Virus record (IMG/VR): IMGVR_UViG_3300034158_000023 | Location: 151,387-215,386 of that record | DNA: 64,000 bases | Direction: 5' to 3' (one strand) | Source of the DNA: a virus | Part shown: piece by piece, positions 1-64,000 of the stretch | Layout of the letters: each line of letters starts with the position of its first letter | How positions within the stretch are numbered: position 1 is the first letter of the stretch | Program-made: the position numbers and the translations under genes | Notes under the pieces: model-generated | What the model saw: the letters and a program-made list of their open reading frames with translations, nothing else | Databases searched by the model: none | Told to the model about the DNA's origin: nothing

Positions 1-1
1 C

Positions 2-1069
2 GCACCGATTGAACTTAAGAAAGGTTGGTTACCTAACGTAAACCAAGACGTTATTACTTTGGTGGGTAACGTGATAGCAAACGCTATTATGTTCATCTAT
101 CCGTTTGAACACAAGTTCCCTTTCTTACTAGGTAAGTTTAACTTAGGTAAGATTGAAAAGCAGATCATCCAAAACCTTTATGATGATGTTGGAGAAGGGG
201 AGTCAGAAGAGGCTGATAAGTTCTACGTACGTGAGCTGGTTAAGTTCATCGATGCTACAGTTTCTCTAACTGGCTTTAACGACCTGTTTGTGCCTGGTGC
301 TACCGAGTATACCTTAGGACCTGCTCCAAAGGCTCTAGCACGCATGAAGGAGCTTCTAGCGGAACATAAAGATCATCTAGACGATCCTGTTGTAATTGCC
401 GACATTCAGAAGGAGATCGAAGTTCTAGATAGAGAGTACATAGCAAGCGATCCAGATGCTGGATTCTATTTTAAAGATAAATCCTTTAAAGTAGTCCGTA
501 TGAAAATGTACTACATGTACGGTATCGAGAAGAACTTTGCTAACGATGGCACTTATACGTTTATCGAGAAGCCTCTCAACGATGGATGGGATCTATCTAA
601 ATTACCGGAGATGTCTAACACAGCACGTGATGGTTCGTTTAAGCGTGGTGCTGAAACTGCATTAGCTGGTGAGAAGGTTAAGATAGCTTTCCGTGCAATG
701 ACTGGTGTAGTTGTAAACGTTGAGGACTGTGGTAGCATGGTAGGGGAACCTATTCACATGTACTCTGACAAATACCTTAACTTTGTAGGTAGCACCTTTA
801 TCATAAACGGTAAGCTAGTGAAGGTAGATGAGTCTAACGTAGAGTCTTTCAAAGATCAAACGATGTTAGTGAGATCTCCTACTACCTGTAACGTGATCGA
901 TGGTAACCTCTGCGTTGTGTGCGTTGGTGATTTCATTAGGTCTCGTGAGAACACTCTAGGAGCTAGGGTAGCTGAGATCCCATCTACGATGATGGGACTC
1001 TCCATGGGTGCTATGCATGGTAAGGCTTTGAAGACTGTGCAGATAGATATAGCTAGAGCGTTAACATAA
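2..1069 (+). CDS. Multisubunit RNA polymerase beta' subunit, C-terminal part (5' end outside window)
   Basis: The reading frame is open from base 2, so the gene starts upstream; 355 codons are visible. Counting from the codon at base 59, the segment KRGAETALAGEKVKIAFRA (195-213) followed by VNVEDCG matches the beta' helix that precedes the first zinc cysteine. Cysteines 224, 277, 285 and 288 have the spacing of the four beta' zinc ligands. SMGAMH (315-320) keeps the Met and His of the trigger-loop TMRTFH motif. The upstream part (ITLVGNVIAN, PFEHKF) resembles the TTVGR-FN and PF-NK region of beta'. phiKZ-like phages encode beta and beta' in pieces for a virion and a non-virion polymerase; which enzyme this belongs to cannot be told here. 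The usual AAQSIGEPG stretch is shortened and diverged. Assignment to beta' is fairly firm. Confidence 0.75.
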   Translation, partial: APIELKKGWLPNVNQDVITLVGNVIANAIMFIYPFEHKFPFLLGKFNLGKIEKQIIQNLYDDVGEGESEEADKFYVRELVKFIDATVSLTGFNDLFVPGATEYTLGPAPKALARMKELLAEHKDHLDDPVVIADIQKEIEVLDREYIASDPDAGFYFKDKSFKVVRMKMYYMYGIEKNFANDGTYTFIEKPLNDGWDLSKLPEMSNTARDGSFKRGAETALAGEKVKIAFRAMTGVVVNVEDCGSMVGEPIHMYSDKYLNFVGSTFIINGKLVKVDESNVESFKDQTMLVRSPTTCNVIDGNLCVVCVGDFIRSRENTLGARVAEIPSTMMGLSMGAMHGKALKTVQIDIARALT

Positions 1070-1072
1070 TCA

Positions 1073-1100
1073 GGGGAGGGGTAAAACCCTCCCTTATGCC
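1073..1100 (+). terminator. Hairpin with TATGCC tail after RNA polymerase gene
   Basis: Four bases after the stop codon, GGGAGGG (1074-1080) pairs with CCCTCCC (1087-1093) around a short A-rich loop. It is followed by TTATGCC instead of a T-tract, the same arrangement seen after several other genes in the window. Confidence 0.6.
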
Positions 1101-1125
1101 CAGTTAAATGGAGATATATATCATC
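1101..1125 (+). promoter_or_regulatory. Putative phage early-type promoter
   Basis: GATATATATCATC (1113-1125) matches the core of the repeated AT-rich element found at 3176, 26061, 31556, 36752 and 63035. The upstream GAAAA box is poorly conserved in this copy. It lies just after the hairpin that ends the RNA polymerase gene and before a 230-base stretch with no credible ORF. Confidence 0.45.
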
Positions 1126-1233
1126 TATTTGTAACAAGCCGACATATAATACTTAAGACAAATCTTATTTTATTACACCTATCTTATTATATGTTTAAAC
1201 GCCCTTGACGTTGCTCTGCACGCCCCTGGCGTC

Positions 1234-1294
1234 TATGCTGTTTATATATATAAGGAAATCTAAGAAAGTATAAGAAACACGTATAAACAGCATA
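1234..1294. repeat. 13-base perfect inverted repeat in gene-free region
   Basis: TATGCTGTTTATA at 1234-1246 is the exact reverse complement of TATAAACAGCATA at 1282-1294, with 35 bases between. It sits inside the candidate small RNA. Confidence 0.7.
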
Positions 1295-1298
1295 CACA

Positions 1299-1328
1299 GG
1301 AGAGGGTACAAAGCCCTCTCCGTATGCC
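1299..1328 (+). terminator. Hairpin with TATGCC tail upstream of gene 1355
   Basis: GGAGAGGG (1299-1306) pairs with CCCTCTCC (1314-1321) around a 7-base loop and is followed by GTATGCC. It lies 27 bases before the next start codon, so it would end an upstream RNA or attenuate the gene at 1355. Confidence 0.55.
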
Positions 1329-1354
1329 TATATAAAACCATAAAAGGAAAACCA

Positions 1355-1804
1355 ATGAGTAAACGTAAAGCTAAAGCTAAAAGCAAACCTGAGGTAACTG
1401 ATCACTCCAGGATCTTAGAAACTATCCTAGGAGATAAACTCCACTGGTTACACAGAGGAATGGCAAAGCAAACCTTAGAAGATGCAGCAGGAGATCCTAT
1501 CTATCGATACAGCCTATACAGAGGCAACGTAGTGATAGACTTCTACCCATCTACACCAGAAGCTATCACCTTGAGAGATACTATCCCATTCGCAGCTGAT
1601 ATGGCTATCTTACTAAAGAATCAACTTTGTATCAACACAGTTGATAACTTCCGTAATACATTGCTAGACGTATGCTTACATAAAGCTAAAAGCCGTAAGT
1701 TACACATAGAAGGTTTTGTTAAACAGGTTTATTACTCCATGCAGATAAACCCTGAGCTATTTGCAACCAACGCATTTACAACTAACACATTTGAAGGTAA
1801 GTAA
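1355..1804 (+). CDS. Hypothetical protein, 149 aa
   Basis: I do not recognise this protein. It opens with a lysine-rich stretch (SKRKAKAKSK), then a mixed alpha/beta-looking body with no obvious membrane segment or signal. AAAGGA precedes the ATG at a suitable distance. The last base of its stop codon is the first base of the next gene's ATG (TAATG), so the two are probably translationally coupled. The basic N-terminus could bind nucleic acid, but that is inference only. Confidence 0.7.
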   Translation: MSKRKAKAKSKPEVTDHSRILETILGDKLHWLHRGMAKQTLEDAAGDPIYRYSLYRGNVVIDFYPSTPEAITLRDTIPFAADMAILLKNQLCINTVDNFRNTLLDVCLHKAKSRKLHIEGFVKQVYYSMQINPELFATNAFTTNTFEGK

Positions 1805-2151
1805 TGGAAGAGTTCTATCAGTTACGTAACATCGGCGTGCATTCAGCATTAGTTTATTTACTATACGTCTACATTAGCAGTTACCATATGTTAGACGATT
1901 CACCACTAGCACCCAAGCCCCCTTTAAGTGTAGTCTTAGTTACTATTATGATGATAGTGGCTAGCAACTCTACCGTTATCTTCAGTATGTTAATCGGGGT
2001 ATTGTTTGTAGTGAGCGTAGCAGCTGGCATACGTAAAGCTAAGGTTAATAATTCCAACTTCGTCGACTTAGGTTGGATGATGACTGGTATGCTATACCTT
2101 ACGTTATTGATCAATGCTGGACTAGATGTTTTAAATAACTTACAGTCCTAA
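1804..2151 (+). CDS. Small polytopic membrane protein
   Basis: The 115-residue product has four hydrophobic stretches, at about residues 11-27, 41-55, 57-76 and 88-108, separated by short polar loops; SVAAGIRKAK after the third would face the cytoplasm. It is an inner-membrane protein by sequence. Holins can look like this, but nothing specific marks it as one and no endolysin lies beside it. It starts on the last base of the upstream stop codon, and that gene has a basic soluble product. Confidence 0.65.
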   Translation: MEEFYQLRNIGVHSALVYLLYVYISSYHMLDDSPLAPKPPLSVVLVTIMMIVASNSTVIFSMLIGVLFVVSVAAGIRKAKVNNSNFVDLGWMMTGMLYLTLLINAGLDVLNNLQS

Positions 2152-2198
2152 TTATTATGTATACTTTGACTTACCGAGTATAACGAACGGAGCAACCC

Positions 2199-3128
2199 AT
2201 GACTAAGAAACGAACTAACCAATCTAAAGGTACCGCTATGGAACAGAAAGATACTGCACCAGTTGTTGACACTAATGTTGAAACCTCAGTAGAAGAAGGT
2301 GTTGCTACTGAACTTGATACCAGCGTAGCCCAAGAAGGCGAAGCTACAGGCGAAATCAATACACCTGTAGAATCTGATACTTTAGTTGAAGGTGAAACTG
2401 CCACTACTGACAAAGTTGCTAAGCTTGTAGGTTTGAACGCTGACCATGAGGGCGAATATGATTCATCCGTCTTGCATACTCCTAAAATTGTTAGTGAGAT
2501 CGATGCAGCTTCATTGGAGCAAGCATCTGGCGATGCTACAGATGGTATCACTGAAGGTAGTGTTGCTACTGCTACTGAAGAAACTCCCGCTAGTACAGCT
2601 GTAGGTCTAGAAGATCTAGATCCTCAACCTAAGCTAGACGAAGAAGAGCAAGAACCTGGTCACTATTATGATCCAGTTGATGACTATTCCGTCTTTGCTC
2701 GTAGCCTTCGTGAAACCCTGCGTAGCTACACAGTTACTATGGCTCCTAACTACCCAGTAACTCCATCTGAGATGTTGGCGCAACAAGCATCACTGGCACG
2801 TAGCTTAAACCGTGTGTTCAATCACCCTAACGTAGTTGAGTTCCAAGAAGCTATGGACGTATTAGTACGTTCTATGAAAGCGAACCCAGAAACGTTCTCT
2901 GTCCGTTATATCAATCGCGGTATGGATAATGTAACTCTGAGCGCTGATGCACGTAAGCAATTTGAAACTGTTATGTTCATCCTCCCGATTTCTGTATTAA
3001 GTGCGGATGGTCGTACACATTACCTCAACTACGGCAGCAAGCTAAGTAGCCTCTTCCCTGAAGACAAAACTGGCGCTGTAGGTAATCGCTTACAATCTTG
3101 GATCAAGCGTTATTTAAGTATTGAATAA
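2199..3128 (+). CDS. Acidic protein with disordered N-terminal half
   Basis: A 309-residue protein in two parts. After a short basic start (TKKRTNQSKG), residues 15-155 are a low-complexity run rich in Glu, Asp, Thr, Ala and Val with almost no aromatic residues, most likely disordered. Residues 158-309 look globular and helical. ACGGAGC precedes the ATG. The N-terminal region has head-protease-like tripeptides (SLE, GLE), so a scaffold or packaged head protein is possible; a DNA-mimic role is also conceivable. Neither is shown by the sequence. A strong hairpin follows the gene. Confidence 0.7.
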   Translation: MTKKRTNQSKGTAMEQKDTAPVVDTNVETSVEEGVATELDTSVAQEGEATGEINTPVESDTLVEGETATTDKVAKLVGLNADHEGEYDSSVLHTPKIVSEIDAASLEQASGDATDGITEGSVATATEETPASTAVGLEDLDPQPKLDEEEQEPGHYYDPVDDYSVFARSLRETLRSYTVTMAPNYPVTPSEMLAQQASLARSLNRVFNHPNVVEFQEAMDVLVRSMKANPETFSVRYINRGMDNVTLSADARKQFETVMFILPISVLSADGRTHYLNYGSKLSSLFPEDKTGAVGNRLQSWIKRYLSIE

Positions 3129-3142
3129 TCTTATCCATATTA

Positions 3143-3171
3143 GGGAGAGCTACGGCTCTCCCGTTATGCCG
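3143..3171 (+). terminator. Hairpin with TACG loop and TATGCCG tail
   Basis: GGGAGAGC (3143-3150) and GCTCTCCC (3155-3162) form a perfect 8-base stem closed by a TACG (UNCG-type) tetraloop. CGTTATGCCG follows in place of a T-tract. Confidence 0.65.
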
Positions 3172-3175
3172 TTTC

Positions 3176-3201
3176 GAAAATAACCTACGGATATATCATC
3201 C
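3176..3201 (+). promoter_or_regulatory. Putative early promoter of the HD-domain gene
   Basis: GAAAA (3176-3180), five bases, TA, then GGATATATCATCC ending at 3201. This matches the repeated element in both parts and spacing, 35 bases before the ATG of the HD-domain gene and directly after a terminator-like hairpin. Confidence 0.55.
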
Positions 3202-3235
3202 ACGTGTATACACCTTACAATAAAAGGAAAGTTCA

Positions 3236-4027
3236 ATGCATTTGCCAGATGAGTGTACAGAAAGTAAAAAACCTAATTACCTTGAAATAGCTAATATCCT
3301 AGCTACAGAGTTACAAGTGGAACTTAAACCGTATTACAGTAAAAATGATAAAGCGCATCAGTGGGATCATGTGCTCCAGGTGTTAGATAACGTGACTTAC
3401 ATTTTCTATCATTTAGATCGATCTCCTAAGTTGGCGCAGTGGGCTAGTGAGCTAGGTGAAGACATAGTAGTTAGTTTTACAAAAACTGCTATAGCCGCGT
3501 TGTATCACGATATGTTCTCTACGGAGAATCGTAAGGAACATCACGAGCTAGCTAAAGCATTTATCATCAAAGGTGATGATTACCTACTTGCGATAGACAA
3601 AGCAGCGCGAGTACACATAGGTCAGATCGCTTCTGAGCACCGTGCAAGCTTTAAAGATGAGTACTCTAGCATCGAGTGTGAAATCTTAGCAGCGGCTGAT
3701 AGAGGAGCTCCTGATGTAGATGCGTACATCATGCGAAGTATTCTCTATGCCCACACTAAACGTAAGTACTCTAAACTGGATAGTCTGGTGCATGGACTAA
3801 TCCACATCGGACAGAAGTTTGGTAGCAACAAGAATGCCAAAGTTCCTGACTGGTACGACGATTTCTACAAAGAACAAATTCGTCGTTCTAAAGGTATGTT
3901 TGAGTTATGTGGCAACACTCAGTTTGATGCTGAGATGGCTATAGGGTTTGTAAGAACATATTTCGATCTAGATACTAAAGTTCGTCAATGGGCAGAAGAA
4001 ATCGTGTTAGATGGTTTGCCATGGTAG
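3236..4027 (+). CDS. HD-domain phosphohydrolase-like protein
   Basis: The 263-residue product has the signature residues of the HD superfamily in order: HQWDH (41-45), an HD pair (H91-D92, in LYHDMFS) and a distal Asp in AAADRGAPD (D155). HD proteins are metal-dependent phosphohydrolases acting on nucleotides or cyclic nucleotides; the substrate cannot be read here. It resembles the short HD family associated with nucleotidase or nucleotide-signal hydrolysis more than the long bacterial dGTPases. AAAAGGAAAG precedes the ATG. Its own early-type promoter and flanking hairpins make it a one-gene unit, which suggests early host takeover or nucleotide metabolism. Family call moderate, substrate unknown. 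Confidence 0.65.
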   Translation: MHLPDECTESKKPNYLEIANILATELQVELKPYYSKNDKAHQWDHVLQVLDNVTYIFYHLDRSPKLAQWASELGEDIVVSFTKTAIAALYHDMFSTENRKEHHELAKAFIIKGDDYLLAIDKAARVHIGQIASEHRASFKDEYSSIECEILAAADRGAPDVDAYIMRSILYAHTKRKYSKLDSLVHGLIHIGQKFGSNKNAKVPDWYDDFYKEQIRRSKGMFELCGNTQFDAEMAIGFVRTYFDLDTKVRQWAEEIVLDGLPW

Positions 4028-4063
4028 TATGTAGCGCTTAGCCGTTAATTATTGACGGCATAT

Positions 4064-4092
4064 GAGAGAGTGTCCCCACTCTCTCTTTTTTT
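4064..4092 (+). terminator. Intrinsic terminator after HD-domain gene
   Basis: GAGAGAGTG (4064-4072) pairs with CACTCTCTC (4077-4085) around a 4-base loop and runs into a T-tract (4086-4092). GGCATATG precedes it. A further small inverted repeat, GCCGT and ACGGC, lies just upstream (4041-4059). Confidence 0.75.
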
Positions 4093-4111
4093 ATTATAAA
4101 AGGATTTCCAC

Positions 4112-4783
4112 ATGAAACAAGATGAAGTAGGTAACCCAATAGTTAAAGCGTTGGTAGGTACTGAATATTGTACTCGCCAAATAAATATGCATGAAGTTCT
4201 AGAACTTGAAGCGTCGGCAGACACTAGTACCGTAGCTGAGGATAAGTTTGTCGAATCTATCAAAGCTATACGAGAAGAGTTAAAGTCTGCACCAAACTTA
4301 TCTTTAGATGCAGCCAAGAACTCATTACGAGAAATTATGCATAGCGTTAAGATAACTGCTTTACCAAATGTTACCCCAGTACAAAGTGTGGTATTCAGCT
4401 GTAAAGAATATGGGGAGCAAAGTTGGTCCTTAGCCGTTATTCGAGCAGTGTCAACCAATAACGAACTATTTAATTCTTTAGTAGATGATGAGTTACTAGA
4501 GCGGGTATCTAATGACCAAAGTCTGCTTTATAAACTACTGAAAATGTTAACCCTAGATAACATAGATTTAAAACATGTTGGTTTTTCAACGATTCAAATT
4601 CTTACCATAGAAGCAATCGTTAGCGCTAACTTGAACCAATATCTGCATGGGGATCGTCTCATTACAGAAAAGGTATTCACCTGTGAAATAGAACAGGTGG
4701 TACCTATAATTGGACGACCAGGCATTGATGCAATTAAAAGGCGTTTAGCATTGATCGTTAAAATATTGTCAGACTACCTGTAA
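4112..4783 (+). CDS. Hypothetical protein, 223 aa
   Basis: Not recognised. The product looks soluble, mostly helical and acidic at the start (ELEASADTSTVAEDKFVE), with no membrane segment. AAAAGGATTTCCACATG is a typical start context here. The gene ends at a hairpin shared with the convergent polymerase gene. No function is proposed. Confidence 0.65.
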   Translation: MKQDEVGNPIVKALVGTEYCTRQINMHEVLELEASADTSTVAEDKFVESIKAIREELKSAPNLSLDAAKNSLREIMHSVKITALPNVTPVQSVVFSCKEYGEQSWSLAVIRAVSTNNELFNSLVDDELLERVSNDQSLLYKLLKMLTLDNIDLKHVGFSTIQILTIEAIVSANLNQYLHGDRLITEKVFTCEIEQVVPIIGRPGIDAIKRRLALIVKILSDYL

Positions 4784-4792
4784 GCACACCTG

Positions 4793-4831
4793 GCATAAAG
4801 GGAGAGTGTAAGCTCTCCCTTATTTTTTTTT
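4793..4831. terminator. Bidirectional terminator between convergent genes
   Basis: AAGGGAGAG (4798-4806) pairs with CTCTCCCTT (4813-4821). On the plus strand a T-tract (4823-4831) follows, serving the gene at 4112. On the minus strand the same stem is followed by TATGCC (complement of 4793-4798), the tail type seen elsewhere, serving the polymerase gene. Confidence 0.75.
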
Positions 4832-4834
4832 GTT

Positions 4835-6571
4835 TTATGCTACTTCTTTCTGTGTCTCTTCTACCCCTAGGATAGAATCGTTACTAGCTCCTTGGTTTAG
4901 ATAAGCGCTGTAGATAGCAGTAAGTGCAGGGAACGCATGAATAGTTTCACAATAGTTAATGGCATTAGTTACACCACCACTTAAGTTCAATCCCACTCTA
5001 CGGCGATCTTCCTCACTCACACCTTCGATTTTAACTAACTCTAAAGTTGTAGTACCCTTAGAAGCGTTCATAACGATCTCACCCCATGGGTAAGCTGAAC
5101 GGATGTCTAAGTCAGATACATACAAACGAATCAGAGTTTGTAAATCTTCTACGTCTTCAATACACTTAAGACCATTCACTTCGACTAAGTGAGTAGCTAG
5201 TGTAATGATCCAATCTTCTGTGCCGATAACCAGATCATCTAACTCATCTGCCATCTTATCGGAAACGCAGCAAATAACCCTACCATGTTTCAAGAAGAAG
5301 AAATGTAAGTCCTCTGCTAGCTGTTTAGGTGTAGAGGAGAATAACCTGTAGGGACTAGCACCTACTAGTTCAGATAGAGAAATACTTAAGTCTTTAGTTT
5401 TCTCATCTAACAACTCCACACCGATACAGTCGAATAAGTTATAGATTAGGTATTCAATCTTATACTTCTTCTGCATGAACTCATGCCAAGCTAACTTAAC
5501 GTAACCATCAGCAAAATTAAAGTTCAGCTTACGTTTACCTAAGATCTTCTCTAGGATTGCATCTAACGCATAAGACTTCTCGTTACCTTTAGCCTTACGT
5601 AGGAATGCATATGTGCCCATAGCACAAATCCAGTAAGACTTAGAAGGTGTAATTAACGTATGCCATCTTTCATGCATAGAGAATGTCATTACGCCGCCAT
5701 CTGCTTTAATGCGGTTGGCTGGACCTTCAATGTAATTACATTCACGGAACTCTGGATCCACTCCAGGATCACTAAAGTGTATAGCTGGATCAATCCCATC
5801 ACGTTCTAAGGTTTGAATCATCTTAGGTACGTCGAAGTTCATGTTCCATGTAGCTACGAAATCAGCACCATATTCGTGTACACGTTTCAGCAACTCAATT
5901 ACTATCTGAGTGTCTGATTCTACTTCAACTATCTCTAGTTTGATACCACGAGACTTTTCATACTGACCTAAATGCTCAGAGAACGCTGCACGAATCTTTT
6001 CTTCAGCTTTAACGATACTACCCATAAACCTTTTAGAATAACAAAGGAATGCTTTATCTTTAAATGTGATAGAGCCTGAAATGATGTCACCCATTTCTTT
6101 ATGATCACGTCTACCACCTAACACGTTGGTCTCTAAGTCGAGTACCGCTATGCTATTAGGACTTACGATATCTTTCCAGGTAGTTAGATACTTAGTTTTA
6201 ACTAATGCTTCTGGAGTAATGTCAGTACCGTAGATGTACTGACTTCTACCTAACTGACGCATGTTCAGATTGCTAGTAGGTAGGTTTAAAGCTTTAGCTA
6301 TCTTCAAAGGCATAGTAGCGGTGTTGCTGCTACGCTTCTGTAGTCTGGTTAGTGACTCACTTTCTTTTTTGTCTTTATGTTTACGATAACCTTCTTTTGT
6401 AATATACCAATCGCGTTCAAAGTTAACAATCTTTCTAAGATTGGGTTCTCTAGTACCATCAGGTAAATGTTTATACTCTTTTACAAACACAGCATCATTA
6501 GAAGGATTATGTTTAGATTTAACGTAAACTATATGCTTCGCCTCTAACTTAAAATCTTTATCGGTGCTCAC
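4835..6571 (-). CDS. Family B DNA polymerase, exonuclease half ending after motif A
   Basis: Numbered from a GTG start at 6571-6569, which has GGGAGAG at good spacing; the longer frame to 6682 would overlap the divergent gene and lacks such a site. The 578-residue protein has the proofreading exonuclease motifs: Exo I LDLETN (D145, E147), Exo II TWNMNFDVP (D247) and Exo III YNLFD (Y377, D381). Polymerase motif A follows as DIRSAYPW (from D489). The protein then stops about 90 residues later, before any motif B (K-x3-N-x-YG) or motif C (DTD). A complete enzyme needs about 300 more residues, which no gene in this window supplies. It is therefore either one half of a split polymerase with its partner elsewhere, or a truncated gene. 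The closely packed intact neighbours favour a split enzyme. Confidence 0.75.
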   Translation of the reverse strand: MSTDKDFKLEAKHIVYVKSKHNPSNDAVFVKEYKHLPDGTREPNLRKIVNFERDWYITKEGYRKHKDKKESESLTRLQKRSSNTATMPLKIAKALNLPTSNLNMRQLGRSQYIYGTDITPEALVKTKYLTTWKDIVSPNSIAVLDLETNVLGGRRDHKEMGDIISGSITFKDKAFLCYSKRFMGSIVKAEEKIRAAFSEHLGQYEKSRGIKLEIVEVESDTQIVIELLKRVHEYGADFVATWNMNFDVPKMIQTLERDGIDPAIHFSDPGVDPEFRECNYIEGPANRIKADGGVMTFSMHERWHTLITPSKSYWICAMGTYAFLRKAKGNEKSYALDAILEKILGKRKLNFNFADGYVKLAWHEFMQKKYKIEYLIYNLFDCIGVELLDEKTKDLSISLSELVGASPYRLFSSTPKQLAEDLHFFFLKHGRVICCVSDKMADELDDLVIGTEDWIITLATHLVEVNGLKCIEDVEDLQTLIRLYVSDLDIRSAYPWGEIVMNASKGTTTLELVKIEGVSEEDRRRVGLNLSGGVTNAINYCETIHAFPALTAIYSAYLNQGASNDSILGVEETQKEVA

Positions 6572-6645
6572 AGTTGTTCTCTCCCTGTCGGTCCGTATAT
6601 GATGTACATACTGTGTAAAGTAAAACTTTTTTATGGAGTTATCCC

Positions 6646-7920
6646 ATGTTTCCAGAGAATGTATTTGTCGGCATAGAAGCAATGGCGTATAAAGCCAGAG
6701 AAAACTTCTACCCTCAGTTAGTTACTAAATTCCAGCACGTTTTAGACCATATAGACCTATCTATTCCTCGTCGCATACTGGATTGCAATATCCCTAAATT
6801 GGTAGGCGATGAGTTTAACATGAACGTTACCGTAACTGTAGAGAAGTCCACTCAGTATGGTGCGTACATGATTGCTCCTGATTTAAAAACAAACCACGCC
6901 TTATTATCTTCCTGGCGCAACACCTATTCAGAAGCTGGTGCATCTTTAAAGTATCTAAAGAGTTCTAAACTGAAATCTATCAATGGTTCTGTGTCTAGAG
7001 CTACTGGTAAGGTGTTTGGTGATTTCTCTAAAATACAAGCTCCTATCGTAATGTCAGAAGCTTTATTCGATGGTACGTTTACAGCCAGAGAGCTAGCTTC
7101 TATGTTCAGTCATGAGTTAGGTCACTTCTGGACTTACTTAGAATGTTTAGCCAGAACAGTAACAGCTAACTTAGCCTTAGCAGCAGTGTTACAAGAGTTG
7201 ACTGGTACGCAAGATGTTAAAATGAACTTCCAGTTAATCACAGAACTAGAAAACGTAACTGGTACGAAAATCCCTAACGCCAAGCAAGTAGCTAACTACA
7301 GATCAACTGAAAAGTTACACACCGTAGTAGTGAACGAAGTTTATAAACAAACTGTATCGTCAACTGAATATGGTAGCCTTTATGACCAAGCTGGTTGGGA
7401 ATCTCAATCGGATATGTTTGTTAATCGTCTAGGTGGTGGTAAAGACCTAACCACGGCACTGCACAAAATCCATAAGAAATATGGTGACGCTGCATACTGG
7501 GGAGCAACAGGTTGGTACATCTGGCAAATCCTGTCAGTAGCACTAACTCTGGTAGTGACATGGCCGATCTTATTAGCTGTCTTTTTCGTATTGGCGTTGT
7601 CTGGAACTCACCCAGAGACAAATGAGTATGATACGATTGCCGCTAGATGTAACAGAATCAAGTTGGATATCGTTGGTTCATTGCGCAATAAAGGGCTAGC
7701 AAAAGAAGAAGTAAAACAAACTCTGGCTGACATAGACGAGATTGAAGTAGCTTTAGAAAATGCCGTAGATAGACAACCATGGTTAACAGGTTTAATGGTG
7801 GTAGTCTGGAATCCCTTTAGAAAACAAGCCAAAGAAAAACAGATGCAACAACTTCTGGAAGAACTAGCTAACAACCCACTGTTAATAACCGCAGCTCGCT
7901 TTAAAACAGCTGATTATTAA
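6646..7920 (+). CDS. Membrane-anchored zinc metallopeptidase, likely virion or injected protein
   Basis: The 424-residue product carries HELGH (156-160) in a helix, ELASMFSHELGHFWTYLE, and a downstream WESQSDMF (E252) that fits the Glu ligand of gluzincin peptidases. One strong membrane segment spans about 291-319. A second hydrophobic patch is near 374-383. GIE-A at residues 9-12 matches the S/A/G-x-E site of phiKZ-type head proteases. TGGAG precedes the ATG. It leads a same-strand run with two other membrane-segment proteins bearing such sites, suggesting all are packaged and ejected. A peptidase acting on the cell wall, on host proteins or on virion partners are all possible. The motif is clear; the role is inferred. 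Confidence 0.65.
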   Translation: MFPENVFVGIEAMAYKARENFYPQLVTKFQHVLDHIDLSIPRRILDCNIPKLVGDEFNMNVTVTVEKSTQYGAYMIAPDLKTNHALLSSWRNTYSEAGASLKYLKSSKLKSINGSVSRATGKVFGDFSKIQAPIVMSEALFDGTFTARELASMFSHELGHFWTYLECLARTVTANLALAAVLQELTGTQDVKMNFQLITELENVTGTKIPNAKQVANYRSTEKLHTVVVNEVYKQTVSSTEYGSLYDQAGWESQSDMFVNRLGGGKDLTTALHKIHKKYGDAAYWGATGWYIWQILSVALTLVVTWPILLAVFFVLALSGTHPETNEYDTIAARCNRIKLDIVGSLRNKGLAKEEVKQTLADIDEIEVALENAVDRQPWLTGLMVVVWNPFRKQAKEKQMQQLLEELANNPLLITAARFKTADY

Positions 7921-7931
7921 GGATCATTCCG

Positions 7932-9053
7932 ATGAGATTAAAAATTACTACTAACCGTAATCACGATACGGGGATTGAGGCGTTAGAACAAGAGCTGTCA
8001 CCTCAAGAGCAACGCGCTGATGAGTATTTGAAGTTAAATGATACCATTGGTGCCTTAAGAGCTGAACCCTCTGTAAACACACCTACGGAAGGCACAGAGA
8101 GCTTCCAGCATAAGACAGCATCTACTGAGTCTTTAGTAATTGCTGGTATCATTGCAGCGTCAGCTTTAGTGATGGCGGCTATCTACAAAATCTACAAACA
8201 CTTTGCAGATAAGCCAGCCTCAGACAACGCTATCCGTGTAGCTCAAGATCTAGAAGATCTGAAAGACTCCACAGATTTAAATGGTGGTGCTACATCCATT
8301 ACCTCAAGTGCTGCTAACAGCGGACATTTGCGTAAAGTGATGGCCTTGTATTTAGCTAGTGTTAAACTCACTACTGATAAGCAAGGTATGTTAATCGGTT
8401 TTAAACCAGTGCACGAGTTCCTTAACTCAGTACAAGTATTGGTAGCTAAACTAGGTGTACTAGCAGCCGAGAAAACTGGTACGGTTTCAGGTACTCTAAG
8501 TAAAGAAGACTTAGATACTACTAAATTTGAAACCACATACAACAACGTGATTCGTTTGTTGAATGAATTACAGTGGAAGATGCCAGAAGACTTTAAGAAG
8601 TCCTTTGCTATCTCAGAACCTAAGCTCTTTGTTTTTGGTGGAGAGTATAACTACATCAAAGGTATTGATCTAGCGTTCAGTGAACTTCAAACCCACTTAG
8701 CTAAGACTAATGATAAAGATGTGGTTACAGCGGCTGAACTGTCTAAGTTGATGTTAAGTCCATCTCTGCGTGAGACTATAGTGCAGTGTGGCAACATCTC
8801 TAAAACGTTAGAGTCAGAAGGTGAAGCTATCTCTAAAGCCGCTGAGAAAGCAGAGACCACCATCAAAGGTTTAGGTCATGACTTAGCTACTACTCAAGAT
8901 GATATCGAGTTAAAGAAATTAGCTCTGTATGTTGAGATCGTTAAAGCTACGGCTAACATCTACAAGAAACAAAATTTAATTACCATTGCCGCCGTTAAGT
9001 ACGTGGAAGAAGTAGCCAAAGTAATGAAAGCTGCATCTAACACCATCGATTAA
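7932..9053 (+). CDS. Virion or injected protein with maturation site and membrane segment
   Basis: No family is recognised in this 373-residue protein. The first 56 residues are polar and contain GIE-A (14-17) and GTE-SF (54-58), the latter identical to the predicted cleavage site in the major capsid protein. STE-S follows at 64-67. Immediately after comes a hydrophobic membrane-type segment (about 68-86), then a long helical domain. Cleavage after E56 would leave the membrane segment near the new N-terminus. It follows the metallopeptidase gene by 11 bases and precedes a small partner gene. Confidence 0.65.
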   Translation: MRLKITTNRNHDTGIEALEQELSPQEQRADEYLKLNDTIGALRAEPSVNTPTEGTESFQHKTASTESLVIAGIIAASALVMAAIYKIYKHFADKPASDNAIRVAQDLEDLKDSTDLNGGATSITSSAANSGHLRKVMALYLASVKLTTDKQGMLIGFKPVHEFLNSVQVLVAKLGVLAAEKTGTVSGTLSKEDLDTTKFETTYNNVIRLLNELQWKMPEDFKKSFAISEPKLFVFGGEYNYIKGIDLAFSELQTHLAKTNDKDVVTAAELSKLMLSPSLRETIVQCGNISKTLESEGEAISKAAEKAETTIKGLGHDLATTQDDIELKKLALYVEIVKATANIYKKQNLITIAAVKYVEEVAKVMKAASNTID

Positions 9054-9064
9054 GGATTTCTACA

Positions 9065-9430
9065 ATGATCACCCAAGACCAGATTAACATGCTCGTTAGT
9101 TTTCTTCGCAACGGAGAAAAGAAGTCATCTCGTGGTAAGTTGTTAACTATTGCCATCGCGTATTCTATCCCTGTAGCGCAGACTAGCGAAGATAGTCTTA
9201 AGAGTTTCCCAGGCTATTTCACTACTGCCTGTGAAGCGTTGAGCAAAATCAATGAAGAACACATCATCCCGATTAAACAAATCACGGAAGACATCCGTAA
9301 GACGTTTTTCTATCGCATCACGGCGTTTGATCTACCTCAGGTTGAAATCCCCGCAGTGTTATCCGATTTAGATGGTGACGACATTTTTGATTTGTCGACA
9401 TTGAAGCGCAACTTAAAAGACATTTTCTAG
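9065..9430 (+). CDS. Hypothetical protein, 121 aa, in injected-protein cluster
   Basis: Not recognised. A soluble, largely helical product without a membrane segment or maturation site. AAGGA precedes the ATG and the gap from the upstream stop is 11 bases, so it is co-transcribed with the two membrane-segment genes before it. It could be a chaperone or small virion partner, but only by position. Confidence 0.65.
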   Translation: MITQDQINMLVSFLRNGEKKSSRGKLLTIAIAYSIPVAQTSEDSLKSFPGYFTTACEALSKINEEHIIPIKQITEDIRKTFFYRITAFDLPQVEIPAVLSDLDGDDIFDLSTLKRNLKDIF

Positions 9431-9439
9431 CATAACCTT

Positions 9440-9470
9440 GATCCATGGGTAGCGCCATGGATCATTTGCC
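9440..9470 (+). terminator. Hairpin between genes 9065 and 9485
   Basis: GATCCATGG (9440-9448) pairs perfectly with CCATGGATC (9455-9463), then ATTTGCC. No T-tract. It may weaken read-through or mark an RNA 3' end. Confidence 0.5.
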
Positions 9471-9484
9471 TTAAGGAATTTATT

Positions 9485-10888
9485 ATGTTCGATTATGCTG
9501 AATACGATAAAGCGCAAAAAGCCTTAACCGTTTTACGCGATATCCAAGAGAACGTTAAAGTAAACGGTGTGTCTAGAGCCGATATCACATATGCTCTAGA
9601 AGCCGCCGAGATTTTCAAACTCCCTAATCGGTACCCAGTTAACTCATTCACTGCTGAAGCTAGTAGCACTAATTTAGACGTGGCTCTAGAAAGTCTATCT
9701 GAAGGTCAACGCCTAGGTTACTCTATTTTAACTGGTGTGATCGTAGGTCTCTTAGCTAAGATCATTTCTTATTTTTTCACTGGTGGTAGTAGCGGTGGTT
9801 CTGGTAGTTCGGCTCCGTACATTGCAAAGCAGAACCACACTCTGGAACAATTCGCAAATCTTAAAAAGATTGCTGTGTTGGAAAGAGAGAGAGCTGACGA
9901 GATAGCATCTATGGGTGTTAGACGTAAAGCTATGCGTAAAGTGCTAGGAGATGTAGAGATCTCTGAGTACATGTTGCAACATCCCTATACACGGATTGCA
10001 TTTGAAACCTTGTGTTCTCATAACGCTAAGTTTAGAAAATGTACTTCGTTTTTAGGTGAGCTCCAGAAACGTGAAAACCTTCGAAGCATTTATGTCTTCA
10101 TTATGCAAGAGCTAAATGATTCTTTGTTAGAGATGATCGAAACTGCTGATGCCATTAAAGAGTGGGTGTACGCTCGTCGTCGTGGTGGCAACAGAGAAAA
10201 AGTAATCGAGCCACGTTTGCAGATCCCTGGCCCAATGTTAGATCGCTTTATTGCACGTGGTACTAAATCAGTCCATGGCTGGTTAGCAGCTAACAATATC
10301 GTTGGCCCTGGCATGATGATTGATGTTACGCCACCAGATGAGTACAAAGGGGTACCTATCCCAACGGAAGATATCCCGTTGTTCTTACTGATCGAAACAT
10401 TTAAGTTTATGAATCAGATGAGCAGTGATCCTACAGGCATCAAGTTTGCGGAACCTACTGACTATCTAGATCGTTTAATCACAGCAAAAGAAAAACTGTT
10501 GCTGCGGGTTACTAGTTCTACGGTGTTAGAAGAATGGGAACCTTTACCTAATGCTACGCCTAAAGACTACGATCCAATGGACAGAGCTACTTTACTTAAC
10601 AAACGTGTAAGTAAAGCGTACGATAAGACTGAGTGGAATACTCTTTTCTCTAAGCCTAAACCTGATGGTAAGGATGGCGATGAAGAGAGCGATTGGTTTG
10701 TAGGGGAAAGTTGGAAGTTAGTGGATATCTATTTTGACGGAGTACAGAGTCTCTATAAAGAATCTGCAATTCTGTTGAAGATGGCTAACGATATTATTTC
10801 TGGTATGCATGACGCTTTGCGCATCGTGGACAAGTATCAGAAAGAACTCAAAACTGAAACTAAAGAAACTGAACCTGCTGCTGAGTAG
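9485..10888 (+). CDS. Virion or injected protein with maturation site and membrane segment
   Basis: The 467-residue product has ALE-S at 67-70, a G/A/S-x-E head-protease type site, followed by a hydrophobic segment (about 78-98) and a Gly/Ser linker (99-109). The rest is a mainly helical soluble domain. The order propeptide, cleavage site, membrane segment, helical domain repeats that of the gene at 7932, although the sequences are not obviously alike. AAGGAATT precedes the ATG. Probably packaged in the head and delivered with the DNA, which is an inference. The gene ends at a palindrome shared with the convergent gene at 10930. Confidence 0.65.
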   Translation: MFDYAEYDKAQKALTVLRDIQENVKVNGVSRADITYALEAAEIFKLPNRYPVNSFTAEASSTNLDVALESLSEGQRLGYSILTGVIVGLLAKIISYFFTGGSSGGSGSSAPYIAKQNHTLEQFANLKKIAVLERERADEIASMGVRRKAMRKVLGDVEISEYMLQHPYTRIAFETLCSHNAKFRKCTSFLGELQKRENLRSIYVFIMQELNDSLLEMIETADAIKEWVYARRRGGNREKVIEPRLQIPGPMLDRFIARGTKSVHGWLAANNIVGPGMMIDVTPPDEYKGVPIPTEDIPLFLLIETFKFMNQMSSDPTGIKFAEPTDYLDRLITAKEKLLLRVTSSTVLEEWEPLPNATPKDYDPMDRATLLNKRVSKAYDKTEWNTLFSKPKPDGKDGDEESDWFVGESWKLVDIYFDGVQSLYKESAILLKMANDIISGMHDALRIVDKYQKELKTETKETEPAAE

Positions 10889-10898
10889 ACAACATAGA

Positions 10899-10927
10899 AG
10901 AGGAGCTCCTAGGAGCTCCTCTATGCC
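10899..10927. terminator. 24-base perfect palindrome between convergent genes
   Basis: Bases 10899-10922 read the same on both strands, with AGGAGCTCCT twice in tandem (10901-10920). As RNA this folds into a long hairpin in either direction. ATGCCG follows on the plus strand. Confidence 0.65.
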
Positions 10928-10929
10928 GT

Positions 10930-13824
10930 TTATTCCTTGTGGGCTATGAAGTCTACCAAGATAGCTTCTTCTATGCCTAGGGATGCGTTTGACAGCACCT
11001 TAAGGTTACGTCTAACACTACAGCGAGTAGCTTCATCCACAGCAGTGAATGTAGAGATATCTCTATCTGGGCCCATAGGATCCATTTCAATACTCAACAC
11101 GTCACCCTTGATAGCCACTTTAAGCATATCTGTAATACCAGCAATACTTACCGTAGCTTCTTTCAAAGCTTCGTTAATAACTCGCTTAGTAGTTTTAGTT
11201 ATGCTTTCACGCAATAGTAGATTACCGTAGTTAAGTCTAGTCATGTAGTAAGTAACCACAAAACTTAATCTAGCAGGAATCTCCACAACCACGTTACTAC
11301 CTACAATTACTTTGTTCTGTCCTAAAGACTTCTTAGGATAGTAGTAAAGTTCAGTCTTAGCATGGAGTTGTGGTTTAATCGAGTTTAACTTACCAGATAA
11401 GAACTCTAATACAGTATCAGCAATAGTGTTTCTGTAAGCCACATCAGTTACACTGTTACTAAAGTAATAAGCTCCATCTACTAAAAACAAATCTATTTGA
11501 CGATCTGTTTTCCTAGGTTTAACTACGATAGGTAAACCACTTTCATCATAAACCACGTCAGAGGCTTTAGCTTTGTAAACTACCTGCCCGTCGTCGTCTA
11601 ATAAAGGATCACCCTTATGGATTAGCACGTTGTACTTAGCTTCTCCGTTCTCTATCCAGATTTTAGGTAACCCAGTTATTGGATCAGTTTCTAAAATGGT
11701 GTCTGGGTAAGTGTAAGGTACATCCACCCCGTATGTGGCATACTGCACGCTACTATCAACGGTTCTGCCATTACTCCACAAGTTAGTAAGAGCCTCACCA
11801 AACTTCAGCTCCACAGACTCCTGTACAATCCCCACAACTTCATCAGGCAACAAGTGTCTACCTAATCGTAAGTCGATGTCACTCTTACTTAAGCCGTAGA
11901 TAGAGTAATCAGAAACCCCATAGATCAAACTGAACTTCTCAGTTAACCCACAACCGAAGTTACGTACTTGGTCAGAGAACATACTGAAGTTATTCAACAT
12001 TATTAAATCTCTACTATCGATATCTAAAGTAGTTTTAATAGTGAATTCCCAAATAGCGTTACCTTCCTCAGTAACTGCTTTAAGTACCCCATTTAAAAAC
12101 GCTGGGTTGTTTTCTTTATCTGGAATGAAACTTAATTGACAGAACAGTTTCTCCATAGGCAAGTCTTGGTAGTTATCACCAGACAGAACCTCGATCGTCA
12201 ATACCCAGTTGTCGCCTTTTCTAACAAACGAAAGTTTATTAGTGGCTACGTTAAGTTGAGTAGTGTCGTTCTCTAAGATAAACTGTCTGCTAGTTACGTT
12301 AGCATTACCTAAGTAATAAGCACGGCAATCGAAAGAGTTACCAGTTGCATCCAGTACATAGTGGAATGGCGAATACATAAACTCAGTAGAGTTCACAGCA
12401 GTAGCCAAAGCATCATTAGACAACCCTAGATAGAAAGGGTGTTCCAAGTTTGACACCACAGTTACAATACCGTTCTCACTTTTATAGAGAGTATCGGGAG
12501 TTACAGTTAAACGTAATCCGTTGTCTCTAGTGTTAGATGAGGTAGCCAGATCATCCATGTTGGTTTGTAACGTACCAATCATACAAGCTGCCCCTGAAGT
12601 AAACTCAGAGTTAGCAACCGCAGGTAGATGTCGAGTAGCTTGATAAACACGACGCATCAAGTTGTCGATACTAAGAATGATAGTAAACCCATCAATTTCA
12701 AAGTTAGTACGTAGCTGCGCTTCAGTGATTGGGTTAGTAGTGCGGTTAGCATTCTCAATAGAACGTTTACGCGCTTCCTCAAAGGTTAGTCCACTACGAC
12801 CACCGTTAACCTTACCGTCACCAGCAATACCCATCACACTCCAAGATTCCAAAGGAGTATAATAAATAGAATCAGTGATGTCAGTAAACCCTTTACCATA
12901 CTCTAGCGAGAACGCATTAGATACGTACTCACCCATATCTAAATTAACTGGGCCTTTAGAGGTGTAGATAATGATCTTAATCTGAGGAGGCAACTTACCT
13001 TCACTGAAATAGATTCTAGGGATAGTTACCCGTAAAGAATTACCAGAGTAACGTAATAAAGCAGTATTGACCCGCTTGTCGTAAATTAACTCACTGTGAG
13101 TAGTTACGAACGGTGTCTCTACTCCAGATGCACTAATACCAATCACTTCACAGTGGTAGAAGTTATCAGAAAGAGCATACGCTTTATTAAAACCTACAGA
13201 TGGGTTTAGAGTATCGAAAAACTCTTTTCTATCTAACTGCACTAGCTGGATTGGTAAGTTGATCATCTCAACTTCACTTAACACACCTTGTTTCCATTCC
13301 ACGATGTTTGTTTCTAGTGGACGGATTACGCTTTGTACAGTACTGTCGTAAACTACTTGAATGCCACCGTGAGACATTACCCGGATCTCAATTGGGTAGA
13401 GAGTCATAAACGGGATACCAGTTACGGTAATTTTAGTGTACTTAGGAATAATTAATTTACGTACTCCAGTATCACCTACCTTAACTGCTTTAGCGTAGAT
13501 CTCATCCTTACTAAAGTAAACGTTAAAGTTACCGACAGCATAAGTGCAGAACAGGTTAAGGTAATCCACATCAGCCATATGGCGATACAGATCTTCCCAT
13601 GACTCTACAGTAGACTTCTCTACCTTAGTCAATGCAGTCTCCATGCGAATCAAAGCAGCAGCCGCTAATTCACTACCCATCTCTAACGTAAACACAAATG
13701 GGTTAGTAGCATCAACTAAGTCAGTAGCTCCTGCCATAATGGATTCTAAACGCTCAAACTGGTAACGCTGAAATGTTGCTGGGGAATAACCAGTCTTTAG
13801 TAGCGTATCAATAATTCCAGTCAT
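10930..13824 (-). CDS. Large virion protein, possibly baseplate
   Basis: A 964-residue product, counted from the second of two adjacent ATG codons because AGGAGG lies only 2 bases from the first and 5 from the second. It looks beta-rich with no membrane segment. A central stretch (GGRSGLTFEEARKRSIENAN, then NPITEAQLR) recalls the region of baseplate-wedge (J-like or gp6-like) proteins where a Gly/Ser-rich start, an E-x-x-R helix and an ITE segment occur together. That is suggestive only. It overlaps the end of the next minus-strand gene by 17 bases, so the two form a small operon of structural type. Confidence 0.6.
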   Translation of the reverse strand: MTGIIDTLLKTGYSPATFQRYQFERLESIMAGATDLVDATNPFVFTLEMGSELAAAALIRMETALTKVEKSTVESWEDLYRHMADVDYLNLFCTYAVGNFNVYFSKDEIYAKAVKVGDTGVRKLIIPKYTKITVTGIPFMTLYPIEIRVMSHGGIQVVYDSTVQSVIRPLETNIVEWKQGVLSEVEMINLPIQLVQLDRKEFFDTLNPSVGFNKAYALSDNFYHCEVIGISASGVETPFVTTHSELIYDKRVNTALLRYSGNSLRVTIPRIYFSEGKLPPQIKIIIYTSKGPVNLDMGEYVSNAFSLEYGKGFTDITDSIYYTPLESWSVMGIAGDGKVNGGRSGLTFEEARKRSIENANRTTNPITEAQLRTNFEIDGFTIILSIDNLMRRVYQATRHLPAVANSEFTSGAACMIGTLQTNMDDLATSSNTRDNGLRLTVTPDTLYKSENGIVTVVSNLEHPFYLGLSNDALATAVNSTEFMYSPFHYVLDATGNSFDCRAYYLGNANVTSRQFILENDTTQLNVATNKLSFVRKGDNWVLTIEVLSGDNYQDLPMEKLFCQLSFIPDKENNPAFLNGVLKAVTEEGNAIWEFTIKTTLDIDSRDLIMLNNFSMFSDQVRNFGCGLTEKFSLIYGVSDYSIYGLSKSDIDLRLGRHLLPDEVVGIVQESVELKFGEALTNLWSNGRTVDSSVQYATYGVDVPYTYPDTILETDPITGLPKIWIENGEAKYNVLIHKGDPLLDDDGQVVYKAKASDVVYDESGLPIVVKPRKTDRQIDLFLVDGAYYFSNSVTDVAYRNTIADTVLEFLSGKLNSIKPQLHAKTELYYYPKKSLGQNKVIVGSNVVVEIPARLSFVVTYYMTRLNYGNLLLRESITKTTKRVINEALKEATVSIAGITDMLKVAIKGDVLSIEMDPMGPDRDISTFTAVDEATRCSVRRNLKVLSNASLGIEEAILVDFIAHKE

Positions 13825-14914
13825 CATTACCTCCTAACAATTTTAGATAGTTCTCAATAGAACAATACCAGAAAAGTTCCCCAGTATCTTCATGGATTAA
13901 TGGAGTGCCTAAATAGTTAGCACCTTTTAATAAGTTTCTAGGTATTTTAACCCATGTTTCACTTTGCTCACCTACAGTAGTCAGACTGCCATTGGAGTTC
14001 ATATCTACGATTAGTAAGGCTGGGTTGAATCTAGCCACCAAACGGTTGAACTCTCTGAAGTTGATTGGATCATTGTACTCAGCTACGTTACATTTAAAAG
14101 TAACTGGTAATTGTTCCTGTGATCTTTGCATGGTGTCACCACCAGTAAAGTTAAACAAAGAACCGATTGGGAACGTCGTAGGGAATCCACCCATACCAGT
14201 TACAGCTGAGTGTTGAATGTACTGACGACCTGGATCTAAAATAAAATGGTAGATACGGGTTTTAGAATCAATGGCGATATTAATCTGATTGATTAGATAT
14301 GGTTCCATGTTTTCAAACCGTACCCCGTACATGTAGTACAACCACGTTAAGATAAGTAAAGCTATCGGACTACCTTGAGTGTTTCTAAACGACGCGGTTA
14401 AATCAAACTCACCGTTGTGTTTAGCAATACCAGTCAACATACTCCAAGACTCACGCATCACCCCTTCCTTACTACTGTAAGTTTCTGGGTTGATATCAGG
14501 CCATCCAGATAAGCTCACTAAGTTGTTAGTCAACACAGCCATGAATGGATTGAGTTCATCTATCAATGGAGATGTTATGCCCCTATCGTTAGACATTGGA
14601 TCTAATAATGTGCGAATGGCTCTCTGAATAGTAGGTGGTTCATCTTGCTGCGTAGCTAATGGCATTAGTACCCGTTGCTTCGCAAGGTTATCGTATGACA
14701 AATTTAAATCCGGTCTGGTAAAGAAGATAATACCAGTGTTATCTTGTGTTGATGCCACTGGGTTACCGAGCCCACGATGGTTGATGCCCCGCATCATGTT
14801 CAGATATGCATCATTAAGCTGCCCTATACCACTCTTACGTGATATCAGGTCAAGGAGTTCTTCCATATTTTGAAAATAGGGAGACTCAGCAGATGACGTA
14901 CTTTTTTCGGCCAT
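13808..14914 (-). CDS. Virion structural protein, unknown role
   Basis: A 368-residue protein with no catalytic motif or membrane segment. It begins with a Ser-rich stretch (AEKSTSSAESPYFQN). The middle has the hydrophobic segment LLILTWLYYMYGV, more likely core packing than membrane. GGAG precedes the ATG. It is first of the two-gene minus-strand unit with the large protein at 10930, and its start lies 27 bases from that of the divergent gene at 14942. The structural assignment rests on context and composition. Confidence 0.6.
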   Translation of the reverse strand: MAEKSTSSAESPYFQNMEELLDLISRKSGIGQLNDAYLNMMRGINHRGLGNPVASTQDNTGIIFFTRPDLNLSYDNLAKQRVLMPLATQQDEPPTIQRAIRTLLDPMSNDRGITSPLIDELNPFMAVLTNNLVSLSGWPDINPETYSSKEGVMRESWSMLTGIAKHNGEFDLTASFRNTQGSPIALLILTWLYYMYGVRFENMEPYLINQINIAIDSKTRIYHFILDPGRQYIQHSAVTGMGGFPTTFPIGSLFNFTGGDTMQRSQEQLPVTFKCNVAEYNDPINFREFNRLVARFNPALLIVDMNSNGSLTTVGEQSETWVKIPRNLLKGANYLGTPLIHEDTGELFWYCSIENYLKLLGGNDDWNY

Positions 14915-14941
14915 TTTTAACTCCTACTAAAGGAAAATAAC

Positions 14942-16048
14942 ATGTTTGAAGATAAAATTGTAGATAGTGTTACAAAGTTTGCGGGCAACATCCCGGATCT
15001 CTTTAAAGGAGTGACAAGTGACTCGTACGTAGACTACACTAAGAACCTACGCATCGAACCAATCGTTCTCGTAGACACCACCATTCAGAACCAAGAAGTA
15101 GCTTCTAATTTATTGTCAGTGCTAACTAACGTGTTCTCTGGTTATGTGCTACAAGCGTTTACTGTTAGCGCCACTATCGGTAATATTCAAGTTGCTCGGC
15201 ATTTAGACAAACTGAATCCTAATCGTAGTATTGGCGATTCATTGGTTGGCACTTTTGCTGATGCGGTTAGTACAGAATCGCATATGTTCCGTCTGCCAAA
15301 CTACAAACAACCAAATAAAGCATATCATCATGGCTTAGAAGCTTCTTATGCCGATGATAAAGCTAACGTCACAAAACATGTGACAAAAGATGCAATCGGT
15401 ATGTTGAATGACATCCCTTCATTAGCTGTTGGTAAGATGTTAGAGGTTACCTTAGTTAAAGATGGTGAGTCTATCAACTTCCCAATTTCGATTCGTTTAG
15501 CTCCTGTTGGTGTAAGTCCTAGTATCTTCCGTACTGTGTTTGGTATCGGCGGTAATAAGAACAAACCAATGGAACGCTGGCACAGATGGCGTAGCGGTGA
15601 GTTAACTTTCATTGGCGATATGATTTGGTGTAATGATTTAATCGACCAACATCGTGAAGCGTTACGTCAAGATCGTTCTGGCTTCTATAAGCAAGTTTTA
15701 GATAGCCGACGTAAAAACCGTATTTCTGCGATCTTCTCTGGTCAACCTAGCGTAGCTTCAGCTTCCAACGTAGCATGTATCACATCTGCTACTGCTTTGG
15801 AAATCGAACAAGAGTTAGGCGGTCCGTTAAAGTCTCCTAAAGTGCGTGAAGGTTTGTTCAAAGTCGGTTCTCTCATGCTGCTAGCTGTGTTAGACCCTGA
15901 GTGGGAAACCGCAACTATTTATCACCGCGGGATACCTTTACCTACAGAAGTGTCTTTCCGTGACTTAAAGCCACTGTCCAAAGGTAGTGGTCCAGACATC
16001 GCTGAGATTTTAAAAGCGTACACTGCGGCTAAAGCCCCAACATTCTAA
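14942..16048 (+). CDS. Virion structural protein, unknown role
   Basis: A 368-residue protein not assigned to a named family. It contains a hydrophobic stretch early on (LLSVLTNVFSGYVLQ, about residues 57-71) and an STE-S tripeptide near 101-104, but that is too deep for a typical propeptide. AAAGGAAAATAAC precedes the ATG. The gene begins a plus-strand run (14942-20337) that ends with the inner-body paralogues, so a head or neck role is likely by position. Confidence 0.6.
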   Translation: MFEDKIVDSVTKFAGNIPDLFKGVTSDSYVDYTKNLRIEPIVLVDTTIQNQEVASNLLSVLTNVFSGYVLQAFTVSATIGNIQVARHLDKLNPNRSIGDSLVGTFADAVSTESHMFRLPNYKQPNKAYHHGLEASYADDKANVTKHVTKDAIGMLNDIPSLAVGKMLEVTLVKDGESINFPISIRLAPVGVSPSIFRTVFGIGGNKNKPMERWHRWRSGELTFIGDMIWCNDLIDQHREALRQDRSGFYKQVLDSRRKNRISAIFSGQPSVASASNVACITSATALEIEQELGGPLKSPKVREGLFKVGSLMLLAVLDPEWETATIYHRGIPLPTEVSFRDLKPLSKGSGPDIAEILKAYTAAKAPTF

Positions 16049-16058
16049 GAGGTTACTC

Positions 16059-16958
16059 ATGGGTATTGAAACATTCGTAAAAAGTCTTCTGCCTAGTATT
16101 GATAAAAGTACTATTCTAGAAGACGCAGCGACCACAGTAGAAGAACTTAAGGAGTGTACTCTGCCTCCGTACATTGCTACGATTGATGCTAAGTTGTTCA
16201 CTGGAGATTATCGTTTCCAGTCTGATTGGATGTTCCGTCGCAACCGTGATTTCAAGTCACGCTTCCGTGGTACTAACGGTAGTTTGATTGAAGTGATTGC
16301 TCTGACACTAGGTACCGTTTTAAAGCGCACTGAGTTCATCCAGGACGCTTTAGAGAAAGACTTAGTACATGACCTAGCCCGCGATGGCATTAGTTACCCT
16401 AAGGCCACTCTGGTGCAGTTATTGGAACTTGCTTCATTCTACTCTCGTTATGCACGTCGTTTTCTTTTGATGTGTTATGCTTGTGAGATCCCTGAGTTTA
16501 ACAAAGAGATATCTAAAGAGAGACCTTTCTCTAAGATTGAAGTTAAACAAATGGAAGAACAGTTCGGTGCTTTTATATCTGTAACTGAAATCTTCTCTCG
16601 CAACGAACGTGATTTTAATGCAGCCTTAACTAGCATTCCTGATATGTTAGTGGATTTAGCAGATGCTCAAGTTACTCATGCGGTAGCTGGCACTGGTAAT
16701 CTGAATCCAATGGCGTTAGGCTTTATTAGCCATGTGTGGAACCCCATTTATCACATCCGTATGGCTGTGGCTAACTGGCAGAACACTCGTTGTTTAGCGG
16801 CTAAAGAAGAAGCGACTGCTCTAGAGTATCGCTTAGCTCAAATGCGTTTAGCTTTAGAAGGCGAACAGAATGCCGCTTTAGAAAAGCGCATCGAATACAC
16901 TGAGCGCCGTTTAATGAACTTAAACGTGGAAATCGCTAAACTTGAAAAGGTGAAGTGA
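16059..16958 (+). CDS. Virion-associated helical protein
   Basis: A 299-residue product of unknown family. The C-terminal 60 residues (from about AAKEEATALEYRLAQ to the end) are charged with heptad-like spacing and likely form a coiled coil. The body is helical. AGAGG precedes the ATG, and the next gene starts 2 bases after its stop codon. Probable head or inner-body component by neighbourhood. Confidence 0.6.
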   Translation: MGIETFVKSLLPSIDKSTILEDAATTVEELKECTLPPYIATIDAKLFTGDYRFQSDWMFRRNRDFKSRFRGTNGSLIEVIALTLGTVLKRTEFIQDALEKDLVHDLARDGISYPKATLVQLLELASFYSRYARRFLLMCYACEIPEFNKEISKERPFSKIEVKQMEEQFGAFISVTEIFSRNERDFNAALTSIPDMLVDLADAQVTHAVAGTGNLNPMALGFISHVWNPIYHIRMAVANWQNTRCLAAKEEATALEYRLAQMRLALEGEQNAALEKRIEYTERRLMNLNVEIAKLEKVK

Positions 16959-16959
16959 T

Positions 16960-17469
16960 ATGAAACCGAGCAGTTATCAATCGTATCCAAGTTCTTTCCG
17001 TTCCCCAGTGTATTCCACTGAACGTATGACCATTACAGCTGACGAACAAATTAAACATTTGTATGCGCAGTATAAGTCACACTTAGTGTCAGTGGACACC
17101 TGGGAATTCCATGCTGAGTTGATTGCTAATGTCCGCCGTTTGTTCGGTGACTTCTTAGCATGGCTAGACGCACAAGACCATAATGTGTACATCTCTAAAA
17201 CCGCTTATAATTTGATAGTTGATACTATTCAATTTATAAAGGGTAAGCGGAGACCTATCGCATTACGTTCCGCTATGGGTCTAATCCAAATGGAAAGAGA
17301 CTCTGGTGAGTTTCAAAACTTGAGCGCTGAACGTAGAAACACTAAACTTCGTGAGTTAGTTGACTTCGACGGACGTGACTTCATTTACCTATGGTTGAAG
17401 CAACCAAATGGGTTAGATGACATGTTATGTACAACGCATTTTATTTTTGGCAAAGAAGTGCAGCAATAG
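16960..17469 (+). CDS. Hypothetical protein, 169 aa
   Basis: Not recognised. The first 22 residues are Ser/Tyr/Pro-rich (PSSYQSYPSSFRSP), and a second Met at residue 23 is a possible alternative start but has no good Shine-Dalgarno, whereas AAGGTGAAG precedes the ATG used. The rest is helical and soluble. It is tightly packed between virion genes and probably belongs to the same transcript. Confidence 0.6.
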   Translation: MKPSSYQSYPSSFRSPVYSTERMTITADEQIKHLYAQYKSHLVSVDTWEFHAELIANVRRLFGDFLAWLDAQDHNVYISKTAYNLIVDTIQFIKGKRRPIALRSAMGLIQMERDSGEFQNLSAERRNTKLRELVDFDGRDFIYLWLKQPNGLDDMLCTTHFIFGKEVQQ

Positions 17470-17491
17470 CACTTATTTTTAGGAGCTCTAT

Positions 17492-18898
17492 ATGAGACGT
17501 TTACCCCTCCGTGCAAAAGCAGGGTTAGAATCGGGCGACGGCGAGTTAGACTTGACATCTACAGACCCTGTAGACATGTCGGAGTTTGAATCTGAAGCTA
17601 GCGCTGTAGCCGAACACACCCGTGAGGTAACTGATGCCAATGAAGCAGTGATGGGCTTAGAAGCCATTGCTATGGGCATTCAGTCTACTCTGAAAGGCCG
17701 TGGTTTAGATCGTAATGCCGCTATGTTTGCTCACATCGCTACTGCTGCATATTGCGACCGTCTGCGTGTGAACAACCCATTGCCTTCTTTGGAAAACTTT
17801 GGTGCTACTACTTCACAGCTCACGATGACTCGTGCTGGCCTAGAAGATGTTAAGCAAAAGATCAAAGATGCTTGGAAATGGATCATTGATCTGTTACAGT
17901 CCGGCATCCGTAAAGTAAATGAGTATTATCAGCGTGTTTGGGCTCAAGCTCCACGTTTGATTACTAAAGCGCAAGCTATCTCTAAACAGGTGTCTGAACT
18001 GAAAACAGGTAAGTCTAAAGATGGTAAAAACATCGACGTAGACAAATCTTCTTTCACTACTGTACACGTAGCCAAAGCCGTAGATGGTGCTGGCCTTGTA
18101 GGTGGCATGAAGCAGTTAGAAAGCATCAGTGGTGATATCTTTGTTGATTACGTCAAGAAAGTTACTGACTGGGGCGATCAAGTCGTAACCAGTACTACTG
18201 ACATCGATTATGCTGATGACAACCGTTTCACTGAAACTGTCAATAAGCTGATGGAGCACAAGCTAGAAACTGATAAGTTAGTAGCTGCTGCAACTGTTGC
18301 TTCTCAAGCTGGTCCTAATGCAGGCGGTAAAGAAACTCCTGAAATTATGGGCGGCAAGAAAATCTTCGTTAAAATCGGTGCCGATGTATCTGCTGAGAAA
18401 GCTCCTGGTACTGAAGACGACCAAACTGGTACTGCTCCAGGCGCAGAAAAAACAGCTGGCGCTACTGTAGTCCTAGCCGATTGGCGTGGTTTCGTAAACC
18501 CATTATCTGATACACGTGTGTATTTAGGTTCTGCTTATGAAACTGAACCAGAGCTAAGCGACAAATCAGTTGCAACCTTTGAAGCTCAACAAATTGGTAG
18601 TATCGCAGCTTCTGCTGAAGCATTGTGTACTATTATTATGAACTACAAAGCAGGTAATAAGCGCGCCAATGATTTACGTCAAAAGGCCATTACCGCAGCT
18701 AAGCGTGCTCAAACTAACGCCGTCAAAGCTGACGACCTTAGCAAAGACAACGCGACAGTGGCTGGTCAGTTGAATAAAGTTGTTGCTGCTGTAAACACTT
18801 TGTTAACTCAGCCAAACCAAGAGTTCAGTGCGCACATGTTACGTGTCACTAACGTATGTCTGCAATTGTGTGAAAAGTCTTTAGCTAATTACAAATAA
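17492..18898 (+). CDS. Inner-body (internal head) protein, paralogue of 18985 product
   Basis: A 468-residue protein with an acidic N-terminal propeptide-like region and GLE-A at residues 55-58, a S/A/G-x-E head-protease site. After it come a helical stretch (VKQKIKDAWKWIIDLLQSG) and a C-terminal helical domain, both matching in layout and partly in sequence the product of the next gene. phiKZ-like phages pack families of such cleaved paralogues as an inner body inside the capsid. AGGAGC precedes the ATG. A terminator-like hairpin follows. Role well supported by family pattern, not by an identified domain. Confidence 0.7.
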   Translation: MRRLPLRAKAGLESGDGELDLTSTDPVDMSEFESEASAVAEHTREVTDANEAVMGLEAIAMGIQSTLKGRGLDRNAAMFAHIATAAYCDRLRVNNPLPSLENFGATTSQLTMTRAGLEDVKQKIKDAWKWIIDLLQSGIRKVNEYYQRVWAQAPRLITKAQAISKQVSELKTGKSKDGKNIDVDKSSFTTVHVAKAVDGAGLVGGMKQLESISGDIFVDYVKKVTDWGDQVVTSTTDIDYADDNRFTETVNKLMEHKLETDKLVAAATVASQAGPNAGGKETPEIMGGKKIFVKIGADVSAEKAPGTEDDQTGTAPGAEKTAGATVVLADWRGFVNPLSDTRVYLGSAYETEPELSDKSVATFEAQQIGSIAASAEALCTIIMNYKAGNKRANDLRQKAITAAKRAQTNAVKADDLSKDNATVAGQLNKVVAAVNTLLTQPNQEFSAHMLRVTNVCLQLCEKSLANYK

Positions 18899-18934
18899 GT
18901 AATAGTTTGAGTCTTGGCACGTTAAACCCTGTTA

Positions 18935-18970
18935 TGAGGAACATTATCAGTTCCTCACTAATTCTTTTTT
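18935..18970 (+). terminator. Intrinsic terminator between inner-body genes
   Basis: TGAGGAAC (18935-18942) pairs with GTTCCTCA (18950-18957) around a 7-base loop, followed by a T-rich stretch to 18970. It lies 15 bases before the next start codon, so the downstream gene probably has its own promoter or depends on read-through. Confidence 0.65.
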
Positions 18971-18984
18971 GAAGGATACAATGT

Positions 18985-20337
18985 ATGAAATTACGTATTA
19001 ATGGCGCAAGCGGTTTTTCAGCTGGTTTAGAAGATGCAGAAGTTGAAGCTGGTATGTCAGAAGGCGAAGCTGCGATTGCTGCTGCTGAAACTGCTACTGA
19101 CGTAGCTGAAATCGAAAGCGACCTTACCAACGCCACTCGTCTTGAAGATCAAGCCGAAGGTATGGAAGACGCTGCTGAAGTTATCGACGGCATCGAACGC
19201 GCTACTCCAGGTGAAGTTCAACTTGCAGACGTGGCTTCTAGCCTAGCAACTGCTGGTACTGACGCTGAAGTTGAAATCTTCGAAGATGCTCCAGAAGGCG
19301 AAGCAGTATCTGTGGAATCTTTCACTAATCGTAAGATTGGTACTGAAGGTCTGAAAGAAATGGCTCAGAAGTTCTGGGCTGAAGTTAAGCGCCTTGTTGC
19401 CAAAGCTTGGGAAGCTATTCTCAAATTCTGGCGTAAAGTGACTGACCAAGTTCCAGGTGTTGTTAAAGCTGCTCGTTCTCTGCGTACTCGCGCTGAAGAT
19501 GCCGCTGGTAAATCACTTAAGTCTGAAGACAAGAAACTCAAAGCTGGCTCTGCTGGTTTAGCGTTAGTCTTAGGCGACAGTTACCCAACTTCTGCTGGCG
19601 ATGTTACTAAAGCCGTTGAAAACATGACTGCTGTAGCTAAAATCGTTTTAGATGCTGATGCTAAATCAGTACACGAAGGCGGCGAAGCTTTACAATCTGC
19701 TATCAACGATTTCGATGTTGAGAAAGCAGAAGAGTCACTGAAGAAAGTAACTGACAAAGTTAAAGCTGGCGGTTTCGGTCAATCTGGCGCATGTAAAACT
19801 GCAATCGGTTCAGACAGCCGTTACGGTAACGGTTTAACTGCAACTAAGTCTGTTGATCTTCCAGGCGGCGTGATCCTTGTTGCTTCTAAAGCACCAAATG
19901 AATCTAACGGTGGTCTGTTAGGTTGGGCTGCTGCGTTACGTTCACAATCAGTTGCCGTTGTACACCACAACGACAAAGACAAAAAGTCTATCACTGAGAA
20001 AGACGTAACTACCTTGTCTCTGCAAGAGATCAAGAAAGTTGCTGATCAAGCCGAAGATCTTGCACTGGTTGTTAAAGGTTTCCAAGAGAAGCATTTACGT
20101 AAACTGGAACAAGCATCTAACAAGATGAAAGGCGCTGGTGACAAAGTTGCGAAACAAGTCACTGAAGAAACTCCAGCTCTTGCTCAAAAGCAATATCAAG
20201 CCGCTCTGCGTTTCGTTACTGCATACGCTGCATGGTCTGCTTCTCCATTCAACCGTATCGCACAGATGTCTCTGACAACTGCTCGCGCTGCTATTGAAGT
20301 GGGTAACAAGTCTGTTGGTAAATACTCAGCTGCTTAA
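18985..20337 (+). CDS. Inner-body (internal head) protein, paralogue of 17492 product
   Basis: A 450-residue protein. Residues 15-108 are very acidic (Glu, Ala, Asp) and look like a removable propeptide; SVE-SF (109-113) and GTE-G (119-122) are predicted head-protease sites. The mature part begins with EMAQKFWAEVKRLVAKAW, equivalent to VKQKIKDAWKWII in the neighbour, and ends in a helical domain with a SVGKYSAA tail (SLANYK in the neighbour). Basic mature part and acidic propeptide suit a DNA-associated core protein. AAGGA precedes the ATG by 8 bases. A TTCG-loop terminator follows. Confidence 0.7.
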   Translation: MKLRINGASGFSAGLEDAEVEAGMSEGEAAIAAAETATDVAEIESDLTNATRLEDQAEGMEDAAEVIDGIERATPGEVQLADVASSLATAGTDAEVEIFEDAPEGEAVSVESFTNRKIGTEGLKEMAQKFWAEVKRLVAKAWEAILKFWRKVTDQVPGVVKAARSLRTRAEDAAGKSLKSEDKKLKAGSAGLALVLGDSYPTSAGDVTKAVENMTAVAKIVLDADAKSVHEGGEALQSAINDFDVEKAEESLKKVTDKVKAGGFGQSGACKTAIGSDSRYGNGLTATKSVDLPGGVILVASKAPNESNGGLLGWAAALRSQSVAVVHHNDKDKKSITEKDVTTLSLQEIKKVADQAEDLALVVKGFQEKHLRKLEQASNKMKGAGDKVAKQVTEETPALAQKQYQAALRFVTAYAAWSASPFNRIAQMSLTTARAAIEVGNKSVGKYSAA

Positions 20338-20360
20338 TCGCACTCGGGTATTGAAATGAG

Positions 20361-20390
20361 GAAGGGGGCTTCGGCTCCCTTCTTTTGCCG
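20361..20390 (+). terminator. TTCG-loop hairpin with TTTTGCCG tail
   Basis: GAAGGGGGC (20361-20369) pairs, with one G-T, with GCTCCCTTC (20374-20382) around a TTCG tetraloop. TTTTGCCG follows. Confidence 0.7.
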
Positions 20391-20442
20391 TCAGTTATAA
20401 ATTACCACAGAGCCTAATGGTGTAGGCAACTGAGGAGGCACT

Positions 20443-20724
20443 ATGCGCCAAATATACACCACTGATAAAATCCTAAAGTTATTTAAATGGTTAAATAGTC
20501 TACCTAAAGAAAGATTACCATTTGTACCAGTGACAGATAATGAGTTGGAAGAACTACTTGTTCTAGGTACCAACTTCGATGTATTGGAACCAATTCCTGA
20601 CACTTTTGCAGACGTACGCGTTAACATGCATGGGTTTACACTAAGGTGCCGACATGGAAGGCTATCTATTTTTACCTGTAAAGATGACGTATTAAAACTG
20701 TATGTATTGAAGGGGGCTAAGTGA
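20443..20724 (+). CDS. Hypothetical protein, 93 aa
   Basis: Not recognised. A short soluble protein with a basic helical start (TDKILKLFKWLNSLPKERLP) and a beta-looking end. GAGGAGG lies before the ATG, one of the strongest ribosome sites in the window. Its TGA overlaps the ATG of the NADAR-like gene, so the two are coupled and may act together, for example as partner or antidote; this is inference. Confidence 0.65.
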   Translation: MRQIYTTDKILKLFKWLNSLPKERLPFVPVTDNELEELLVLGTNFDVLEPIPDTFADVRVNMHGFTLRCRHGRLSIFTCKDDVLKLYVLKGAK

Positions 20725-21194
20725 TGTTGATATGGACTACAAGTGGGATGATGGAACATGACCATAATGCAGATGGGGTATTGTACCTTAACTGCTATAG
20801 CCAAGCCTCCACTCAGTTAGGTAGGGATCTATCTAACTTTGCTAGTTTAGGGTTTACTATTCCAGGCGTGGGAAGGTTTGCATCTATGGAAGGACTTTGG
20901 CATTGGGTAGCAACTGGTAAGAAGTATCCTGAGTTCATGAGCATGAACGGATACAAAGCTAAGATGGCTAGTCGTAGCTACAAGAAAGTACATAACCCTA
21001 ACTTTGAGCAGGATATCTGTGCTGGAGTAGAAGCTAAACTAACTCAGAACCCAACTCTACTTCAAGCTTTGATTGCTAATAAATTACCGTTAGCACATTT
21101 TCGTTTTAACCATCAGCAATTAATGGACATCCCTCCTGATCAAATGTTCTGGTTAGAGGCTATCGACAATGTTAGACGATGTTATGATTTCTAA
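20724..21194 (+). CDS. NADAR-domain protein (YbiA-like, ADP-ribose related)
   Basis: The start is the ATG overlapping the upstream TGA; an in-frame GTG one codon earlier is less likely. The 156-residue product has NADAR landmarks in order: LSNFA (36-40), a Glu in RFASMEGLW (E56) and AKLTQNPTLLQALI (104-117), equivalent to AKFEQHAELRALLL of E. coli YbiA. NADAR enzymes act on ADP-ribosylated or riboside compounds, and some remove ADP-ribose from guanine bases in DNA. In a phage this could counter a host DNA ADP-ribosyltransferase such as DarT, or process NAD-derived signals. The gly-rich C-terminal end of YbiA is missing. The family match is by eye. Confidence 0.6.
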   Translation: MLIWTTSGMMEHDHNADGVLYLNCYSQASTQLGRDLSNFASLGFTIPGVGRFASMEGLWHWVATGKKYPEFMSMNGYKAKMASRSYKKVHNPNFEQDICAGVEAKLTQNPTLLQALIANKLPLAHFRFNHQQLMDIPPDQMFWLEAIDNVRRCYDF

Positions 21195-21216
21195 TACCTG
21201 ATTCAAAGGAGTTCCC

Positions 21217-22767
21217 ATGCCCGCATTAGCACTACCCGTGGTTGAGACGTACAACGCCATAGAAAGACCTGTAGCCGTAGATATCGCTAAACGCCTAGCA
21301 AGTATATCAGGGTTAGATGTACCGATCATTATAAGCTTCCCAGGAGCTAATGACGCCATGCCTCTTTTCGATAGCCGCTTACAGCAAGATAAGAATGCTG
21401 ATAGTGCTGTCTATAAGAACCGCAGTAAGTTTTCTATTACAGTAACTGAAAGTTATTTGGAAGGTACGGAACTCAACACTATCGTTAGATCACGTGATGC
21501 TCCAGTTTTATTTGCCGATGAAGCACTGGGTGTAGAAATGTATCCAGTGTACAGTGCTACTGAAGTAAGAATGTCATTTACCTATCGTGCTCAGGATAGA
21601 CGTGAAGCTGAAATCTTTAGAGACCAATACCGAATCAAACTAGCTGAAGGTGTGCGTGAGTTAGTAATGTCTGCTGCGTATGAAATACCTGTACCTAAAG
21701 AGTATCTAATGATACTCAAGCAGATACACACTCTACGTGAAAAGCAAGGAGGGTACGGGGAGACTTGGGCTAAGTGGATGAACACTAACTTAAGTCCTAA
21801 AGCTACGGTTTTAACCACCATGGCTGGTACTGAACCTTTGTTAGTTTTTAAAGAAAGACAAGAAGGGATTTTAGGTTACTGGGATTTTGATTTACCTCCA
21901 GAACATTCGAAGGGTGAAACTGGCAGTACTTACGAATTAACCATGGATTTCATTTACACTTATGAAAAGCCTATCAACTTTGTTTTACGTTATCCTCTGG
22001 TGGTACATAACCAGATGTTGCCTAAGCGATTTGTGCCTGCAAGAAACTTAAAGTATTATTCTCGCATGGAAGGTACTAAAAGTGAAACTAATGCAGCGTA
22101 TGACATGTTCCGTAAACTGTCAGGGTATTATTACAACACCTTAGATGGAATCTCTCAGCCTTTTGCAGACGAGTTCTCACCTAGAACAGTAATGCCTAAT
22201 ATGTTTAACGCTCTCACACAGCTTATACGCGTTGATTTACAAAACCCTAGGCAAGTTATCAACCTGAAGGAATTCTATCCTTACAGAGCTTCCCAAGGCG
22301 TTCTAGACGCACTAACTCTGTTCCAGTCGACAGTGGCTGTACCTTACATGTCTCCTTTTACGTTATGTCTATTTGAAAACGGTGTTAGGGTACATGAATC
22401 TAAGGTTGTAATGGATGCTGAGTTTAATGTTAGCACTAACTACGACATGGACATTCGCAAGACTTACCATTTAGGTATCTACTTGCTAATCAATCCAGCG
22501 TTGTTACAACCAGCAGCAGAATCTACCCTACTGAACAATCCAACTATTTGTTTAAACTATGCTGATACCCTAAGATGCCTATCAGATGAACCTAACTATG
22601 AAATAGAAGTATTAGCTGACCGATTAGTGAATCGTAACAGTTGGTGGTATTTTGTACGTACACTTAGAAGTGTGCATTCGGTTTATCGAAATAAGATTTG
22701 GCAATCTTGGAATTTAGTTGCTAGTTGTACAGTAGTCACTGAGGTAAAAACAAATGCCACCATTTGA
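21217..22767 (+). CDS. Virion structural protein, probable tail or baseplate
   Basis: A 516-residue, beta-rich protein without recognised domains or membrane segments. CAAAGGAG precedes the ATG. It is first of four plus-strand genes that overlap or abut (22754 starts 14 bases before its end), an arrangement typical of genes for one assembly. Size, aromatic-rich beta composition and neighbours suggest a tail or baseplate part; this is inference. Confidence 0.6.
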   Translation: MPALALPVVETYNAIERPVAVDIAKRLASISGLDVPIIISFPGANDAMPLFDSRLQQDKNADSAVYKNRSKFSITVTESYLEGTELNTIVRSRDAPVLFADEALGVEMYPVYSATEVRMSFTYRAQDRREAEIFRDQYRIKLAEGVRELVMSAAYEIPVPKEYLMILKQIHTLREKQGGYGETWAKWMNTNLSPKATVLTTMAGTEPLLVFKERQEGILGYWDFDLPPEHSKGETGSTYELTMDFIYTYEKPINFVLRYPLVVHNQMLPKRFVPARNLKYYSRMEGTKSETNAAYDMFRKLSGYYYNTLDGISQPFADEFSPRTVMPNMFNALTQLIRVDLQNPRQVINLKEFYPYRASQGVLDALTLFQSTVAVPYMSPFTLCLFENGVRVHESKVVMDAEFNVSTNYDMDIRKTYHLGIYLLINPALLQPAAESTLLNNPTICLNYADTLRCLSDEPNYEIEVLADRLVNRNSWWYFVRTLRSVHSVYRNKIWQSWNLVASCTVVTEVKTNATI

Positions 22768-24115
22768 ATTAGATAATGAAAGCGGGGTTGTTGATAACAA
22801 AAACCCTAATGATGCACCAGCTCCTTATCAGACGACGGCAGTAGATAACGCCTATAGTCCAGTGCGTAGTTTATTAACCCACGTAGAAGGTGCTAAGTGG
22901 GTACTGGACGATTACTTTAGCCAATACTTAGGTATGGATCAAGCAGTCGATCAACAGAACGTTAACTCAGTTGCAGTTTACCAGCAGTACTTGCGCATTA
23001 AAGAATTTGAAATGCGGGTTAGCTCACCGCTAGACATTTCATCTGATACTAGTAGCCGTGAATTCCAATTAGTTGGTTCAGCCACTATGTACCCAGGTTT
23101 CATCCCCAACAAAGGCGATATGTTTGTTGCCATGATTGGAGATGGTCGTAAAATGTTGTTTACTCTAACCGACATAGAAAAGAAAACTATGTTGTTAGAT
23201 GCGGTGTATGAAGTCAGTTACGAGAGTGTGGATTATCTAAGTCCAGACTTAGAACAAAACTTGCTGTCCAAAGTAGTTAAGACAGTAACTTTTGTAAAAG
23301 AGTTTATGGCGTTAGGTAATACCCCATTCCTAGTGGATAGTGAATACTCTACTCTAAAAGAGTTAAGAGAATGGATCCATAAATTACCATTGGAATATGT
23401 AAGAGAGTTCTTCGATGAAGAGTTCTCTACCTTCTTGATCCCAGGACAAGATAAACCAATGTACGATCCATTTATTGTGAAGTTTGCTAAAGCTACGATG
23501 TCTACTCATCAAGAACCTTTATGGGCTCGTGTGAGAGAACACAACTGCGATAACGGTAGAGACAGTGGATATACAACTATCCTAGACACTCTGTTGGAAA
23601 CCAACGAACGTGGTTTAGATTTTGTGCAGCAGTTCTTTGCGGTGTTCTTTGTTCGCGGGCAACATCGAAACACTACGTTTGGAACAGTGACGTATTCTGG
23701 TATAGATAACGTCTACTATCCTAAAGGTAATGATTCACTTGGTTACCTTAATGAGAACGTGCCATTTAAACCTTCCCCACCGCGTGAGTTTAATCGCCCG
23801 ATAGATTTAAGTATTGTTATCTCTGATACCACTCTGGAAGGGCTAACAGCACCAGACATGATTTCTGTAGACTCTATACGTCCTGTGACTGTAGATAACT
23901 ATTACATACTTTCCAAAGCGTTCTATGAGAGTGATCAGGCTAACATGTCAGCATTAGAATTGTTGTTGCATGCTACGTATTACTCAAAACCTTTATGCCA
24001 CTTCACGCTGTTGAATTTATGTAAGAAGTCGGTGTACTGGGGAGTGTTAGAACGATTCTATTACTTACCACTGTTGCAGTTCTTATTGGTGGTTTCTAAG
24101 AAGGATGTAAACTAA
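22754..24115 (+). CDS. Virion structural protein, probable tail or baseplate
   Basis: A 453-residue protein of no recognised family, starting within the end of the upstream gene. It opens with an Asn/Asp-rich tail (ELDNESGVVDNKNPND) and then has mixed alpha/beta sequence; QVSLVGSATMYPG-type beta strands near residues 95-120 suggest a virion beta domain. The next gene starts on the base after its stop codon. No catalytic motif was seen. Confidence 0.6.
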   Translation: MPPFELDNESGVVDNKNPNDAPAPYQTTAVDNAYSPVRSLLTHVEGAKWVLDDYFSQYLGMDQAVDQQNVNSVAVYQQYLRIKEFEMRVSSPLDISSDTSSREFQLVGSATMYPGFIPNKGDMFVAMIGDGRKMLFTLTDIEKKTMLLDAVYEVSYESVDYLSPDLEQNLLSKVVKTVTFVKEFMALGNTPFLVDSEYSTLKELREWIHKLPLEYVREFFDEEFSTFLIPGQDKPMYDPFIVKFAKATMSTHQEPLWARVREHNCDNGRDSGYTTILDTLLETNERGLDFVQQFFAVFFVRGQHRNTTFGTVTYSGIDNVYYPKGNDSLGYLNENVPFKPSPPREFNRPIDLSIVISDTTLEGLTAPDMISVDSIRPVTVDNYYILSKAFYESDQANMSALELLLHATYYSKPLCHFTLLNLCKKSVYWGVLERFYYLPLLQFLLVVSKKDVN

Positions 24116-24703
24116 ATGGAATACAAATGCGAACAAGATACTCCAGCGTGGAAACTATTCCATACTGAATTTCTAGTTAGTATCCCTGCGGCTCACGTAC
24201 GATCAGCCCATGATCAAAAAGTGTTTGGCTTTGTTAGTACCGGAGATTCTGAGTACGATAAACAGTTAGCTCATGCACACACGAAAGTGTACCGGAAGAT
24301 CCCCGAGTTAGCTGAACTGTTAGATGCTGGAGTAAACCCTAACATTCTTAACCCAGATAACCAGATCCCTCGGATGACTGAGTTGATCAAAGCGCATATC
24401 CAAGAGATTGATAACTTACAAAGTGGTCGATACTCCAGGGTGCGTCCGGAGGATGAATTAGATCCTGAGGTATTGGAAGAACTCCAGTTATTGGAAAAGT
24501 TCTCTGCGTGGATGAATAAAGTCCCACGGGATGAAAAGCCTATCGACAACTCGCCAAAAGGTTACGCAGCTTATTTGCAGCGCTTCAAGCTTATGTCTAT
24601 GGGTGGCTTAGAAGGTGCTCCACCATCTGTCCCTATTAAACCGTTCACAAACGCTGACAGCGGGTTTACTAAGAAAGGACTAAGGAGAATACCTAGATGG
24701 TAG
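24116..24703 (+). CDS. Hypothetical virion-cluster protein, 195 aa
   Basis: Not recognised. The middle is helical and acidic (RPEDELDPEVLEELQLLEKF) and the C-terminus is basic (TKKGLRRIPRW). It abuts the upstream gene without a gap and overlaps the next by 7 bases, so it is made together with them. It could be a small structural or assembly protein. Confidence 0.6.
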   Translation: MEYKCEQDTPAWKLFHTEFLVSIPAAHVRSAHDQKVFGFVSTGDSEYDKQLAHAHTKVYRKIPELAELLDAGVNPNILNPDNQIPRMTELIKAHIQEIDNLQSGRYSRVRPEDELDPEVLEELQLLEKFSAWMNKVPRDEKPIDNSPKGYAAYLQRFKLMSMGGLEGAPPSVPIKPFTNADSGFTKKGLRRIPRW

Positions 24704-26016
24704 TAAAAAGCCTCACAACGCATGCTGAGGTAGTTAAATCTATCCAGGCCGATACCTACCCAACTTACTTTGAATACAAGTGTCAGTTCACAGTCAATGG
24801 TTTAGTGATCGACACTTTAAAAACTGTGGAGATAGATATAGCCGAAGACTATGCGAATGGTTATGGGGCTGCTATCATAATCTCTGTGGCCATGATTTTA
24901 GATGACTACATGCAGAAGGTTTATCCTAATCGGAATGCGTTAACCTGTACTCTGGTTAAAAAGGCGGTTACAACTGGAGTTACAGCTGTAACTCCTTTGA
25001 TGTCTACTACGGTAGAGTATTCCGTGGTGCCATTAGACAACGTTGACATGGCTGCATCTGCTAAAGTTAACTTTGATGGTAAGTTAGGGATAGGAACATT
25101 TAAGTTCCAGTTGATCCCATTACCTTTAGAGAAACTTAGACTAGAAACTGTCAGTGGGGTATATCCGGAAGCCGCAGCGATTGATGTACTTAAAGTGTTA
25201 CTAGGTAATGCTACCCGTAAACGAGCTACAAACAGTTCTAACGCGTTTACTGGGTTTGCCGCTACCGAGCCACCTAAAGAGATCAAAGTAAAGCCACAGC
25301 TGATAATTAAGCCCACTAACGTGCTTGATCTACCTACGTACTTACAGAAACATTGTGGTGGTATCTACAACCATGGTATTGGTTGTTATTTCTACAATAC
25401 TTTCTGGTATATATACCCACTGTACGATTGCACTAGATACGATAGAGCAAAACGCACTTTGGATATTGCAGTACTGCCCCAACAACAAACTATCGGCATA
25501 GATAAAACTTATGCTTACGTTAACAACCGAGCATTTATTTTAATCACTGCTGAGTTCCAAGAAACAGATAACCGAGATGTAAAAATGTTAAACAAGGGTA
25601 ATGGCGTTAGGTTCTCTAATGCTACTATCATGTTTGATGAGTTTACTACTCGTGGTGGAAACAAAGCTACTACTGATATCACTAAGAACGTTTCACAGTT
25701 TGTTTTAAGTGAACGTGAAACAGGTGACCAGTATGCTCCATTCAGTGATAATGAGATTACTGATAACGTAGCGCAGGAACTGTCTAAGCTAAGTGCTAGA
25801 ATGGGGACGGAAGTAACTATGCGATGGAAGTATGCTAACCCTGATATCCTATATCCTGGGATGCCAGTCAAAGTACACTTCCCCGTAGAAGGTGGGGTTA
25901 AAGAAAGGTTAGGGGTATTGTTAGCTATACAAACATATGGCCGTACTTTACAACCAGAAATGACTGCAATGAAAGTAGGTATGGAAGTTGCATTAAAGTT
26001 ATTCTTAGCTGACTAA
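24697..26016 (+). CDS. Virion structural protein, possible baseplate hub
   Basis: A 439-residue protein ending the four-gene cluster. The C-terminal third (RWKYANPDILYPGMPVKVHF, then GVLLAIQTYGRTLQPEM) has the feel of hub or gpD-like proteins, in which a beta domain with a P-G-x-x-V turn ends the chain; I cannot confirm that. The TAAGGAG before the ATG is good. A TATGCCG-tailed hairpin follows immediately, closing the unit. Confidence 0.6.
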   Translation: MVVKSLTTHAEVVKSIQADTYPTYFEYKCQFTVNGLVIDTLKTVEIDIAEDYANGYGAAIIISVAMILDDYMQKVYPNRNALTCTLVKKAVTTGVTAVTPLMSTTVEYSVVPLDNVDMAASAKVNFDGKLGIGTFKFQLIPLPLEKLRLETVSGVYPEAAAIDVLKVLLGNATRKRATNSSNAFTGFAATEPPKEIKVKPQLIIKPTNVLDLPTYLQKHCGGIYNHGIGCYFYNTFWYIYPLYDCTRYDRAKRTLDIAVLPQQQTIGIDKTYAYVNNRAFILITAEFQETDNRDVKMLNKGNGVRFSNATIMFDEFTTRGGNKATTDITKNVSQFVLSERETGDQYAPFSDNEITDNVAQELSKLSARMGTEVTMRWKYANPDILYPGMPVKVHFPVEGGVKERLGVLLAIQTYGRTLQPEMTAMKVGMEVALKLFLAD

Positions 26017-26023
26017 CATAAAC

Positions 26024-26054
26024 TGGGAGGACTGCTAGTCCTCCCATTATGCCG
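26024..26054 (+). terminator. Hairpin with TATGCCG tail
   Basis: TGGGAGGACT (26024-26033) pairs perfectly with AGTCCTCCCA (26037-26046) around a 3-base loop. TTATGCCG follows. It ends the virion cluster and directly precedes an early-type promoter. Confidence 0.7.
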
Positions 26055-26060
26055 TGACTG

Positions 26061-26083
26061 GAAAACTTTCTAAATATATATTG
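26061..26083 (+). promoter_or_regulatory. Putative early promoter of small-gene cassette
   Basis: GAAAA (26061-26065), CTTTC, TA, then AATATATATTG. Both boxes and the 5-base gap match the other copies. It lies 58 bases before the ATG of the 29-residue gene, the same distance as in the copy at 63035. Confidence 0.55.
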
Positions 26084-26087
26084 TTTT

Positions 26088-26124
26088 AGTAGTAAGAAAG
26101 CATAAAGCTTTCTATTCATAAAAC
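26088..26124 (+). repeat. 37-base leader repeat, copy 1
   Basis: Identical over 37 bases to 63062-63098. It contains a small hairpin, AGAAAGC and GCTTTCT around ATAAA. It lies between the promoter-like element and the ribosome site of the small gene at 26141. Confidence 0.85.
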
Positions 26125-26140
26125 AATAAAGGGTATTACC

Positions 26141-26230
26141 ATGAACAAATTCGAAAAGTTTGTTGAGCGCAACCAAGAAGTTCTACTGTTAATCTCTGCC
26201 GTGATTGGGTTGATGTACAAATATATTTAG
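26141..26230 (+). CDS. Micro-gene encoding a 29-residue membrane peptide
   Basis: ATG at 26141 with AAAGGG upstream gives a 29-residue peptide starting MNKFEKFVERNQEV and continuing with a hydrophobic run, LLLISAVIGLMY, before a short basic end (KYI). One membrane-spanning helix is likely. The gene sits alone between an early-type promoter and repeated leader and a strong hairpin, so it is a complete expression unit. Its leader matches that of an unrelated gene at 63117. No function is recognised; small early membrane peptides of phages often act on host membrane proteins. Confidence 0.55.
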   Translation: MNKFEKFVERNQEVLLLISAVIGLMYKYI

Positions 26231-26242
26231 TTTAATTATATG

Positions 26243-26287
26243 GGAGGTAGTGCACTTAAGTGCGCACCTCCTAAACCTATATTTTTT
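26243..26287 (+). terminator. Terminator after micro-gene
   Basis: GGAGGT (26243-26248) pairs with ACCTCC (26266-26271). Inside it a second stem of six pairs (26250-26255 with 26260-26265) closes a TTAA loop. TATATTTTTTGCC follows. Confidence 0.65.
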
Positions 26288-26301
26288 GCCGGAGGTGTAA
26301 A

Positions 26302-26556
26302 ATGAGTAAACGTAAAGTTGAATTAAACTTCGATACTGAAGCAGGTATTCCAGATGCTGTTGCTACTGTACGCCCTATCAACGGACAAACAGAAACCGCA
26401 GTAAGAGTGTATGTCGTAGGTGAAGGTGAAGACCTAGCCGTAGAAGAATTAATAGAGGAAGTTAGACAGCAGTTATCCGCTGATGGCGTATACGTCATGA
26501 CCTCCCTTAAAATTCCAACTACTGAGACACACGCATGGAAATCTATTACCCATTAA
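26302..26556 (+). CDS. Hypothetical protein, 84 aa
   Basis: Not recognised. A small acidic protein with an alternating pattern (AVRVYVVGEGEDLAVEELIEEVR) that suggests a compact alpha/beta fold. The start SKRKVELN resembles that of the protein at 1355 only in being basic. GGAGG precedes the ATG. The following gene starts 22 bases before its end. Confidence 0.6.
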   Translation: MSKRKVELNFDTEAGIPDAVATVRPINGQTETAVRVYVVGEGEDLAVEELIEEVRQQLSADGVYVMTSLKIPTTETHAWKSITH

Positions 26557-26780
26557 TCGCTAGACTTAAGATGACTATGCTAATCGTTGGGTTAGTATGG
26601 TCATTGGCTTATGCCGCTGTAGCGGTAGAGAAGAAAAATAAAATGATGGTCATAGAGGATGTCGTGGTAGAAGCATCATATGAAAACCATCTGTATAATA
26701 AAAGGATTTCCAATGATTCACAGCATAAATCTGACATGTACAAGAAGCAAAGAAGCAAGCCAGTATTCCATGTACATTGA
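26535..26780 (+). CDS. Small single-pass membrane protein
   Basis: An 81-residue product with a basic start and a hydrophobic run from residue 12 to 31 (KMTMLIVGLVWSLAYAAVAV), then a charged tail. It may be a membrane anchor or an uncleaved signal. It overlaps the preceding gene by 22 bases and the next by 68, longer than usual here. There is no clear Shine-Dalgarno, so either this is a real overlapping gene or a spurious frame. I favour a real gene because of the basic start, hydrophobic segment and charged tail. Confidence 0.45.
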   Translation: MEIYYPLIARLKMTMLIVGLVWSLAYAAVAVEKKNKMMVIEDVVVEASYENHLYNKRISNDSQHKSDMYKKQRSKPVFHVH

Positions 26781-27084
26781 GTTGCCACCACTCCCTAAGC
26801 AGATCTATGATCGATCTACAAAGATGTGTATGGTAACTGTAAACGACGTTACATTCCCTTTCTCTGTCACACTACCACTAGAGAAAGATTATCTAAATCC
26901 AGAACTTGAAGCAATGCCTAAAGTTGATCTGTGGAACTTCCAATCTAAACTTAGAGAACTCAAAATACTTGCTGATGATGAATTTCTCTGCACCGTGCAA
27001 ACTGGCCTTAAGTTTAAGGAAAGGCACAAGGGTGCTAACGTTAGACCGGATGAAGCAGCTGCCATTAAATACGAATGGAACTAA
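26713..27084 (+). CDS. Hypothetical protein, 123 aa
   Basis: Not recognised. The ATG at 26713 is chosen because AAAGGATTTCCA precedes it, the start context of other genes here; an upstream in-frame ATG at 26680 has no such site. The product is a soluble alpha/beta-looking protein with a basic C-terminal end (KFKERHKGANVRPDEAA). It ends at a bidirectional terminator facing the helicase gene. Confidence 0.6.
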   Translation: MIHSINLTCTRSKEASQYSMYIELPPLPKQIYDRSTKMCMVTVNDVTFPFSVTLPLEKDYLNPELEAMPKVDLWNFQSKLRELKILADDEFLCTVQTGLKFKERHKGANVRPDEAAAIKYEWN

Positions 27085-27087
27085 ACG

Positions 27088-27125
27088 GCATAAAGAGAGA
27101 GCTTAGTGCTCTCTCTTATTTTTTT
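27088..27125. terminator. Bidirectional terminator between convergent genes
   Basis: AGAGAGAGC (27094-27102) pairs with GCTCTCTCT (27108-27116). A T-tract follows on the plus strand. On the minus strand TATGCCG follows the same stem, as at 4793. Confidence 0.75.
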
Positions 27126-27128
27126 GTT

Positions 27129-28676
27129 TTATGCCGCCATATCAAACCAGCTGTCATCACGATCGTCGTTTACGCTACGACCACCTGGCTTCTTAAGGGA
27201 TAGATCTTCTCCTTTAAGATCATCTCGACAGCCCCCTGCATCAAAGAACGGCAGAACACAATAGAGATCTTTCTCTGGTGTCTGTGGCCCACTCTTACGA
27301 TGCTTACCACGCTGTAGTGTAAGGTAACTTCGCCCATTAACTTTAACGATGTGGATAAGTATCTCAATGTCAACTTCTTGGTCGATCGTCTTACAGCTAT
27401 CGTAATACCCTTTGTTGACGATTTCTTTTACAAAGTCGTCAGTACCATTACGCAACAGATATTTCGCCTCTGTTGAAATCTGATGCGGTGTAATGAAGGC
27501 TATCTTACGTGGGTTAGTAAAGTTACGTACACGACGGAACAAATCACGAGTATCTGAACCAGTTGGGCCTTGAGTACAACCTACCTTACTAAACATGTTC
27601 AGGTAGTCAACTGTGAGTAGATGGATTTCATAACCTTCTGACTCATAGAACATAATCAAGTTAAACAGTTTCTGATAGGTGAACTCAGACGGGTTAACAC
27701 GCAACATCTTAAACGCGTAACCATTGATACTAGTTTCTTCGTAAATGTACTTAGCGGCCTCCTCAGGAGTAACTGCGGTACAATCTGCCACCTCTCCTGT
27801 TCGGTTTTCTTTTAGGCTAGAATACGTTAACAGAATGTTATCTGTTAGTTGGTTCTCTGACGAGATGTGTAAGATAAGTGGTTTCTTATCTGGGTCTAAC
27901 ATATACGGTTTATTGTAAAGAGCTACCTGCTTAGTTAAGTTCAGAGTAAAACCAGTTTTATAGTTATGTTGTAGTGCACCAACAACCATAAAGTCACCAC
28001 GACGAATACCAGCATGTGATCCCAACATACGGTTCACAGCTTGATACCCAAACTGGAGCATACCTTCTAAACTCGTTTCATCTTGTGCTTCTTTAAAGAG
28101 GCCAGCTATTTCTTCCACATTAGAAAAGTCAACCTCGCCTAATACACCAGCCATACCCTTAGCACCTTGGGCATTACTTTCAACAGTGTACTTCTCAAGA
28201 TTACTTTGCATCTCAGTAGCAAAGTTGGTTACATCGATTTGTTCTGTGGTGTATAAAGCACGTTGTACGCATGATCTAATGTAGGCTTGGAAATCTCGCT
28301 GTTTAATAAAGTTCTGTATGAGCTTTGAGTACTCAAGGATCTTTTTCTTAGTTAGTTCAGGAGAGATTTCATCACCAAGTGCATCTGTAATTGCTGTATA
28401 GATATGAGTATCACTCATGCAGTTGATTTTAATTCTTTGCAATAGTGCTTGTTTATCTAATGGTTCCCCTTTGTCTAAGTCGCACATATGCAATACTGTA
28501 TGACGTAGGCCGTACAGTATTTCCTTATTGTCATCTGTCTCTAAAGTAGCCGCAGGCATTTCCATGGCCTCGACGATTTCTTTTATATGAGCTGAGCTAT
28601 CGCCTGATTTACCTAGGGCCATGTTCTCCCAATATAGTAAAGTGATGGCATGCACTAATAATAATCTCGGTTCCAT
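27129..28676 (-). CDS. DnaB-family replicative helicase
   Basis: A 515-residue protein with RecA-type motifs in DnaB order: an unusual Walker A, GALQHNYKT (233-241), where Asn-Tyr replaces the normal Gly before Lys-Thr; HISSE (270-274), matching the FSLE catalytic Glu motif; Walker B LLTVDYLNM (353-361, D357); PHQ (397-399), matching the LSQ motif; and a late LQRGKHRKSG with arginine-finger character. Residues 1-200 are helical, as in the DnaB N-terminal region. This would unwind DNA ahead of the phage replisome. AGGT precedes the ATG. It is isolated on the minus strand and divergent from 28709. Confidence 0.8.
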   Translation of the reverse strand: MEPRLLLVHAITLLYWENMALGKSGDSSAHIKEIVEAMEMPAATLETDDNKEILYGLRHTVLHMCDLDKGEPLDKQALLQRIKINCMSDTHIYTAITDALGDEISPELTKKKILEYSKLIQNFIKQRDFQAYIRSCVQRALYTTEQIDVTNFATEMQSNLEKYTVESNAQGAKGMAGVLGEVDFSNVEEIAGLFKEAQDETSLEGMLQFGYQAVNRMLGSHAGIRRGDFMVVGALQHNYKTGFTLNLTKQVALYNKPYMLDPDKKPLILHISSENQLTDNILLTYSSLKENRTGEVADCTAVTPEEAAKYIYEETSINGYAFKMLRVNPSEFTYQKLFNLIMFYESEGYEIHLLTVDYLNMFSKVGCTQGPTGSDTRDLFRRVRNFTNPRKIAFITPHQISTEAKYLLRNGTDDFVKEIVNKGYYDSCKTIDQEVDIEILIHIVKVNGRSYLTLQRGKHRKSGPQTPEKDLYCVLPFFDAGGCRDDLKGEDLSLKKPGGRSVNDDRDDSWFDMAA

Positions 28677-28708
28677 ATATTTTTTTACCTAATTAAAAGG
28701 GAGTCATC

Positions 28709-29230
28709 ATGATCAATAAGAGTCATTACGTGACTATTGTACCCAAATGGTTAGCTGACCAGTTAGCGTTAGTTGGTGAAGATTTGAAGATAGTTGAAGA
28801 CTTTCAAAAACTATCCGCTATAATATCAGCAAGTGAAATAAGTTATTACTTTTTATCTATTCAAAAGCTCCGTGAATACCTTCCTGATGCGTTTGATGAT
28901 ATGCGATTGTTATCAGAAAAAAGTAATAATTTGCAATGGGTGTCTGAAAACGGTGATGTTATAGCTAAGGCAAAGTTAGAATTCGATAAAGCTTTTTATA
29001 AGGCCAAAGGAAATTTAACTAAAGATGATGTAGATCTTATAGTGAGACGCACGTCTTATAAACCTAAAGCTATTGCTGATGATACTCTAGCATTAGTTGG
29101 ATTTGATTGCGAAACCGAATACCCCTATTCGAAGTTCTTACGTGATTGTTGCGCTGAATTAAATAAACAAATATTATTTGACCAGTATAGCAACATGGAA
29201 GTGTTTCGACAATACACAAGACATGCTTAA
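28709..29230 (+). CDS. Hypothetical protein, 173 aa
   Basis: Not recognised. A soluble, mainly helical protein without motifs that I can name. AAAAGGGAG precedes the ATG. Its start is 32 bases from that of the divergent helicase gene, too little for two separate ordinary promoters, so it may share regulation with the helicase. Confidence 0.65.
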   Translation: MINKSHYVTIVPKWLADQLALVGEDLKIVEDFQKLSAIISASEISYYFLSIQKLREYLPDAFDDMRLLSEKSNNLQWVSENGDVIAKAKLEFDKAFYKAKGNLTKDDVDLIVRRTSYKPKAIADDTLALVGFDCETEYPYSKFLRDCCAELNKQILFDQYSNMEVFRQYTRHA

Positions 29231-29335
29231 TAATAGTGTGTAATTTAATTCTGACGACTCCATCGGTCGTATAGTATGCAGTAGTGGCCTCGGCCGTTAT
29301 TATATTCCTTAAGATTAACCTTCCAGAGGTACGTT
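29231..29335 (+). promoter_or_regulatory. Leader region of the major capsid gene
   Basis: This gap holds two small inverted repeats, ACGAC/GTCGT (29254-29258 and 29266-29270) and GGCC/GGCC (in GGCCTCGGCC near 29286-29295), then a TTAAGATTAACC stretch and AGAGGT before the ATG. It is long for this genome and precedes what should be the most expressed late gene, so it probably holds the late promoter. I cannot single out the exact element; TATG at 29275 would fit a phiKZ-like late motif. Confidence 0.35.
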
Positions 29336-31501
29336 ATGTCCCATTTTACACGAGTAGATCAAAGTTCAGGTCTTGGTGCTCTGTACGCAACCATTAATGC
29401 AACTCTTTCTAAACAAGCTGCGGTTGTTGCAAACGACGTTACTGCTAGAGCTGTAGCTGGTTTAGAGTCTGCTGCTATTGGCGCTCACCGCGACACTCAC
29501 AAAAACATTGAGAACATGCTGTCACAGTGTGTTACTAGCGTTCCAAGCGTCGCTGCCCCAACTTGCCACGGCTTAGAAGCTGCTGCAATCCTTGTAGCTG
29601 CATCAAGCAATCCATCTGTTTATCACGACGCCGTACGTGGTGCACAAAACATCCACGCTAAACTGCGTGAGTTCGGTCCTTTAGGTAGCGGTAACGCAGG
29701 TGCTTTAAGCTACTCTACTGGTACTGAGTCATTTGATACTCAAGAACTAGCCAAGCACACTGTACAGTCAATCACTTACACGATTGATGCCGTTCGTCAA
29801 GATGCATTAGGTGAATTGTTCTTCCCAACAATCGTAGCAACTCCAGACCAAGCTTTCTATAAAGCTTCTGTAGTTCGTCCTACGATCTTCCGCGGTATTA
29901 CTCACAGTCGTGATGGTAATCCGACCAAGTGGGAAAAGTACAACCTGTTAGACGCGTATCGTGATGCTTCTTTACTGAAGAACGATTCAACTCGTCTGAT
30001 TCCATATGCTTCATCTGAAGCAGTTGACAACTTAGCGCCTGTTTCTGAAATCGCTACAGTTAACGTTAAAGTCGGCGACTGGACTGTTCCATCACGTCCT
30101 CTGAAAATGGGTAAGAAGATTAACCTTATCGGTATCTCCATGCACCCAGATTTAGTAGCTAACGGTGTTTGTGATCAAACTGACCACATTGACCGCGCTG
30201 CACGTGTTGAAGCGTTGTATGTTAAAGTTACCAAAACTGGTAACGCTGCGCCAGCTGAGATCATCAAGTTCAACGTTTTAGGCATGCCATCAAGCAACTT
30301 CTACAAGACGCAAGAAGGTAAAGGCTACGACGCAATGCTCAAGATGACTCTGCGTTCATTGCGCCTTGACAAAAACACCAAGTCTATCTCTGGTGCAGTT
30401 CCAGCTATGTTAGCTGATTTCGTAGCAGCCAACTTAGCAGTTGACTTAGAAACTGTTGTTGACGGTGAATTGAACTTCGAACAAGGTACTGCAAACGTTC
30501 GCGGTAGCCACCTGACTCCACGTGCAATTTACGACGTGTCTTCTGATCTGGCTACTCAGTTAACTACGCATGCTTCTTTGGAAAATTTAGTATTCGAACC
30601 AGTTTACTGGGACATCGATGCTCACCTGACTAACACCAACCGTCGTACTCGCGGTACCATGTTAGACAATGACGTCTTCGAAGAAATTTACACCATCGGT
30701 TTGTTAGCTCCTATCAGCGTACAGAAGCCAGTGCACCTTACTGACAAATCTGCTGTCACTGAAGTTGAAACAGATACTCTGGTTAAAGCTACTCACGTGA
30801 TCATCAGTAACAGCGCTGTAACAACTCTGCTGAACTACTGTGAACATTTGAAATCTTTCTACCACAAAAATATCAATCACCTGCGTGCTGCATCTATCGA
30901 CGGTGAAGGTATTGAAGGTATCGGTCGTTTATTGGTAACTCCATTCTACGCCGAAGCTGAAATCGACTTAGTTGAAGTAATCAACTCATTGACTTCAACT
31001 GATAAGATGAGCGACTTACGTGGTTACTTCACTGGTTTCATCACTGAACTCGGTTACCGTATGGCTCAACGTTCTGGTTACTTGCCTGTGTTACGTCAGT
31101 ACACTAACAACCCAGAAGCTACGCCTACACTACTGATCGGTACTGACCAAGTGTTGCCACAGTTCATGATGATCAATGGCGATCCACGTGCTGTCGGTCC
31201 TACTCTGAAGCATGAGATCGCATCAAGCCCAGATGACCGTATGGTTGGTGAAATCATCCTTAGCTTCGGCAAGGTAGATGACAAGAACTTCTGTCCTCTG
31301 AACTCTGGTAACATGATCTGGATTCCAGAGTGGATTTCTACAATCCCAGTAAACCGCGGTGGCGCTACTGTGAATGAAACTTGCGTACAACCACGTTTCC
31401 GTCACGTGATCAACTTACCAATCTTCGCACGTATCAAAGTTACTAACCTTGATAAGTACTTAGGTACTAAGATGAACATCGCTTACAAAGAAGTCGTTTA
31501 A
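29336..31501 (+). CDS. Major capsid protein
   Basis: The 721-residue product has the size and layout of phiKZ-type major capsid proteins. An N-terminal region of 131 residues ends at GTE-SFD (129-134), a S/A/G-x-E head-protease site; cutting there would leave a mature shell protein of 590 residues. The mature part starts helically and contains LGELFFPTIVATPDQAF, typical of an HK97-like N-arm and spine region, followed by beta-rich domains. Other GLE tripeptides at 42-44 and 79-81 could be further cuts in the propeptide. Only this gene has such length together with a late-gene leader and a strong TTCG terminator. Fold assignment is from pattern, not structure. Confidence 0.75.
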   Translation: MSHFTRVDQSSGLGALYATINATLSKQAAVVANDVTARAVAGLESAAIGAHRDTHKNIENMLSQCVTSVPSVAAPTCHGLEAAAILVAASSNPSVYHDAVRGAQNIHAKLREFGPLGSGNAGALSYSTGTESFDTQELAKHTVQSITYTIDAVRQDALGELFFPTIVATPDQAFYKASVVRPTIFRGITHSRDGNPTKWEKYNLLDAYRDASLLKNDSTRLIPYASSEAVDNLAPVSEIATVNVKVGDWTVPSRPLKMGKKINLIGISMHPDLVANGVCDQTDHIDRAARVEALYVKVTKTGNAAPAEIIKFNVLGMPSSNFYKTQEGKGYDAMLKMTLRSLRLDKNTKSISGAVPAMLADFVAANLAVDLETVVDGELNFEQGTANVRGSHLTPRAIYDVSSDLATQLTTHASLENLVFEPVYWDIDAHLTNTNRRTRGTMLDNDVFEEIYTIGLLAPISVQKPVHLTDKSAVTEVETDTLVKATHVIISNSAVTTLLNYCEHLKSFYHKNINHLRAASIDGEGIEGIGRLLVTPFYAEAEIDLVEVINSLTSTDKMSDLRGYFTGFITELGYRMAQRSGYLPVLRQYTNNPEATPTLLIGTDQVLPQFMMINGDPRAVGPTLKHEIASSPDDRMVGEIILSFGKVDDKNFCPLNSGNMIWIPEWISTIPVNRGGATVNETCVQPRFRHVINLPIFARIKVTNLDKYLGTKMNIAYKEVV

Positions 31502-31520
31502 CGATTACTTAGTATGACTT

Positions 31521-31550
31521 AAAAGAGAGGGGCTTCGGCTCCTCTCTTTT
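31521..31550 (+). terminator. TTCG-loop terminator after major capsid gene
   Basis: AAAAGAGAGGGGC (31521-31533) pairs with GCTCCTCTCTTTT (31538-31550), with one G-T pair, around TTCG. It is the longest stem in the window. Confidence 0.75.
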
Positions 31551-31555
31551 GTCCC

Positions 31556-31581
31556 GAACTTATCGTAGACATATATTATCC
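31556..31581 (+). promoter_or_regulatory. Putative early promoter downstream of capsid gene
   Basis: GAACT, TATCG, TA, then GACATATATTATCC (31568-31581). It conforms to the two-box element with a slightly changed first box, 51 bases before the ATG of the tail-anchored protein. Confidence 0.5.
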
Positions 31582-31631
31582 TACTGCACAACAATCAAAA
31601 ATGGAATTATAATAAGCAGGATGGTCTAAGC

Positions 31632-32630
31632 ATGACAGACACATCAACTCCGATTACTATTCAGCCACCTAAATTAAACAAGGAGATAGCTCTACCTGAA
31701 GTGCCTGGATTCCAGATGAACATTTCAATATGGAATCTTACCAGTATTTCCATCTATGTTAAAGATGCGAATAACAGTGTTTATGAAATATTGTCCCAAC
31801 AAGAGCCCGGAGGTCTCTTAGCGGTATACTACAATGTAAGAACTAAAGTTTCTGTTAAAAAATATCGGATACAACCATTGTGTAGGGAATGGGGTAACCG
31901 AGTACTTCTGGAAAGTGAGTTTAGTAATGATGATAGGGCATTTTATATCCCAGAGTTAAATTTAGTAATGGGAACTAAAGAAAGTGTGGAGCGTACTCCA
32001 CACCCGTTATGCTGTATCAACCACTCTACAAGACATAAAGTTTTGAGTGACACAGTTGTTTGTGAGTACACGTTGGTAGATAATGATGGAGTGCTCCCAC
32101 AAATCTGGTTGATGGATTGTGGCGAGATACGTACATTAACAGCTATCAAAGATGAGACCAGACTTCCTGGTATCTATGTATCCAGTAACAACATCGTTAC
32201 AGAGGGTGAGTTATTAAATAAAGCAAGCAGAGTGTTCCACCCCATGAACCAAGTTTTAGAAGCCATGACTGAAAGGAAATCTAGCGGATTGTTAGCTTAT
32301 GTATTCCCGAATAGGTTAGATGCAATGACACACGGAGAGCCACATAAAGTGGCGGAACGTATGCACGCAGAACAGATGGCTACCTTAAAACGAGACAAAG
32401 AACTACAAGCACTAGAGTTAGATGACCTTAAACGGAACCATGAACTCAAGCTGATAGAGTTAGATCAAAAGCAGAAAGAGGTAGAGCACATAAGTAAACT
32501 CCAAAGTCTCCACACTAAGGATTATTATGATGCTAAATCTTACGTACGTAAAGATTCCATCGAATGGTGGAAGATTGTGCCTGCGGCAATCTCTTCAGTA
32601 GTTCTAGTAGCAACGGTTTTTAAAGCATGA
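31632..32630 (+). CDS. Tail-anchored coiled-coil membrane protein
   Basis: A 332-residue protein with three parts: a beta-rich soluble domain (1-230), a charged coiled coil (about 240-293, with heptad-like Leu and Glu/Lys) and one C-terminal membrane helix (about 312-330). It has no signal peptide, so it should be inserted as a tail-anchored protein with the domain in the cytoplasm. Early-type promoter upstream. AGCAGGA precedes the ATG weakly. The following gene starts 7 bases after its stop codon. Function not recognised; a cytoplasmic platform at the inner membrane is plausible. Confidence 0.65.
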   Translation: MTDTSTPITIQPPKLNKEIALPEVPGFQMNISIWNLTSISIYVKDANNSVYEILSQQEPGGLLAVYYNVRTKVSVKKYRIQPLCREWGNRVLLESEFSNDDRAFYIPELNLVMGTKESVERTPHPLCCINHSTRHKVLSDTVVCEYTLVDNDGVLPQIWLMDCGEIRTLTAIKDETRLPGIYVSSNNIVTEGELLNKASRVFHPMNQVLEAMTERKSSGLLAYVFPNRLDAMTHGEPHKVAERMHAEQMATLKRDKELQALELDDLKRNHELKLIELDQKQKEVEHISKLQSLHTKDYYDAKSYVRKDSIEWWKIVPAAISSVVLVATVFKA

Positions 32631-32637
32631 GGGTAAA

Positions 32638-34248
32638 ATGAGCGATCATTTGTTTGAAGCGGCTAAAAGGAACATACCTAACATTAACAAACGTTTTATC
32701 GAGGGGGTGCCAGTACAGGAATTAGCTCATGCAAAAGAACACATAGATCGATACTTCAAGATTGCTTCTCAGAACTTTCCACCAGGTGTAGAGTATTTGC
32801 GAGTAGAACGTTGTACTCCACAAGAAGCGCATGAAGCCTTAACGGGGAAAAAGCGGGGCTCTCAAAAGCCTACGGCCAATAGACCTAACTACGATTTAGC
32901 TAGAACAGATATGTTCATGTTAAAAGTATTTCTACGGTTTAATGGTGAAGACATCCCTCCTAAGTTTTTAGGTGTGCCGTTTGCAGAGCAAGCAGGTACT
33001 ATCCATTTACGTGGGCCTTTAAACACCATCTCACCAGTGTTGGCAGATCCTATCTTATCTGTATCCAAGGACAGTATCTTTATTCCTTTCCTACGAGATA
33101 GAGTCACGTTTTATCGCCACACTTACTACTACCGTAAAAATGGACTTACGGTTAATAAGTACATAGTCTGGTCTCCAATTCACAGCTATGCACCTAAAGC
33201 TACCGCTACAAACAGTATAAAAACAACAGTACCGCACTACCTATTTTGTAAACTCGGTCTACATGAGGCGTTTCGCCTTTATGCTGGCGCAGAGATTGCT
33301 GTAGGGTATGATGAGATAAATACTGATACCTACCCAGCTTCACAGGGATGGGATATCTATGAATCCAATGGACAACCTTTGAAAAGGAGATCTGTAGCTA
33401 CGGCAAAATCGTTAGTACGTTTAGCGATGCGTAGCGAAGTGAGTAACAACTTAACACAAAGTATGTTGGCAGCATTTTTCTATTTAGTAGATGCGTTCCC
33501 AGAACGAGTACTACCTAAATACTGTCACGACCCAGCGTTATGGAAAGTTCTTATGGGGTTATTGTTAGAGTATTCTGATAGGAATGAGGGACGATTGATT
33601 TCTGATATCGAAACTCATTTAGCTTCACTTGACCAATACGTAGACACAATAGTAAAAGACGACTTATCGAAAGTTAATATATTCGTTAATGACATCTATG
33701 AGTTATTTGTCTATATGACTAAAAACATTTCCGCTCATTTGATTGGAGCCACACCAAACGACCTGTTCGAAAAGAAACTGATGGTAAACCGATATGTTCT
33801 CCTAGATTACATTAAGGCTATCTTTAACTTCAGTTATAAACTAAACAGTGGTAGTGGGAAACGTGATTTGTCATTAAAGGTTATTAACCAAGCAGCTGGG
33901 AAGTTCTTAAATCCCAACATCATTTACAATTTACCGAAGTCTCATGGTGAAGTGAATATTGTAAGCTCGCCTGGTGACTGCTATTTGTTCAAACATACCT
34001 GTAGATACATTTTACAAGTGGATGCAACATCTCGCAGAGGTAGTGGTAAAAGAAGAGCAGAAGATAGTTCAAGGTCGCTACATGTGTCCTTAGCCTATGT
34101 CGCTAGTGCTCGTAACTTACCTAAACCTGAACCAACTGGTCAAACGCAAGCAAATCCGTGGGTGGAGTTCACTCATGATTTACATATCAGAGCTAACCCT
34201 AAAACTCTGGCGCTAAGAACAGCTACACAGAAATTGATTGCTAGATAA
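32638..34248 (+). CDS. Hypothetical protein, 536 aa
   Basis: I do not recognise this large protein. It has no membrane segment or clear catalytic motif; the beginning (LRVERCTPQEAHEALTGKKR) and the end are basic. A middle helical domain of about 200 residues contains LIGATPNDLFEKKLMVNRY. GAGGG precedes the ATG. It lies between the tail-anchored gene and another large unknown in the same direction, and probably belongs to their transcript. Confidence 0.6.
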   Translation: MSDHLFEAAKRNIPNINKRFIEGVPVQELAHAKEHIDRYFKIASQNFPPGVEYLRVERCTPQEAHEALTGKKRGSQKPTANRPNYDLARTDMFMLKVFLRFNGEDIPPKFLGVPFAEQAGTIHLRGPLNTISPVLADPILSVSKDSIFIPFLRDRVTFYRHTYYYRKNGLTVNKYIVWSPIHSYAPKATATNSIKTTVPHYLFCKLGLHEAFRLYAGAEIAVGYDEINTDTYPASQGWDIYESNGQPLKRRSVATAKSLVRLAMRSEVSNNLTQSMLAAFFYLVDAFPERVLPKYCHDPALWKVLMGLLLEYSDRNEGRLISDIETHLASLDQYVDTIVKDDLSKVNIFVNDIYELFVYMTKNISAHLIGATPNDLFEKKLMVNRYVLLDYIKAIFNFSYKLNSGSGKRDLSLKVINQAAGKFLNPNIIYNLPKSHGEVNIVSSPGDCYLFKHTCRYILQVDATSRRGSGKRRAEDSSRSLHVSLAYVASARNLPKPEPTGQTQANPWVEFTHDLHIRANPKTLALRTATQKLIAR

Positions 34249-34269
34249 ATAATAAAAGGTAAAAGTACG

Positions 34270-36060
34270 ATGAACAACACCGTGAATGAAACACTTTTGA
34301 TGGAAATGATTTGGCGTGAGTTAGAAAGCTTACGTCGGGTTAGAGCCGTTAACGAATATAATTCGTTCTTAGCGTCTCAGCAGTATCGTGGTCCTATGGT
34401 TGATAAGTTGTTTAATAACACCTGTGAGTATTTGTTAGCCATGGCTTCAGTAGAAGGTGTCCCACCTGATGCAGTTATGGAGCAAGCAGTGCGTGACTCT
34501 ATACAAGCGCATGTTGCTCACTTCATTGAAAAACAACCGCAGCTTATTAACACATTTAGCCCTACTGAGATAGCAGGGTTAAAGAACTACGCTATGCGTA
34601 AAGTAATGATGGATGATTTAATCGGTTCTGTTATGGAAATCGAAATCCAAAACGCTCCTGCTCCTGGGGAACGTGACTTGGGTAGTAAACGCCGTCGTCG
34701 CCAACGCGCAGGGTCTTCTGACCAACCAGCTACAACAAACGCCCCAGAAGATAGAAACGATTCTGGTCCCAGACGTCGCAAAGGTAGTAGAACAGAGTTA
34801 GAACGTGCTCCTACTCCACCACCTAAGCGCGCTAGTATCCGGGAATCCATCACCCCCACGGGAGCTAAGCCGATGCCTGCCAAAGCACAACCACAAAAAG
34901 TAGTAGAGGCACCTGTAGAAAACATCATGAAAACGGGCGTTATTATCAAGCGCTTAGAAGGACAAGAAATGGACTACCACAAACACCAGTCAGTAAAGAT
35001 CTTTGATACATCTAAACCTGCGCCAGACCGCCCTAAGAACTTTGAAGCTCAAGTTCGTATGGCTCCTTTGGTGCGTCCGGTGTTAGCTGAAACCTTCGAT
35101 GAACCTGATACGATCGAAGTGTTGGATGCTGGCTCATCGGAAACTGAGTATGAAGCGATCCCGTTACTGAAGAATCAATCTCCAATGATCTTTAGTGTTA
35201 CAGCGGCATGTGTAGCAGCTCGTAGTGAGATCCGTAACTCTGAGTTTAACGTGCCTGGTCGTCAGACTGGTATTGTGGAATTTGAAGTTCTTACTCCAGT
35301 GCAATACTTCGAAGATCCTACCAGTGCTAACATTGCAATGAATGAACATTATCTGTTCCCATTGCTTAACTACAAAGACCAAAACGAATTTGGTATTGTG
35401 GAATGGCATGCGCGTTTAGAACATGCTGTGGAAATGTCTGACTGTGCTATGGCTACTGCACTGTTAACTCAGTTAGACCGTTTAGCTACTGTAGAGTTTA
35501 ACAACTTCCTCAAGTACACCTTAGGGTTACAATCATCGATTGATAGTTTCATTGAAGACTTCCATGACTTCTATGCAGCTGTATCGAAATCTATGACTGT
35601 GCCAGTATTAGATGCATTGTTAGGTGAAGCGGTAGAAGGTGTACGTAACAATGATGTAGCTGGTGCTATGTTAGTGAAACGTATTGCTGATGTCCGTATA
35701 TTACCACAATCGCTTTTATCTTCAGGTGTAACTGATACACAAGGCGTGACGCTATGTATCGTGCAACCAGTTAGTGTAATGACGTTAGGTGCTAACTCTT
35801 CTGAGTTGCAGTTCGCTACAACGTCTAGTGATTACAACAGCATTACTGCTAAGTATGTAAAAGATGAGCCACATGTCATCTCTGGCCTCCTGCGTATGTT
35901 TACTGCTGCATTACTAAGTCGTAAAGAAAGTAGTGTGTACCTATGTACCAACGACAATGACATTTTCCATATCCGTGATATGACGCGTATTGAAGATGGC
36001 ACACCTGTGTTGCATTTAGGTATTAAGTATCTTACTAACCCATTTACTTTGGGTCTGTAA
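34270..36060 (+). CDS. Two-domain protein with Arg/Pro-rich linker
   Basis: A 596-residue protein. Residues 1-127 are helical. Residues 128-215 are a disordered linker rich in Pro, Arg and Lys, with KRRRRQR (140-146) and PRRRKGSR (167-174). The C-terminal 375 residues form a mixed, probably globular domain. The linker could bind nucleic acid or another acidic partner. The domain is not recognised. AAAAGGTAAAAG precedes the ATG. A TTCG terminator closes the gene. Confidence 0.6.
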   Translation: MNNTVNETLLMEMIWRELESLRRVRAVNEYNSFLASQQYRGPMVDKLFNNTCEYLLAMASVEGVPPDAVMEQAVRDSIQAHVAHFIEKQPQLINTFSPTEIAGLKNYAMRKVMMDDLIGSVMEIEIQNAPAPGERDLGSKRRRRQRAGSSDQPATTNAPEDRNDSGPRRRKGSRTELERAPTPPPKRASIRESITPTGAKPMPAKAQPQKVVEAPVENIMKTGVIIKRLEGQEMDYHKHQSVKIFDTSKPAPDRPKNFEAQVRMAPLVRPVLAETFDEPDTIEVLDAGSSETEYEAIPLLKNQSPMIFSVTAACVAARSEIRNSEFNVPGRQTGIVEFEVLTPVQYFEDPTSANIAMNEHYLFPLLNYKDQNEFGIVEWHARLEHAVEMSDCAMATALLTQLDRLATVEFNNFLKYTLGLQSSIDSFIEDFHDFYAAVSKSMTVPVLDALLGEAVEGVRNNDVAGAMLVKRIADVRILPQSLLSSGVTDTQGVTLCIVQPVSVMTLGANSSELQFATTSSDYNSITAKYVKDEPHVISGLLRMFTAALLSRKESSVYLCTNDNDIFHIRDMTRIEDGTPVLHLGIKYLTNPFTLGL

Positions 36061-36074
36061 GGTAGTTAGGAATT

Positions 36075-36098
36075 AGAGGGCTTCGGCCCTCTTTTTTT
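36075..36098 (+). terminator. TTCG-loop intrinsic terminator
   Basis: AGAGGGC (36075-36081) and GCCCTCT (36086-36092) around TTCG, with a T-tract to 36098. A textbook intrinsic terminator. Confidence 0.85.
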
Positions 36099-36134
36099 GC
36101 TGTATCGTATGGTGCAATTTAAGCAGGATGAGAT

Positions 36135-36710
36135 ATGGCTAAGTTAATACGCAGAACTGTTAGCGTAGAAGCAGAAGATGTTTCTGGAGCAACAGTAAAA
36201 GAAAAAGAACACGTATGGTTATTACGTGGGGTAGACATAGAACAAATTAAAAAGTTAGCCACATCTAGTGAACTTCAAGAACAGTGGAGTTTCATGGGAC
36301 CTAATGCTAACCTACGAGTACGAGCGATAGATAACACTACGTTTATACAAACAGGTAAGTCTTGGGTAGATGGAGTAGACGGCAAAGATGAAACACAGCT
36401 AGAAACTAATCTAGCCATGTTTAAAGTCTTTAAGTCGTTAGCTACGTCAGGTATGGTTAAACGTCGTTACATAGTGCCGTATCGTGGACATACCTTAGAA
36501 GTGGATATCTTCTTTGAAGGTCATGTACCTGATGGTAGACCAGCTGAGTGGTGCAAGGTGGATCTAGAAGTTAAAGATCTTTCTTTACCTGTACCTGATT
36601 TGCCATTTACTGCTGAGGAGATTATCAAGGATATCCCTCACAACCGTCCAGCAGAGTTACAGCAGATAGTTCCGCAGATCTATAGTACTTACTTCAGCGT
36701 TAAGAAATAA
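36135..36710 (+). CDS. CYTH-like (triphosphate tunnel) domain protein
   Basis: The 191-residue protein has the CYTH pattern: KEKEHVWLL (22-30), a degenerate ExExK entry with Val in place of Lys; an RVR strand (61-63); IQTGK (71-75, K75); KRRYIVPYRGHTLEVDIFFE (109-128), the most characteristic part with R111, E122 and D124; and a VDLEVKD strand (142-148). CYTH enzymes hold a metal and a triphosphate in a beta tunnel, acting as triphosphatases or adenylate cyclases. Loss of the ExExK lysine suggests altered catalysis or substrate binding. GCAGGATGAG precedes the ATG. It is followed by a TATGCCG-tailed hairpin. Family by eye, fairly convincing. Confidence 0.6.
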   Translation: MAKLIRRTVSVEAEDVSGATVKEKEHVWLLRGVDIEQIKKLATSSELQEQWSFMGPNANLRVRAIDNTTFIQTGKSWVDGVDGKDETQLETNLAMFKVFKSLATSGMVKRRYIVPYRGHTLEVDIFFEGHVPDGRPAEWCKVDLEVKDLSLPVPDLPFTAEEIIKDIPHNRPAELQQIVPQIYSTYFSVKK

Positions 36711-36717
36711 ATGCGTA

Positions 36718-36747
36718 GGAAGCTCCTAGGAGCTTCCTGTATGCCGT
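36718..36747 (+). terminator. Palindromic hairpin with TATGCCG tail
   Basis: Bases 36718-36739 are a perfect 22-base palindrome (AGGAAGCTCCT and its complement, no loop), followed by GTATGCCG. The layout matches that at 10899. Confidence 0.65.
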
Positions 36748-36751
36748 CTTG

Positions 36752-36776
36752 AAACAAGACTAGATATATATTACCT
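36752..36776 (+). promoter_or_regulatory. Putative early promoter, best match to phiKZ type
   Basis: GAAAC, AAGAC, TA, GATATATATTACC (36764-36776). It contains TATATTAC, the core of the phiKZ early promoter. It lies 36 bases before the ATG at 36812 and just after a hairpin. Confidence 0.6.
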
Positions 36777-36811
36777 TTGGGTACACACCTAATTATAAAA
36801 GGATTACTGAA

Positions 36812-37633
36812 ATGAGAGCCGATGTTCCAATGTTAGTAGCTGCAATTAAGGCAAAGCAGCTAACGATAGAAACTGCTAAGAAATTTTTAACCTTCCCGTT
36901 ATTTGTTATTCCAGTTGCACAGTTAAACGTAGATACGGAAACTGAGGGAGTTATATTACCGTACACTGGAGATGACCCGTGGACTAAGTTTGCACATGGG
37001 GAGAACGCTATGGACGGAGACATAGAAAATGTAGAACACCCTTTAGAAGAATACGCCATTCTAACTCGTTTCGATGCAGAGGCCCCAACTCTTGCATTTA
37101 CTGCAATTCAAGTCTTTAGTGCTCAACGTTATACTAGCACTGCCATGCTTTACTATGAAGACATTAAAGTGTTGAAAGTTGTAACGGTAGAGATGATAGA
37201 TGGTAAACCCGCAGATGGCAATAAAGAAGTTACTCTTCATTATGCCTCGTCGTATATGCTAAAGATGTGGTTAGATTACACTAGGTCTATCCGACTTACT
37301 CCAGTACTTAAAGGTGTGAAAGAAGTACCAGTAGGTAAGAAAGCTGGAGATAACTTGAAGTTAAAATCTGCACCTCATGCTTCTATCATTTTTCTAGATA
37401 GGCTACCTACTCGTAGCGAGTCAGTTAAAGATGTAGAACGTTTGTGTACCGAGTCTACTACCAAACGTGGACATCAACGCATCGCTTATCGTAAAACGTT
37501 AACAGCTGATCGTTATCGTAACCACCCTAAGTACATGGTTAAAGATGGAGTCAGGGTTAGAACTACGTGGGTAGGAGAAAGAACTTCTTCTGACCTGGAA
37601 GGTAATACATATACCGTAATGGAGTTAAAATGA
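36812..37633 (+). CDS. Hypothetical protein, 273 aa, probable early gene
   Basis: Not recognised. The protein is soluble and basic in its second half (GVKEVPVGKKAGDNLKLK; TTKRGHQRIAYRKTLTADRY). AAAAGGA precedes the ATG and an early-type promoter lies upstream. Its stop codon overlaps the next ATG (ATGA), coupling it to a pair of paralogous genes. The basic C-terminal third suggests nucleic-acid binding, without proof. Confidence 0.6.
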   Translation: MRADVPMLVAAIKAKQLTIETAKKFLTFPLFVIPVAQLNVDTETEGVILPYTGDDPWTKFAHGENAMDGDIENVEHPLEEYAILTRFDAEAPTLAFTAIQVFSAQRYTSTAMLYYEDIKVLKVVTVEMIDGKPADGNKEVTLHYASSYMLKMWLDYTRSIRLTPVLKGVKEVPVGKKAGDNLKLKSAPHASIIFLDRLPTRSESVKDVERLCTESTTKRGHQRIAYRKTLTADRYRNHPKYMVKDGVRVRTTWVGERTSSDLEGNTYTVMELK

Positions 37634-38070
37634 ATCCTAAAATAGAATATGCCAGTGTTTTATGGAACACGTTAGATCCTAACGTGCCAGTAGAAGTAGC
37701 CAAACTAAAGTTAGAACAGGCTTTAGGTATGGGGTTTGTAATTACTGGGGTACGGGTTGATCCTAGCACTAAAAGCAACGCAGGGATTGCTATCTATAAT
37801 AATTTAATTCAAACTGCTGTGCAATTACAAAGAACCATGGGGGTTATAGATTACGGACCATTAGGGTTTCTACAATACATCGACGAATACTACGCCAAAG
37901 TTAACCCAATCTATCAACACTTTGATCCTAAATATAGGCCTGGGGAAATACCACTAAATTGGATGCCATTCAAGGATTTAGATGTAAACGAGTTTACATT
38001 AGGGGTAGTTACTGATATTTACAATCACGTATTCAACCACGACTATATCCAGGTATTGCAATTAAAATAA
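37630..38070 (+). CDS. Hypothetical protein, paralogue of 38081 product
   Basis: A 146-residue protein. Its first 40 residues share a pattern with the next gene's product: ASVLWNTLDPNVP then an alpha helix and GMGF, against LAVLWSNLDKKVS and NAGF. The ends also align loosely. No family recognised. The start overlaps the upstream stop codon (ATGA). It probably arose by tandem duplication and may form a pair or complex with its neighbour. Confidence 0.6.
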   Translation: MNPKIEYASVLWNTLDPNVPVEVAKLKLEQALGMGFVITGVRVDPSTKSNAGIAIYNNLIQTAVQLQRTMGVIDYGPLGFLQYIDEYYAKVNPIYQHFDPKYRPGEIPLNWMPFKDLDVNEFTLGVVTDIYNHVFNHDYIQVLQLK

Positions 38071-38080
38071 AGGGAGTGAC

Positions 38081-38515
38081 ATGGAAAACCATATATTTTA
38101 TCTAGCAGTATTGTGGTCTAACCTAGATAAAAAAGTAAGTCGCGAATACGCCATTCATGAATTGAATAAGGCTAAAAATGCTGGATTCATTTCAGTTAAA
38201 GTACAAGTCAAAACAAAGCGAGCAAAAAACCTTACTAATTATAAGGAAGTGGTTGAGGTAATAAAGATTCTAAATGGTCCACTATTGGATCCACGTCAAC
38301 CGAAAGGTCTTACAAAGACAATGGTTATGGCGCATTATGACAAAATGGAGAAGATTGGGAAATCAACGATTGTGAAGAAACCTAGAAATCTATGGTTAGA
38401 CATAATTGGTTTACCTCTTACAAATTACACAATTAACCTAATTTCAGTTTTATCCTATTTTGGAATGTTTAACGACACCACCGATGAGTATATTGAACTG
38501 GAATTACGTATGTAG
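38081..38515 (+). CDS. Hypothetical protein, paralogue of 37630 product
   Basis: A 144-residue protein, more basic than its paralogue (KVQVKTKRAKNLTNYK). The shared N-terminal pattern AVLW-x2-LD-x2-V and a similar C-terminal end support common origin. AAAGGGAG precedes the ATG. It is the last plus-strand gene before the convergent portal gene, separated by an intrinsic terminator. Confidence 0.6.
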   Translation: MENHIFYLAVLWSNLDKKVSREYAIHELNKAKNAGFISVKVQVKTKRAKNLTNYKEVVEVIKILNGPLLDPRQPKGLTKTMVMAHYDKMEKIGKSTIVKKPRNLWLDIIGLPLTNYTINLISVLSYFGMFNDTTDEYIELELRM

Positions 38516-38531
38516 TTAGTAAGACAGCAAA

Positions 38532-38559
38532 AATAGGAGCTTTCGCTCCTATTTTTTTT
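38532..38559. terminator. Intrinsic terminator between convergent genes
   Basis: AATAGGAGC (38532-38540) and GCTCCTATT (38545-38553) around TTTC, with a T-tract on the plus strand. It can also serve the portal gene on the minus strand, where the stem is followed by TTTTGC. Confidence 0.75.
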
Positions 38560-38565
38560 GCTTAG

Positions 38566-41454
38566 TTAAACTGGTTCCGCTGGTACATCACCCTCGCCTT
38601 CAGCTGGTGCAGCAGGTTCTGCTTCAGCATCAGGAGCATCAGGAGTTTCAGGCTCAGCTTCCGCATCTGCGTCTACTTGAGGAATGTCTTCACCTATGTC
38701 TAAATCGAAATCTAGTTCATCGGCTGCGTCAGCTCCTCCACCTAAATCACCACCATCGCCTAAGTCATCCCCTCCTAAATCACCACCATCACCGCCATAT
38801 CCACCATCCATGTCTGCACCTTCTGGTACTACATAGCGTTTCATGATAGCTTCTAACAAACTACCTACAGTTGAAGCCATAGAGTCTAAGTGCAACTCAC
38901 TAGCTTCCAACACGTTCAACATCTTAACGTCATCACCATCACCAGCTACCAAAGCTTTTAACTCAGGCATGATGTTGTTCTGTGACAGATACTGACGTAA
39001 GAAGAACCCCTTAATCATGGTAATAATTAAAGGAGCACTTTCTCTGCCTGCATCACCGTACTTGTAAGCCAACAGTTCTTCACTCACGTAAGCAGGTAAT
39101 GTAGCATCTACCGCTTGACCGAATTGACTGTAAGCTTCCATCTGGTTAGCGATCTTAGTAGAGTCAGGAGGAGGTAGAGTAATCGATAACGTTTCTAAGA
39201 AACCGTCGATGATACTTAACTCGTTCATGGCTTTATCTACGCCATCAGTAGCAGTAAGTTGTTCTTCTTCGCGTTTAGCATTGAAGTCTAACTTAACATC
39301 CAACAACGAATATGGATCATCGCTAGCTGGAGGTTCATCTCCCATAGGAGCTGGTGCTATTGGTTCTACCGCAGGTGCTGGAACTGTACCTGGAGGAGCG
39401 TTAGGATCTACTACAGCAGGAGCAGGAGTTTCAGGGTTATCATCTAAACCACTTAACAAATCATCTGTGTCAGACAGAGATGCACTAGTAGCTGTAATAG
39501 CTTCTTCACCTTCTCTGAACTCACGAATGATTCGAATCATACCAGCCATCAGAGTACCTGAGTTAACTGTGTACTTATGTACGTGGTCTTTGATATGTCC
39601 ACTAGTAACTTCTTGTTGCATCGCGATACGTTTAGTGAACAGTAAGTTACTGTTTAGCTGTTGTACTGCGAACTCAATCGTAGCTGTAGAGTCGATCAAG
39701 TCAGGAGTTACCCCTAACGCCATACCGTGACGTTTAGCCATGTCCTCATCTAACGCCATGTCTATTGGTTGACGGTTTAAACTAACGTCATCAATAGCAA
39801 TGTTGGTTTCAGGGAACATAGGGTTACCCACTACGTTTACACTGGTGTTAGCGTTACGAATACCGTTTACTACGTCCAGTGGTCTACCACCATCGAAAGG
39901 TAATGCACCATTGTTTACACGTTGGTACTCACCCAAAACTAAGTTAACAGTTTTCTCTGGCTCGTTGTCGTCTTCGTCTAGGGTAATGGTGATGTTACGA
40001 CGAGGTACCGAGTTACTCATCTGACCCATTACGTTAGCGTATGTTAACATCGAACGAATACTAGCTAAGAACTTCGACTTCTCTAACAAACCAATACCGA
40101 TACCTAAGTTGTTATAGTCGTAAGCAAAATAGGTAACTAGTTCAGCAGGGATGTAAAGAATCTGAGTACGTTGTCCAGCACACAGACGCGCAAACATGAT
40201 GCGATAGATTTCTTCAGGACGTTGTAGCTCAACAGCATCGCCATAGACACCATTGCGTAAACGTTCTAACAAGTCCATCTCTAACATCTTAGCGTAAGAC
40301 TGACTCAATGCATCTAACGTACGATCATCGCCAGCTTGTTGGTAGATGCCCTCTTGTAAGAATCGGCTACGTTTTAACATAGCTGATGTAGCATCATCTG
40401 GTTTTTCACCAGCTTTGTTTTGTAACTGCTGATAATAATTACTATCAGTTGCGTTACTTAAAGGATACCCTAAATCATCCAGTAGCATGTAATAGCCTAG
40501 ATGGTCTTCAGGAGCACTTGGACTATGCGCTGGGATCATTGCATCAGATGGAGAGATAATCACCATAGGGTGACCTATAGGAGCTCTAGAGGCCTTACTA
40601 GAAGGCATAATGCGCATCATCTCTTTATTAGTGAGTGCTCTGTTACGATGTAAGGAGATTTCTAAATTACCAGTATCGTATAGAGACTCTAGTCCACTTC
40701 CAGCTAGACGACTTCTTAAGGCTATTTTACGTTTCTGTTCAAAGATCAACGGAATCTTCAATGCATCTAAGTTATCTGTCACGTGAACAAATGGGTCAAA
40801 TTCACTTTGAGCGGCATTAACTCTGAAGTCGTTTTTAAGCATAGATTCTATGCCACTTGACGGAACTTTGTCTACTTTTGGATCTATCCCAGGACCTAGG
40901 ATACCTTTAGACTTAGTTATAAACTTATCATCTAAGATAGCTTTAATGCTCTCAGTAGAGATAGCGCTCTTACCGTTAATCATGTCATCCACACTAGACT
41001 CTGGAATAACTACCATTGGATAGCTACCAGTTTTGAATAGTGCGTTTTCGATGGCCTTTGGTAATTTCTTTTTGATTAGATATTCATCTTCGAAATACAC
41101 TTTTAAATAATCTAAAAGTTTGCCACCTAAGTCAGGAGAGATCTTATTATAATCATAACTCCAAGTCAGCTCACCATTACGCATGTCGTTAGGACTCATA
41201 ATGGAACTAACTACAACCAACATAGTTAACTCAGTATCCGGTAGAGTAGCTAATATGTTTTCACTGTCGTTAATAGAACCAGTGATAGTACTAGATAAAG
41301 CACCTAATGAATGAGCAGCAGGACTTACGCCATCTGTCCCTTGTGTTCTTGTGTAACGACCTTCATTAGGGTCTGCCATCAGTTTAGAGATTAACGCTGT
41401 TGTTTCTGTAGTTTGTCTGAACTTAGGCAAACGTTTTGCTCGATTCTCTGCCAT
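38566..41454 (-). CDS. Portal vertex protein
   Basis: Start set at the ATG at 41454 (MAENRAK): AGGAG lies 10 bases upstream, and the longer frame from 41490 would need a start lying ahead of this ribosome site. An ATG two codons before is an alternative. The 962-residue product opens with a basic stretch, then ILATLPDTELTMLVVVSSIM, a pattern typical of jumbo-phage portals in which the first core helix follows a loop. A mostly helical and beta core of about 700 residues follows. The last 180 residues are Asp/Gly/Pro/Ala-rich and acidic (residues about 690-730 and 895-962), probably disordered. The portal forms the ring for DNA entry in the head. Length suits phiKZ-type portals, but the call rests on general resemblance. 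Confidence 0.6.
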   Translation of the reverse strand: MAENRAKRLPKFRQTTETTALISKLMADPNEGRYTRTQGTDGVSPAAHSLGALSSTITGSINDSENILATLPDTELTMLVVVSSIMSPNDMRNGELTWSYDYNKISPDLGGKLLDYLKVYFEDEYLIKKKLPKAIENALFKTGSYPMVVIPESSVDDMINGKSAISTESIKAILDDKFITKSKGILGPGIDPKVDKVPSSGIESMLKNDFRVNAAQSEFDPFVHVTDNLDALKIPLIFEQKRKIALRSRLAGSGLESLYDTGNLEISLHRNRALTNKEMMRIMPSSKASRAPIGHPMVIISPSDAMIPAHSPSAPEDHLGYYMLLDDLGYPLSNATDSNYYQQLQNKAGEKPDDATSAMLKRSRFLQEGIYQQAGDDRTLDALSQSYAKMLEMDLLERLRNGVYGDAVELQRPEEIYRIMFARLCAGQRTQILYIPAELVTYFAYDYNNLGIGIGLLEKSKFLASIRSMLTYANVMGQMSNSVPRRNITITLDEDDNEPEKTVNLVLGEYQRVNNGALPFDGGRPLDVVNGIRNANTSVNVVGNPMFPETNIAIDDVSLNRQPIDMALDEDMAKRHGMALGVTPDLIDSTATIEFAVQQLNSNLLFTKRIAMQQEVTSGHIKDHVHKYTVNSGTLMAGMIRIIREFREGEEAITATSASLSDTDDLLSGLDDNPETPAPAVVDPNAPPGTVPAPAVEPIAPAPMGDEPPASDDPYSLLDVKLDFNAKREEEQLTATDGVDKAMNELSIIDGFLETLSITLPPPDSTKIANQMEAYSQFGQAVDATLPAYVSEELLAYKYGDAGRESAPLIITMIKGFFLRQYLSQNNIMPELKALVAGDGDDVKMLNVLEASELHLDSMASTVGSLLEAIMKRYVVPEGADMDGGYGGDGGDLGGDDLGDGGDLGGGADAADELDFDLDIGEDIPQVDADAEAEPETPDAPDAEAEPAAPAEGEGDVPAEPV

Positions 41455-41482
41455 TATCATTTTACTCCTGTTTGGAGGACAT

Positions 41483-43705
41483 ATGTCCAATCTTAAGTAT
41501 CAGTTATATTTAGCAAGTGTTATGACTTTAGCTAAAAGTTTAATAATAAAACATAATGCCACAGCATTAGCTATGAATGCCTCACTTAAGGAAACTTCTG
41601 CGGTAACTGGAATAGTGGTTGATAACGAACGCCCAGAGACTTGGAAATATTACCTGAATATGGCTGGTATATATCATGAGACCGATGAGTTAATTATGAT
41701 CACCTCTTTAGATACAATGGAAATAATTCCGTTTACTAAAGAGAAGATGATGCAGCATCGTGGTACTGCTCGTGAGTATGCTTTTGGTAGCAAGTATTAT
41801 TTAGAGTTAGTAACTCAGTACCCTCAAATGGAAACTTTAATACGAGGCGTAATAAATCCTGTCGACATTACAACAGCATTATCTGCCCCAGACTATACCA
41901 TTCTGCATTATGATGTTAAGCAAGTAGAGAGCCAAGAGTTAGACTTAATGGCTAACTTACAAAAGTGGTTATTTGCCGCACAAGATCGGTGGTTAGTTAA
42001 AGACTACCAATACACCGATAACCTATACCATTTAGCGGTTTTAGGTAAGTTGTATTCGTTTATCCCGGTTATGATTAACGTGATACGTACTGAGTCCTTA
42101 CGTACCTATCAAGCACACACTTATTTCGTCTATAACTACTTAGACAGTAATGGGTATCTAGGGAAGTTTAAGAAAGAACTTAACTTAGAACAAGCTATGT
42201 GGTTATATCGTAACTTAGCTTGGGTTAATGCTAACGCAGGTAAGCAGGTTACGTTTGATGCGCTCTTAGATGCTATCATGACTAAACGTCAATTACCTTT
42301 AGGTAGTTATGACGTCAGACAGAACGATTCTCTAATGCCATTAGAGTTAAACCCATTCGGTGAAGCTATCCGTACTGAGTTGAACTTGTACGAAAACAAC
42401 GTAGATCGTAAAACTATTCGTAAGCTAGATTACATCTTTGAGAAAGAGTTATCAGTTGCTAAAGATAATGACTTAGTGTTGACCAGAGACTTAGCTGAAG
42501 CTAAAACTAGTTTAGCTATGACTAATCTTTCTAGACTACCTACTAAAGTGTACGAGTCAGATGTAATTGATACTACTAACTCTGAACCTTACAAGTTAGA
42601 TCAGGTGATGTTCAATCACTGGATACATTTGTCGTATGTCGGTAAGTACACATCTGTTATTAATGTGAAAAACCCGTACACTACTGAATTAATGACCATG
42701 ACTGTAAAGGATGCATTGTTAGTATGGTTGTATGTGTCGAACAAAACAATGGGGGTTACCTTAACAGAGATTCCTAGACTTAAAGCTAGAAGTGTGTTGC
42801 GCCAACCGTTACCTAGATATGCAGACCTACGACCTTTAGCGGATCCTAAATACGTAACTGATGCACAGATAGATAAGATCTTAGATAACCTAATCTCTAT
42901 AGGGTTAATCATCTCTACTGAAAGCTTTAATGAACAGATGACTCTAGTGCATGCTAACATGTTAGAACACAGACTTATGTGGGCTACCATAGATGAGCTA
43001 AGAGCTAGATATGAGATGGAAGGGTTGTTACTGCGGGTATATCAAACCGTGGCTTATGATTTTTATCCTACTGGTACTTTATACGCCGATTACTTTAGAA
43101 CTAAAGGATGGGATATAGAGCAGTTAGTGGAAACAGATTGTGAGATCCTGATGGTAGATCTATGGAACTTAGCTTTAGGTTATGATGTCTCACAAAAGGT
43201 AGCTCTCAAAGACGTACAGAAAGCTATGCTGACCATCATGAAGCAGTTAGGTACCTATGACACTCAGTATATCCAAACGATCAACGAGAACGCTTCCTAT
43301 GCGTTAGACGTACAACCTGTTCGGATAGCAACACCAAAAACTAAACTCTTTTCTAAATTAGGTAGTATCAAATACGGCATAGACCATGTTAAGTTCCAAG
43401 CTTGGTATACTGACTTCTGGGATCTTAAGAAGCATACCGTTTTAGATGCAATTAAAACGCTTGCTATCCCATTGGTTAAATTTGACGTAGAGGTACCTAA
43501 CGTGGTTAGTTCAGGTGTAACTGCACATATGACTATCCCGATATCTTTATCGAGGATTATGTTTAAGTGGCCTAATACTGGTGATGCTGGTGACCTAGTG
43601 TGGGATAATGATTTAGGTGCGTTAGTCATAGAACCGTATGAAGGTAAAGACTTAGCAGTAGTAATTGACCAAACCGATTTAGATGGTCTCCATTACGAGG
43701 AATAA
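41483..43705 (+). CDS. Large virion protein, unknown
   Basis: A 740-residue protein of unknown family. It is helical through most of its length, with a beta-rich C-terminal 150 residues (VVSSGVTAHMTIPISLSRIM). GGAGG precedes the ATG by 5 bases. The start is 28 bases from the portal start on the other strand. The stop codon overlaps the start of the gene at 43705 by one base. Neighbours suggest a tail or head-tail joining role, not proven. Confidence 0.6.
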   Translation: MSNLKYQLYLASVMTLAKSLIIKHNATALAMNASLKETSAVTGIVVDNERPETWKYYLNMAGIYHETDELIMITSLDTMEIIPFTKEKMMQHRGTAREYAFGSKYYLELVTQYPQMETLIRGVINPVDITTALSAPDYTILHYDVKQVESQELDLMANLQKWLFAAQDRWLVKDYQYTDNLYHLAVLGKLYSFIPVMINVIRTESLRTYQAHTYFVYNYLDSNGYLGKFKKELNLEQAMWLYRNLAWVNANAGKQVTFDALLDAIMTKRQLPLGSYDVRQNDSLMPLELNPFGEAIRTELNLYENNVDRKTIRKLDYIFEKELSVAKDNDLVLTRDLAEAKTSLAMTNLSRLPTKVYESDVIDTTNSEPYKLDQVMFNHWIHLSYVGKYTSVINVKNPYTTELMTMTVKDALLVWLYVSNKTMGVTLTEIPRLKARSVLRQPLPRYADLRPLADPKYVTDAQIDKILDNLISIGLIISTESFNEQMTLVHANMLEHRLMWATIDELRARYEMEGLLLRVYQTVAYDFYPTGTLYADYFRTKGWDIEQLVETDCEILMVDLWNLALGYDVSQKVALKDVQKAMLTIMKQLGTYDTQYIQTINENASYALDVQPVRIATPKTKLFSKLGSIKYGIDHVKFQAWYTDFWDLKKHTVLDAIKTLAIPLVKFDVEVPNVVSSGVTAHMTIPISLSRIMFKWPNTGDAGDLVWDNDLGALVIEPYEGKDLAVVIDQTDLDGLHYEE

Positions 43706-44490
43706 TGATGTACAAATATAACCTACCTTCTAAAACTATCATCTACCAACACATCTCTGCTAGTATGAAGAGACCTGTGACTGCTGATGATATTACGATT
43801 GTGTCTGTCTCTCCGTCTACAAACCCTAAAGGTAATACAGAGATTAGACTTAAAGCAGTAGAAGGCGGCATCTTCAGTGGTGACCGTTTATACTACTACA
43901 CCCGTGTAGATATCAATCAGATTGTTAACGCGTTATCGTTGTCTGTGCCTTACGATGAATACGTGAACAGTTATGAGGTCTTATCAGCGCTGAATGCCAA
44001 GTATGGGTTTGCTTTAGTATTCAATGAGATTGTAAAGGAAGATTACGACAACCGTAAGCGTACCTATTACGAACTTACTTTAGATCCTTCTAGCTATGTA
44101 TGGACAGGTGTATTAAAGGTATTTAAAGATCCTGCTCCTAACTCACTGGAAAGGTTGCTAGTGCAGGATAGCGTAACTGCACCTTTGGTAACTGGTTATC
44201 GAAGAGGGAAACTAACAGGAGAATTACTGTATAAACCTTATGAGTTTAACGGTATTCGAGATAGATTAGAAAAGCTAGTTCCAGGTGGTGCACAGGAACA
44301 CGTCATTCTAGATATTTTGAAAACTGTGATAGCTGACCCATGGGAGTTTAAACCAGGGGTGCCTAGTGAGTGGAACATTGCAGGATGTACTGTGGAACAT
44401 ATCAGACAAGGTGTGTATCGCATAGTGCGAATCCATTTAACTAGCTCTTGTCTATTTATAGACGGGTTTATAGAACTGAAATACGTATAA
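43705..44490 (+). CDS. Virion protein with module shared with 61007 product
   Basis: A 261-residue protein. Its first 130 residues share a pattern with the 61007 product: a GNT strand, Y/F-x-G, Y-x-R-x-DI-x-x-I, then EV-x-x-A-x-N-x-x-YG-x-x-LV-x-x-EI. This recurring module probably forms a beta sandwich with a helix used in virion assembly. A second beta-rich domain follows. GAGGA lies before two adjacent ATG codons at 43705 and 43708; the first overlaps the previous stop. A TTCG hairpin follows. Confidence 0.6.
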   Translation: MMYKYNLPSKTIIYQHISASMKRPVTADDITIVSVSPSTNPKGNTEIRLKAVEGGIFSGDRLYYYTRVDINQIVNALSLSVPYDEYVNSYEVLSALNAKYGFALVFNEIVKEDYDNRKRTYYELTLDPSSYVWTGVLKVFKDPAPNSLERLLVQDSVTAPLVTGYRRGKLTGELLYKPYEFNGIRDRLEKLVPGGAQEHVILDILKTVIADPWEFKPGVPSEWNIAGCTVEHIRQGVYRIVRIHLTSSCLFIDGFIELKYV

Positions 44491-44492
44491 CT

Positions 44493-44520
44493 AAGGTAGG
44501 GGTTCGCCCCTACCTTATGC
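44493..44520. terminator. TTCG-loop hairpin between convergent genes
   Basis: AAGGTAGGGG (44493-44502) and CCCCTACCTT (44507-44516) form a perfect 10-base stem around TTCG, followed by ATGCTGGC. It can act for both the gene at 43705 and the minus-strand gene at 44550. Confidence 0.7.
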
Positions 44521-44549
44521 TGGCATTGTATGAGTTTTTAGGGACTAGG

Positions 44550-45014
44550 TTAACGTTGGCCTAGGAAATCCCACAATCTAACACCCCAGTATATAGGGTA
44601 CTTGATAGGCCCAGTACCACTAACGGTCATGGCGTTGAAAAAGATTTTATCTATCTCGGCATTAGAGATTTTGATGCGTACTCCGTCTTTGATTATCTCT
44701 TTGTGTTTACACAAGTAGTCATGGACTATCGCAGCGTTTCCGTATATGCCCCATGGTGGTATTAGCCCCCAGAATATACGAGGTACAGTTGCGCCATCAG
44801 ATAAGAACCCTTTTGGTACATATACAAAAGAGCACTTAGTAGCTTCATCTAAATAAAAATAGAAGGGTAGGTCTACACACCACAAATCCTTTTTATTTTT
44901 TTGACTAGCTGCTGCATCGTAACTTACTGAAACTCTGCCATCAAACTGGGTAAATTTATTTGGTTGCTCTAGTCCTAGAGTTGCCATCGTTTTTAACAAA
45001 GCGTGCCGATTCAT
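44550..45014 (-). CDS. DUF1353-family protein
   Basis: A 154-residue protein with the DUF1353 pattern: VPKGFLSDGATVPR (66-79), a Trp/Pro-rich loop (WGLIPPWG) and AAIVHDYLCKH (94-104) containing an HD pair. The family is common in phages and prophages near tail and lysis genes; its function is unknown to me, and the His-Asp could bind metal. AAAGGTACC precedes the ATG. It is a lone minus-strand gene ahead of the tail-fibre array, 28 bases from the divergent start at 45043. Confidence 0.65.
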   Translation of the reverse strand: MNRHALLKTMATLGLEQPNKFTQFDGRVSVSYDAAASQKNKKDLWCVDLPFYFYLDEATKCSFVYVPKGFLSDGATVPRIFWGLIPPWGIYGNAAIVHDYLCKHKEIIKDGVRIKISNAEIDKIFFNAMTVSGTGPIKYPIYWGVRLWDFLGQR

Positions 45015-45042
45015 ATGGTACCTTTATAGAAGTGAGTATAAA

Positions 45043-47853
45043 ATGGATAAGACTGAAATGTTGAGTTTTCTGGATTCAGACGCTGTCTATTCAGAAATAA
45101 AAGTACCAGAAGCGATTGTAGATCTGGAAGTGCGCAATGGTAACTTAATCGCTCATAAAGCCAATGACGTAGAGTTCGATGTGGGATCGTGGTTTGGTAT
45201 GTCTGGTGTGCAAATCAAATCCATGACTCTTACACAAAATGATGAGTTATTAACTGTCTTAAGTGATAACACTGAGATATTAACTCCTAGAACTAAGTGG
45301 GACGTATCTATACCTTCAAGACTAAAAGGTAAAGGACAGTTACAGCCACCAGTTGCGTTTCCTCATCTCTTTAACGATACCCCCACAGATTTCTACGACG
45401 AAGACAATGATCTATTATACATGTTTGGCAAAGCGCCCAAGTATGTATCTTTGACCACTTTACGTATGGTTACCGTAACTGGTGTAACGGTTACAGCCTC
45501 TAACCAGTGGAGTACGGCTTACCCCATCTATAGTATCTTCAACCGTAAAGTAGAATTTGTTAGTGATGGTTTATTAGGATCAGGCGCATTAACAGTTACG
45601 TTTGAATTTCCTCTGGATAAACCAGCAGAGATCAAGGGTTACTTGTATCAGAACTTACGAGCTGACTATACCACGCATAGCTACATCATTGAATATTTAC
45701 CACCCGGTGGTACAGTGTGGCAGCCATTAGACACTAGATCTCCTGGTATGGCACTGAACACTGTAATTTATGCTGAGTCAGTAATCGCTAAATCTATTCG
45801 TTGGAGATCATTATCCTTCGGTAGTGCTCCAGGTATAGGTAGACTTGACTGGTTAGTAGGAAAGGCAGGTAACTCCGCTTCTGCTTTACCTGTTAACTTC
45901 CCTGCTGGTTACTTTAATGTGACGGAAGATGAGGACACTATCTATGTGGAACCAAACCGTTTAACTCCGTCTGACAATAATGATATCACATTCAACTTGC
46001 TTAACTATCACCATCTGTTACATGTTCCAGCAGGTGGACAACGTACCTTATTTAAGGCTAACGTGATAAACGTAGTGCCTTGGAACGTGGTCAGAGCAGA
46101 TAGTAGTATTGCCGCAGATGAACTACCTTCGATTAAGTTGAAACGTGGTAGATGGTATTACAGATACGCCTTAGCCTTAGTTAACGCAGCTAAGTTTAGA
46201 GTTTACCTGAGCATCAATGGTACACTTTATCCTTTATCTGATATCATGTCAGGGGTAACGCAAGTTACCGGGTCTAGAGCGGTAGTCGTGCAAGACGAAG
46301 GGGTGTTGGAAATCTATGAAGATACTACTACTTTCTTAGTGGTAGAGACAGAAGGTACTGGTGGTCTCTCTAAGGTTGGCGTAGGAAGTCCTAGTGCTTC
46401 TCTAGAGTTATGGTGGGTAGATAATAACTTATCTGCTGTAATTGCTCCTGTGTTGCCAACAGCAGGACTAATAGCAGCCCCATTTAAACACTTAGAGGGA
46501 ACTTTAGGTGGCGGTACTGGTAGTGCACTATTCACCAACTCGTTGGCTAACGAAACTCGCTGGGCTAGTGTGTCTAACTATTTGATCATGAGTGCTGCTA
46601 CGCATTTCCGTATCTGGAGATGTAGTCTAGCTGCTGGCAGTCCTATGAATGCCAAACTCAAGATAACTAAGTTAGATCGTGGTGCATACGTAATGGAGAA
46701 CGCCCATAAAGTACTTACTAAGGTAGGTAGCAATGAATGGGAGGTTATGACCTATACTTTACCGCCTGGCGTTTACCGTTTTGATTACATTGCAGAACGT
46801 AAGGATAGTGCGTGGTTCATAGAACAAATGCCTAAACCTGCCGAGTGGGAGTTTGGTCAGATTGCGATACGTGTAACGTTACCAATGACTTCTGCTGTTG
46901 AAGCAGGTCAAACCGTAACTAACAGTAGTGAGGTTAATGGTAGTACTAAAGGGTTCAATGCATTTACTGCTGTACCTACAGGTAATGGTTGGTTAAGTGG
47001 TGGCACCACTACGTTCGGTGATGCTGTAGCCAGAGCTAACGTTCCAATGACAGCCACACCGCAAAACGGACAAACCGTAACATGGAGTTCAGACTACGGT
47101 GCAGCGTATAGCGGTCTAGAAGCATTAGGCGTTGGTATCTCGTCTAATGGTTGGGTTGTTCCAGCGGCACCTACACCAGCTGCTCCGCAGTGGCTACAGT
47201 TGGAGTTTGATACACCTGTTGCGTTTGATTCATACTCCATAACAAACCGTAACTATAGCTTAGCAGTCTCTCCTAGAAGTTGGACTGTGCAAGTCTCAGA
47301 CAACGGAGTTGATTGGACCCCTGTGTCTACTGTAGTCGATGACATGCGCAACAATCAAGCGGAACTTAGGGTGTTCAGGTTGGATACTCCTGTCACTGCT
47401 AAATTTGTGCGGTTGTCTATAACTAAACATCACGTATTCGCTGACGTTCCTTATCTCTGCGCAGTTGGTCAGTTTTTAATAGGGACAATGACATCTAAAA
47501 GTGAATGGTTAAACGTGGCATTTGACACTCCACAACGGGTAGCTAAATACCAATTAACTAACCGTTTGGCAGCCAATAATAATACAACCCATTCACCTAA
47601 GAGTTGGCAGTTGCTAGGGCGTCTAGCTGGTGCTGAATGGGAAGTCTTGCATACGGTAGTAGACGACACTAGGAACAGCTATGGGATAACTCGAGAGTTC
47701 TTTTTAGACACTCCAGCTATCTGCGATGAGGTTCGTTTAAACATCACTGCTAAAAATAATGGTACTGGTGCTGAAGCAACCACGCCGTATGTTATCGTAC
47801 AACATTTCCAATTATCAAACGTTGTTAACACACTTAATTCCGATTGGTTATAA
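45043..47853 (+). CDS. Tail fibre or adhesin with two discoidin-like domains
   Basis: A 936-residue protein. The C-terminal 300 residues hold two F5/8-type-C-like (discoidin) segments: WLQLEFDTPVAF then SPRSWTVQVSDNGVDW and KFVRLSIT; and WLNVAFDTP then SPKSWQLLGR and DEVRLNIT. Each also has a T-x-x-G-Q-T-V-T lead segment. Discoidin domains bind sugars or lipids. The middle has C1q-like stretches (LKRGRWYYRYALAL; LPPGVYRFDYIAER). The N-terminal 90 residues probably attach it to the virion. It is the first gene of a ten-gene run of surface-binding proteins. The start is supported by AGTGAG. Confidence 0.7.
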   Translation: MDKTEMLSFLDSDAVYSEIKVPEAIVDLEVRNGNLIAHKANDVEFDVGSWFGMSGVQIKSMTLTQNDELLTVLSDNTEILTPRTKWDVSIPSRLKGKGQLQPPVAFPHLFNDTPTDFYDEDNDLLYMFGKAPKYVSLTTLRMVTVTGVTVTASNQWSTAYPIYSIFNRKVEFVSDGLLGSGALTVTFEFPLDKPAEIKGYLYQNLRADYTTHSYIIEYLPPGGTVWQPLDTRSPGMALNTVIYAESVIAKSIRWRSLSFGSAPGIGRLDWLVGKAGNSASALPVNFPAGYFNVTEDEDTIYVEPNRLTPSDNNDITFNLLNYHHLLHVPAGGQRTLFKANVINVVPWNVVRADSSIAADELPSIKLKRGRWYYRYALALVNAAKFRVYLSINGTLYPLSDIMSGVTQVTGSRAVVVQDEGVLEIYEDTTTFLVVETEGTGGLSKVGVGSPSASLELWWVDNNLSAVIAPVLPTAGLIAAPFKHLEGTLGGGTGSALFTNSLANETRWASVSNYLIMSAATHFRIWRCSLAAGSPMNAKLKITKLDRGAYVMENAHKVLTKVGSNEWEVMTYTLPPGVYRFDYIAERKDSAWFIEQMPKPAEWEFGQIAIRVTLPMTSAVEAGQTVTNSSEVNGSTKGFNAFTAVPTGNGWLSGGTTTFGDAVARANVPMTATPQNGQTVTWSSDYGAAYSGLEALGVGISSNGWVVPAAPTPAAPQWLQLEFDTPVAFDSYSITNRNYSLAVSPRSWTVQVSDNGVDWTPVSTVVDDMRNNQAELRVFRLDTPVTAKFVRLSITKHHVFADVPYLCAVGQFLIGTMTSKSEWLNVAFDTPQRVAKYQLTNRLAANNNTTHSPKSWQLLGRLAGAEWEVLHTVVDDTRNSYGITREFFLDTPAICDEVRLNITAKNNGTGAEATTPYVIVQHFQLSNVVNTLNSDWL

Positions 47854-47863
47854 GGGGGCAGTT

Positions 47864-49876
47864 ATGAGACTACCGACGTTTCAAGTAGTCGATGGGATAG
47901 TTGATCCAATTTCAACCCACGGCGATAGTATTAGATTAGTGGGAGCTGGGCGCGCCCAGCCTATCCCAGGCAAAACGTTGTTAGGTAAGGATGCCATTGG
48001 TTATTTAGCAGACTGCATTTACAGGACAGAAGATGCAGCCCTTAATTTAATTCCGCTTTCCTGGACTTTACAGATTTACGCACACCTAACCAATAACATC
48101 ACTATACTAGCGTCTCACGACGCTCAGGTAGCTGCTGGCGGTTGGGTGTTGACGATGGGATCTAGTAGTATAAACTTTTACCGTAACTGGTTTACTGGCT
48201 CTGGGTATTATTTAGATTTAATTTTCTCTTTGGATTTCCCAGAAGGGTTAAATAAAAATGAACCTAAACACTACGCGTTAGTAAAAGATGCCAACCGTGT
48301 AAGTGTGTACGTTAACTATAAGTTAGCCAGAACTTTTAATTTTCCAACTAACGTAGGATCCCCAGGGTTTTCTATGTTTGGTATTACTGGAGGGAAAGAC
48401 ACTTACAATAGTGCTAGTTCGCTATACTGTAACTTCATCAGACTAGACCATAACTACGTTACACCTGTAGATGAGTTCACTAGATTTGATGCTGCTATTC
48501 CTAGAGAGGTCGCGTTATCTTTCTTTGATACAGAGGCGGTCTCACCACAAGCATTTGACAAAGTACATTTAAAAGGGGTGCGTAACTTCTCTCCTCCATT
48601 AAAGGAAAGTGACTTTGCTGGTGCTGTAGGTATCATACCACCATTAACCGCAGACGTAGGTGCAGTGTACGCAGTAGCGGCCAGTGATGTTTATTCTGGT
48701 ACTTACCCTGCATGGAAAGCTTTCCCTGGGATTAACCATGTGCCTACATCATCGGCTTTATGGGCAAGTAGTACGGCAGCTGGTGATAAATGGCTATCCA
48801 TTCGTAGAGTGGATAATCAACCGTTCCTGGTCAACGCCTTCAGAGTAACTGATGGTACTATTGATGGATACCGTGGTCTCGATTACACGTTACAAGGTAA
48901 AATGCAAGAGGACGCTCAGTGGACAGATCTGTATTCAGTTACTGATGTGCCTAATACTCCTGATCTTTCGCATTACTTTACCAACATAGGTAATCACAAT
49001 TACTCTAATTACCGACTGTTATTTACCAAGTATGCTCTTGTAAATAAACGTATGGCGGTTTCATTATTCCAGTTATACTTCGTGGAGAGTGTGCCAGGCA
49101 GTAAGTCATTCGAACTGTCTAACAACTCAAAAGAAGTTACGTTAGTAGGACAATCTACTGAAACTGGTAATTACATTAAATCATTTACGTTTAGTGGTGA
49201 AGGTTACCCTCGTACGTTTAATGTGGTTTTAAATGATAACAGTGTACTGAACGCTGGGCAACAAGAGGTAATCGACTTAGGGTTAAGTTTCCCATGGGGC
49301 AACACAGGTGGGTATCTAGCTAAAGATGGTCAAGGTAATTACTACACTAAACCAATGGCATTCGAAGGCTTTACGGTAGTGAATAATAATGGGGAAATTA
49401 CCCTTACTTATCCTGCGGCGTCTTTATCTAAATACAGCATCGACGGTTTGGATGAGTATGCCATTAAAGCATCGCCAGCTACTGAGTTTATGAAAGTTCT
49501 TGCTAGCGTATGGACGTTAGTACCTTTAGAAACCAAACGACTCGACTCCACTGAGGAGATATCTGTTACACGACGTCGTATAAAAGCTGGTAGGTATTTG
49601 GTACGCGGGTTTGTAACTCTAACCGCCCCAGCTGGAGCAGCTTGTATTTTGACTACAGCCGCCGGAGCTACGCTATTACAAAGCCTAGGTGGGTACTCAG
49701 GCAAGTCAGATTTTAGCACCATCCAAATACCTATGGTTGGGACCATCAACCTCACTGAAGATACTGATGTGGAGTTAAAGGTGTATGCGGTTGTAGCCAC
49801 TAGAAATACAATATCAATGGCATCTAAGGTACTCATCAAAAGTGAGCATACCAAATTAAACTTCTTTAAGGTGTAA
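47864..49876 (+). CDS. Tail fibre or adhesin with laminin-G-like and discoidin-like domains
   Basis: Start at 47864, after TAAGGGGGCAGTT; a longer frame would begin inside the preceding gene. The 670-residue protein has a laminin-G or concanavalin-like N-terminal domain (about 10-205), with LSWTLQIYAHL, HYALVKDANRVSVYVNY and FCNFIRLDHNYV-type strands. A discoidin-like segment (about 255-410: WLSIRRVDNQPFLVNAFRVT then LDYTLQGKMQEDAQWTDLYS) follows, then beta-repeat and C1q-like regions. It binds host surface glycans by inference. It starts 10 bases after the previous stop and 1 base separates it from the next gene. Confidence 0.7.
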   Translation: MRLPTFQVVDGIVDPISTHGDSIRLVGAGRAQPIPGKTLLGKDAIGYLADCIYRTEDAALNLIPLSWTLQIYAHLTNNITILASHDAQVAAGGWVLTMGSSSINFYRNWFTGSGYYLDLIFSLDFPEGLNKNEPKHYALVKDANRVSVYVNYKLARTFNFPTNVGSPGFSMFGITGGKDTYNSASSLYCNFIRLDHNYVTPVDEFTRFDAAIPREVALSFFDTEAVSPQAFDKVHLKGVRNFSPPLKESDFAGAVGIIPPLTADVGAVYAVAASDVYSGTYPAWKAFPGINHVPTSSALWASSTAAGDKWLSIRRVDNQPFLVNAFRVTDGTIDGYRGLDYTLQGKMQEDAQWTDLYSVTDVPNTPDLSHYFTNIGNHNYSNYRLLFTKYALVNKRMAVSLFQLYFVESVPGSKSFELSNNSKEVTLVGQSTETGNYIKSFTFSGEGYPRTFNVVLNDNSVLNAGQQEVIDLGLSFPWGNTGGYLAKDGQGNYYTKPMAFEGFTVVNNNGEITLTYPAASLSKYSIDGLDEYAIKASPATEFMKVLASVWTLVPLETKRLDSTEEISVTRRRIKAGRYLVRGFVTLTAPAGAACILTTAAGATLLQSLGGYSGKSDFSTIQIPMVGTINLTEDTDVELKVYAVVATRNTISMASKVLIKSEHTKLNFFKV

Positions 49877-49877
49877 T

Positions 49878-52418
49878 ATGAACATTGAGAAAAACACTTT
49901 TTACGATGTTAGGAAAATACCTGGAGATAAGTTAGGACTTAGAACTATCTCCGATGTAACAGTGGCTGAAGGTGGTGACGTTGAACTAACTTTTAGTGAC
50001 ACGGCAAAAAAGGAATTACCTGCACCTGCACCGCTGCCAGTTAAGGACATCGTCAGTGCAGCTATCGTCGGTGACGACTTAGTTGTTAATTTTAATAACG
50101 GTACATCACAGAACATAGGTAGGGTAAATCCTACCTTTACTAAAGAACCTCCGGCGTTTACTGGTACGGGACTACTAGCAGATGATACTACTGGCGCGTT
50201 TAAGAAACTTGCTGGAGTTGGACCTTTCTTAAACATAACAGAAACTGTGAACGAATTTAAGTTAACTATTGACTTATCTGAAGCAGTGGTGCCTCCCCCA
50301 CCTCCAGCTGGTACATTCGTTTACGACCAGGTGCTTTCTACTACGTGGAAGAGCACAACTCCGTTTTCAGATACTGCGGTGGGTGCAATGTATTACTTAC
50401 CAGGCACTAACACCGCTGCCTGGAACAGTTACGATGTGTCTGGTTTAAATGAACCATCGCCATACCCAGTTACGTTCAATGCAGATAAGAGTTTTGTCTT
50501 ACCTGCTGGGCATTACTATGTTGAGTTTTACACTCAGTATACGGTAGATGGCGTGGCTGAGTTACAGTTATTTGATGTTACAAATAATGCCGTTGTGTTA
50601 AACGGGTTAGGGGTAGAGAGTGTTTCAACTGGTGATTACAGTGTGCACCAAGGTACCGCTTTACGTGGAGAGTTCGTGTTAACTGCACCAACTACTCTAT
50701 TGTTTCGTGGTAAAGCAGGTAAATACATTTATCTAGGGTACACTATTAACCGCGAGGGTATTGACCACCACATTGTCTGTTCCATGATGATGTGGAAAAT
50801 TAGTGATACTGCCCTTAATCTAAATAGAAATACACCGCAGTTAGACAACAGTTGGAAACAGTTAACAGCTGTGTATAATCCAGCTTCTGCGATCTCAACA
50901 GTTGCTGGTACCTTTAGTGTCACGTATACTTGCGGTACTATCAATCTTTATGTTAACACGGTTAAGGTGCCCAATGGCGGTAACTACATTATCCCAGACA
51001 CAGCTAGAAAGTTTGTATTTTTATCTGACGATGGGTTAATCAAAACTGAGTTGGGTAGCCCTATTGACATTAGTAGTGGTACTAGACCTTTCGGTAAACA
51101 TAGTACGTTGGCTAGCAATGGTCGCGTGTATGTGCCAGCTTATAACGCTGCGCAACACGTACAGATTATCCCAATGCCTATAGGTGGTTGGGTTAGACCT
51201 GCTGTAACTGGAGGGTATGATTATTTCCCTAGACCTATAGCTATCCATGATCCACACATAACCGTAACTGCTCCAGTGCCAGTAACTGGGCATGCCACGG
51301 CATTGTCATTGTTTAAGAACTCCAAGGCCACTGGACAGTCCAACGAGTATTACTCTGTGGCTACTGCAACTCCAGAGATTAAAGTCGAGTTACGTTTACC
51401 GATAACGCTTAAAGCATTGCGATTAAGTCGTGGTACTTATGGACTAATTACGGAAGCTAACTTATATTCAGTTGAAGGAGGCACTAGAACCTTACTAGCC
51501 CCACTGGTGTTGTCTGGTAACGACATGGTGGCTGAAGGACTTACAGGTGCAGCAGCTAAGGAATACGTAGTGGTTATCGTTACTGCTGCTGGTAGCGCTG
51601 GCGCTGTACAGTTTGGATGTAATGGCATTCAGTTAATCGTAGCGGAAGAAATTGACACAGCTAAATATGAAGGTGTGGTTGAACTAATCCCAGGAGCTCC
51701 TCACAGTACGGTAACTGCTAAATATGAGATTGCTCAGGGTTCTCCTCTAACTGATGAGATCATGTTTATCCCTGTGTCTAACTTTGATACCCGTGGTGGT
51801 TTTGAGTTCTATGATCCTGTAGCTAACCGCTGGAGAAAAGACACTTTTGGACTTACCATAAACGCAGCTTATATATTCAGTTGCGCTATTTGCTCTCCGT
51901 TAAACGATAACATCTTTATCTTCACTCGTACGCCTGAAGCTGATTTCTATATTTACAATCCTGTAAAGAAAGTGATCAAAACCTTACCATTTATGGCAAC
52001 TGGGGTTGATTGCGTAGTGAACGGTTTAGACGGTAAGATCTATGGTGCTATAGGTAACTCTAATCAGTTAACTGTGGTAGAGCCATTGAAGCAACACGTG
52101 TGGAGTGTGGGTACAGATACTGCCTATGCGCCTACAGCTGAAATCACTCAGATGTTATTTGGTAATGATGGTAAGCTGCGTATCTTCCCTTATAACGGGC
52201 CAGTGTACACTATTGACTTTACAACTATGACCTGCACAGCTGAAGGTACTACCATCTGGTGGTATGTCAACGTTAGAATGTTAAACGGTGAGTACTTCGC
52301 TTTCATCGCAAGACGTTTAACTGGTAGCGTTGCTACTATTTCTAACTACTACTACAAACGATTCACTGGGAGTTTCACTCCTGACCGTAAGCTCCAGTTA
52401 GGACATTATGTAAACTAA
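49878..52418 (+). CDS. Tail fibre or adhesin with beta-repeat, C1q-like and propeller-like parts
   Basis: An 846-residue protein. The N-terminal part has two copies of a short beta-repeat (VELTFSDTAKKELPAP; LVVNFNNGTSQNIGRV) like those in the 52485 product. A jelly-roll segment (about 145-310) contains SFVLPAGHYYVEFYT. The C-terminal 250 residues contain repeats such as FIYIYNPVKKVIKTLP and LFGNDGKLRIFPYNG that suggest a beta-propeller. Such modules usually read surface polymers. AAGGTGTAAT precedes the ATG. A hairpin follows the gene. Confidence 0.65.
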   Translation: MNIEKNTFYDVRKIPGDKLGLRTISDVTVAEGGDVELTFSDTAKKELPAPAPLPVKDIVSAAIVGDDLVVNFNNGTSQNIGRVNPTFTKEPPAFTGTGLLADDTTGAFKKLAGVGPFLNITETVNEFKLTIDLSEAVVPPPPPAGTFVYDQVLSTTWKSTTPFSDTAVGAMYYLPGTNTAAWNSYDVSGLNEPSPYPVTFNADKSFVLPAGHYYVEFYTQYTVDGVAELQLFDVTNNAVVLNGLGVESVSTGDYSVHQGTALRGEFVLTAPTTLLFRGKAGKYIYLGYTINREGIDHHIVCSMMMWKISDTALNLNRNTPQLDNSWKQLTAVYNPASAISTVAGTFSVTYTCGTINLYVNTVKVPNGGNYIIPDTARKFVFLSDDGLIKTELGSPIDISSGTRPFGKHSTLASNGRVYVPAYNAAQHVQIIPMPIGGWVRPAVTGGYDYFPRPIAIHDPHITVTAPVPVTGHATALSLFKNSKATGQSNEYYSVATATPEIKVELRLPITLKALRLSRGTYGLITEANLYSVEGGTRTLLAPLVLSGNDMVAEGLTGAAAKEYVVVIVTAAGSAGAVQFGCNGIQLIVAEEIDTAKYEGVVELIPGAPHSTVTAKYEIAQGSPLTDEIMFIPVSNFDTRGGFEFYDPVANRWRKDTFGLTINAAYIFSCAICSPLNDNIFIFTRTPEADFYIYNPVKKVIKTLPFMATGVDCVVNGLDGKIYGAIGNSNQLTVVEPLKQHVWSVGTDTAYAPTAEITQMLFGNDGKLRIFPYNGPVYTIDFTTMTCTAEGTTIWWYVNVRMLNGEYFAFIARRLTGSVATISNYYYKRFTGSFTPDRKLQLGHYVN

Positions 52419-52423
52419 CATTG

Positions 52424-52445
52424 TAAGATGGTCTCGGCCATCTTA
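52424..52445 (+). terminator. Hairpin after adhesin gene
   Basis: TAAGATGG (52424-52431) pairs with CCATCTTA (52438-52445). It has no T-tract and could be an RNA 3' end or processing site inside the fibre operon. Confidence 0.5.
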
Positions 52446-52484
52446 TGATTAGACTATTAGTCTTACTTACAATGGGATAGATTT

Positions 52485-55400
52485 ATGAATAACCAAAAAT
52501 TAACAGGGGTCTTGGATCAACTAGTAAAGCGGATACTAACTCAAGTCAGTGGTAAGACAGTACAGTCTATGGTTGTAGACCAAGTCACTGGTGAATTCAC
52601 CATCTACTACACTGATGGATCTGAGCAAAACCTGGGTCGTATCTTTGGCGACGCAGGTGCCCCTGGTGCGGGTATCTTAGACGTGCAGTTATATCCCGAT
52701 CCGGAATCTCCAGCAGACGTGTATCTGCAAACTACTTTAACAAACGGGGTTATCTTACGTACTCGTGATTCTTTAAAAGGTTGGGATGGTAAAGGTTTAG
52801 ATAGTGCATATATCTCTAACAACCATATCCACTTTGTTTTAGATGATGGTTTAGGTACTGAGCTGATACCTATCCCAGTAAACGGTTTAATGGCCATCAG
52901 TATTACTGGCGCTAACATTGTAGCTGGTGAATTAGTCTTCAATCTGTCAGATGGCAACACCCTGACTGCTGGTATTGCAGAAGACTTAGCTGGTCGTGGT
53001 ATTACTAGCGCAGCAATCACTAACTCCAACTTAATCCTTAAATACAGCGATGCTCCTGACGTCCCAGTAGACCTAGGTCGTGTGGTAGGTGACTCAGTTG
53101 TAGGCACTGAAGTTAGAGAGGGGAATTTATTCTTCCAGTTAGCTAGTGGTACTGAGCTAGATGCTGGTAGTGCTGCTGCCCTAGCTGGTGTCGGTGTGGC
53201 TGAAGTTAAGTTAGAAGATGGTAAACTTAAGATTAAGTATTCTAACTCTCCTACTTTTGTGGACTTGGGTGGGGTAGATGGTGTTGCTAGTCTGCGAGTA
53301 GTAGATGGTAAGTTAGTGTATGCTAAATCCTCTGCGCCTACTCTGGATATTGAGATAGCGACCTTTAGTTCTATCTTAGGTATGGAAGTGGTGGGTAATG
53401 AGTTATTTGCTCTCACTAACCAACCTGCTCCAGCTGATCGTATCAACTTAGGACCTGTAGCTAACTTAAAAGGTGACCCTGGTGTAGGTATCTCCACTGC
53501 GGTTATTGCTAACAACGTTCTAACCTTAACCTTAACCAACAATGCAGAGATTGATTTACCTGTAGGCGGGTTAGCACCAGTCGTAATCACAGGCGCTCGT
53601 TATGATAGCGTAGCCGATGAAATCTTTTTCATCTTAGGTGATGGTTCTGAAATACCTTCTGGTATTAAAGAAGATATGCGTGGTGAAGGTTTAAACCGAG
53701 TAGAGATGTCAGCTACTGGTGTATTAACCGTGTACTATGACCGAGCTCCTACAGTCGGTGTAGAGTTAGCTACTATTAAGTATCTAACTGAGTTCTATGT
53801 TGAAAACGGTAAGATTTGGGCTAAGTATAACACTGCTCCAACTACCCCTGTAGAACTAGGTACCATCTTAGGTGTGTCTGAGATAGTTTCAGAAGCTGGG
53901 GTGATTAAGGTTAAGTACACCGATGGCACTGAGTCCACCTTAGGTGAGTTAAAAGGTATTAAGTCAGTTACTGTTGACAATGCTTACAACTTAGTTATTA
54001 CTTATAGTGATAACAGTACCCACAATGCTGGTTTAGTACGTGGTAGCCCAGGTGCGGATGGTGCCTCAATCATTGGTGCTGTAATCGATGGTTCTGGTGA
54101 TTTGATTTTATCCACTAGTAAAGGGGAAACGATTAACGCTGGTCAAGCACGTATTGACATCGATAACATCATCGGTTCAGTAAAACGCTTTGTGGCTACT
54201 GCTGCACAAGCGGTATACAACGTTGCCCATAGCGGTGAAGCTGCTGTGTTCGTAGACGGCGTATTAGCCCCTGCCTCTAGACTGGATTTATCAGCTGGCG
54301 ATTCCATTAAGTTCAATCCAGCATTTACTGGTGGAGAACAAGTAGTAGTAATGGCGTTTGCTCCAACTGGTTCGGTGATTACTGGTAAAGGCGTTAAGGC
54401 GGTAGCTGAGATCAGCCCAGGTGTGTTTGAAATGGAGTTAGAGAATGGTGTTAAATACACTATCAACACTGTAACTCCGATAGACCCAGATGCACTACCT
54501 CCAAGAATCACAGGGATTGTTATCAACCAGTCTTCTCATTTGATTTTTACTTTCTCAGATGAGACTACCATTGATGCAGGCTTTACAGCCAATGCCAACA
54601 GCATTACTACTGCTAAGGTAAATCCTAGCGGTGATTTGATTCTGACGCTGACAGACTTAACTACGATTAACTGTGGTTCGGTTATGTCTAACTTGGCAAT
54701 CTCTAATGCTGTCATTGATGCCAACGGTCACCTAATCATTACCATGAACTCTGGTGGTGTATTTGATACTGGTGTAACTGGTGCTTATGTAGTAAGTGCT
54801 GCTATTGATGCTAACGATGGTCATCTGCGTTTGACTTTGAACACAGGTACCATAGTTGATGCAGGCGCTGTAGTTAATCCACTGTTAGGTACGTTCATTG
54901 ACGTAATTGCGTTTGAAGGACAAACTGAGTTTAGTGCTATGCACGCTGGACACCGGGTGTTATTCTTTGCCAACGGTATCTTACTCAACGAGTCACGTTT
55001 AAACTTAACTGACCCAACTAAGGTTATTACCTTAACTCCTCGTAAAGATCAAGACGTTATTCGTATTGTGTTGATGTCTACAGGTGGGGTGTTTGTTAAA
55101 GGTTTAGAGTCAGAAGCTCTAGCCCAAGACAATACCTATTACGGTAAAGTTGGTGGCGTGGTAGGTTTCCATCCTGTCGGAGCACTGAAGGTTGCTACAC
55201 CGTTAGATTTTGTTGCTAACCCAGGACAGACGGTGTTTAACAACATTCCTCATACTGGCATGGTTGAGATCTTTAAGAACGGACAACTAGTTACTACTGG
55301 ATTCCAGACTCCACCAGAGAAGGTTATCTTTAACGTACCTTTAGTCGGTGGTGAGCTGATTCGTATTAACTCACTGTCAGCACCTAAGCAATTAGGAGCT

Positions 55401-55871
55401 TTTGTTAAGTCCAATTACTGCCGTATAGCTAACTCCACGTATGAGAACGGTGGTTCCTTTACTGGTAAGACATGGTTAGGTAGACAGCTCAACGTCTTAG
55501 AAGATAATGCGCTTGGAGCTATGTTGAATAAAAACAACATAATCCTGCCTACTGGTACTTACTACATCCGAGGTTGGGTGGCAAACTTTGGTATCCAGGC
55601 AAACGCTATCAAACTGTACTCTAACAACGAGCGTAGGGATTTGTTAGTATCGTCAGTGCAGTATTCTGAGGGGATGTCTAAGACCTTTATTGAAGGTTAC
55701 TTCACTCTAGGTACTCAGTCGTCTATTGCCTTACAACAGTATGGTCTGAAGGCAGTACCAACGTTTGGTCTAGGTAAGTGTGGTGATGGTTCGTCCGCAG
55801 CTTCTGCTACGCAGCAAGCTATGGGTATCCCAATGACACATTGTGAACTTAACCTTTGGAAAGTAGATTAA
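52485..55871 (+). CDS. Long repetitive tail fibre
   Basis: A 1,128-residue protein, the longest here. Residues 20-560 consist of many degenerate repeats of roughly 35-40 residues, each with a pattern of V-x-x-GEL-x-F-x-LSDG and a closing G, and some Gly-Asp linkers such as GDPGVGIS and GSPGADGAS. Residues about 565-960 hold three copies of a domain starting F-x-A-x-x-GQT-x-F and continuing with FVDGVL, FANGIL or FKNGQL, with beta-repeats between the first two. A C-terminal tip of about 150 residues (LPTGTYYIRGWVANF) resembles a C1q-like head. The layout is a long shaft with a receptor-binding tip. GGGA precedes the ATG. Confidence 0.7.
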   Translation: MNNQKLTGVLDQLVKRILTQVSGKTVQSMVVDQVTGEFTIYYTDGSEQNLGRIFGDAGAPGAGILDVQLYPDPESPADVYLQTTLTNGVILRTRDSLKGWDGKGLDSAYISNNHIHFVLDDGLGTELIPIPVNGLMAISITGANIVAGELVFNLSDGNTLTAGIAEDLAGRGITSAAITNSNLILKYSDAPDVPVDLGRVVGDSVVGTEVREGNLFFQLASGTELDAGSAAALAGVGVAEVKLEDGKLKIKYSNSPTFVDLGGVDGVASLRVVDGKLVYAKSSAPTLDIEIATFSSILGMEVVGNELFALTNQPAPADRINLGPVANLKGDPGVGISTAVIANNVLTLTLTNNAEIDLPVGGLAPVVITGARYDSVADEIFFILGDGSEIPSGIKEDMRGEGLNRVEMSATGVLTVYYDRAPTVGVELATIKYLTEFYVENGKIWAKYNTAPTTPVELGTILGVSEIVSEAGVIKVKYTDGTESTLGELKGIKSVTVDNAYNLVITYSDNSTHNAGLVRGSPGADGASIIGAVIDGSGDLILSTSKGETINAGQARIDIDNIIGSVKRFVATAAQAVYNVAHSGEAAVFVDGVLAPASRLDLSAGDSIKFNPAFTGGEQVVVMAFAPTGSVITGKGVKAVAEISPGVFEMELENGVKYTINTVTPIDPDALPPRITGIVINQSSHLIFTFSDETTIDAGFTANANSITTAKVNPSGDLILTLTDLTTINCGSVMSNLAISNAVIDANGHLIITMNSGGVFDTGVTGAYVVSAAIDANDGHLRLTLNTGTIVDAGAVVNPLLGTFIDVIAFEGQTEFSAMHAGHRVLFFANGILLNESRLNLTDPTKVITLTPRKDQDVIRIVLMSTGGVFVKGLESEALAQDNTYYGKVGGVVGFHPVGALKVATPLDFVANPGQTVFNNIPHTGMVEIFKNGQLVTTGFQTPPEKVIFNVPLVGGELIRINSLSAPKQLGAFVKSNYCRIANSTYENGGSFTGKTWLGRQLNVLEDNALGAMLNKNNIILPTGTYYIRGWVANFGIQANAIKLYSNNERRDLLVSSVQYSEGMSKTFIEGYFTLGTQSSIALQQYGLKAVPTFGLGKCGDGSSAASATQQAMGIPMTHCELNLWKVD

Positions 55872-55874
55872 CCC

Positions 55875-55894
55875 GATGGGGGTTCGCCCCCATC
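55875..55894 (+). terminator. TTCG-loop hairpin in fibre operon
   Basis: GATGGGGG (55875-55882) pairs with CCCCCATC (55887-55894) around TTCG. It lies between the shaft gene and the small gene at 55909, with no T-tract. Confidence 0.6.
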
Positions 55895-55908
55895 TATTAG
55901 GAGCTGTT

Positions 55909-56157
55909 ATGATACCAGAACAAGAACGCCAGCGCAGAGAGGCAGCTTTACTTAATATAGAAAAGAGCGCAGAAGTCCTCAACAAGTTTACCCAAGGGAA
56001 TGTCGATACGATTATCCCAACTGAAAACGGTAACTTACCTCCACTCAGTAAACTGGTTGCTGATATGAGTGGTCATGAAACTGAAATGACTGACTTTTTC
56101 CAACAGATCACTAACCGAATGAATGCGTTGGTGCCAGATGAGGATGTTACTCCATGA
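55909..56157 (+). CDS. Small helical protein of fibre operon, 82 aa
   Basis: The ATG at 55909 follows TTAGGAGCTG; a longer frame would begin inside the hairpin. The 82-residue product is charged and helical (EQERQRREAALLNIEKSAEV), with no membrane segment. Its stop overlaps the next ATG (ATGA), so it is translated with the fibre at 56154. A fibre-assembly chaperone or small connector is likely by position and size, but no family is recognised. Confidence 0.6.
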   Translation: MIPEQERQRREAALLNIEKSAEVLNKFTQGNVDTIIPTENGNLPPLSKLVADMSGHETEMTDFFQQITNRMNALVPDEDVTP

Positions 56158-58178
56158 TTAGTCAAGACGTTAAAAATGCCCTCTTGCAATCCATCGACCA
56201 CTTAGTTGCGCGTATCATGGCGCAAGCTGGTATGAAAGAAAACGAGGTGGCTCAGTTAATCACTGCGTTATTTGCTGATGCGATGGAAGCCATTGATCCT
56301 ACCATTGATGATAAGATCATTAGTCCTAAAACCGCTGCGCTAGTAGCTAGCGGTATTCTGAATGCTAACATAGGTTCAGCACCAGATGATCTCAATTCGA
56401 TTGAAAAGATTGGTAACTACATCCCACAGTTGGCACAGTCTCTAGCTGACCAGTTAGATCAATTAGCCACTGCCCTTAGAGAAGACATCGCTGAGGCAGC
56501 CGCAGCTACTGGAGAGTTATCAGCTCTGTTAGCCAAACACGGCATACTGGGTGCGCTTAATTTAAGAGTACCTAGTCCAGCAGTAGATGCAATCGTTAGT
56601 AATACCCGTGCTGATTTGTTAGCCTTAGCTGTAGGTCCATACACTGGTTTTGTAAAAGCTAGTCAGATTGGGTTACCTAATTTAGCTGGCATGTGTGGCG
56701 GCTTACGTTACGACGAAGAAGTTCTTTTAAAAATAGAACATATGCGTTTCGATGGGGTAACCTATCAAACCAGAACGGCGTATACATCTAGAGGAGTTTA
56801 CACCACTAATTGGAACTCCCATATGGTGGACACCAATAGTCTATGGGCTGGTTGGCAACGACCTCCTGAAGAACAACTCTTACTTACTCGTCATGATAAC
56901 ATCGCAGATATCAACGATACTGCGCAGTATGATTTCATTAGTCAGTTAGAGATGGCGTCGTTACCTCTGGATTTATCTGGCCCATATTTAGAATGGTTAG
57001 GTATGTACAGCGTGCATACTGACTGGATGATTGGAAGACATGCTACCAATGGGCTGATCTTCTGGGTAACTTCTAAAGATGCTGACATAGGTCGTCCGGC
57101 AGAATGGTACATCCTGTCAAATGCGGTACACTCAGCTGGTTACAGTGGTGATACTCGCGTGGAGTGGGAAGCCAGAGGCGCGATAGTGGTAGCTTCAGGT
57201 ACGTGGTTGGATTTTGGTGCTCCTAATACAGATCCAGCGAACATAACTTGGCAAGTAGAAACCTTAGCTGGTCAAGGCATGTTCTATCGTCACACGATGC
57301 CACATGGTGAACCGTTAGGCCCTAACCCATCCAATTACAATGGCGTAGTAATGAACACTGACTTCAGTGTTTCCATTAGAGACCCTTATGCATTTGGTGT
57401 ATCAGGTGTGTATAAGCATGAATTAGTTATGCGTATCACTTGTGCCGATACTGGTACTGGTCGTCGCCACAGTCGTTTACTGCGGTTAGTTAAAACTTTA
57501 GATAGCCGTATTCCACAGTTACCTGAGTTAGGTACAACTGTAGGTACTGCTCAGATCAACCACGACTTATCTGTTTCAGCTGCTAATGACTTAATCAAAG
57601 CTAATCCCAAACTGCAATTAGGTGCACGTGTTGTAAAAGAGATTGGTAGAAAAAGTCCGCTAGTTGGCGTGTTACCTGAAGTAGATCGTTTAGATCCTAC
57701 TATGAAATCGTTTAGTTTCCCTGAACGTTGTGTGTCTAATGTAGAATTAGGAGTTATCCTAATACCAGATGATGAAAGTTCTGTGTATGAGTTCTCCGCA
57801 TTGTTCACAGTAGGGATTGAATTAACTTATGGCGGGGTAACTAGAGTATTCGAGTTTATCGATGACTATAATTTATCTGAGCGGGTTAATGGCGTATTGA
57901 CGGGTACTGAATTTGACGGGGTTACGTATCTCGTAAATGAAGAAGGTATGCAGTGGATCTCTATTGCCTGTGGTAAAACCGCAGATGCTCCTGTATCCAT
58001 GTTAGAGACCTTATTCCCCGGTGCTAGTAACTATGTACCAGCTACTGATGCATCTGGCGGTACAAGCTGGTTTGCGCACACTGGTGCGTTGGTGATTAAG
58101 CTTACTGCTACACCTAAAGATCCACTTAATGTCGAAGACCACTTAGAGTTATCTACGGCAGTCTATTTAACTGTTTAA
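56154..58178 (+). CDS. Tail fibre protein with fibre-type helical repeat
   Basis: A 674-residue protein. The N-terminal 120 residues are helical and include LNSIEKIGNYIPQLAQSLAD, akin to the LDTLEEIAAAF segments of other phage fibres. Beyond about residue 180 it is a beta-rich body without recognised folds, with a C-terminal domain at about 510-674. It starts by overlap with the small gene before it, and a GCAA-loop hairpin follows. It probably forms part of the host-binding apparatus. Confidence 0.65.
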   Translation: MISQDVKNALLQSIDHLVARIMAQAGMKENEVAQLITALFADAMEAIDPTIDDKIISPKTAALVASGILNANIGSAPDDLNSIEKIGNYIPQLAQSLADQLDQLATALREDIAEAAAATGELSALLAKHGILGALNLRVPSPAVDAIVSNTRADLLALAVGPYTGFVKASQIGLPNLAGMCGGLRYDEEVLLKIEHMRFDGVTYQTRTAYTSRGVYTTNWNSHMVDTNSLWAGWQRPPEEQLLLTRHDNIADINDTAQYDFISQLEMASLPLDLSGPYLEWLGMYSVHTDWMIGRHATNGLIFWVTSKDADIGRPAEWYILSNAVHSAGYSGDTRVEWEARGAIVVASGTWLDFGAPNTDPANITWQVETLAGQGMFYRHTMPHGEPLGPNPSNYNGVVMNTDFSVSIRDPYAFGVSGVYKHELVMRITCADTGTGRRHSRLLRLVKTLDSRIPQLPELGTTVGTAQINHDLSVSAANDLIKANPKLQLGARVVKEIGRKSPLVGVLPEVDRLDPTMKSFSFPERCVSNVELGVILIPDDESSVYEFSALFTVGIELTYGGVTRVFEFIDDYNLSERVNGVLTGTEFDGVTYLVNEEGMQWISIACGKTADAPVSMLETLFPGASNYVPATDASGGTSWFAHTGALVIKLTATPKDPLNVEDHLELSTAVYLTV

Positions 58179-58184
58179 ATCCAT

Positions 58185-58206
58185 TAGGGGTAGGCAACTG
58201 CCCCTA
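58185..58206 (+). terminator. GNRA-loop hairpin in fibre operon
   Basis: TAGGGGTAG (58185-58193) pairs, with one G-T, with CTGCCCCTA (58198-58206) around GCAA. No T-tract. Confidence 0.55.
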
Positions 58207-58222
58207 GTATAGGTGAGGCATT

Positions 58223-60037
58223 ATGCAAAGAACTATGTTAAATCAACAGATGTCGATAGCTATGGCTGGGTTCTTAGAACGTATCCATGGTAGTATCGAT
58301 ATCCCTATTACAATCATCCGTGATTTCCAGTCACCAGAGTACGCAAAGTTACTATCTAACGATGTTGCTGTTGTGAATACTCTAGTCCCTGGTATTTATG
58401 CTGGCCACCTCACTGATACAGCTTTAGGTGTTGCTACTAGCGATACTCTAGGTTTGCTGCAAATCAATGTAGTGGATAAAACTGGCATTAAAGTAGTCAC
58501 TCGTGAATGGAATCATACCTACTCACAAGTCATGATAGGTGATGGAGAGATAACCAATCCTCCATGGATTAAAGTAGTAACTACTGCTGCTTTAAATGCT
58601 GTACCTTTAGCGACATCCAACCCTAACCTGATTGAACCTATCCCTTCTGCGATTGGCCACACTAAAATGGTTAAAGGGGTAACTTACTTCACGGCGACTG
58701 TAGCTGAGTTGGGTATCCCTGAGGAGATAGTTGCTAATCAAACATTAGTGGCGTTGACATCAGTGTTCGTTCTTACAGTACCTGAACGTAAATACTTTTA
58801 TGAAGCCAGAGTAGGTAACGACGTATATGTTTCTACTGTTACCCCTGCAACTAGTTTAGTACATAACTGGAAAGCAGCTGGAGGCACTGATCAAACGGCC
58901 GTAGAAGAGCTTATACGGGGTTTAATTGCTACGTCTATACAAGCAGTAGACAAAACCAATAACACCTCTCTAATGTCTCCTAAAGCGTTCTCAGTAGCAT
59001 TTGATGCAGCATTGGCAGACTGGATAGGTGCAGCTCCTGAAGCATTAGATACAATCGAAGAGATTGCAGCAGCATTTCAGAACAACCCAGACATCTTAAA
59101 CGTGATGATGGGTTTGATCAATGGGTTACGCACTGATGTAGACCAGTTAAAGCTAGATGTGATTGAGTTAGCAGAATCCAGTGGCGGTGCCATTCAGTTG
59201 GTAGATTGGGATAGTGCTCCTTGGACCACACTGCGTAACTGGATGTCTGGTGCTAACATGGCAACGATGCCTGTTGGTAGTTACATCGGGCAACAAGCTG
59301 GTTACCTATCAGGGTTAATGGAAAGTACTTTTGATTTACCAGTACATCGTCTTAACCCATTCGGCATTTTGCGGGTAGATATAATTCGAGCCCCTGATGT
59401 TATTAACTACACCCCACCAGGTGGTACTTGGTTTGAGTTTACGTTTTTCAATGCTGGTTTGACTTTCCGTCGCACTTGTAATTCTAGTTTACCAAACCCA
59501 TATCAAAGCCCATGGGTAATGGTTCAATCTAGTGACGTTTCAGTTACTCAGAACTTCGATGCTGCTAAAATGATTGCTCAACAATTATTGGGTAATGACT
59601 TTGGTATCTTTAATCGCTGGGCAGAAGAAGTTACCATAACTGATACAGTGCCTGATGATGGTTCTGCTAAAGTAGCATTTATGAATTTCTCTAATAGTGG
59701 TTGGAAACTGGGGATTTATTCAGACGACACTGGGGATGAGACCATCTACGACGACGGTCAAGTATTCGTTATGCCTAAAATGGATGATAACTCTGCGGTT
59801 TTGGGTTGGCATTTCAAGGTAGTGACAACCTCTGGTGAGTTAGAAACCAATTATTACGGTACAGTTGCCACCGCAGGTAAGGATTGGACTCAAGGTACAG
59901 ATTTTGTATTAGCGGTTGCTGCAAGTAATGCCAACCTTACTCCTAAGTGGGAAGGCGTGGTGTCATTCCGTGATCCTAATGGTAAAGTCTACGCTAATAC
60001 GTTGAAGCTTAACCCAACCTTTACAATAGTACAGTAG
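58223..60037 (+). CDS. Tail fibre protein
   Basis: A 604-residue protein. The central part contains LDTIEEIAAAFQNNPDILN, a hallmark of phage tail fibres that carry repeated helical segments, followed by a coiled-coil-like VDQLKLDVIELAES. The N-terminal 220 residues are beta-rich and the C-terminal 250 contain GTWFEFTFFNAGLTFRRT, typical of fibre tips in which a Gly-Thr-Trp segment precedes a beta-sandwich. GGTGAGG precedes the ATG. It follows the other fibre in the same direction, with a hairpin between. Confidence 0.65.
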   Translation: MQRTMLNQQMSIAMAGFLERIHGSIDIPITIIRDFQSPEYAKLLSNDVAVVNTLVPGIYAGHLTDTALGVATSDTLGLLQINVVDKTGIKVVTREWNHTYSQVMIGDGEITNPPWIKVVTTAALNAVPLATSNPNLIEPIPSAIGHTKMVKGVTYFTATVAELGIPEEIVANQTLVALTSVFVLTVPERKYFYEARVGNDVYVSTVTPATSLVHNWKAAGGTDQTAVEELIRGLIATSIQAVDKTNNTSLMSPKAFSVAFDAALADWIGAAPEALDTIEEIAAAFQNNPDILNVMMGLINGLRTDVDQLKLDVIELAESSGGAIQLVDWDSAPWTTLRNWMSGANMATMPVGSYIGQQAGYLSGLMESTFDLPVHRLNPFGILRVDIIRAPDVINYTPPGGTWFEFTFFNAGLTFRRTCNSSLPNPYQSPWVMVQSSDVSVTQNFDAAKMIAQQLLGNDFGIFNRWAEEVTITDTVPDDGSAKVAFMNFSNSGWKLGIYSDDTGDETIYDDGQVFVMPKMDDNSAVLGWHFKVVTTSGELETNYYGTVATAGKDWTQGTDFVLAVAASNANLTPKWEGVVSFRDPNGKVYANTLKLNPTFTIVQ

Positions 60038-60046
60038 GAGTAATGC

Positions 60047-60967
60047 ATGGGTTCTTCTAAACAAGCTTTAGATATTTTACGACGTCTAAATAAAGAACAG
60101 GCGTTCATTTTAGCTAAAAAATATGGTGGATCCTCTGGGGGCGGAGGTGGAGGTGAACCTGCGTCTGGGTTTAGTATTAAATTTTTAGATTTAACTGTCG
60201 CTGGTCAAAACCTGTTTAACAACGCAAACATTAAAGCCATTGAACCTGGCTTGTATGCAGTTGAATTAGTGGAAGCTGACTTAGTTAATTTCGACGGTGC
60301 TCTTAGTAACATTAGTGTATTGCCGATCTTAGCCTCAGTCCATGTAGCTGACGATGATTTACACTTAGGTGAGCGGTTAGTAGTATGGACAGTTAGTGAT
60401 GGCGTTAATACCATTCGACGTTTGTATAGCACATTTAACTCTACTGGGGTAAACGTTAAGTTAATCAGCGATACACAATTGGCTAGCGCTACTGATGCTA
60501 CTTATCTGGACTTAGAGAACAGTATCAATCGCGTAGGGTACAAAGTGGGTGAGGTTGTTACTGCATTTACTGGTAAGATAGTAAAAGGCGGTCCTATTAC
60601 TACTGGTTCACTTGAGTCTAGAATTAAGGTACAGTTTACACCAGCAGGAGAAATCCTATCGGTGTCTCCTAATCCTGTAATTCAAGCCAAACTGAATGAG
60701 ATAGCTAACTACTGGTTACCTTACGGTGGCGTGGCAAGTGAGTACTCATTCAAGTACGTTTTAGGTAGTGGTAGTTTAGATGCAGTAAACACCACAATGA
60801 CTGTTGCTTATGTGGAGATGGGTGTAGCTGCATTTAGTGTTGCTGCTAAAGCTACTGATGGTAATTCAGTATCTTCTACACTTACTGTTTACGTTAAGCA
60901 TAACCCAACTGGTACCGAGAAAATGATTTCCTTTACGCTACAAGCCAATGGTAATTATTTTAACTAA
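60047..60967 (+). CDS. Tail-fibre-associated protein with Gly-rich linker
   Basis: A 306-residue protein with a short helical N-terminus (SKQALDILRRLNKEQAFIL), a Gly-rich linker (about 27-38) and a beta-rich domain. An in-frame alternative was not needed: of two ATG codons, the second (60047) fits TAGGAG spacing of 6 bases and the long frame. The N-terminal helix could bind the baseplate or another fibre. No known family. Confidence 0.6.
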   Translation: MGSSKQALDILRRLNKEQAFILAKKYGGSSGGGGGGEPASGFSIKFLDLTVAGQNLFNNANIKAIEPGLYAVELVEADLVNFDGALSNISVLPILASVHVADDDLHLGERLVVWTVSDGVNTIRRLYSTFNSTGVNVKLISDTQLASATDATYLDLENSINRVGYKVGEVVTAFTGKIVKGGPITTGSLESRIKVQFTPAGEILSVSPNPVIQAKLNEIANYWLPYGGVASEYSFKYVLGSGSLDAVNTTMTVAYVEMGVAAFSVAAKATDGNSVSSTLTVYVKHNPTGTEKMISFTLQANGNYFN

Positions 60968-60971
60968 ATGA

Positions 60972-60998
60972 CCTAGGGGGTTAGACACCCCCTTTAGG
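60972..60998 (+). terminator. Hairpin between fibre-operon genes
   Basis: GGGGGT (60976-60981) pairs with ACCCCC (60987-60992), extended by CCTA with TAGG at the base. No T-tract. Confidence 0.5.
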
Positions 60999-61006
60999 AA
61001 TTCCCT

Positions 61007-61510
61007 ATGAGTACACGGATAGATCTTAATAAACCTTCCTCAGAGATAGCTTTGTTGTTGGTAAATAAAAACAATGGAACTGATCTTACGTACACAGTTG
61101 TGGGTATAACTGGTGCGATAGCAATCGACACATCTACTACTGGGAAGAACACCGCTGCAACAGTTCATGCTTTACCTGACCAAGCTTACTACGGTAACGT
61201 ACCCTTAGAGTACGATCGTTTAGACATAACTGAGATCATCGGAAATGAAATCAATTATGTTAATGGTCCCGTATTTACAATAGATGAAGTCATTGCTGCT
61301 ATCAATATTACTTATGGCTTAGGCTTAGTATCTTCAGAGATAGAGCAAATAGATTTCAGCGCTAATGGCACAGCTATTATTAAAATAGCCGATAGCCTAG
61401 TCTACATAGACAACAAACAATTTACTATACGTGATGAGTTCGACCACTCAGTTGAACAATTCTGGCATTTAACTAACGTAGTACTACCGCCCATTATGTC
61501 TTTTAACTAA
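61007..61510 (+). CDS. Virion protein, single-module relative of 43705 product
   Basis: A 167-residue protein consisting of the module also found at the start of the 43705 product: an NTAATVHAL strand, YYGNVPLEYDRLDI, then DEVIAAINITYGLGLVSSEI. Here it is a single domain with a short end. Distance between the two genes is 17 kb, so the module has been reused. TAGGAA precedes the ATG. Probably a structural part of the tail or fibre assembly. Confidence 0.6.
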   Translation: MSTRIDLNKPSSEIALLLVNKNNGTDLTYTVVGITGAIAIDTSTTGKNTAATVHALPDQAYYGNVPLEYDRLDITEIIGNEINYVNGPVFTIDEVIAAINITYGLGLVSSEIEQIDFSANGTAIIKIADSLVYIDNKQFTIRDEFDHSVEQFWHLTNVVLPPIMSFN

Positions 61511-61551
61511 TCATATGGACTTAGTACAGTTAAAACTTTTTAGGGGCTATT

Positions 61552-62403
61552 ATGCTTTCGATTACTCGCACGTGTTATGGTGGCGAACTACAGACTGCGA
61601 TGCTTCAGGGCATCCCGTACTTGTACGAAACCAACAGTACCATCAATGAAGCGTTAAACATTCAGCCGGGTGTAGTACCTTCCCCTGGTGTGTATGCACA
61701 CATGAAATATTTTGTTATTGGTGTGGGTGGCCACACGCTCGGTGCATCGGCTGGCGGTAGAGCTAAAATAGTAGAAGAGGAATTCGAACCTACATCTGCC
61801 TGTTTGTATGCGATTCGCCCTTTCGTGTTGCGATTAGAATCCAATGACTTGACAGCAGAGCAACGCTTAAAGTTTGGTCTTCGCCGTAAAGAACAACATG
61901 GTGGTAAAAACTACTTTGCTTACTACGGTAAAGTTATTGACCAAGCTAATACAACAACTAAGAAAATGTTGTATAAGAAACGTAATGGCGTTGAGTCATA
62001 CATTCCGTTCTCTCCTACCAACGATAACATCAAACCTACTCCTCCTGTCATTGTGCCTAACCAGGTAGTGCCTACGTTGAGTGATGCGGATAAAATTATC
62101 GTATCTAGTTTAACTACTATTCCTTTCACGGAATGGGACGTAAATGAATACGTTAGTGCTATTCGTATTATCGATGGCGATGAAGACTTAGCGGTTATCT
62201 CTGAAGTCGGTTTAGTAGCTGCGTTCCCACGCAACATTACAGCTGAAGGTGCAGGCGGCGCTACATTCCAGTTTACTGAAATGATGGGTTCACTGCTGAT
62301 TCAGTATGTTACTTTGTTCATTGACTTCAACTCTGCAAACATGGGTACTCAGTTTAGTATCGATGCTGGTGTAGCTGAACCGTTAGTCACGAAGACTAAC
62401 TAG
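61552..62403 (+). CDS. Virion protein at end of fibre cluster
   Basis: A 283-residue protein of unknown family with two beta-rich halves joined by a Pro-rich linker (PTPPVIVPNQVVP, about 163-175). TAGGGG precedes the ATG. It has no transmembrane segment or catalytic motif. Its stop is followed one base later by the start of the RuvC-like gene. Position suggests a tail-associated structural protein. Confidence 0.6.
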   Translation: MLSITRTCYGGELQTAMLQGIPYLYETNSTINEALNIQPGVVPSPGVYAHMKYFVIGVGGHTLGASAGGRAKIVEEEFEPTSACLYAIRPFVLRLESNDLTAEQRLKFGLRRKEQHGGKNYFAYYGKVIDQANTTTKKMLYKKRNGVESYIPFSPTNDNIKPTPPVIVPNQVVPTLSDADKIIVSSLTTIPFTEWDVNEYVSAIRIIDGDEDLAVISEVGLVAAFPRNITAEGAGGATFQFTEMMGSLLIQYVTLFIDFNSANMGTQFSIDAGVAEPLVTKTN

Positions 62404-62404
62404 T

Positions 62405-62989
62405 ATGTGGGAGCTATCTAACCCACCTATTGATATACGCGTAAGGTTACTAGCGATCGACCCAGGTTCTACTACGTTAGGGTTTGCTTTAATGTTGATA
62501 GATCCGGTGCTGAAACAAATAACTGTGGGTGATGCATTCACTCTAAACGTGGGGCGTGGAGTTAACACACACTCCTTACGATTTGAGCAGTATGGGGCTA
62601 AAGCTGAAAGGTTACATCAGATCTACATGAATATGGGTTCTGTACTGTATCAACTACAACCTCATTTGTTTATAGCAGAGTCTCCATTTGTCGGAAGATT
62701 CGCAGCAGCATTTGAAGCATTGGTGGAAGTTAGAGATGCTCTTAAAGCAGCTCTGTGGGCTCATGATCCTACTATGATCTATGAGTCTGTAGATCCACTG
62801 ACGGCAAAAAAAGCAGTTGGAGCTGCTGTCTATAAGGGTTCTAAAGAAAACGTCAGGGATAGCGTTATAGCTCTACCTGATTTAATCTGGGCACCTAACG
62901 TACTGAAGTATGAATTAGATGAGCACTCTATAGACGCGGTTGCTGTTGGTTACTGTCGAGCCATAGGTTTCTTACGTGATGGTTATTAG
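62405..62989 (+). CDS. RuvC-like Holliday-junction resolvase
   Basis: The 194-residue product has the RuvC-fold acidic residues in order: LLAIDPGSTTLGFAL (D19), HLFIAESPF (E92) and LDEHSIDAVAVGY (D172, H174, D177). A basic stretch, AKKAVGAAVYKGSKENV, lies between the second and third motifs, as in RuvC. It would cut branched DNA during replication or packaging. It starts one base after a virion gene stop without a clear Shine-Dalgarno, so it relies on coupled translation. Its TAG overlaps the terminator stem. Good motif match. Confidence 0.75.
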   Translation: MWELSNPPIDIRVRLLAIDPGSTTLGFALMLIDPVLKQITVGDAFTLNVGRGVNTHSLRFEQYGAKAERLHQIYMNMGSVLYQLQPHLFIAESPFVGRFAAAFEALVEVRDALKAALWAHDPTMIYESVDPLTAKKAVGAAVYKGSKENVRDSVIALPDLIWAPNVLKYELDEHSIDAVAVGYCRAIGFLRDGY

Positions 62990-63014
62990 GAGGCTTCGGC
63001 CTCCTTTTTATGCC
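62988..63014 (+). terminator. TTCG-loop terminator overlapping stop codon
   Basis: AGGAGGC (62988-62994) pairs with GCCTCCT (62999-63005) around TTCG; TTTTATGCCCC follows, so this copy has both a short T-tract and the TATGCC tail. The stem includes two bases of the RuvC-like stop codon. Confidence 0.75.
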
Positions 63015-63034
63015 CCTATTGTAAAGAATGGCTG

Positions 63035-63059
63035 GAAAAGATTGTAGATATATATCCTC
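63035..63059 (+). promoter_or_regulatory. Putative early promoter of tandem paralogues
   Basis: GAAAA (63035-63039), GATTG, TA, GATATATATCCTC. It matches the two-box element, 58 bases before the ATG at 63117, the same distance as in the copy before 26141. Confidence 0.55.
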
Positions 63060-63061
63060 AA

Positions 63062-63098
63062 AGTAGTAAGAAAGCATAAAGCTTTCTATTCATAAAAC
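63062..63098 (+). repeat. 37-base leader repeat, copy 2
   Basis: Identical over 37 bases to 26088-26124, again between promoter-like element and ribosome site, containing the same AGAAAGC/GCTTTCT hairpin. Confidence 0.85.
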
Positions 63099-63116
63099 TA
63101 TAAAAGGATACACGAC

Positions 63117-63557
63117 ATGAACAAAACTTATATTGATACATTAAAAAGCATTATGGCTGCACATGCTGCTAATAAGGAGAAAGAAATAGAAAGTGCTTTC
63201 CCATCCGATTTGGACGCAATGTATGTACGTCGCGAAGCCATGCTGGATACGATTAATCTTCGTTGCAAAGACTGGGAATCAGATAAACTAGAAATTGAGG
63301 CTAAAGATTATTCTTACGCCTTTGGACTATTTGTAAAACACTTAAACGGTGCCGTATGCAAATACCAAGCTGCATTAATAGCTTTCTTAGATTTACACGA
63401 AGCTGCACTAACGGCAGAGGTGAAAGATAGTATTACAGTACCAGAGGACATACTTAAGTTCTTAGAGTTTGCTAGGCACATATTGGAAGCATCCCAAATA
63501 AAACCCCTAATCCAACACGGTATAGACTTTGGTAAATTAAGTCAAGCCGACGAATAA
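63117..63557 (+). CDS. Hypothetical early protein, paralogue of 63582 product
   Basis: A 146-residue, helical, charged protein. It shares with the next gene's product: an N-terminal helical region, an ALxxRC-x-x-WE type motif (INLRCKDWES against LNERCVYWEN), a middle helix and a VPEDILKFL motif (VPQDIVDFL in the neighbour). Unknown family. AAAAGGA precedes the ATG, and the leader is the repeated 37-base sequence. It is likely an early gene with a role in host takeover, by promoter type only. Confidence 0.65.
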   Translation: MNKTYIDTLKSIMAAHAANKEKEIESAFPSDLDAMYVRREAMLDTINLRCKDWESDKLEIEAKDYSYAFGLFVKHLNGAVCKYQAALIAFLDLHEAALTAEVKDSITVPEDILKFLEFARHILEASQIKPLIQHGIDFGKLSQADE

Positions 63558-63581
63558 AATTCAGTAACTGGAGTACCTAGC

Positions 63582-63977
63582 ATGAACAATCAATACAGCG
63601 TTACATTTAAAGCCGTCCAAGAAAAGCATGCAGCAGTAATGGCAAAACTAAATGACCATGAATACGTCGCTTGTCTAGAGGCTATGCACGAAGTTAAAGG
63701 TGCAATGATCAATGCACTTAATGAACGTTGCGTGTACTGGGAAAATGAACAAACAGTGTACTTTGATAATGGTGTTCAAGTAACCAAACCAAAGGAATAC
63801 TTAAAGGCATTGCATACCTTCATTAACGACGTTAATGCAATCGTAGCAAAATACAATCGTGACGTGCAACGTTTCATCGATGAGTTTGAAAACAATATGT
63901 CGGCTGAAGACAAATTGTTCTTTGTGGTACCACAGGATATCGTGGACTTTTTGACGGTTTGTAAAACTTACGTCTAA
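63582..63977 (+). CDS. Hypothetical early protein, paralogue of 63117 product
   Basis: A 131-residue protein that resembles its neighbour across most of its length: RCVYWEN, a central helix (KALHTFINDVNAIVAKYN) and VPQDIVDFL. Product of tandem duplication. ACTGGAG precedes the ATG. A TTCG hairpin with a long T-tract overlaps its stop and ends the window. Confidence 0.65.
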   Translation: MNNQYSVTFKAVQEKHAAVMAKLNDHEYVACLEAMHEVKGAMINALNERCVYWENEQTVYFDNGVQVTKPKEYLKALHTFINDVNAIVAKYNRDVQRFIDEFENNMSAEDKLFFVVPQDIVDFLTVCKTYV

Positions 63978-64000
63978 GCCCTTCGGGGCTTTTTTTTTTT
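63976..64000 (+). terminator. TTCG-loop intrinsic terminator at window end
   Basis: AAGCCC (63976-63981) and GGGCTT (63986-63991) around TTCG, then Ts to the last base. It overlaps the stop codon of the preceding gene. Confidence 0.85.

What the first reader, a model, noticed from the sequence alone, without database searches (positions are those of the whole stretch)
6646..10888. Injected-protein module: metallopeptidase plus two membrane proteins with head-protease sites
Three genes in one direction encode proteins with S/A/G-x-E sites near the N-terminus and a single membrane segment; in two the segment follows the predicted cut directly. The first is an HExxH peptidase. Packaged, cleaved proteins with membrane segments would suit a channel or anchor delivered with the DNA. 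I know of no described set of this kind.
Basis: partly seen in the sequence, partly recalled or inferred. Interest (0 to 1): 0.7.

Follow-up and report, generated by a model that had tools for sequence, protein, structure and literature searches.

The report
Trimmed head proteins of nucleus-forming phage
These genes encode head proteins of a giant, nucleus-forming bacterial virus: a zinc peptidase, an inner capsid-corner complex and an orphan membrane protein, probably trimmed by the virus's own head protease; all but the orphan are known kinds, and whether any of them enters the host membrane is still open.

Summary
The window lies in a 215-kb phage record with a chimallin homologue and an S80 prohead protease. 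ORF 6646-7920 is the phiKZ gp84/SPN3US gp45 family, an M48/Ste24-like zinc peptidase. Its predicted cut residue E11 is invariant in all full-length relatives and aligns with SPN3US gp45 ASE-20, a cut proven by mass spectrometry. ORF 9485-10888 is the phiKZ gp86/SPN3US gp47 family (leave-one-out HMM E 1.7e-19); its ALE-69|S cut matches SPN3US gp47 ALE-111. The finding skipped ORF 9065-9430, the gp85 family. Solved capsids hold gp85- and gp86-type chains at a constant 2:1 ratio, which points to an inner penton-vertex complex rather than a free injected channel. ORF 7932-9053 is an orphan; its best cut is STE-66|S, touching the membrane helix, not E56.

New here: (i) the gp86 pro-segment is related to that of the inner-body proteins; (ii) the helix after the cut switches between transmembrane and amphipathic among related phages; (iii) the transmembrane type usually carries a Gly/Ser-rich leash. 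Whether these helices enter the host membrane is unresolved; the peptidase is the best candidate for an injected protein.

The parts
6646..7920 (+). M48/Ste24-like zinc peptidase, phiKZ gp84 / SPN3US gp45 family, 424 aa
   Evidence: phrog_2767 E 5.3e-75; 202 phage records by tblastn; profile matches ZMPSTE24 E 5e-6; conserved catalytic residues
6676..6678 (+). codon of E11, predicted P1 of the head-protease cut (GIE|A)
   Evidence: Invariant in all full-length relatives; aligned with SPN3US gp45 ASE-20 proven by MS
7111..7125 (+). HELGH zinc-binding motif, residues 156-160
   Evidence: H156, E157, G159, H160 invariant 22/22
7399..7413 (+). ExxxD, residues 252-256, third zinc ligand region of the M48 type
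   Evidence: E252 and D256 invariant 22/22
7504..7617 (+). hydrophobic stretch of the peptidase, about residues 287-324
   Evidence: Hydropathy; AF2 models helices 287-302 and 307-320 at low confidence
7932..9053 (+). Orphan 373-aa protein with one membrane helix after candidate cuts
   Evidence: No phage match even at E 10; ribosome-binding site AAGGA upstream; weak match to the gp86-type cut region only
8127..8129 (+). codon of E66 (STE|S), preferred cut, directly at the helix
8130..8186 (+). membrane helix of the orphan, residues 67-85
   Evidence: mean hydropathy 2.28 over 19 residues
9065..9430 (+). phiKZ gp85 / SPN3US gp46 family, 121 aa; predicted partner (2 copies) of the next protein
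   Evidence: family HMM built without the window E 6.1e-7; relatives in solved capsids
9485..10888 (+). phiKZ gp86 / SPN3US gp47 family, 467 aa
   Evidence: leave-window-out HMM E 1.7e-19, only significant hit in the window; relatives in solved capsids
9485..9691 (+). pro-segment residues 1-69 ending in conserved YPVNSFT-x4-S-x-TN-xx-VALE
   Evidence: alignments A2 and A6; E69, T56, G28 invariant in A6; profile match to the inner-body family E 2.9e-5
9689..9691 (+). codon of E69 (ALE|S), predicted cut
   Evidence: same place relative to motif and helix as SPN3US gp47 ALE-111 and the conserved SQE of phiKZ gp86
9713..9781 (+). membrane helix residues 77-99
   Evidence: hydropathy
9779..9814 (+). 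Gly/Ser-rich leash residues 99-110 after the helix
   Evidence: G/S content up to 0.71; mean 0.56 in TM-type relatives against 0.14 in the others
17492..20337 (+). two phiKZ_IP inner-body proteins (17492-18898, 18985-20337) whose pro-segment resembles that of 9485-10888
   Evidence: PF12699 E 7e-40 and 3e-30

Best explanation
This is the gp84-gp85-gp86 head locus of a chimallivirus-like jumbo phage plus one orphan insertion. Homologues show that the peptidase and the gp86-type protein enter the prohead as precursors and are trimmed after [SAG]xE by the S80 protease. The gp86-type protein and two copies of the gp85-type protein sit inside the capsid, most likely as five spokes under each penton. 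Its pro-segment, shared with the inner-body proteins, is probably the signal that targets it into the prohead; the cut leaves a short tail of about 7-8 residues in front of a hydrophobic helix which, in this phage, hangs on a Gly/Ser leash. The M48-type peptidase is an active enzyme carried in the head that is not seen in the ordered shell; I infer that it is ejected with the DNA and works at the host inner membrane or the early infection vesicle. Shown by sequence here or by experiment on homologues: packaging, cleavage, 1:2 pairing in capsids, conserved active site. Inferred: vertex position in this phage, targeting role of the pro-segment, enzyme activity and ejection of the peptidase, any membrane insertion.
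For: Homology and synteny in 20 other phages, with the genes downstream of DNA polymerase and mostly upstream of phrog_3248. Cuts proven in SPN3US. Chimallin homologue E 6e-19 and S80 protease E 2.8e-77 in the genome. MCP cut region aligned with SPN3US ATE-130. Leave-one-out HMMs. Chain counts in solved structures: 8Y6V gp85 2: gp86 1: MCP 27; 11FG/11MK gp66 12: gp65 6 ('PVC protein'); 36ZA 110: 55, i.e. 11 x 5. The peptidase profile finds no phage chain in the PDB. Catalytic residues invariant 22/22. Rough spectral counts in SPN3US (gp47 2.17 mature, gp45 2.99, sheath 8.84 at 264 copies) would scale to about 65 and 90 copies, my own crude estimate.
Against: No virion of this phage exists to test. 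The structure papers for 8Y6V, 11FG and 36ZA could not be read here, so the vertex position rests on molecule names and chain counts. The 36ZA gp86-type match is weak on its own (E 0.0098). SPN3US gp47 was inferred to be an ejection protein, and phiKZ gp93, which is also modelled in the capsid, is injected, so a shell position does not exclude ejection. No peptidase activity has been shown for any member in the papers read.
Confidence: 0.68

Rival explanations
1. Injected membrane set: all three proteins leave the head with the DNA and insert in the host inner membrane or early infection vesicle, as anchors or as the missing nucleotide/mRNA channel.
For: SPN3US gp47 amber mutant: intact, dead virions and a membrane helix at the mature N-terminus. 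Early vesicles need unidentified channels. The conserved short spacing between cut and helix and the Gly/Ser leash suit insertion of a short N-tail.
Against: gp85/gp86 relatives are ordered in capsids at 2:1. The helix is amphipathic, not transmembrane, in about half of the family. One helix per protein makes a channel unlikely without oligomers. No localisation data.
Confidence: 0.25
2. Purely structural and assembly roles: gp85/gp86 spokes brace the vertices, the hydrophobic helix packs in the shell or core, and the peptidase helps to clear cut propeptides inside the maturing head; nothing here acts in the host.
For: Ordered capsid position; profile similarity of the gp86 pro-segment to inner-body proteins; [quoted passage not shown]
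Against: Truncated gp47 still gives normal-looking heads that fail to infect. A Gly/Ser leash is odd for a helix packed rigidly. The peptidase carries a long hydrophobic stretch in nearly all relatives.
Confidence: 0.3
3. The orphan 7932-9053 is a second, strongly diverged gp86-type protein, as Vibrio phage pVp-JHP1101 has one upstream of its peptidase.
For: Same layout (cut, helix); profile alignment puts STE-66 on the family's cut residue; pVp-JHP1101 P0 is a detectable gp86 paralogue.
Against: Score barely above shuffles, probability 5%; no [FY]T-x-S signature; no other relative.
Confidence: 0.3
4. Chance: the cut motifs are background matches.
For: [SAG]xE is common; about one in four shuffles has it near the helix.
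Against: Family-wide invariance at proven cut sites for two of the three proteins. It remains possible for the orphan.
Confidence: 0.04

Closest known systems
SPN3US gp45 / phiKZ gp84 (phrog_2767; annotated M48 family peptidase in phage Moabite)
   Same: Length, HExxH + ExxxD, hydrophobic stretch near residue 300, short N-terminal pro-peptide cut after [SAG]xE, gene position next to DNA polymerase
   Different: 17-27% identity; cut residues GIE|A here, ASE|S in SPN3US
SPN3US gp47 / phiKZ gp86
   Same: Conserved pro-segment, cut just before a helix, gene position; membrane helix as in gp47
   Different: Shorter pro-segment (69 against 111 residues); helix amphipathic in phiKZ
phiKZ gp85 (PDB 8Y6V chain E) and 'PVC protein gp66' (11FG)
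   Same: Family of 9065-9430, modelled in capsids at 2 per gp86-type chain
   Different: Shorter (121 aa) and placed after the orphan instead of directly after the peptidase
phiKZ_IP inner-body proteins (PF12699; phiKZ gp93/94/95, SPN3US gp53/54)
   Same: Pro-segment end, cut and helix after the cut align with the gp86 family
   Different: Bodies differ; helix amphipathic; high copy number
Ste24/ZMPSTE24 and HtpX (peptidase family M48)
   Same: HExxH...ExxxD signature and adjoining hydrophobic segments; best PDB matches by profile and by fold are Ste24/ZMPSTE24
   Different: Only local similarity; Foldseek E 0.026 and TM-score 0.21

Membership tests
phiKZ gp84 / SPN3US gp45 head peptidase | Full-length sequence similarity | tested here: met
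   phrog_2767 E 5.3e-75 over residues 5-422
phiKZ gp84 / SPN3US gp45 head peptidase | Cut after [SAG]xE in the first 8-20 residues | tested here: met
   GIE-11 aligned with proven ASE-20; the cleavage itself in this phage is not testable here
Peptidase family M48 | HExxH plus downstream ExxxD | tested here: met
   H156/E157/H160, E252/D256 invariant
Peptidase family M48 | Pfam PF01435 above its cut-off | tested here: not met
   13.4 bits against 20.3 for the window protein; 5 of 21 relatives reach E 0.01. I call it M48-like, not a member
Peptidase family M48 | M48 fold | tested here: inconclusive
   ZMPSTE24 ranks first, prob 0.99, E 0.026, low TM-score; model pLDDT 72
phiKZ gp86 / SPN3US gp47 | Profile similarity with the window left out | tested here: met
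   E 1.7e-19
phiKZ gp86 / SPN3US gp47 | Conserved pro-segment and cut before a helix | tested here: met
phiKZ gp86 / SPN3US gp47 | Present in the virion head | not testable with these tools
   metagenomic phage; shown only for homologues
phiKZ gp85 | Profile similarity | tested here: met
   E 6.1e-7
Chimalliviridae (nucleus-forming phages) | Chimallin (ChmA) gene | tested here: met
   26% identity over 397 residues of phiKZ gp54, E 6e-19
S80 prohead protease substrates | S80 protease in the same genome | tested here: met
   PF20034 E 2.8e-77
phiKZ gp86 family for orphan 7932-9053 | Profile similarity | tested here: inconclusive
   pairwise E 0.007, probability 5%, just above 60 shuffles
Injected (ejection) proteins | Found in the host after infection with translation blocked | not testable with these tools
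   needs tagged virions

The most novel reading that the evidence does not exclude
Membrane anchors armed by the head protease: removing a long pro-segment leaves a tail of about 7-8 residues in front of a hydrophobic helix on a Gly/Ser leash, so that vertex-bound or ejected gp86-type proteins (and the orphan) can insert spontaneously into the host inner membrane or early infection vesicle, with the M48-type peptidase acting beside them.
Probability: 0.25. Interest if true: 0.75.

Novelty: new member of a known kind. Interest (0 to 1): 0.42.

Why it matters
It places a metagenomic locus in the head-maturation programme of nucleus-forming phages and corrects a channel reading that solved capsids make unlikely for one of the proteins. 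It also gives three testable points about a protein essential in SPN3US: a pro-segment related to that of inner-body proteins, a helix that toggles between transmembrane and amphipathic, and a leash that goes with the transmembrane type. How chimalliviruses make and use the early infection vesicle is open, and a packaged membrane peptidase is a good candidate factor.

Tried and rejected
Close relatives in IMG/VR from single proteins: none for the window's proteins. AF2 of the gp86-type protein: only residues 4-86 usable, so no fold search was run on it. The non-TM 336-348 aa gene of related phages (KpLz-2_45, PCH45, PhiEaH1, SPLA10, Moabite) was tested as a relative of the orphan: no match. 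The papers on phiKZ head proteolysis (PMC3323674), the phiKZ capsid structure (PMC11297242) and the early vesicle (PMC12256282, PMC11494934, PMC11239273) are not held. JADA (phiKZ gp124, sensed by Avs5) was considered as a link and rejected: a different gene, expressed early. I rejected 'channel for the early vesicle' as the leading reading because of the capsid chain counts and the loss of the membrane helix in about half of the family.
Full report
What is there. The window is the last 64 kb of a 215,386-base IMG/VR virus record. That record encodes a homologue of the phiKZ nuclear shell protein ChmA (26% identity, E 6e-19) and an S80 prohead protease (PF20034, E 2.8e-77), so the phage is a chimallivirus-like jumbo phage. 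The interval holds four co-directional genes, not three: 6646-7920, 7932-9053, 9065-9430 and 9485-10888, all with plausible ribosome-binding sites. They lie between DNA polymerase (4835-6682, minus) and a phrog_3248 gene (10930-13827, minus), the same frame as in phiKZ, SPN3US, PCH45, RAY, Moabite and others (in phiKZ itself the minus-strand gene before the peptidase is gp83, and LucasX, lacks the downstream half of the frame).

Peptidase. ORF 6646-7920 matches phrog_2767 over its whole length (E 5.3e-75) and 202 phage records, including phiKZ gp84 and SPN3US gp45. Across 22 relatives HExxH and ExxxD are invariant, the M48 signature; the family profile finds ZMPSTE24 and Ste24 in the PDB (E 5e-6 to 5e-4). 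A fold search with a pLDDT-72 model ranks ZMPSTE24 first, but only as a local match (E 0.026), and relatives in BFVD include phage proteins annotated as zincin or M48 peptidases, among them Bacillus phage AR9. The Pfam M48 cut-off is not met, so I call it M48-like. Its N-terminus carries GIE-11|A. E11 is invariant in all 21 full-length relatives, the only such residue besides Met in the first 120, and aligns with SPN3US gp45 ASE-20, a cut proven by mass spectrometry (PMC10052503).

gp86-type protein and its partner. A profile built from 18 relatives without the window finds ORF 9485-10888 at E 1.7e-19 and nothing else in the window at a significant score; a gp85-family profile finds 9065-9430 at E 6e-7. 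The pro-segment ends in a conserved [FY]T-x-S-x-TN-x-VA-x-E block; E69 is invariant in the second alignment and has the place, relative to motif and helix, of SPN3US gp47 ALE-111; the automatic alignment shifts SPN3US and CR5 by two columns here. In TM-type members the hydrophobic window usually starts 7-8 residues after the cut.

Solved capsids. Profiles find the gp85 and gp86 families in PDB entries: 8Y6V (phiKZ; gp85 two chains, gp86 one, gp93 three, gp162 three, MCP 27), 11FG/11MK ('PVC protein' gp66 twelve, gp65 six) and 36ZA ('inner-peripheral baseplate spokes', 110 and 55). The ratio is 2:1 in each, and 55 equals 11 vertices times 5, so I infer an inner penton-vertex complex. The papers behind these entries could not be read here. 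The peptidase finds no phage chain in the PDB, so it is probably not part of the ordered shell.

New comparisons. (1) The gp86 family and the phiKZ_IP inner-body family align by profile over the pro-segment end, the cut and the following helix (E 2.9e-5, probability 74%), while control pairs give E above 0.1. A search with the inner-body profile also lists gp86 weakly (E 0.018). (2) The helix after the cut is transmembrane-like in about half of the family and amphipathic, mostly cationic, in the rest; on the peptidase tree at least two to three switches are needed, for example between Burkholderia phages FLC8 and FLC9 (LucasX is borderline). (3) TM-type members mostly carry a Gly/Ser-rich stretch right after the helix (mean peak G/S 0.56 against 0.14, Mann-Whitney p 2e-4, not corrected for kinship).

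The orphan. ORF 7932-9053 has no detectable relative. Its best cut is STE-66|S, directly at the helix; GTE-56|SF matches the inferred MCP cut of this phage. Resemblance to the gp86 cut region is at noise level. Its membership, packaging and cleavage are predictions only.

Mechanism. Shown for homologues: packaging in the head, cleavage, presence of gp85/gp86 in capsids. SPN3US gp47 is essential, and its amber mutant makes intact but dead virions, which led its authors to propose ejection and membrane contact (PMC5694885). SPN3US proheads form on the inner membrane and need proteolysis to leave it (PMC7411985). Early infection vesicles contain injected virion proteins and need unidentified channels (PMC12908238). 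My reading is: shell-bound gp85/gp86 complex, ejected peptidase, membrane use of the leashed helix open. A channel is the least supported version.

Verdict. The set is already described in outline and is a new member of a known kind, with one orphan and three comparative points that I did not find stated in the papers read.

Noticed in passing
17492-18898 and 18985-20337: Two phiKZ_IP inner-body proteins with pro-segment, cut (GLE|D, GTE|G) and a Trp-containing amphipathic helix, related by profile to the gp86-type pro-segment.
   Followed up: yes
29336-31501: Major capsid protein; its GTE|SF aligns with the proven SPN3US cut ATE-130 and suggests that this phage's protease accepts Gly at P3.
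   Followed up: partly
L007:5692-6963: Vibrio phage pVp-JHP1101 carries a second gp86-type protein (AIE-75|A, membrane helix, Gly/Ser leash) upstream of its peptidase.
   Followed up: partly
PDB 11FG chain Cj (934 aa), residues about 570-765: The gp65 chain shows a second, weaker match to the gp86 profile near residue 570, with MES followed by a hydrophobic helix: perhaps two maturation modules in one protein.
   Followed up: no
4835-6682: The DNA polymerase ORF from its first TTG overlaps the peptidase start by 37 bases; its true start is probably further downstream.
   Followed up: no
20721-21194: 157-aa ORF matching phrog_652 and phrog_11222 (unknown function) after the inner-body genes; no Pfam match.
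   Followed up: no
45043-60967: Run of large, partly repetitive ORFs that look like tail-fibre or adhesin genes; not analysed.
   Followed up: no
62405-62989: RuvC-like resolvase, below the Pfam cut-off (E 0.006).
   Followed up: no
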